The notes beneath the pieces were generated by a model that made no database searches, was not told the origin of the DNA, and saw only the letters and a list, made by a program, of their open reading frames with translations. Shown in pieces: positions 1-23,135 of a stretch of DNA of 23,135 nt. The translations under genes and the position numbers were made by a program. Origin of the DNA: a virus; the IMG/VR virus record IMGVR_UViG_3300021137_000105, positions 1-23,135 of that record; one strand, given 5' to 3'. Within the stretch, counting starts at the first letter, position 1; each line of letters starts with the position of its first letter.

Positions 1-46
1 GCAGCTCTAGCCGAATACGATTGTATAAGTTTGTAATCCAGTTCAT
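1..46 (-). CDS. 5' end of next gene (cut by window edge)
   Basis: An ATG at 44-46 opens a reading frame that runs off the left edge; only about 15 codons are visible (MNWITNLYNRIRLEL). A good Shine-Dalgarno-like AAAGGAAAC lies a few bases upstream, and the start is one base past the stop of the upstream gene, the same tight spacing seen along the whole operon. No function can be read from so short a piece. It shows only that the operon continues beyond the window. Confidence 0.6.
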   Translation of the reverse strand, partial: MNWITNLYNRIRLEL

Positions 47-47
47 G

Positions 48-1091
48 TTAGTTTCCTTTTTCTAATCTTTGTATTTGTTGTTCCTGATAGTCTGGATCTT
101 GCCAGCTGTATGGATATTCTGCTTGACTTGTACTAGTGCGTATACCAGTAACATCAAGCCGAGTATTTAACTCAGCCCATATAGCCAGGTAATCTTCTGT
201 GCCAAAGCTACGCCGGAGATCAACTTGCCCTACCTTAGGATGTCCTATAGTTAAACTTTTATCTTCTGGGTCAAATCCATTCGTAATCAGCCATTCGCGA
301 AACTCTGTTAATTGTTTTATTTGAAAGGGAAAGGCCCCAGGATTGTTGGCCCATTCTATGTCAAAATCACCAGCTGCTTCTGTCTGCGACTTTAGTGTTT
401 GAGTAGTTAATTCGTCGATGCGGCTGTCACGCCCTTCGTCGTTGAACACTTCATAATGATGTTTGCCCACGGCCTTGTTTACACCCACATACACACCACC
501 TAGACTACGGTTAATAGTCGCTATACCGAACAGCTCATAGTCCTCTTCGGTTAGCACAAAGCGTGGTGCATTTAGCCAACACATCAGCTGGCTGGGTCGT
601 TGCCATTCTGGTTGAGTGTGCTTTTTACGCCAGCTTAACGCCCATGATTCAAACTCATGACACAGTAGATTAAGTTGACGGATATGCCAGCGTACTGTGC
701 TATCAGCCCACTTATAGTAAGTGCTGATCGCGCCACTAACACCCTGCAGGTCTTCAAAGTAACGATGCAAGTGGTTGAACTTGTTGTGTATTAACCCGTG
801 CGCTGAGTCTATACAAGTTTCAATGGTAAACACATCGTCAATTTGATAGCCGATCTCGGCCGCATTTATAGCAGCTATGCTAGTGTTGATCTGTTCTATT
901 AGGTATGAGCCGTTGCGTGGCCCTTCAGCAAACCCTAAGAAGCAGTAGTTCTTTTCAAGATGATAGTTGTTAGCTATTAAGTTGTTTAAAGCAGCTAACC
1001 ATCGCCGACTTAAACTGTTATCGTAGACATTGATGTATACTGTCAAGTCCCCTAAGTCCACCTCTACTACATCAAGTAATAATTTGTTCAT
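48..1091 (-). CDS. Conserved hypothetical phage protein, 347 aa
   Basis: I do not recognise a functional family. The protein opens with a beta-rich stretch, followed by segments such as YDNSLSRRWLAALN and NYHLEKNYCFLGF near residues 23-54. A His/Tyr-rich middle (HNKFNHLHRYFEDLQG) and a Trp-rich region follow. I see no signal peptide or membrane segment. The chosen ATG has an AAGGAA ribosome site and overlaps the end of the upstream radical SAM gene by 20 nt, so the two are probably translated together. Similar-looking proteins of unknown role seem familiar from marine T4-like phages, but that is recollection, not a search. Its place at the end of the radical SAM cluster makes it a candidate accessory or partner protein. 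The seven-or-more conserved-looking Trp and His residues do not form a motif I can name. Confidence 0.85.
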   Translation of the reverse strand: MNKLLLDVVEVDLGDLTVYINVYDNSLSRRWLAALNNLIANNYHLEKNYCFLGFAEGPRNGSYLIEQINTSIAAINAAEIGYQIDDVFTIETCIDSAHGLIHNKFNHLHRYFEDLQGVSGAISTYYKWADSTVRWHIRQLNLLCHEFESWALSWRKKHTQPEWQRPSQLMCWLNAPRFVLTEEDYELFGIATINRSLGGVYVGVNKAVGKHHYEVFNDEGRDSRIDELTTQTLKSQTEAAGDFDIEWANNPGAFPFQIKQLTEFREWLITNGFDPEDKSLTIGHPKVGQVDLRRSFGTEDYLAIWAELNTRLDVTGIRTSTSQAEYPYSWQDPDYQEQQIQRLEKGN

Positions 1092-2367
1092 ACCATTCCT
1101 TTATTTCCGTATCCGCACTTACGATATCTGCCAGTGTATATGCGTCGTTGCGTATGCGCTCTAGTTCGAGTATACGCTGTTTACCCCGAGAAATTTGCGC
1201 TTGGGCTTCGCCTGGCCATTGTTCTTCAAATGTAGGTCTATGCTTTAGCTGTAGGACTACGCTCTTCAGGGCCCCATCTGGTAGATCAGCTGTCAATTCA
1301 TCGACCAGGCGATCTAGTATGTGTCGGGGTAAGGCCATTGGGCTTAAGATAATATCTGGTGTAAAGCTGAATATGACCTTGGCCAAGATGTCCACATCAA
1401 GATTGTCGGCCAGCTGCTGTATGCGGGTCACTTCAAATAACCCCGGCAATGTCAAGGTAAAGTCTATACGCATTTGCCTACGGTTACGGGCCTGCGCTAG
1501 GCCCTGCTTGAAGTTTGCTAACCATTGCGCATAGTCAAGACCTGTGCGTATATACTCTCCTGTTCTTCCAGTACCGTCCAGGCTAGCACAGATCTGCCAG
1601 TTGCGTAGGTGGGCCAAGATGTCCCGGTAAAGGTTAACACCCCGATAATCAACCCTGCTAAGATTAGTATTGTAACGGGCATACACACGATCGCCGTCGC
1701 CTTGTGCTACTATTTGCTGCATATAGCGCCAATGCTGTTCGTACATCAAGGGTTCACCACCCACCCAGTATACTTCCTCTACACGATGTTCAGCAACAGC
1801 AGCAGCGAACTCTTGCTCAATTTGTGTATCTTGGAATTGACTTATTTGTTCTCTTACAGCGGGCAGCATCCATGCGTTTTTAGGATTAGCCCAGTCCGTC
1901 ATCGCGTTGGCTCGCTGTTCCGTTTCCCAACTGCTGCTTAACATATCACCACACATACGGCATTTAAAGTTACATAGGTTACTAAAACGATAGTCCCAGC
2001 TTATGGGTTTAGCAGTGGTATACCCTGTGTCATCTGTGGCAGCGAGCACTTCATCGCGTCTATGCCCAAACATACGATTAAAGTAACTACGGTAAACATC
2101 AGTGTTTAGCAGCTTTTCATTGCATACTGCGCATTCGGGCAACTCTTCATTGGCCAGCATTCTGCGGCGGACGCTGCGCATGTGCTCGCTGTTCCAGTGT
2201 TGGTCCAGGGTGATAGGTTGGTAGCTGCCCGAGCCTGGAGCCGTGTCTATATACTGTGTAAAACTTTGCGCAGGTTCGCGGCTAGCACAGCATAGTCTAC
2301 GCTCTGTTTGTGGGCTAAGATATGTATGTACCCAAGGAGCCAGGCACAGTCGATCAGGTGTTGACAT
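1072..2367 (-). CDS. Radical SAM protein with N-terminal SPASM/twitch-like domain
   Basis: This 431-residue radical SAM enzyme is predicted to bind a 4Fe-4S cluster through C132, C136 and C139 (CNFKCRMC) and cleave S-adenosylmethionine. A GGEP motif at about 203-206 fits the SAM-binding strand, and SLDG further on is typical of SPASM-type family members. Before the core lies a cysteine module: C8 in CLAPW, the pair C26-C27, then W58 followed by C79 and C82. This is the pattern of a SPASM or twitch auxiliary cluster domain, but at the N-terminus instead of the C-terminus. I recall this arrangement being annotated as 'twitch domain-containing radical SAM protein'. The start ATG overlaps the end of the upstream glycosyltransferase-like gene by 14 nt. 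The substrate is unknown. SPASM proteins usually modify peptides, so a protein target is plausible. Confidence 0.92.
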   Translation of the reverse strand: MSTPDRLCLAPWVHTYLSPQTERRLCCASREPAQSFTQYIDTAPGSGSYQPITLDQHWNSEHMRSVRRRMLANEELPECAVCNEKLLNTDVYRSYFNRMFGHRRDEVLAATDDTGYTTAKPISWDYRFSNLCNFKCRMCGDMLSSSWETEQRANAMTDWANPKNAWMLPAVREQISQFQDTQIEQEFAAAVAEHRVEEVYWVGGEPLMYEQHWRYMQQIVAQGDGDRVYARYNTNLSRVDYRGVNLYRDILAHLRNWQICASLDGTGRTGEYIRTGLDYAQWLANFKQGLAQARNRRQMRIDFTLTLPGLFEVTRIQQLADNLDVDILAKVIFSFTPDIILSPMALPRHILDRLVDELTADLPDGALKSVVLQLKHRPTFEEQWPGEAQAQISRGKQRILELERIRNDAYTLADIVSADTEIKEWYEQIIT

Positions 2368-3286
2368 AGTCTAATATTGGCGTAATAATGTTGTCGATAA
2401 ACATCTGCTGAACTCTATCAGCATTGTAAAACAAGTTGTGATTATGTCTGAGTTTTTCCCCGGTTAACTTGTCGTACGCTTGCTCTTTAAAGTTTTGAAC
2501 ATTATCTACAATCTGAGCTAGTCGTGTGGGTTGGTCTTCTACAGTGTCGTAGCTTTCATCAAATAAGTTTTCAAATGTTTCAAACCCTAGCTCATGCAAG
2601 TATGCCAGTGTACCTGTTTGCCCAAACACTACAAAGGGATGATAAAATGATATGGGTTTAAATGTTTTTTCCGATACTTTAACTGGATACTTACTGTAAG
2701 TTACTGTTTCTGATACTATGGTAAAGTATGTACTGTCATACCATTCTGGCGTAAAGTAGCGTTGAAATATACCTTCTGATTCTTCTAAATCGTTTGGTAA
2801 TCGACGACCTAGATCAATAACACTGTATAACAGTTGATCTAATACTGGCTCTAATGCCGCTAGTAATTGTCGACGGTGTGGTTTTAATTGTCTAATAGCC
2901 AAGAATGCTCGATGTGTATACTGTTTATTAGGCTGATAATTTTGATATCCTTGTGTAATCCACAGGTAGTATTCATTGATCCACATGTAGTTTTTAGCTG
3001 ACCATACATATGCTTGTCCTTTGTATCGTTCAGCTAGTATGTCCGATACTTGCCACTCTATTAGATTATCAACAATAAGTCTGCTACCCGAGTTAACCAA
3101 GTCCGTATACCAAGTATTAACAAAGTTTGAATTGGTCATTACACAGTACTCCTTGGCGTTGTAGTTTTGAGCAGGATCGTAGTCAACAATATCAAAGTAG
3201 TTGGCAAATATTGGACGCAGGTAGTGTTGGTTAAGCACCACCCGGTCCTGATCATTAACAAGTATTCGAGGTTTAATTTGGTCCAT
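2354..3286 (-). CDS. Glycosyltransferase-like protein, EK-x-F-KP family (copy 4)
   Basis: This 310-residue protein shares two blocks with three other genes in the window. The first is L-K-P-H-R at 134-138 followed by a leucine-rich helix. The second is VSEKTFKPISFYHPFVVFG at about 204-222, followed by LGFETF and DESYD at 233-247. The second block resembles the donor-binding C-terminal half of GT10-type fucosyltransferases and related GT-B enzymes (E-K plus a conserved K/P, then a small glycine-bounded strand). I therefore call it glycosyltransferase-like; catalysis is not proven. It is the shortest of the four copies, with a compact N-terminal half. It sits between two radical SAM genes and overlaps both by 14 nt, which suggests co-expression. 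Confidence 0.8.
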   Translation of the reverse strand: MDQIKPRILVNDQDRVVLNQHYLRPIFANYFDIVDYDPAQNYNAKEYCVMTNSNFVNTWYTDLVNSGSRLIVDNLIEWQVSDILAERYKGQAYVWSAKNYMWINEYYLWITQGYQNYQPNKQYTHRAFLAIRQLKPHRRQLLAALEPVLDQLLYSVIDLGRRLPNDLEESEGIFQRYFTPEWYDSTYFTIVSETVTYSKYPVKVSEKTFKPISFYHPFVVFGQTGTLAYLHELGFETFENLFDESYDTVEDQPTRLAQIVDNVQNFKEQAYDKLTGEKLRHNHNLFYNADRVQQMFIDNIITPILDYVNT

Positions 3287-4493
3287 TATATTCTATTAAT
3301 TTAGCAAATTCTGGTTCTACCAGTGCTAAGTTTTGGTTGCGCCTACGATCTAAGTTGGCTATTTCTCTACGCATGTTTGACCCGTCTAAACTGACACCTG
3401 CGTTCATAAAGTCTACTATGCGATTGAACTCCTGCTGCGCTGCGTCGCTGACGCTCCCGCAGCTGCGTAGTTGGGTAGTGATAGCAGCCTTGGCTCGCTC
3501 GGGTAAGGTACTAATACTAAAGTAGTAGGCTTCGTGCATCATATTCCAGTAGATGTAGTCAAATCCTTGGCTGTAGTTCCAACGGGCCAGTTCCTCTAAG
3601 TAGTAGACATTAAACACATTAACAGTGCTGCATACCTGTAAGCGTATATTAGGATATTGGTCTCTTAACTGTTTAAATCTAGCTATGTTAGCCGCTACTT
3701 CTGGCCATACAGCATTAGATCGCTGATACTCAAATCGTGCGCCTACATCATCTATACTAAATGCTATCTCTACTAGTTTAAAGTGAGACCATATTTTTTC
3801 TGCACCTTCTGGATACTGTGTTCCGTTGGTGTTATAGTGGATCTCTATGCGGCTAGCCAGGCCTCGATTGACTAGTCCCTGTAGCATGTTAAAGTGCTCT
3901 TGAATCATAAAGGGCTCGCCACCGGTAAACTCTATATACTTAATCTGATCTACTACTTGATCTATTTCTGTCCAAAAGCTGAGATTTTCTCTAGGCCAAG
4001 CGCCTTGACGTAGCATTTGATAGTGGTGATTAGTTTTACGATCTATATTAGCACTAAGATTGTTTAGTTCCTCGGCGGCAAATGTACTACTAGACCAAGA
4101 ACCACATATACGGCATTTAAGATTACATATATTGCCCAGTTTAAGATCAAGAAACATCAATGGTTTGGCATCTATGGTCCAGTCTGTGTCGGGGATCATA
4201 TGCTTAAGACGATCTAGTGTATGCATGCGTTTACTAGTGCGCCCACTCCGCTCTTCTCTAAAACACTTACGGCATGTTTGTGGTTGTTTCCGATCTATAA
4301 ACTCTTGGCGCAACTTACGCATACTATCGCTGTTTTGTATGGTACTAAATTTAGCTGTAGCTAGATTAAACTTTTCTCCTGCGTCGTCTACTAGCTCATC
4401 TTCAGCTAAACAACAAGGGCGTACAGTGCCTACAGGGCTAGTTTCAAGACTAACCCAAGGTAATACACAGAATTGATCGTGTGGTATGTTCAC
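3273..4493 (-). CDS. Radical SAM protein with N-terminal SPASM/twitch-like domain
   Basis: This 406-residue protein has its radical SAM cluster motif at C123, C127 and C130 (CNLKCRIC) and a GGEPF motif at 191-195. The N-terminal module is FCVLPW with C9, the pair C27-C28 in RPCC, and C74-x-x-C77 preceded by an M-R-x-L-R segment. This is a clear SPASM-like cysteine layout placed before the core. A second small feature is FSIDD, the family's usual S-(I/L)-D turn, near residue 245. The ATG start overlaps the upstream radical SAM stop by 4 nt (ATGA). It is most like the 4490-5809 and 1072-2367 products, sharing the PW and CC signature, and less like the other two radical SAM proteins here. Its substrate is unknown. 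Confidence 0.92.
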   Translation of the reverse strand: MNIPHDQFCVLPWVSLETSPVGTVRPCCLAEDELVDDAGEKFNLATAKFSTIQNSDSMRKLRQEFIDRKQPQTCRKCFREERSGRTSKRMHTLDRLKHMIPDTDWTIDAKPLMFLDLKLGNICNLKCRICGSWSSSTFAAEELNNLSANIDRKTNHHYQMLRQGAWPRENLSFWTEIDQVVDQIKYIEFTGGEPFMIQEHFNMLQGLVNRGLASRIEIHYNTNGTQYPEGAEKIWSHFKLVEIAFSIDDVGARFEYQRSNAVWPEVAANIARFKQLRDQYPNIRLQVCSTVNVFNVYYLEELARWNYSQGFDYIYWNMMHEAYYFSISTLPERAKAAITTQLRSCGSVSDAAQQEFNRIVDFMNAGVSLDGSNMRREIANLDRRRNQNLALVEPEFAKLIEYNGPN

Positions 4494-5809
4494 TTGAGAG
4501 GTATCCTTAGTTCTTTAGGGCGGAACTCTGCAATTGCCTCTAGTTCTGGTACTACTGCCAGAAGACTTTCACTACGACTCCAATCAAGATCGTTAACTGT
4601 CTGCCAGAAGTTCTTGAGCAAATGACTGTTGTCCGTGGCCATCATAAAAGCAATGGCAGCTTCAAATCCGCCGAGTGCTCGATGTATAGGATCTTTATCT
4701 TGTAGCCACTTGATGTGATCTTCAAAGTCCTGCTTAAACTTGAGTTTAATTGTTTTGGGCAGTATATCTATTCTATAGTTGTCCGGGCCCTGTAAGATGT
4801 TTAAGTTAAAGTCTTTGGCCTCAATAAATCCCGACTCTACCATATAGCGGTGGAATCGAGTAAAGTTCCATATATTCATTATACTCAGCGTGGGACTAAT
4901 CATAAAGTCTATATGCGGGCATTCACGTTTAAGATCACGTATGTTTTGTTCAACCTGCGCCCAGTCTGTTCCTGAGCGTATAATAGCCGCACGGTCGCCC
5001 ATGTCATCTAAACTAGCAGCCACGCATATAGTGGGAAAATGTTTCCATAGATCTAATACGCTTTGCTTTTTAAATTTAAGTTCAGTCAGGTTAGTATTGT
5101 AGACTAAACGTACACGAGTATTGCCTTTTTCTATTAATAGCTTAAGAATACGATTATGTTCTTCCATAATAAGCGGTTCGCCACCGGCAAAATATATTTG
5201 ATCCAGGTGCGGAACATGCTCTTGCATTTGCTCCCAGACATCTTCTTCATGTCTACCCGCAAATTGTACACGGGGCCTAAGTTCTCGACCCCATAGCTTA
5301 ACATCATCGTCATACCAACGTGAGCTAAAGATACTACCACAGCTACGACACTTTAAGTTACATATATTACTAAAGCGTACATCCCAATAGTGTAACTGCA
5401 TATTGGGCAATGTACCATCGGGTCGTGTTTCGTTGATCTCTGCTATATGATGCCCAAAGCTCTTGTTTGAATTGTTACGCATACTGGCAAAGTCTGCACC
5501 TTCTTGCTCGTAACAGTCGCCGCATTCCTGACATGGTTGATCCGCTAGCATGTTACGACGCATGGCTCGCATGGGCTCATCGTTCCAGATTTCGCGCATG
5601 GATTTTTCTTTAAAGTTACCAATTGGGTGTGCGGCTTTGCCCAGGCAACAGGGATAAGCGCGACCGTCTGGCCAAGCGTGTAAGTGTATCCAAGGTAACA
5701 TACAAAACGTATCCGACTCTAACAGTTTATAGCGTTGATCTTCTGTGAGTTCTTCTAATTTGATATAGTTAGGTATGCGGTCTTTCCAATTGTAATTGCT
5801 TAAACTCAT
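4490..5809 (-). CDS. Radical SAM protein with N-terminal SPASM/twitch-like domain
   Basis: The 439-residue product starts at the ATG that overlaps the upstream stop by 4 nt (ATGA). A second in-frame ATG five codons earlier, at 5824, is possible, and neither has a clear ribosome site, so translational coupling is likely. The radical SAM motif is C150, C154, C157 (CNLKCRSC), followed by a GGEP motif. The N-terminal module is the most SPASM-like in the window: FCMLPW with C36, YPCC with C54-C55, then an M-R-E-I-W-N segment and a cysteine group at C93, C96 and C99. M-R-E-I-W-N is close to the 'SLxEIWNS' signature seen in ordinary C-terminal SPASM domains. A roughly 35-residue leader with mixed charge precedes the module. 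Confidence 0.92.
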   Translation of the reverse strand: MSLSNYNWKDRIPNYIKLEELTEDQRYKLLESDTFCMLPWIHLHAWPDGRAYPCCLGKAAHPIGNFKEKSMREIWNDEPMRAMRRNMLADQPCQECGDCYEQEGADFASMRNNSNKSFGHHIAEINETRPDGTLPNMQLHYWDVRFSNICNLKCRSCGSIFSSRWYDDDVKLWGRELRPRVQFAGRHEEDVWEQMQEHVPHLDQIYFAGGEPLIMEEHNRILKLLIEKGNTRVRLVYNTNLTELKFKKQSVLDLWKHFPTICVAASLDDMGDRAAIIRSGTDWAQVEQNIRDLKRECPHIDFMISPTLSIMNIWNFTRFHRYMVESGFIEAKDFNLNILQGPDNYRIDILPKTIKLKFKQDFEDHIKWLQDKDPIHRALGGFEAAIAFMMATDNSHLLKNFWQTVNDLDWSRSESLLAVVPELEAIAEFRPKELRIPLK

Positions 5810-7137
5810 AATGTTGTATACCATTCAGCTAATGCTGGAAATGTTTTAGTAAAGTTCTTGTTACGGCGTTGGTCGTATTGTGTGTAAAATTGCTTAAAGT
5901 CGTTGAGCAAACTAGGCATGTCAAAGGTGTCAGAGTGTGGAGTCTTGACTACGTCTAAGTAATCAATCAAGCGTTGTAAATGATTAACTTCGTGCTCGTG
6001 CATATATGGATTATTACGGTTGCGATCTAAGAAGTCTTGTAACCGATCTTTATAGTCGGTACGCAACGTGTCTGGCAATACTAACGGGCTTTGGAAGCTG
6101 GGAAAGCGTAGAATATTTAAAGTAAAGCTCACACGCTCACGTCCGTACATTTGCTTAAACTCTAGCAATTGATATAACAAGCTAGGCAAACTATCCAGGC
6201 ATAATGCGTTGATAGTAGCCATACAATGTACTGCTCTTATACGGTCGCTATCTAGTAACTTCTGCACATTTGCTATCCAAGCAGTATAGTCTAATCCATC
6301 GCGAATATACTCTGCTTGATTATAAACACTTTCTTGACTGGTATAAATGTCTACCGCTAATCCTTCTACACTATCTAGTAGTCGGTCAACATCTATTTCT
6401 CGGCCCAGATTACTGTTAATAGCCAATCTAGTTGTGCTACGGCCGCGGTTGTTTTTAAACCAATCTAATAGCTTCCAGGTCTCACCCGACATTAACGGCT
6501 CACCACCGGTGATTCTTAGCTCTTGAAGAGTCTGGTGAAGATCAGTTTCCCACCAAGCAAAAAACGCTTCGCTGTAGGGATTAACTTCATTAAACCGGTA
6601 TAGTTGAGCACTATCATGAGTGTGAGTAAAGTGCCCACGCCCATCAGACACCAAGGACTCATAAGGACCGTTGGATCGTATGTCTTTGACCCATGTACTA
6701 GAGAAAGCAGGGTTACAATAGCTACAAGCAAATTGGCAAGTGCGATCGAATGCGATTTCAAGTGTGCGAAGATTGACATCTTCTTGGTGTGGTTTTGTGT
6801 ATGCTTCATCAAGGGCCTCTATAGGGTAAATTTTACTTTTATACACACGGTCGCTAACGGCATCGCGACCCATGTCTTCAATTTTCCAGCAGTATTCACA
6901 ACCCTTGGGGCGGTTGCCTAACTGCATGTTCAATCGATCTATTTTCTTTTCTACTGTATTGTGTATAGCACCAGGATTCTCATCGAGTGCTGATAAGTCT
7001 ATTTTGTGAGCAGGAGGGTGATGACAGCTTGTGCTCATACCACTTCCTAACCATATAGTAGCGTTGTACCATTTGGCCGCACAGAAGCTGGCACTTTTTG
7101 TGTCTAAAATTTGTTGTTTAAATTCCAAATCATTCAT
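5806..7137 (-). CDS. Radical SAM protein, variant N-terminal Cys module (KW/HPP type)
   Basis: This 443-residue protein carries the radical SAM motif at C134, C138, C141 (CQFACSYC) and TGGEPLM at about 210-216. Its N-terminal module differs from the three radical SAM genes downstream. FCAAKW with C19 replaces C-x-x-P-W, and a single cysteine in SCHHPP (C38) replaces the CC pair. C80 and C83 in CEYCW complete it. A Trp-rich block (AFFAWW) precedes the GGEP motif. The 10291-11712 product has the same variant, so the two form one subfamily. The start has no visible Shine-Dalgarno and lies 5 nt after a TATAAT box, so it may be read from a leaderless mRNA. The stop overlaps the next radical SAM start (ATGA). 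Confidence 0.92.
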   Translation of the reverse strand: MNDLEFKQQILDTKSASFCAAKWYNATIWLGSGMSTSCHHPPAHKIDLSALDENPGAIHNTVEKKIDRLNMQLGNRPKGCEYCWKIEDMGRDAVSDRVYKSKIYPIEALDEAYTKPHQEDVNLRTLEIAFDRTCQFACSYCNPAFSSTWVKDIRSNGPYESLVSDGRGHFTHTHDSAQLYRFNEVNPYSEAFFAWWETDLHQTLQELRITGGEPLMSGETWKLLDWFKNNRGRSTTRLAINSNLGREIDVDRLLDSVEGLAVDIYTSQESVYNQAEYIRDGLDYTAWIANVQKLLDSDRIRAVHCMATINALCLDSLPSLLYQLLEFKQMYGRERVSFTLNILRFPSFQSPLVLPDTLRTDYKDRLQDFLDRNRNNPYMHEHEVNHLQRLIDYLDVVKTPHSDTFDMPSLLNDFKQFYTQYDQRRNKNFTKTFPALAEWYTTL

Positions 7138-7142
7138 ATATT

Positions 7143-7171
7143 ATTATAACACATTAATAGAAATTTTGCAA
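7143..7171 (-). promoter_or_regulatory. Sigma70-type promoter immediately before a start codon
   Basis: Read on the minus strand, TTGCAA (7166-7171), a 17-nt spacer and TATAAT (7143-7148) form a near-consensus bacterial promoter in the short gap between two genes. The -10 box ends only 5 nt before the ATG at 7137, so transcription would begin at or next to the start codon. No ribosome site is present. It could drive the last six genes of the cluster separately. AT-rich chance occurrence cannot be excluded. Confidence 0.5.
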
Positions 7172-7175
7172 AGAT

Positions 7176-8231
7176 TTATTGAAATAGATTCTTTGTTTTA
7201 TACTGTTGCTCTTTGGCAAATTCGTAATACCGAACTCGATTGAACTGTATGTCAGGTAACATTGCTGTATACAAATCCATAAGTTCGGCATTAGTTTTAG
7301 CCGCAAGATACCGTAATACTTCTACTGTGGTTGCGTGAACATCTGGATTAGTTTCAACATCGATATGCCCCCAATGATGATTAAAAGTTTTAAATCCGTT
7401 ATTCCTTAACCACTGATATATGCTTGTTTGTCCGTGTATTAAAAATGGGCGTAACCCTATAATCGGCTTCCACATTTTTTCCGTAATGAATCTAGGTTTC
7501 CATGAGTCAAATTCAGTTTCGCTTACTACATTAAGTAAGCATGTTCGCCATATGTCTAACCGACCTAGTGTCACTAAGTCGTTTGGTATGCCACCAAATT
7601 CATCGTGCTTGCCGTTGTGTTTATAATCAGCTGGATCATCGTCAATGGTTAACACTATAGGTATCTCGTCGCCCTCGGTCCAATCATAGTCGTGATTATC
7701 GTTTGACCCTAATGTTACTATGCCACGCTCAAGCAAATTCTCTTTAATTAATCTTTTTGTTAACTCTAATCGATGTGGCCGTGGTTTTCGTTGATATAAT
7801 AAAAATGCTTTATCAAATATGGTTGGTGATATTTCTTCTTCGGTGTACCCCGGACTTTTTTGTGCAGTAATAAACGAATGGAAGTTCCATTCAAATGGGC
7901 TATCAGCGTACATGCCTATTAAATAGGTATTTTGAATATGTAATCCTGTTTGTATTGTTTCAACATCCTGATCTCTTAGATACATAGGATCTATTACAGA
8001 TAATAGAAATAAATTATCATATGAATCGCCGTTGTTAATTAGTTCGTTAACTCGAGTCCAGTTATTATTGTTATTAATAAATCCAGGACCAAACCAAGTA
8101 GTATTAATTAGTAGATTCTTTTGTTCTGGAAAGTGCTGTTTGATTTGTTCTGCGGTTGAATTGAATATGTCAATTTCTTCTGGGCCGTATTGCCACGATT
8201 CTGGGAAGGTTGTTCCTATAACTGTTATCAT
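7176..8231 (-). CDS. Glycosyltransferase-like protein, EK-x-W-KP family (copy 3)
   Basis: This 351-residue member of the window's four-copy family shows both family blocks clearly. The first is QRKPRPHR at 147-154 with a following LLERG helix. The second is FITEKMWKPIIGLRPFLIHG at 248-267, then NNGFKTF at 277-283. The C-terminal block resembles GT10 or other GT-B donor-binding halves, and the upstream half would hold the acceptor side; this is family analogy, not proof. An acidic segment (IDDDP near 196-200) lies between the blocks. The gene has 40 nt upstream with only a weak ribosome site, and it is followed by the promoter-bearing gap at 7138-7175. Confidence 0.8.
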   Translation of the reverse strand: MITVIGTTFPESWQYGPEEIDIFNSTAEQIKQHFPEQKNLLINTTWFGPGFINNNNNWTRVNELINNGDSYDNLFLLSVIDPMYLRDQDVETIQTGLHIQNTYLIGMYADSPFEWNFHSFITAQKSPGYTEEEISPTIFDKAFLLYQRKPRPHRLELTKRLIKENLLERGIVTLGSNDNHDYDWTEGDEIPIVLTIDDDPADYKHNGKHDEFGGIPNDLVTLGRLDIWRTCLLNVVSETEFDSWKPRFITEKMWKPIIGLRPFLIHGQTSIYQWLRNNGFKTFNHHWGHIDVETNPDVHATTVEVLRYLAAKTNAELMDLYTAMLPDIQFNRVRYYEFAKEQQYKTKNLFQ

Positions 8232-8271
8232 TGTTTATTACTTTCGGAAGGGATTTTGTAAGATACTATAT

Positions 8272-9132
8272 TTAATCTATGTTGAGTCGGGTATATAGAT
8301 ATTCGGCCCATTGCCGATGTCCATCTTTTAATGGATGATAGTTTCTAAATTTAGCAGGATCTTTAAGCATATTGTTTCTTCGTTCTGCCACTGGAATAAC
8401 ATCTAACATCCATTCTTTAAAAAAATCCAACTGTTTGGAATTCTTAATAACTTCTGGCATTCTTAATAGGGCCTTAACACCGTCTATACATATAGGAGAT
8501 ATAATATCATCTGAACAACCCATAACCCGATACCACGGAAGCAACCGCTGATCTAACGGAACAGACTCAAGCCCAATTGGATCAACAAAGTTGGTACCGA
8601 TTTTTATCATAACATGCTCGTAAGGACTTAATGCTTGATAAATTCTATTAACACAATCTTGATTAAATTTAATTGGTAATTTAATGTAATCTTTAGGTTT
8701 AGTAATATTATCTTGGACCCAAGTTGGGTAGTGTATATAACGATCATACTGCGTGTTAAACCAGCGGCCTGCACCAGTGAATACACAAATTACATAAATT
8801 GATCGGTAGTCAAGCTGTGGTATTAGTTGCCCTAGTTCTTCAATCATTGCAGTTGCCCAAAAATTACTACTGGCAGACAACCCTAAATTTAACCAATCGG
8901 TTTTTAATTCATCAGACAATACATTTCCATATAAGTGCGTTATTCTAAAATTGTCGTCGTGATTATTTTCAGAGATATCACTGCCCCAGGTCCAACTGTC
9001 ACCGACAGTAACAATTAACATATCGCTGTTGCGATCGATAAAATTAAAAGTATTAGTGGGAGTTTGATGCCAGCTACTATAGCGATCTGCAATGGTAAAA
9101 TAATTTGGTAATGTGTCTTGTGTAAGTTTCAT
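8272..9132 (-). CDS. SGNH/GDSL-type hydrolase
   Basis: This 286-residue protein has the SGNH hydrolase layout: block I VGDSWTWG with the nucleophile Ser46, a block II-like NLGLSASSN around 82-90, an IGTNF strand that stands where block III is expected, and a C-terminal HPLKDGH at 266-272 supplying the Asp/His side of the triad. SGNH enzymes act as esterases, acyltransferases or deacetylases, often on polysaccharides. No signal peptide is visible, so it would act inside the host cell or on the virion. Its stop is 41 nt before the next gene and its start overlaps the upstream gene by 4 nt. It is flanked on both sides by glycosyltransferase-like genes, which suggests a shared carbohydrate-related substrate. 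Confidence 0.85.
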   Translation of the reverse strand: MKLTQDTLPNYFTIADRYSSWHQTPTNTFNFIDRNSDMLIVTVGDSWTWGSDISENNHDDNFRITHLYGNVLSDELKTDWLNLGLSASSNFWATAMIEELGQLIPQLDYRSIYVICVFTGAGRWFNTQYDRYIHYPTWVQDNITKPKDYIKLPIKFNQDCVNRIYQALSPYEHVMIKIGTNFVDPIGLESVPLDQRLLPWYRVMGCSDDIISPICIDGVKALLRMPEVIKNSKQLDFFKEWMLDVIPVAERRNNMLKDPAKFRNYHPLKDGHRQWAEYLYTRLNID

Positions 9133-10307
9133 TGTGGGTAGTGCTCGTTTACAAACTGAATAAATCTAGCAAGTAGCTCGCTACGAATTTTTGGTTGTAG
9201 TTCTGCTAAGTGTTGTTGATTATACTCGCATATATCAGCGGTAGCAGTTACAAATGTGCTTAGATCCTGGTGACATAAATCTTCTACTACTTCGCTAATC
9301 CTTGCACAACGGTCTAACGGGTTTTCAATTGAATCAAAACTTTCATCAATAAACTGTCCAAATGTTTTAAAACCTAGATTATGCATATCTTTGTAATAGC
9401 CAGCATTGCCGGCTACTATCCACGGGTGTCCTATTGCAATCGGTTTCCAAATTTTTTCTGTTCTAAAAGTATACTGGTAATCAAATACTGTTTCTGTTAC
9501 TAGGCTAAAGTAAGTATCAATGTAGGGCTTTGATTCTAGATATATATCTCCCCATTCATTATTAAACAAGTGATGTTTAACATGCAAGTCTCTGCTTGAA
9601 TTTGCTGAGACGATTGTTGATTGTGTTTGATATCTACTAACTTCATATTCGGGTGGTAAGCATCTAACTGGAAAAGAGTCGTAGGTAAATTTTTGATTTG
9701 GGTAATGTTGTGGTAAACTTTCATTGCCGTGCTCATACCATTCTAGATATCGAAACCCACTGGTTGTTCTAGGATCTAAATTCGTCCACAAACTTTGATC
9801 AAGTAATCCACTTGATTTGAATCTTTCTAGCAGATACTTTCTATGAGTTCGCATACGCCCATTTAAAAATAAAAACTTGTACGGGCGAGTACTTGAACTA
9901 GTTTGTTTATATTCTGCAGCGGCTGTTAAGTTTTCGTCGTAGTCGAGTACTTTAGTAAGAAAATTTTCATAGTATAAATGTGGCATATCTGGAGGTAAAT
10001 ACCCACCAGTTATAATTAAAATTTTTCCTTGTTTAACTAATTCATATATTCCTAGCATTTTGCATTGCCAATACATCGTATCGGCACCTTCTGCTGGGTT
10101 TGAAAATATAACTTTTATAGTATCATTTTCTATTAACTGTTTTATGTATGATGTATTAGCGGTAAACTGTTGGCGCCCGATAACATAAATGGCAGTGGGT
10201 ACTATAGTATGTTTGGTTAAATCATAAAAAGTATCATCTGCTATAGGAGATAATTGCTCTTCAACTTCACAAAATATATCTACTATAAGTTTACGATTGC
10301 CGAGCAT
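9129..10307 (-). CDS. Glycosyltransferase-like protein, EK-x-W-KP family (copy 2)
   Basis: At 392 residues this is the longest of the four family copies. Block one appears as FLNGRMRTHRKYLLE at 147-161, a PHR-to-THR variant. Block two is FRTEKIWKPIAIGHPWIVAG at 281-300, followed by LGFKTF at 311-316 and DESFDSIENP at 321-330. The spacing and the small-residue strand after EK-x-W-KP resemble the C-terminal domain of GT10-like or other GT-B glycosyltransferases. The N-terminal 130 residues look like a Rossmann-type half (ILIITGGYLPPDMPH near 96-110). The start overlaps the radical SAM gene upstream by 17 nt. The acceptor is unknown. Confidence 0.8.
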   Translation of the reverse strand: MLGNRKLIVDIFCEVEEQLSPIADDTFYDLTKHTIVPTAIYVIGRQQFTANTSYIKQLIENDTIKVIFSNPAEGADTMYWQCKMLGIYELVKQGKILIITGGYLPPDMPHLYYENFLTKVLDYDENLTAAAEYKQTSSSTRPYKFLFLNGRMRTHRKYLLERFKSSGLLDQSLWTNLDPRTTSGFRYLEWYEHGNESLPQHYPNQKFTYDSFPVRCLPPEYEVSRYQTQSTIVSANSSRDLHVKHHLFNNEWGDIYLESKPYIDTYFSLVTETVFDYQYTFRTEKIWKPIAIGHPWIVAGNAGYYKDMHNLGFKTFGQFIDESFDSIENPLDRCARISEVVEDLCHQDLSTFVTATADICEYNQQHLAELQPKIRSELLARFIQFVNEHYPQ

Positions 10308-11712
10308 AGTACTCGCACTCCTTCCACCAGCTGGCCATTTCTGGAAACGCAGTTAAAAAGTTGGTGCCATGTCTGCGGTCAGCTTCGCTAAAGAAACGAT
10401 AAAAGTCTGCTTTATTTTGTTGAATACGTTCGACATTTAATTGTTGCCCATCACGCATCCATGCTATGTCGCGATCTAACCTGGCTATCTCGTAGTCCTT
10501 AAATCCCTGGAAGCGTGTTGCTTCTGTTTCAATTTGACGTAGCATCCATGCCCACAAGTATTCTAATTGCTCTACATAACTTTCTGGCAGTAGTTGTAGA
10601 CTTTGCCACGTAGGCTGACGTAGCACCGGTGTATCAAACCAAATACGTTGATAAGTTTTGCTGTATATCTTGCGTAAGCCTAGTATACCAGCAAACAAAT
10701 TTGGCAATCCAGTTACACTAAGATTATTCATAGTAACAATAAACGTGATTGAATTGCGATAAGGGACTTCAGTTAAAAATTGGTTAACACGATCCCATAA
10801 CAAGTTAAAATCTAATCCGTGTCTAATGTATTCTGCTTGGTTGCCAAAACTATCCAAACTAATAAACTGCATAAAGTGTTCAAGCCGACCTTCTTGGCAC
10901 AGCTCTTTTATATAACCCAAATAACGTTGCCAGGACCGTTCATCTACACTGAAGTTACTTGTTACATTTAGGTGTAAGTTGGGTTTAGGATTGGCCAGGA
11001 CATAATCAAACACCCGGTAGGTATTTTTGTCCAACATAGGCTCACCACCGGTCATGCGGAAGTGTTCTAGTTCTGGATATAAGGTAGGCCACCAATCCCA
11101 GAATGCATCTACATAAGGATTAGGTTGTGAGTGAGGGATCGGTAAATTACGACCAGTGAAATGACTAGGATCGTTATGAATAGTAGTAGTAGGATACCCG
11201 CCCCATTTAGTGACCTCCTGCTGCCAAGTGCTACTGAATTGAGGACTACAATAGCTACAAGCCAAGTTACAAGCATGATTAAAATTAACTTCCACATAGC
11301 TAGGTATAACATCTTCATCTCCGTTTGAATTTACAATTACATCAAAGTCTTTGGCAGCCCAAGGCTCGCCAGACCGATAGTGACGATCGCTTAATTTACT
11401 GTTATCTTCCATTGCCCAGCAATAGCTACACTCGCTAGGACGTTCTTGCCGTAACATAATCTTACGTTGTTCTTTCTTATGTGGAGTGTTATGCAGTGCG
11501 CTAGGATTATCTGCTAGTAATTCTGCAGGTATTGCATGCAGTGGAGGATGGTAACAGGAGTTATTAAGTCCGGTGGGCAGGTGCAGACTAACTTGCTTCC
11601 ATTTAGCCAAGCAGAGTGCTGGACCCAATTGTTCTTTCATTTGCTCAGCACTACTGAGAAACAGTGATTTGAATTCGTCGGTGACTTGATCACCTTTGTT
11701 ATTCTGGGTCAT
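10291..11712 (-). CDS. Radical SAM protein, variant N-terminal Cys module (KW/HPP type)
   Basis: This 473-residue enzyme is the largest radical SAM protein here and the first of the five to be transcribed. The cluster motif is C148, C152, C155 (CNLACSYC), followed by TGGEPML. The N-terminal module is CLAKW (C34), SCYHPP (C53) and CSYCW (C95, C98), matching the 5806-7137 product closely and lacking the CC pair of the other three. Several other segments match that paralogue too: NPSALHNT, QFSSTW, AEYIRHGLDF. The two genes therefore come from one duplication or from a shared subfamily. AAGGAATAATCT before the ATG is a fair ribosome site. The start overlaps the SGNH gene upstream by 4 nt. Confidence 0.92.
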   Translation of the reverse strand: MTQNNKGDQVTDEFKSLFLSSAEQMKEQLGPALCLAKWKQVSLHLPTGLNNSCYHPPLHAIPAELLADNPSALHNTPHKKEQRKIMLRQERPSECSYCWAMEDNSKLSDRHYRSGEPWAAKDFDVIVNSNGDEDVIPSYVEVNFNHACNLACSYCSPQFSSTWQQEVTKWGGYPTTTIHNDPSHFTGRNLPIPHSQPNPYVDAFWDWWPTLYPELEHFRMTGGEPMLDKNTYRVFDYVLANPKPNLHLNVTSNFSVDERSWQRYLGYIKELCQEGRLEHFMQFISLDSFGNQAEYIRHGLDFNLLWDRVNQFLTEVPYRNSITFIVTMNNLSVTGLPNLFAGILGLRKIYSKTYQRIWFDTPVLRQPTWQSLQLLPESYVEQLEYLWAWMLRQIETEATRFQGFKDYEIARLDRDIAWMRDGQQLNVERIQQNKADFYRFFSEADRRHGTNFLTAFPEMASWWKECEYYARQS

Positions 11713-12263
11713 AGATTATTCCTTACAAATTGTGCTACTTCGAGATTGCCTTGTAAGCTAAGATGATTTATATCCCCAGGGCGTTTTTTCCAGATCCGGT
11801 GTAAATTGTATATCATCGGATGATCAATGTCAAAAAATGATAGATGTAAACATTTATTACCAGTGGTAAGATCAATTATTTTGTCAACAATCAACTGATG
11901 CATGTCCATGGCTGTATCAAGGTCGAATATGTTTTCAAACCACCAGGCAACATTTTTTGCAAATGGTTGTGTGTCAGCAAGACTTTTAACATCTTGATAT
12001 ATTAAATCACAATTCTTGTGTGTGTTTGTATTTTGGTGTAATGGATTAAACGGAACATAAATTCTGTTAGGACTTGTGTGAACAATTATTATTCGATCAA
12101 ATTTTGAACAGTTTTGTGTTTGTAAACTTTTTAAAATACGATACTCACTGCTGCCGGCTGCTGATAGATTTGTTACTTGATAATCAAGTTGAGTCGTCCA
12201 GCTCAAGTCACCGGTGTTTGCAGAAAAACTATCGCCGACAATTAATAATTTAGAAGTTACCAT
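11709..12263 (-). CDS. Small SGNH/GDSL-type hydrolase
   Basis: This is a compact 184-residue SGNH protein. Block I is IVGDSFS with the nucleophile Ser12. Block II is NLSAAGSSEYRI. HTSPNRI holds the expected position of the Asn block. The C-terminal DINHLS gives a standard D-x-x-H pair (D164, H167), so the full catalytic set appears present. The length is near the minimum for the fold. It overlaps both neighbours by 4-7 nt, which fits translational coupling with the radical SAM gene after it. The likely activity is ester hydrolysis or acyl transfer; the substrate is unknown. Confidence 0.82.
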   Translation of the reverse strand: MVTSKLLIVGDSFSANTGDLSWTTQLDYQVTNLSAAGSSEYRILKSLQTQNCSKFDRIIIVHTSPNRIYVPFNPLHQNTNTHKNCDLIYQDVKSLADTQPFAKNVAWWFENIFDLDTAMDMHQLIVDKIIDLTTGNKCLHLSFFDIDHPMIYNLHRIWKKRPGDINHLSLQGNLEVAQFVRNNL

Positions 12264-13069
12264 TCTTTAGAAAATCTTTCTATTTTATCTAAAAATTGGG
12301 TTGTTAGTGGTAAACAATCAAACCTTTGATCGAGCAACGGAAGTACTATTTCATTGGTCCATAAAAGGTGTACATTGCTCGGTGGATGCATTTTATTTAA
12401 TTGATTATAAAATTCTAAATTATTATCAATTGCATAGTTAATCAAGGATGTAAACTCGGTCCACTGTGGTCCTAATAAATGTTTAAAACTACTGACCAGA
12501 CTATCATCAAGTAGTTGTCTATCTAGTAAAGGAGTGCCTGTTACATAAGAATTCAAATCGTATTCCAATAGATTCCAAATATTTGAATCAAACAACGGAA
12601 TTAAATCAATTTGATTTTCTTTACAGTAAGCATTGAGACCGTGAAATAACAATATGTTGTTTACTGCCGAGATTGATGTGTTAAAGAAATTGTCATGGTA
12701 CAATTGTTTAACTTCGGGCCAATGGCTTCCGGTGCTCCAAAATCCATCAGTATTTTTTTGAGCAGGTTCTGCTGTTAGTTGCCACGGTCTGTGTTTTTGT
12801 TCTAAATAAGATAATATTTTATCGGGTGGGATATACATATCAAATTTATCTATTGTGGTAAACATTGGCATACACAGCACCGATTTTGATTTGGTTTCTG
12901 ACAATGCTTTTAAACAACTCAGGGTAATATAATAATTGCCAACACCGCGAGCACTGAGATTTATTACTTCGCGAGGATTTAATATTTCTATCACAATATC
13001 CGCCCAGGTAAACCACGGACTTGAGGTAATGCTTGCCCCAGATATAATTAAAGTATCAATTTTTTTCAT
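12257..13069 (-). CDS. SGNH-like protein with altered catalytic motifs
   Basis: This 270-residue protein resembles the SGNH fold but departs from its motifs. Block I reads ISGASITS, so the usual Asp of GDS is Ala while Ser13 remains. The next block, INLSARGVGNYYI, is a good match to block II. The C-terminal region HPPSNVHLLW has His but no D-x-x-H. Similar 'SGxS' proteins with an N-x-x-x-x-G-x-x-N block are familiar from marine phages, as far as I recall. It may be a diverged active enzyme or an inactive, sugar- or protein-binding relative. It overlaps both neighbours and lies directly before the 184-residue SGNH gene, so a paired function is possible. Confidence 0.72.
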   Translation of the reverse strand: MKKIDTLIISGASITSSPWFTWADIVIEILNPREVINLSARGVGNYYITLSCLKALSETKSKSVLCMPMFTTIDKFDMYIPPDKILSYLEQKHRPWQLTAEPAQKNTDGFWSTGSHWPEVKQLYHDNFFNTSISAVNNILLFHGLNAYCKENQIDLIPLFDSNIWNLLEYDLNSYVTGTPLLDRQLLDDSLVSSFKHLLGPQWTEFTSLINYAIDNNLEFYNQLNKMHPPSNVHLLWTNEIVLPLLDQRFDCLPLTTQFLDKIERFSKEW

Positions 13070-14160
13070 GCGCCAAGATATTGTTTTAGACTGCCAATTG
13101 ACTGATTGTTGTTTTCGCCAATGAGATTTTCAACTTGGTTGCTCCAGGCCAACTCAACATTGTGCATTACACTTTCATAACACAAATCAGTCAAGTCTTG
13201 ATGTGACAAACTCAATATCCAATCAATGTTGTTTAAAATTATCGACAGTCGATGGTTGTCATTTGATTCGTTATCGTATATACCTGCCCACGGATAATCA
13301 AATCGAAAACCAAATTTTTCAAGTCGTTGTTTGGTTTGAGTTTGTCCAGCAAATAAAACAGCATTGCCAGCAAATAGTGGTTTCCAAGTTTTTTCACTTA
13401 TATAAGGAGCTGGCAATATTCCAAACTCTGGAGTTTTACTTAGATTTTGTGTTTCGTTAATAGAATTTATAATTGTGTCTTGATAGGCCGCATGCGCAAA
13501 AAGCGAATTGTTCAAGGGATTGTTAATAAATTGTTCTTGATTTATTGGAGTTACTTTAAGTTTTTGTTTGTTTACCAACAGTTTGTCAATGTTCAAATAT
13601 CCTGTATTGTCAAATATATAACTGTCTTGATCTCGAATTTCAAAACCCAAGTTCCAACTCAGTACGACCTCACGAGGATCAGCGGCCAGTAATTTTGAAG
13701 TGATAAAAAATTTGTATTCACTCAGTCTTGAACTCAAACTGCTAATTTTAAATTTTCTGTCAGACAATGGTTTTGTTACCGGACCGGGGTTCATTTGTTT
13801 TATGGCTTTGATCCAGGTAGAGTGATGACAAACATTGAAAATTTTTACCCTGGGTAGCTGTACCAAATCATTCGGAAACATATCACACAAAATAACAAAC
13901 TCTGCCTGGGGGTTATTATGATATTGTTCCAAAAACCAATTGTCATTAAACACCTCAAAAAACCAAGCAAATATGTACAAACTACGGCCCTGCGGTATTT
14001 TTACATCTTCGTGGCTGGTCGAAATATTAATTAGACTGTAGGCATCTTTGTTTTTTGCCCAATCATGTAACCAACTCAAATCAATATCAATGAATTTCAA
14101 ATCGCAATTTGAGGTCAAGGTTTGATTCAGTTGATAAAACCATGGACTTTGTATGTTCAT
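13066..14160 (-). CDS. Glycosyltransferase-like protein, EK-x-W-KP family (copy 1, divergent)
   Basis: This 364-residue protein is the most divergent of the four family copies. Block two is plain: PYISEKTWKPLFAGNAVLFAG at about 252-272 with EKFGFRF following. Block one, SSRLSEYK at 143-150, keeps the position and an Arg but has lost the P-H-R core. The N-terminal part (residues 60-120) reads as an alternating beta-alpha region with aromatic residues, as in a GT-B half. The gene is 1 nt from the upstream glycosyltransferase-like gene and overlaps the next by 4 nt. Loss of PHR suggests a change in acceptor or loss of activity; I cannot tell which. Confidence 0.72.
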   Translation of the reverse strand: MNIQSPWFYQLNQTLTSNCDLKFIDIDLSWLHDWAKNKDAYSLINISTSHEDVKIPQGRSLYIFAWFFEVFNDNWFLEQYHNNPQAEFVILCDMFPNDLVQLPRVKIFNVCHHSTWIKAIKQMNPGPVTKPLSDRKFKISSLSSRLSEYKFFITSKLLAADPREVVLSWNLGFEIRDQDSYIFDNTGYLNIDKLLVNKQKLKVTPINQEQFINNPLNNSLFAHAAYQDTIINSINETQNLSKTPEFGILPAPYISEKTWKPLFAGNAVLFAGQTQTKQRLEKFGFRFDYPWAGIYDNESNDNHRLSIILNNIDWILSLSHQDLTDLCYESVMHNVELAWSNQVENLIGENNNQSIGSLKQYLGA

Positions 14161-14161
14161 T

Positions 14162-15088
14162 TTACCAACCTTCTTGACTCCTAATTACATCTATCTCTCG
14201 AATCATAATACCTCGGTTATGCCAATTAGATCTATAGTGTTGTTTAAAAAATTTGCTTTCGTTGGGTCCTAGCATGTTAACAGGCAAATCTAATTGTGTG
14301 ACCAAATCTTCTGCAACCTGTCCAGCTAGCATTTCGGGGTTTGAATCTTCGACGGTTTTCCACAATTTTTCTAATTCGGCAAAATCTTGCACAGTACGAT
14401 AGTCCCATTGCGGAGTAATCATAGTCATATATGTGCCCATTCTACTACCAGCTATAGCCCATATACCGTTGTCTGCATCTCGTCCCACATTGTGCCATAT
14501 GGTCAAGTGGTCAAGATTGCGATGGTGTACGCGATTTTGAAATTCTGTAATTGTAGGCCGGGCGCCTTTGTTTAAGCACATCTTAACACCTTCACGGAAA
14601 CCGGCTCTCCACGCTTGGAACGCCGATCCATTAGGGTATGTTGTACTATAACAATCATGCATGGCATAGTAGTTAGGATAAAAACAAAATTCTACATCAT
14701 TCTCTGCACTACCATCTGTAGCTTCGTGTGTACGCATAGCGTAAACAAATTCCTTTGACCATACACTTATACCACCGTTGCCGTACATTAGTCCATTAAT
14801 AAAATTCTTGGCTCGCCACCGATAAACACACGTAGTATCAGTGTCGTTAATATCTAATGTAAGATTAAAAAAGTTAGCATCTGGGATATTATCACCATCA
14901 ATTAATACAAAGCGATCGGTGGTACTAGCATCGGCTGACGCCTTATGTGCAGCATCGCTACCTTTAATACCATCTATACGAACAGCCCACGGTACCATAT
15001 TCTTAATCTTAATCCACGTTTCTTCTTTATTGGGCTCGTCATAAGTTAAGTAGATGCAGTCTAAATCTGCTATATCAATTGAATTCAT
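14162..15088 (-). CDS. GT-A-like glycosyltransferase-type phage protein
   Basis: The 308-residue product opens with a Rossmann-like strand (DCIYLTYDEPN) and carries VLIDGDNIPD with a DxD-type pair at D64 and D66, the metal and nucleotide-sugar motif of GT-A enzymes. A later block, YGNGGISVWSKEF, fits the acceptor-side glycine loop of the same fold. A long C-terminal part rich in Trp, His and Arg (HNVGRDADNGIW) has no motif I can name. It starts 14 nt inside the end of the upstream small gene. It is a conserved-looking marine phage protein; the glycosyltransferase call rests on the DxD context only. Confidence 0.7.
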   Translation of the reverse strand: MNSIDIADLDCIYLTYDEPNKEETWIKIKNMVPWAVRIDGIKGSDAAHKASADASTTDRFVLIDGDNIPDANFFNLTLDINDTDTTCVYRWRAKNFINGLMYGNGGISVWSKEFVYAMRTHEATDGSAENDVEFCFYPNYYAMHDCYSTTYPNGSAFQAWRAGFREGVKMCLNKGARPTITEFQNRVHHRNLDHLTIWHNVGRDADNGIWAIAGSRMGTYMTMITPQWDYRTVQDFAELEKLWKTVEDSNPEMLAGQVAEDLVTQLDLPVNMLGPNESKFFKQHYRSNWHNRGIMIREIDVIRSQEGW

Positions 15089-15425
15089 TGTTTACAATAT
15101 TCCATTTTACATGAGGTTGATCTGGATCAACTATTACGCATACATCTTGTGGAGCACATGTAATGCCGGTGACCAAGTTGGGTTGTAGTTTTTTAACAGT
15201 AATCACTGGTTTAATATAAACAAGTTTACTGTCAACTACGCGAACATTAAATGCAGATAAAACATAAGTTTGTTGATCGACTTCTATGTAATTACCTGGT
15301 AATTCCTCCATGCTGTAGATAATTGGAGAGCCATCGTCATTATAATACAGTCTATAAAATATTGGGGCAACAACTGGCAGGTTGTGCAAGGCAGCCCAAA
15401 ATTCTTCTTCAGTCATCTGCGTCAT
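15075..15425 (-). CDS. Conserved hypothetical protein, 116 aa
   Basis: The chosen ATG (MTQMTEEEFWAALHN) lies 17 nt inside the preceding gene and follows AAAGAATA, a weak ribosome site. The frame is open further upstream to 15563, but that part lies entirely over the preceding gene and reads unlike a protein. A second ATG three codons in, at 15416, is also possible. The product is soluble-looking, with repeated short beta strands (VVAPIFYRLYYNDDG, IIYSMEELPGNYIEV), as in small phage proteins of unknown role. No catalytic motif is visible. Its end overlaps the next gene by 14 nt. Confidence 0.78.
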   Translation of the reverse strand: MTQMTEEEFWAALHNLPVVAPIFYRLYYNDDGSPIIYSMEELPGNYIEVDQQTYVLSAFNVRVVDSKLVYIKPVITVKKLQPNLVTGITCAPQDVCVIVDPDQPHVKWNIVNNEFN

Positions 15426-15684
15426 TATTCTTTGCCCGTTGATCTGCTCGATATTGTTTGTCAAACTTTTCTTCTTGCACAGTCTTTTCTCCAAACACCT
15501 TACGACGATTGCCACATAGTCCACATTCGGGGTTACCGCAATCCATTGCGTGTTGTTTAGCAAACCCGTGAGCCTTGTCTAAAGGCAGACCGTGTGCTTT
15601 GGCAATTTTAACCTGCTTATTAATGGCATTATCATCTTTTAATAAACGTTTACTATGTTTGATTTTATCTTCGTCTTTACTCAC
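15409..15684 (-). CDS. Small Cys-rich basic protein, likely metal-binding
   Basis: This 91-residue, highly charged protein has a Lys-rich N-terminal helix region. A compact ligand set follows: H45 then C49, C54 and C57 in DCGNPECGLCGNRRK, which would suit one zinc ion. After it come GEKTVQEEKFDKQ and an acidic tail. The C-x-x-C-x-N-x-R pattern followed by 'EKT-x-QE' is one I associate with a short conserved protein of cyanophages and related myoviruses, role unknown. It overlaps its neighbours on both sides (8 and 17 nt). A nucleic-acid-binding role is conceivable from charge and the metal site but not shown. Confidence 0.82.
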   Translation of the reverse strand: MSKDEDKIKHSKRLLKDDNAINKQVKIAKAHGLPLDKAHGFAKQHAMDCGNPECGLCGNRRKVFGEKTVQEEKFDKQYRADQRAKNNDADD

Positions 15685-16405
15685 TTAACCACTCCTTAAC
15701 ATGATAATGTACTAGTCCCCATTGTGCAACGGTGTTAATTCTAAATGGATTATTTTCCCAAACCAATTCTTGAGTCCAGTCTGTTGTTTGTATAGGATTA
15801 ATATAGCGTTTCATATGTACAATGGTAGGCCCAAGCCCAACAGGTAGTGTTACCTGCTCTGGTCCTAAAATCTGTGCGGCTATAGCATATACCACGTCTG
15901 TTGTTGGTGCGTCGTCTGGAAATTTTAATATCTTTTTATAACTATCCCATTGCTCAAATATCATTTGTACCAAATTAAAAAATTCTTTTGCAGTGTGACT
16001 TAATCTCCAATAGGTAATGGCGTTATACACATCGGGTAGCTTGTTCTCATCAAATATTTTTCTATAATATCTTGATATAGCTGATTGATCATAAAAATCT
16101 CTTGCACCTTGGCTAATAACAACATCGCGTTTTTCTAGTAATGTCCACCAATGATCAATAGGACTGGTACAAATCATATCTGCTTCTAGTTTAATAGTCT
16201 GCCTATACGGGCTAGCAGTAAATACTTGCCAGTCATTAACATACCCGCCTAGGTCTCCATATGGCAACATTTCTTTTGTTAAGATAGTTACATTTGCATT
16301 AGGATGCCACTTATGTATGCTGTCAGATAACTTCTGCGCACAAGCAACATAGACATCACCTATAGCCGGTATAAGATACCCTCGTTCAGCTGTTACTAGC
16401 AACAA
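15677..16405 (-). CDS. Glycosyltransferase-like protein (E-A-D motif), TTG start
   Basis: This 242-residue protein looks like a small GT-A enzyme. It opens with a strand containing LLVTAERGYL, has a KLEADM motif (E74, D76) where the metal-binding DxD is expected, and a later segment ITYWRLSHTAKEFF that fits the acceptor loop. The start is TTG: GGAGA lies just before two tandem TTG codons at 16405 and 16402, and either gives sensible spacing. The start overlaps the previous gene's end by 20 nt. Its length, motif position and C-terminal W/H-rich tail resemble the preceding 250-residue gene, so the two are probably related glycosyltransferases. Confidence 0.78.
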   Translation of the reverse strand: MLLVTAERGYLIPAIGDVYVACAQKLSDSIHKWHPNANVTILTKEMLPYGDLGGYVNDWQVFTASPYRQTIKLEADMICTSPIDHWWTLLEKRDVVISQGARDFYDQSAISRYYRKIFDENKLPDVYNAITYWRLSHTAKEFFNLVQMIFEQWDSYKKILKFPDDAPTTDVVYAIAAQILGPEQVTLPVGLGPTIVHMKRYINPIQTTDWTQELVWENNPFRINTVAQWGLVHYHVKEWLSE

Positions 16406-17138
16406 TCTCTCCTAGGTGTTGTTTACCCATGGCATGGAAATCTTGGCGCAATTCGATCCAACGGGCGCGATTTTCTGTATTAATAAAATCCACTCTATAA
16501 CTGTCTTGATCTAATTGTGTTAGTCGATGTTCTGGAGTTAAACTAGCCAATGCCCAAGGAACGCTATTATGATCTAATGTATGCCCGTTAACTATACCCA
16601 GAGCAATGCTCAGCGCATGATCGTTACGATAGGTTGCTGTTGTGCTTTTATACAAATTTCTATAGTGAGTCCAGTTGTCTCTAATCATTTGCATTGAATC
16701 AAAAATTAATTCAGCGTGTTTACTCTTGCGGAACATCATTACAGTTGCCCACCACATTGGCATACGGTGGTCTCCAAAATAATTTAACCCTTCGAAATTA
16801 TTACATCCAGTGACATCATATGCCCAGCGGTGTGCTAGAAAATCCTGATCAATCTCTAACAGCACTTTTAATTGGTCGCTAGCAACAACATAATCAGCAT
16901 CAAGAACGAGTGTACGGTCCCACGGGCTTAAACGATACGCATCCATACGATTATGATTGTGCCAAGTTACATTACCAACGTCTGTAAAGTGCCGTGTATT
17001 ATTGTTAACGGCATCATCTGTTATAATGTGTGTTGGTATACCGAGGTGTCGTTCAATATTTTTAGCCGACCACTGTGCCATGGCAACATAATCAATTTCT
17101 TCGTTATTGCGGGCAAAGATTAATGCACCAGTGGTCAT
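16386..17138 (-). CDS. Glycosyltransferase-like protein with DxD motif
   Basis: The start chosen is the ATG that overlaps the upstream stop (ATGA), giving 250 residues beginning MTTGALIFARNN; an in-frame extension to 17195 would lie wholly within the upstream gene. The N-terminal strand-helix unit is GALIFARNNEEIDYVAMA. TLVLDADYVV carries the DxD pair D80 and D82 for metal and nucleotide-sugar binding in a GT-A fold. Further on, MWWATVMMFRKSKHAELIF and YRNDHALSIAL match the acceptor and 'D-x-A' regions of GT8-like transferases. It forms a pair with the following gene. Substrate unknown; phage or host surface sugars are possible. Confidence 0.8.
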   Translation of the reverse strand: MTTGALIFARNNEEIDYVAMAQWSAKNIERHLGIPTHIITDDAVNNNTRHFTDVGNVTWHNHNRMDAYRLSPWDRTLVLDADYVVASDQLKVLLEIDQDFLAHRWAYDVTGCNNFEGLNYFGDHRMPMWWATVMMFRKSKHAELIFDSMQMIRDNWTHYRNLYKSTTATYRNDHALSIALGIVNGHTLDHNSVPWALASLTPEHRLTQLDQDSYRVDFINTENRARWIELRQDFHAMGKQHLGEIVASNS

Positions 17139-17440
17139 CTGTTTTTGTTTAGTTCTTCGTATTCTACAAGCCAAGCATTCATTTGTTCTTGCCAATGACT
17201 GCGTACTTGATCTCGAAACTCGCGGGTTTGTACTTTAACCGGAGTATCGTATAAATCAAGTATAACAGAATCTGGACTAGTACACGCAGACAAGGTGGAT
17301 AATAATTCTGGTCCAGCTAACCACATTCCACTAGCGTAAGCAAATGTCAATTTGGCTTGATATTTTTCTTTAAGAGTGCGTCGGGCGACCGCATGTTCAA
17401 AACGGCTACGACCGTGTGCAACAAGTTCGTCAGTATTCAT
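17135..17440 (-). CDS. Conserved hypothetical protein, 101 aa
   Basis: This is the first gene after the terminator that closes the tail-fibre region. The product is mostly helical and charged, with a central ALLS-like hydrophobic turn (LAGPELLSTLSAC) and ending in WQEQMNAWLVEYEELNKNR. It reminds me of a small conserved protein of cyanophages with unknown function. The ATG lacks a ribosome site; TACAAT about 6-11 nt upstream could be a weak -10 box, but no convincing -35 is present. Its stop overlaps the next start by 4 nt, so it leads the glycosyltransferase group. Confidence 0.8.
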   Translation of the reverse strand: MNTDELVAHGRSRFEHAVARRTLKEKYQAKLTFAYASGMWLAGPELLSTLSACTSPDSVILDLYDTPVKVQTREFRDQVRSHWQEQMNAWLVEYEELNKNR

Positions 17441-17472
17441 ATATGTATTGTACTACAAAAAGAGGATAAGGT

Positions 17473-17492
17473 AAAGCCCCTTGCGGGGCTTT
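17473..17492 (-). terminator. Rho-independent-type hairpin terminator
   Basis: An 8-bp perfect stem, AAAGCCCC / GGGGCTTT with a 4-nt loop, lies about 20 nt after the stop of the tail-fibre gene. Read on the minus strand it is followed by a short T-rich stretch (TTTACCTTAT). It is the only strong GC-rich hairpin in an intergenic gap here and marks the boundary between the structural genes and the glycosyltransferase and radical SAM genes. It is nearly symmetric and could act in both directions. Confidence 0.8.
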
Positions 17493-17512
17493 TGGTAATA
17501 CTAGTGTTACTA

Positions 17513-18526
17513 TTAGGCTACAGAAGCCGCAATAGTTGGGGTTCCCCATGTATTGGACAAGCCTTGTGCGGTAGCAGGTGGCAGGTAAGTAACCAAAGTA
17601 GTCGGTGCTGTACCTGTAATTGTAGTGCTTGGACTAGATGTAGCTGTACCACCCGAAATATTGCAGGTCGTGCCTGCGCCGCTTACCGCTGGTTGGAACC
17701 AAGTTGTTACTAAAGTTAATACTGTGCTTGAAGTAGCTGTAGCAGTAGTACGGATATACTCGCCGGTATATGGCGATGCAGTATTGTTTAACTGGAATAT
17801 AGTAGTCGGGCTGGTTGTAAGGTTATACCATCCTGTAGTAGTTGTTAATGTAGTTTGTGTGCCACCACCGCCACCAAGGCGTGTAGTACCCGTGTAGGCC
17901 TGGCTAGCAATAGTTTGACTTGCACCAGCAACACGACCAGTAAGGTTAATTGATCCACATAGTCCAGCAAAAGTATTCCAGTCTGCATCCACATCGGTGC
18001 CTGTACTTGATTTACCGTATTGAAGTTTTACAATACCACCGGCATTCCAGAAATACCTAGCTTGATCGGCACTTGGGAATGTAACAGTAGTTGTAAATGT
18101 AATAGTCCAAGTTGTTTGTCCAGAACCGGTGGCAGTAGTTTTACTTGTTGTGCCAGAGAATGTGCCATACGCTGTACCAGACGCAGCAGCATTGCCGCGA
18201 TTGGTAGTAACATTTGTTAAATCTGTATTAACTGCGGCTAGTGCTGTAATAGTTTGCCCAGTAGTCGGAGCACTTCTTGCAGTTATTGTGGTGCTGGTTT
18301 GAGCGCCAGCTGTAGCAATATCATTTACCAAACTTGCCCATTGTGTGGCTGTAACCGTACCACTTGTGGATACTGTAGGGACTACAGTTTGCCCCCATCC
18401 TTTATCGCCTGACCCGGTTGACCAAATATCATTTAAGTTAGCGCCAGCTGTACCGCCCGATGCTGTAGGGCCAACAAACCCATTATAGTCTGTTGCTTGT
18501 ATTAGTCCGCCTGATGAATATGTCAT
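17513..18526 (-). CDS. Thr/Ser/Gly-rich tail-fibre-like structural protein
   Basis: This 337-residue protein is dominated by threonine, serine, glycine and alanine with very few charged residues. A short conserved start (MTYSSGGLIQATDYNGFVG) is followed by NLNDIWSTGSGDKGWGQ and ALVNDIATAGA. This start is common in fibre-like proteins of marine myoviruses as I recall them. A middle domain, TWTITFTTTVTFPSADQARYFWNAGG, looks like a beta-sandwich, then a Gly run (LGGGGGTQTT) and a T-rich C-terminal half. It probably forms part of the fibre or baseplate periphery. It starts 12 nt after the upstream fibre gene stop with an AAGGA ribosome site and ends at the terminator. Its density of Ser/Thr makes it a possible glycosylation target of the nearby transferases. 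Confidence 0.8.
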   Translation of the reverse strand: MTYSSGGLIQATDYNGFVGPTASGGTAGANLNDIWSTGSGDKGWGQTVVPTVSTSGTVTATQWASLVNDIATAGAQTSTTITARSAPTTGQTITALAAVNTDLTNVTTNRGNAAASGTAYGTFSGTTSKTTATGSGQTTWTITFTTTVTFPSADQARYFWNAGGIVKLQYGKSSTGTDVDADWNTFAGLCGSINLTGRVAGASQTIASQAYTGTTRLGGGGGTQTTLTTTTGWYNLTTSPTTIFQLNNTASPYTGEYIRTTATATSSTVLTLVTTWFQPAVSGAGTTCNISGGTATSSPSTTITGTAPTTLVTYLPPATAQGLSNTWGTPTIAASVA

Positions 18527-18538
18527 TCTGTTTAATCC

Positions 18539-19822
18539 TTAATTTATTGTAACAATAGCTTCGACAATGCCTTCATTACTATCTAATTTATCTTTTAGTG
18601 CGCGACCGATTACATTAAATGCAGTCGCCTCGCCCGATTGTGCAGCTCTAGCCAAGCCATTGCCAGCTGATACTAGTCTGTCACCTTTGCGCACTTGACC
18701 AATGGTTCTAACAGGAACTCGTCCAGTCATTGCAACTGGGGGATGTGTATCATTTGTTCCGGCATTACTATTCATCAAATATGCTGCTCGTGTACTTATG
18801 ACTCCAAAGACATTTTCACTTAAATCTGTATTAACTTGAGTAATTTCAGCTGATCCACCTAATTCGACTACTGTTCCAGGAACAAGGGCAACATCTGACT
18901 CAAAGCGTTCTGCTAAGTCGGCATAGTTGGCATCAATTTGCAAACCAGAGATAACACCAGTAGATCCATTAATTGACATTGCTGTAGTTGGTGTTCCAGC
19001 AATATTAACACTAAAATTAATATTACCATTTGTGTCTTGGTTGGCAATAGTTGCTGTGGAGCCAGATATACTCAAACGAAGATCACTACTTGCACCAATT
19101 GATAGACCGGTATTGTTAAGAATACCCACTGTGCCTGTAGTCGAAGTGTTGGCGTCAGAGCGCATAAATTGGCTGCTAGTTAAACTATTCAATGCTGATG
19201 CATTTGTAGCTGTGCCTGTAAATACAGCGCCAGCTACTCCGCCCACTCCATAACTCATTGTATATCCAGGATATACCATTGCAAATCCTGCAATCGGTGT
19301 TGCTGGAGTAAAGGCACTATCTTTACTAATTATACCAACGATTGTACCACCAGCATACAGTTCAACTACATAGTGGGTACTGCCAATATTGTCAAGAATT
19401 GAAGCAGAAACTGCACCCGTTGTGCCACCTGGTGTGTTTGAGCCAGGCCCAACTACTAACCAAGTACTGCCAGTCCATACATTTAATTGTTGTGTGCTTG
19501 TATTGTACCACAGGTCCCCGGTAACATTACCAGTTGGCGCTGTGCTTTGTGCGGTAGTAGAACTAATAGTTTTAAATGCACTACCATTATACACTTTGAG
19601 TAACGAGTTGCCAGAATCCCACCAGAGCTGTCCGGTTAATGGAGCACCAGGCGGTGTAGTATTTGATGAATTTTCTAGAAGATGTACAAAGTTTGTATCT
19701 AGAAATGCACCGTATCCTGCATAATTCTGCCCTACTAGCGTCATTGAGCTAGCGGTATTGATAGTACCATCTGCTACAACAGCAAATATGGTTCCATCAG
19801 TTAAGTTAATTGTATATGACAT
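18539..19822 (-). CDS. Tail-fibre-like protein with conserved C-terminal head domain
   Basis: This 427-residue protein has three parts. The N-terminus, SYTINLTDGTIFAVVADGTIN... to the GQLWWDSG repeats (LTGQLWWD at about 63-70 and TGDLWYNTS near 100), is a repeat-bearing virion attachment region seen in many marine T4-like phages. A low-complexity beta-helical middle follows (residues 130-300, Ser/Thr/Asn/Gly-rich). The C-terminus, YADLAERFESD through VFGVISTRAAYLMN, PVAMTGRVPVRTIG and KGDRLVSAGNG, is a compact conserved domain common at fibre ends. AGGACGGAG precedes the ATG. A T4-late-like box lies at 19870-19877. It likely binds the host or joins the fibre tip. Confidence 0.85.
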   Translation of the reverse strand: MSYTINLTDGTIFAVVADGTINTASSMTLVGQNYAGYGAFLDTNFVHLLENSSNTTPPGAPLTGQLWWDSGNSLLKVYNGSAFKTISSTTAQSTAPTGNVTGDLWYNTSTQQLNVWTGSTWLVVGPGSNTPGGTTGAVSASILDNIGSTHYVVELYAGGTIVGIISKDSAFTPATPIAGFAMVYPGYTMSYGVGGVAGAVFTGTATNASALNSLTSSQFMRSDANTSTTGTVGILNNTGLSIGASSDLRLSISGSTATIANQDTNGNINFSVNIAGTPTTAMSINGSTGVISGLQIDANYADLAERFESDVALVPGTVVELGGSAEITQVNTDLSENVFGVISTRAAYLMNSNAGTNDTHPPVAMTGRVPVRTIGQVRKGDRLVSAGNGLARAAQSGEATAFNVIGRALKDKLDSNEGIVEAIVTIN

Positions 19823-19869
19823 TTATGTTTACTCCGTCCTTTTGTATTTACCGCATAATAATATACTCA

Positions 19870-19877
19870 TATTTATG
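19870..19877 (-). promoter_or_regulatory. Possible T4-type late promoter box
   Basis: CATAAATA on the minus strand matches 7 of 8 positions of the T4 late -10 element TATAAATA. It overlaps the stop codon of the upstream virion gene and lies about 48 nt before the tail-fibre ATG. Late genes of T4-like phages use such isolated boxes with no -35 element. One-mismatch matches occur by chance in AT-rich DNA, so the call is tentative. Confidence 0.35.
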
Positions 19878-20478
19878 CCGCACTCAAATTAGTTAAAGTC
19901 TGAATACGTAGAGTATAGTCTATTTGTATCTGTCTGTTTAAACTCTTTTGTACAGGATGGAAGATTACATGCGTAATTAATAACAAATTATCAGCACTTC
20001 CATTCCAACATTGTAATCCTAGCTCATCAAACACATAATCACCGTTAAAATTGGTGCTATTATCAAAGGCTTGTTGACCAGCAGGCTCACCGTAATCCAA
20101 CAAACAAGTAGTCACGATATCAGTATACACATTACCCGAGGTATGTAATACTGTAAGATAGTTATTAACTGGGTCTACGTCAGCAGCTGAATTTTGATTT
20201 ACTACTTTGGCATAGGTTTCGTTATATAAACTAGCATTTTGCCCAGTGGTATTTGGAGGCAAATAGGTAATAACACCAGTTGGATCTACAGCACTTCCGC
20301 CGTTGCCAAATGCCATGGCGTAAATCCACCCGGTATTATTGTTGGTCAATGTATTTGCCATACAAATACTGATATTTTCGTAATGAATTTGATTGGACCC
20401 ATCAAAAAATACCTCTTTTGTAGATGGGTCATATATTTTCAAAAATCCTCTTATTGACAGGTTGCTGTTAGTCAACAT
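19873..20478 (-). CDS. Conserved virion structural protein, possibly rebuilt at its N-terminus
   Basis: The 201-residue product has a conserved core: IHYENISICMANTL, IYAMAFGNGGSAVD, GVITYLPPNTTGQNASLYNETY, CLLDYGEPAGQQ, YVFDELGLQCW and HVIFHPVQKSLNRQIQIDYTLRIQ. I recognise this as a common T4-like marine phage virion protein from the tail/baseplate region, without a named role. The start chosen is the ATG at 20478 (MLTNSNLSIRGF), because AAAGGA stands 6 nt before it. A frame open to 20523 lies within the end of the endonuclease gene and lacks a site. Residues 7-27 repeat, in diverged form, residues 27-47 of the 49-residue ORF upstream, so this start may have been made when the endonuclease entered. 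Confidence 0.85.
   Translation of the reverse strand: MLTNSNLSIRGFLKIYDPSTKEVFFDGSNQIHYENISICMANTLTNNNTGWIYAMAFGNGGSAVDPTGVITYLPPNTTGQNASLYNETYAKVVNQNSAADVDPVNNYLTVLHTSGNVYTDIVTTCLLDYGEPAGQQAFDNSTNFNGDYVFDELGLQCWNGSADNLLLITHVIFHPVQKSLNRQIQIDYTLRIQTLTNLSAA
20398..20460 (-). repeat. Diverged copy of N-terminal segment (downstream copy)
   Basis: This 63-nt stretch encodes LSIRGFLKIYDPSTKEVFFDG. Aligned by hand without gaps to 21121-21183 it matches at 42 of 63 bases and 11 of 21 residues. It is one half of a repeat pair flanking the homing endonuclease gene. Confidence 0.7.
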
Positions 20479-21115
20479 ACACTTTCCTTTTATTTTTGGT
20501 TCCGGATCGAACACTTTTTCCATTTTTCATTGATTTCCATCCGTTTCGTTGATAATATACTTGATAGAAATTTACATTGTTTTCTCTACACCAAGGGCGA
20601 AGGCCATTAACTAAATGTTCGATGCCGTCTGGAGTAGTAATTATCCAATCTAAATTGCACAAGGCATCACGACCGTTTTTTTTCCAAAGCTCTTTAGTTT
20701 TGTCAGATACTGCTGCTCCGGTTCTTTGTTTTGACCATATTTTTTTTGTTTCAATCGATGGAATCCATCCTTTTTTGCTGTCAGACCAGTTTTTCTTGTG
20801 TGTTTCAGATCTTGGAGGCATTTTTCCACCAGGTGGAAAACCGTCTAAACCTGTTTCGGGAACCAAATTTGCCCAATCATTACTATGGACAATATCAAAA
20901 AACTCGCTGAAAAATGTTGCAAACTCAAAAATATCTGATTCTTCTGTAAATAATTTATGCCACACAGTACTAACGTCTTTGCCGTGCTCATTCAAATGCC
21001 TTGACCAATAAACACCAGAGCCCGGATATATCTCTGGATCAGGTGCTACAGTTTTTCCAAAATAAAGTTTACCTGTTTTGTTATGTTGTTTGATATAAAG
21101 ATTTGTCGGAATCAT
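20468..21115 (-). CDS. GIY-YIG-type homing endonuclease with NUMOD3-like repeats
   Basis: This 215-residue protein begins NLYIKQHNKTGKLYFGKT, the two-strand GIY-YIG region (Y7 and Y18-F-G-K-T), then IYPGSGVYWSRHLNEHG, which is typical of free-standing phage endonucleases of the Seg/Mob kind. Two short helical repeats, SETHKKNWSDSKKG and SDKTKELWKKNG, resemble NUMOD3 DNA-binding units, and a basic C-terminus (SGTKNKRKVYVD) follows. Such enzymes cut DNA lacking the gene and promote its spread. The ATG overlaps the upstream 49-residue ORF's stop (ATGA) and the stop lies 11 nt inside the virion gene downstream, so expression is coupled to the operon. It sits between two diverged copies of one N-terminal segment, as expected for a gene invasion. 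Confidence 0.85.
   Translation of the reverse strand: MIPTNLYIKQHNKTGKLYFGKTVAPDPEIYPGSGVYWSRHLNEHGKDVSTVWHKLFTEESDIFEFATFFSEFFDIVHSNDWANLVPETGLDGFPPGGKMPPRSETHKKNWSDSKKGWIPSIETKKIWSKQRTGAAVSDKTKELWKKNGRDALCNLDWIITTPDGIEHLVNGLRPWCRENNVNFYQVYYQRNGWKSMKNGKSVRSGTKNKRKVYVD
20485..20490 (-). promoter_or_regulatory. Ribosome binding site deciding the virion gene start
   Basis: AAAGGA on the minus strand, 6 nt before the ATG at 20478 and inside the last codons of the endonuclease gene, supports the 201-residue form of the virion protein over the 216-residue frame opening at 20523. Confidence 0.65.
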
Positions 21116-21261
21116 GCTCTTTTCTCCACAAATACTTTTTTGGTAGCAGGATCAAAAATTTTAATAAATCCTTCGACTGACATAGCGCCAGTTTCGTTAG
21201 GTCGTTTAGCCGCAGGTTTTGCAGCTGGGTTAGGTTGTTTTGGCATGATATTTTCAGTCAT
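21112..21261 (-). CDS. 49-aa ORF, probable N-terminal remnant of the split virion gene
   Basis: The ATG at 21261 follows GAGGTAAATAGAAT, a strong ribosome site, 16 nt after the upstream stop. The peptide is MTENIMPKQPNPAAKP through KRPNETGAMSVEGFIKIFD, ending PATKKVFVEKRA. Its first half is a Pro/Ala/Lys-rich linker. The second half (residues 27-47) matches the start of the virion protein downstream at 11 of 21 residues. It looks like the original N-terminus of that protein, cut off when the endonuclease was inserted just after VFVEKR; a stop TGA overlaps the endonuclease ATG. Alternatively it is an independent small gene that shares the motif. It is probably translated given its site, but a function alone is doubtful. 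Confidence 0.72.
   Translation of the reverse strand: MTENIMPKQPNPAAKPAAKRPNETGAMSVEGFIKIFDPATKKVFVEKRA
21121..21183 (-). repeat. Diverged copy of N-terminal segment (upstream copy)
   Basis: This stretch encodes MSVEGFIKIFDPATKKVFVEK inside the 49-residue ORF. It is the partner of 20398-20460; the two sit immediately outside the endonuclease gene on either side and lie in the same orientation. Confidence 0.7.
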
Positions 21262-21277
21262 ATTCTATTTACCTCAA

Positions 21278-23135
21278 TTATAGTCCCCGTAAAAACCTTG
21301 CGGCTATTGTTTCGGTTTCTTGTAACGGATTACCATTGCTAGGAGTACCCGCGCCGGGTGCATACCAAGTTACTCCACGATTTATTAAGATTGTAACATC
21401 AACACCTGCAACCGGAGCCGTTGTAAAGAGTATAGTAACCGGACTATCAGCAGTAACAGTATATCCAGATACAACCAAAATTCCGCCAACATAAACTTCA
21501 ATGGCGTCATTGTCAGTAATAGTAATATCCGTAGCAGTAAAGACCGTAGTTGACCCATCAGCTAATGTTGTGTCACTTACAATGTAATTTTGATATTCTG
21601 CTGGTAATAAATTACCACGGCCCATATTGTAAACCGTTGCTCCAGATGTGTGTGGTGCTAGGGCTGTACCGGCAGTACCTCTCAACAATCCACTAACAGT
21701 GTTAGCCACAGTATCTTTATAGCGATACATAATCCGTTCTGCCCCAATAGTTAACACACCCCAGATGTTAGCAGCTAAGTCTGGATCAACTAAGGCACCG
21801 GCGTTGGTAACATATATAGTATCATCGGTGATTAGAACTGGTTGAGTTGTCGTAGTTGTGGTCTCAGGAGTAATACGATAGGTAGCCTGTACTCCACGCA
21901 TATCTTGGAAAATTCTAAATGCCATTGCCTCGGGAACTACAAAGTTTGTAAATTGTGTTACCATCAGGACATCAGTTGCGTTTAATAATCCAGATGTTAG
22001 CATTAGCTGTGTTCCATCTATTGTAAAGTTGATACCATAAAATAGTTGACGGCCATTCAATGATACTAGCAAGCGGCTTGGATCGTCGATTACTGTACCA
22101 AGATCAATATTATTGATAGTGGTAGTTTCGCCTGCACTGTAGTCAAAACTGCCGGGATCGCCAGTAACTGGGCCTACATCAAAATCTGTTGTATCATACC
22201 CCTCGGTTACTGTAATACCTTCGGTGATTGGGCCCACAAAGCATTGTGTTAGAATATTCTGTTGTCGTGGATCGTTCCAGGTAGTAATATCAATTAATGC
22301 TCCAACAGATGGGACCAATCCGCCAGTAGAATTAAATACTAATTGATTGCCATTAACATAGCATTGAGTATTGGTTAATACATAAATTAAAATTTGTTGA
22401 CCGGCAGTCGGAGTAGTCTCAAACAATACTGTGCGTACACCGGCCGAGTATGGTGTAACTGTAAAGTCTACACCTAGTATTTGTGGAATGTTATTTACAT
22501 ACACATGTACCTGGTTGTCAGCAATTAACGATTCACTAAATCCTAATCTTGAAGGAAGTGAGTACTCGACAGTAATGTCGTCGCCCACCCAGTTAACACC
22601 TGCAGCAGTTCTTGCGCGAGTTCCGTTTACACTAACAACTATACTATCGGGATTATTATAAATTAAACTGTTATCAAGAGTAAAACTTAAAGTACCGTTC
22701 CCAATAATAACCTGTGTCTGTGGAGCACTCCAGCTATAATTTACTGTGGTGGAATTAACGGTTGTTGGACCAATTGCAACCAAACTAATAAAATCCGTGC
22801 TAGTGTATGTTGACACAAAATTAATTTGGGTTCGATTACTATCCAAAATAGATTGGTAAGTGTAATCGGTATTCTCAACTAAGATTACACCATTAACAAA
22901 AATAGCAAATTCTTGTATTTCGCTATAGGTCACCGGAACAGTAATAGTATCTACAACATCGGTGCCGTTGTAAACTTGTTTATAAAGTTGATTGCCGCCA
23001 CCTAATTCAAATACTGCAATTACTATAACATCGCCGGCGTTAGCATTGGCAATCACGGTAATTGTTTGGTTAGCCCAATCAACTGTATATCCATAATCAA
23101 GAGTGAGAGCTGTTTGCTGTGTTTGATTTGATACT
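21278..23135 (-). CDS. Repeat-rich tail/baseplate-type structural protein, 5' end beyond window
   Basis: The frame is open to the right edge of the window; the GTG at 23056 is only an internal codon, since the reading frame continues upstream (TALTLDYGYTVDWANQTITV). At least 618 residues are visible. The protein is built from repeated beta units of about 90 residues with the pattern V-x-V-N-G, G-x-D/N-(Y/F)-T, then V-x-F-x-x-x-P-x-x-G-x-x-I-x-I. Examples are AIFVNGVILVENTDYT, VHVYVNNIPQILGVDFT, LLVSLNGRQLFYGINFT and AIEVYVGGILVVSGYT. The C-terminus, NPLQETETIAARFLRGL, is a tail seen on marine phage structural proteins as I recall. It is likely a fibre-like or baseplate-peripheral protein. Its stop is 16 nt before the 49-residue ORF. 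Confidence 0.85.
   Translation of the reverse strand, partial: VSNQTQQTALTLDYGYTVDWANQTITVIANANAGDVIVIAVFELGGGNQLYKQVYNGTDVVDTITVPVTYSEIQEFAIFVNGVILVENTDYTYQSILDSNRTQINFVSTYTSTDFISLVAIGPTTVNSTTVNYSWSAPQTQVIIGNGTLSFTLDNSLIYNNPDSIVVSVNGTRARTAAGVNWVGDDITVEYSLPSRLGFSESLIADNQVHVYVNNIPQILGVDFTVTPYSAGVRTVLFETTPTAGQQILIYVLTNTQCYVNGNQLVFNSTGGLVPSVGALIDITTWNDPRQQNILTQCFVGPITEGITVTEGYDTTDFDVGPVTGDPGSFDYSAGETTTINNIDLGTVIDDPSRLLVSLNGRQLFYGINFTIDGTQLMLTSGLLNATDVLMVTQFTNFVVPEAMAFRIFQDMRGVQATYRITPETTTTTTQPVLITDDTIYVTNAGALVDPDLAANIWGVLTIGAERIMYRYKDTVANTVSGLLRGTAGTALAPHTSGATVYNMGRGNLLPAEYQNYIVSDTTLADGSTTVFTATDITITDNDAIEVYVGGILVVSGYTVTADSPVTILFTTAPVAGVDVTILINRGVTWYAPGAGTPSNGNPLQETETIAARFLRGL

Follow-up and report, generated by a model that had tools for sequence, protein, structure and literature searches.

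A conserved set of five N-terminal twitch radical SAM genes behind the tail genes of T4-like phages: a possible island for glycan building and tailoring

Gene content of the locus

The window (the whole stretch analysed, 23,135 nucleotides of viral DNA) carries on its minus strand five radical SAM genes, here named rSAM A to E, together with glycosyltransferase-like genes and, upstream, virion genes (Table 1). Each of the five ORFs contains the CX3CX2C and GGEP motifs, and each translated product matches the NF033640 (N_Twi_rSAM) profile over nearly the entire model length, at least 112 bits above the curated whole-protein cut-off of 170 bits. The PF04055 cut-off is exceeded by rSAM C and D alone, with A, B, and E falling below it. 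The radical SAM genes share one strand with their neighbours and either overlap them or lie within 40 nt of them. The five radical SAM proteins recognized in the sequence-only reading are therefore real genes with confirmed motifs.

Table 1. Features of the window and evidence for their assignment
Feature	Position	Strand	Evidence or remark
Family 11, conserved, directly after rSAM E	48-1091	-	follows clade R7 in 42/54 loci
rSAM E (clade R7), N-terminal twitch + radical SAM	1072-2367	-	NF033640 282 bits; clade 100/100
GT-B-like protein (family 1)	2354-3286	-	clusters with 9129-10307
rSAM D (clade R3), N-terminal twitch + radical SAM	3273-4493	-	NF033640 336 bits; clade 100/100
rSAM C (clade R2), N-terminal twitch + radical SAM	4490-5824	-	NF033640 406 bits; AlphaFold pLDDT 93.7, pTM 0.91
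rSAM B (clade R0b), N-terminal twitch + radical SAM	5806-7137	-	NF033640 285 bits; clade 100/99
GT-B-like protein (family 1)	7176-8231	-	clusters with 9129-10307; EKxxKP..G..GF.TF motif in common
Possible SGNH/GDSL-like protein	8272-9132	-	PF00657 E=0.06, below cut-off
GT-B-like protein (family 1)	9129-10307	-	model pLDDT 88.3, pTM 0.88
rSAM A (clade R0a), N-terminal twitch + radical SAM	10291-11712	-	NF033640 303 bits; clade 100/100, one member per sampled locus
Family-1-like protein, divergent	13066-14160	-	C-terminal motif common in alignment A2
Family 4, possible GT-A-like protein, module core	14162-15088	-	same neighbours in 80/80 loci
Family 14, small protein, ~116 aa	15075-15425	-	relatives' median length 116 aa
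Family 5, GT8/glycogenin-like	15677-16405	-	phrog_1903 E=7e-10
Family 6, GT8/glycogenin-like	16386-17195	-	phrog_1903 E=7e-5
Family 8, small conserved protein	17135-17440	-	found in 80/80 loci
Family 9, Ser/Thr-rich (34%) virion tail protein	17513-18526	-	homologue of PA5oct gp360
Family 12, virion structural/tail protein	18539-19822	-	homologue of PA5oct gp359 and a Phosso protein
Family 19, virion-associated protein	19873-20523	-	homologue of PA5oct gp357

The interleaved genes had been described as glycosyltransferase-like and SGNH genes; sequence support for these labels is weak, and partial support comes from fold and context. For the GT-B-like protein at 9129-10307, the best PDB matches of the model are mostly GT-B glycosyltransferases, all of them weak (E 0.008-0.4). 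Sequence comparison of families 1 and 4 with the PDB gave no usable match, no database family was matched by family 4, and a joint profile of families 5 and 6 matched glycogenin weakly (E=0.02). The start of family 14 is probably an internal ATG, the listed ORF beginning at an upstream TTG. The T4 late promoter TATAAATA had 0 matches versus 2.9 expected by chance, and sigma-70-type promoters and terminators showed no excess over shuffled sequence.

Architecture of the radical SAM enzymes

Four cysteines of the N-terminal module (C41, C60, C101, and C104 in rSAM C numbering) are invariant in an alignment of 57 sequences and conserved in 379-380 of the 381 viral relatives, among which seven cysteines, GGE, and the SAM ribose and carboxylate residues are near-invariant. 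The spacing of S271/R283 equals that of the SkfB ribose motif, S211/R223 (PMC6231123). Each enzyme carries complete catalytic signatures, namely a predicted SAM-cleaving cluster site and a predicted four-cysteine auxiliary site.

The Pfam SPASM model PF13186 (cut-off 21.5 bits) matches the N-terminal module at 50.2 and 30.9 bits in two proteins, whereas the 18.7 bits of a third fall below the cut-off. The seven-cysteine SPASM motif, CX9-15GX4C-gap-CX2CX5CX3C-gap-C, was not found in the five proteins. Since only four N-terminal cysteines are conserved, the module is a twitch rather than a full SPASM domain, and of the two names offered in the sequence-only reading it is twitch that stands.

Among solved structures, BtrN is the closest to the N-terminal module. 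Its C-terminal twitch aligns with profile positions 8-80, the radical SAM core beginning after position 100, and all four cluster cysteines match (whole-profile E=1.5e-5). In the BtrN chain the homologous module occupies residues 183-258 and the core signature residues 10-49; the module follows the core there and precedes it here, and therefore the order is truly reversed. The alignment, PF13186, and the BtrN comparison together confirm a cysteine module ahead of the core in all five proteins, and a high-confidence AlphaFold model of rSAM C is consistent with this order. However, the arrangement is not an undescribed architecture, and its novelty was rejected: all five proteins belong to NF033640, which already names an N-terminal twitch before a radical SAM core.

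Conservation in related viruses

The number of radical SAM genes, first regarded as far above that of an ordinary phage, is typical of this group: all 50 related records, which were chosen for carrying rSAM C, hold 3-21 copies, and a 2017 report describes 12 radical SAM genes in a T4-like environmental viral genome (PMC5332604). Copy number was therefore rejected as an anomaly. The striking feature is the conservation of an ordered set of five paralogues rather than their number. The paralogues represent five old clades, retained across 16 sampled phages with about one member of each per phage, which suggests five distinct retained roles. When loci were anchored on family 4, a fixed gene order behind virion proteins and glycosyltransferase-like genes was found in 80/80, and radical SAM genes in 77 of these, the remaining three being truncated. 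Dozens of related uncultured viruses preserve this layout, and gp23 is encoded in 10 of the 14 long related records. The persistence of five diverged paralogues as an unchanging set linked to tail genes implies that they meet a need of phage particles or of infection.

Carbohydrate enzymes around the island

In relatives, the surroundings of the island include a NodU-type carbamoyltransferase (PF16861/PF02543 far above cut-off; family 10, at most five genes after family 11 in 26/28), a StrB-type amidinotransferase (StrB1, 1bwd, E=2e-27), an NAD-epimerase, and GT8/GT4 genes. The carbamoyl- and amidinotransferases belong to the relatives and not to this window, which is truncated. In the cultured Vibrio phage K566, N-twitch genes are interleaved with two GT8 genes above cut-off and one GT4-like gene. 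The one bacterial protein above cut-off is encoded in a polysaccharide cluster that also contains several glycosyltransferases and an ABC exporter, and a weaker bacterial relative in a GT/alginate cluster. A bacterial survey of one phylum gave 0 of 296 genomes above cut-off, and a single-protein scan of genome contigs yielded three weak loci, none above cut-off.

The island enzymes may act on the host, synthesizing or modifying its surface polysaccharide (O-antigen or capsule) and so blocking superinfection, as the bacterial polysaccharide/exporter cluster would suggest and in parallel with the O-chain modification proposed for the glycosyltransferases of pelagimyophage host-recognition clusters (PMC7029224). 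However, the linkage is near-absolute to virion genes and not to early or host-takeover genes, and no exporter, polymerase, or anchor gene was recognized in the island, which makes this target rather improbable.

A carbamoyltransferase beside radical SAM and glycosyltransferase-like enzymes could also act on a hydroxymethylated base, and a phage NodU-like carbamoyltransferase does act on 5-hydroxymethylcytosine (PMC8670742). In that study, though, the DNA-modifying copies have thymidylate synthase homologues as neighbours, and the copies flanked by GTs come from unmodified contigs. Here a thymidylate synthase is found in just 4 of 14 long related records, always with Asn at the dUMP-type position; a Tet/JBP search gave no match, and neither did its control. 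DNA hypermodification appears very improbable. Scarcely more can be said for a free antibiotic- or signal-like secondary metabolite: the BtrN-, StrB-, and NodU/TobZ-like enzymes resemble an aminoglycoside set, and the product predicted for a jumbo cyanophage cluster is a sugar/amino-acid metabolite (PMC7824862), but the tail linkage and the lack of activation, export, and self-protection genes in the window argue against such a pathway.

Virion genes and the question of peptide substrates

The three PA5oct homologues of the upstream proteins are marked ESI-MS/MS in their record. Position behind virion proteins supports a modification island linked to virion genes, and the earlier proposal that virion or host products are modified is plausible.

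Peptides are a frequent substrate of SPASM/twitch radical SAM enzymes. The five enzymes may accordingly be supposed to act on the tail proteins themselves by epimerisation, cross-linking, or thioether formation, the glycosyltransferase-like proteins adding sugars separately. The strict placement behind virion genes would suit this role, and the whole-model fold matches include CteB and anSME. In Phosso, a homologous tail gene has radical SAM proteins of another kind beside it; their best family matches are peptide maturases, which could point to protein targets. A neighbour of these SPASM peptide-maturase-like enzymes ends in CHTSCHASCHSSRSRR. The Phosso CHTSCHASCHSSR protein had no relative among viral contigs. 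Against protein modification, sequence searches found no RRE (PqqD-like) domain in the five proteins (no match at E<=1) or in the N-terminal extensions of relatives, no precursor peptide gene fits into the spacing between the radical SAM genes and their neighbours, and families 9, 12, and 19 show no Cys-rich or conserved core-peptide-like C-terminal tail. The neighbourhood in relatives is, moreover, rich in carbohydrate enzymes. Overall, protein modification seems unlikely, if less so than the other targets above. A RiPP cluster was ruled out by the absent RRE and precursor gene, as the sequence-only reading had held. Its lean toward peptide substrates is weakened, since BtrN is a dehydrogenase of a sugar-like cyclitol, oxidising an aminocyclitol (PMC9012708), and carbohydrate-tailoring genes surround the islands of relatives.

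Proposed function

The carbohydrate neighbours, the bacterial polysaccharide cluster, the kinship with BtrN, and the lack of an RRE or precursor make glycan tailoring more likely than peptide maturation, and the upstream homologues of virion proteins detected by mass spectrometry count for a glycan island linked to tails. The weak glycosyltransferase assignment of the window genes, by sequence and by fold, and a cellular relative (113 bits) outside any glycan cluster count against it. On balance, there is about an even chance that the locus is a conserved island with which T4-like phages build and tailor a glycan, placed behind their tail genes.

A possible scheme is as follows. The glycosyltransferase-like proteins would assemble a short glycan, and each radical SAM enzyme would abstract a hydrogen atom from a different sugar carbon. 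The twitch cluster may serve as electron acceptor, by analogy with the proposal for BtrN, or there may be another hydrogen donor, and the outcome at the carbon would be dehydrogenation, epimerisation, or deoxygenation. In relatives, the carbamoyl- and amidinotransferases may decorate the product afterwards. The glycan would probably be attached to the Ser/Thr-rich tail protein whose gene lies immediately upstream, and decoration of this protein would alter host recognition or mask the tail; the main alternative target is a host-surface glycan. More tentatively, the five-enzyme set and the phage glycosyltransferases may build a chemically novel sugar (deoxy-, keto-, epimerised, carbamoylated, or guanidinylated) shown on tails, with adjacent radical SAM enzymes acting as fused or paired complexes. 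Orthologues of rSAM C are fused to those of rSAM D in loci L012, L013, and L040. If true, glycans made by radical enzymes and carried on the virion would represent a new class of surface chemistry in phages. If glycans are built on tails, the island would help to explain the diversification of host recognition and would be a source of new sugar-modifying radical enzymes.

Comparison with known systems

Members of NF033640 share domain order and length with the five proteins; however, that family is a name with no function attached, whereas here five diverged clades form a syntenic set. BtrN (2-deoxy-scyllo-inosamine dehydrogenase, PDB 4m7t) has the same four-cysteine twitch pattern and a radical SAM core, but its twitch is C-terminal and the whole-protein match is remote. 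The pelagimyophage host recognition cluster is likewise T4-like and combines tail (fibre) genes with GT8 glycosyltransferases and radical SAM cassettes; it is hypervariable and its cassettes are optional, unlike the five ordered paralogues conserved here, and the freshwater pelagimyophages of that study have no radical SAM genes (PMC7029224). The pelagimyophage cluster is located between VrlC and gp14, and the window stops within this region. The T4-like genome of PMC5332604 has a similarly high radical SAM count, interpreted there as Fe-S metabolism, and the accessible text of that report contains no analysis of domain order, synteny, or substrate. The Vibrio phages K566/K567 and KVP40 are cultured, and K566 has five N-twitch matches among its GT8/GT4-like genes; identity is ~23%, however, and only two of the five matches are above cut-off. 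As a cultured relative, K566 makes the question testable.

Domain order in the radical SAM proteins

The genes of this 23,135-base virus record are tightly packed on the minus strand. The sequence-only reading named five of them as radical SAM genes with CX3CX2C and GGEP, and rSAM A-E are indeed intact ORFs with both motifs, all passing the NCBIfam model NF033640 (N_Twi_rSAM, an N-terminal twitch and then a radical SAM core), whose cut-off is 170 bits, with scores of 282-406. The generic Pfam model PF04055 is exceeded only by rSAM C and D, with A, B and E below its cut-off. N_Twi_rSAM is an already named family.

A cysteine module ahead of the core had also been proposed, and it was confirmed by comparing a profile built from 57 relatives with BtrN (PDB code: 4m7t). 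Profile positions 8-80 match the C-terminal twitch of BtrN (chain residues 183-258), all four cluster cysteines coinciding in the alignment, and the core signature aligns at chain residues 10-49 (whole-sequence E=1.5e-5; i-Evalue 0.006 for the twitch stretch alone). The twitch follows the core in BtrN, whereas it precedes the core in the window's proteins. In an AlphaFold model of rSAM C (pLDDT 93.7, pTM 0.91), a beta-hairpin (strands 47-50 and 55-57) has one cysteine ahead of it and another immediately behind, and two more follow a helix; this predicted layout appears to be that of the BtrN and SkfB twitch domains (PMC6231123). S271 and R283 of rSAM C have the same spacing as SkfB S211/R223, the SAM ribose/carboxylate residues (PMC6231123). 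All seven cysteines, GGE, N245, S271 and R283 are each kept in at least 379 of 381 viral relatives; since a core-motif pattern in rSAM C was used to collect the related loci, core-motif conservation in clade C is partly selected, and the other four clades were not chosen by that motif.

Conserved gene set

ORFs clustered from 80 related loci have a recurrent order: families 19-12-9 (virion/tail), 8 (small), 6-5 (GT8/glycogenin-like), 14 (small), 4 (possible GT-A-like), rSAM A, [GT-like], rSAM B, C, D, [GT-like], E, 11, [13] and carbamoyltransferase 10. When the search was run the other way, with family 4 as anchor, families 12, 9, 8, 6 and 5 were present in 80/80 loci and N_Twi genes in 77/80, the remaining three contigs stopping no more than about 1.1 kb from family 4. 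In a maximum-likelihood tree of 85 proteins, rSAM A-E each belong to a different clade, and every one of these five clades is represented in all, or almost all, of the 16 loci sampled (clade C has 12 rows, fused or extended forms being excluded by a length filter). The five paralogues were already distinct before these phages diverged and have stayed separate since. Natural fusions (C+D in L012, L013 and L040; D-like+E in L018; R0+R0, from the A/B clades, in L084) suggest that neighbouring radical SAM proteins may work jointly. An N-terminal extension of about 120-160 aa, matching no Pfam family, recurs on rSAM C (L014, L018, L020, L022, L036) or D (L059). Family 11, usually after rSAM E, is deeply conserved (350 aa, many invariant His/Glu/Asp/Arg) and has no database match. 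G+C is 0.34-0.37 in the interleaved variable genes versus 0.42-0.49 in the radical SAM genes, fitting cassette turnover within a conserved frame.

Coordinates of the features discussed
Record	Feature	Position
Window	Family 11	48-1091
Window	rSAM E	1072-2367
Window	rSAM D	3273-4493
Window	rSAM C	4490-5824
Window	rSAM B	5806-7137
Window	Interleaved variable genes	7176-10307
Window	rSAM A	10291-11712
Window	Interleaved variable genes	11709-14160
Window	Probable homing endonuclease	20468-21115
Phosso (L089)	Core-first radical SAM/SPASM battery	16999-24742
K566 (L088)	PagP-like gene	25990-26439

Radical SAM cassettes associated with tail fibres and GT8 genes were already noted in pelagimyophages (PMC7029224); our literature search found no earlier account of the five-clade set, the fusions or the carbamoyl/amidinotransferase extension, and no direct demonstration of the permutation relative to BtrN.

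Tail and glycan associations

Upstream families 19, 12 and 9 are homologous to Pseudomonas phage PA5oct gp357, gp359 and gp360, respectively, which the phage record marks as ESI-MS/MS-detected; family 9 of the window is 34% Ser+Thr. A probable homing endonuclease (phrog_314, E=5e-7) is inserted among the tail genes and overlaps family 19. Direct protein modification is the main rival reading, at roughly one chance in four by our judgement. In Sinorhizobium phage Phosso, the genes after its family 19 and 12 homologues form a different, core-first radical SAM battery. This battery adjoins the homologous tail gene, best matches PapB/DynA/DarE/AnSME-type enzymes and includes a cupin; the C-terminal end of a neighbouring 306-aa protein, YCHTSCHASCHSSRSRR, resembles a modified core peptide carried by a larger protein.

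In the relatives, past the end of the window, are a NodU-type carbamoyltransferase (family 10; 157 and 125 bits), a protein matching inosamine-phosphate amidinotransferase 1bwd (family 16; E=2e-27) and an NAD-dependent epimerase/dehydratase (family 18). Interleaved genes had been read as glycosyltransferase-like, which holds in part: PDB matches of family 1 are mostly GT-B enzymes but weak despite a confident predicted fold (pLDDT 88). Families 5 and 6 match phrog_1903, with a weak glycogenin match (E=0.02). Cultured Vibrio phage K566 has two GT8 genes over cut-off and one GT4-like gene interleaved with N_Twi genes; near this cluster, a gene annotated as a PagP-like lipid A acylation protein hints at outer-membrane modification. 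The data show gene content, domain order, conservation and synteny, and that the genes upstream are homologous to virion proteins detected by MS. For substrate, chemistry, acceptor and biological role, we infer as the favoured reading, with about an even chance, glycan assembly with radical tailoring, the glycan most likely being displayed on the tail. Alteration of host-surface glycans ranks after direct protein modification and is improbable. DNA hypermodification is disfavoured as very improbable on two grounds: GT-like and radical SAM genes lie on either side of the carbamoyltransferase, and only 4/14 records have thymidylate synthases, which are of dUMP (Asn) type.

Occurrence

The sequence-only reading took five copies as far beyond normal phage capacity; for this group the number is ordinary, since 50/50 related IMG/VR records carry 3-21 N_Twi copies and Nishimura et al. 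2017 (PMC5332604) reported 12 radical SAM genes in one T4-like genome. The related phages are T4-like, as the Gp23 major capsid protein was found in 10/14 long records. A tblastn search with rSAM C matched only 15 of 50,697 deposited phage records. The family is rare in bacteria, with 0/296 genomes of one phylum sample exceeding the cut-off. A Methylomagnum plasmid member (174 bits) is located in a polysaccharide cluster, a weaker-scoring Manganitrophus member in a glycosyltransferase/alginate cluster, and a third bacterial match (113 bits) in an unrelated context.
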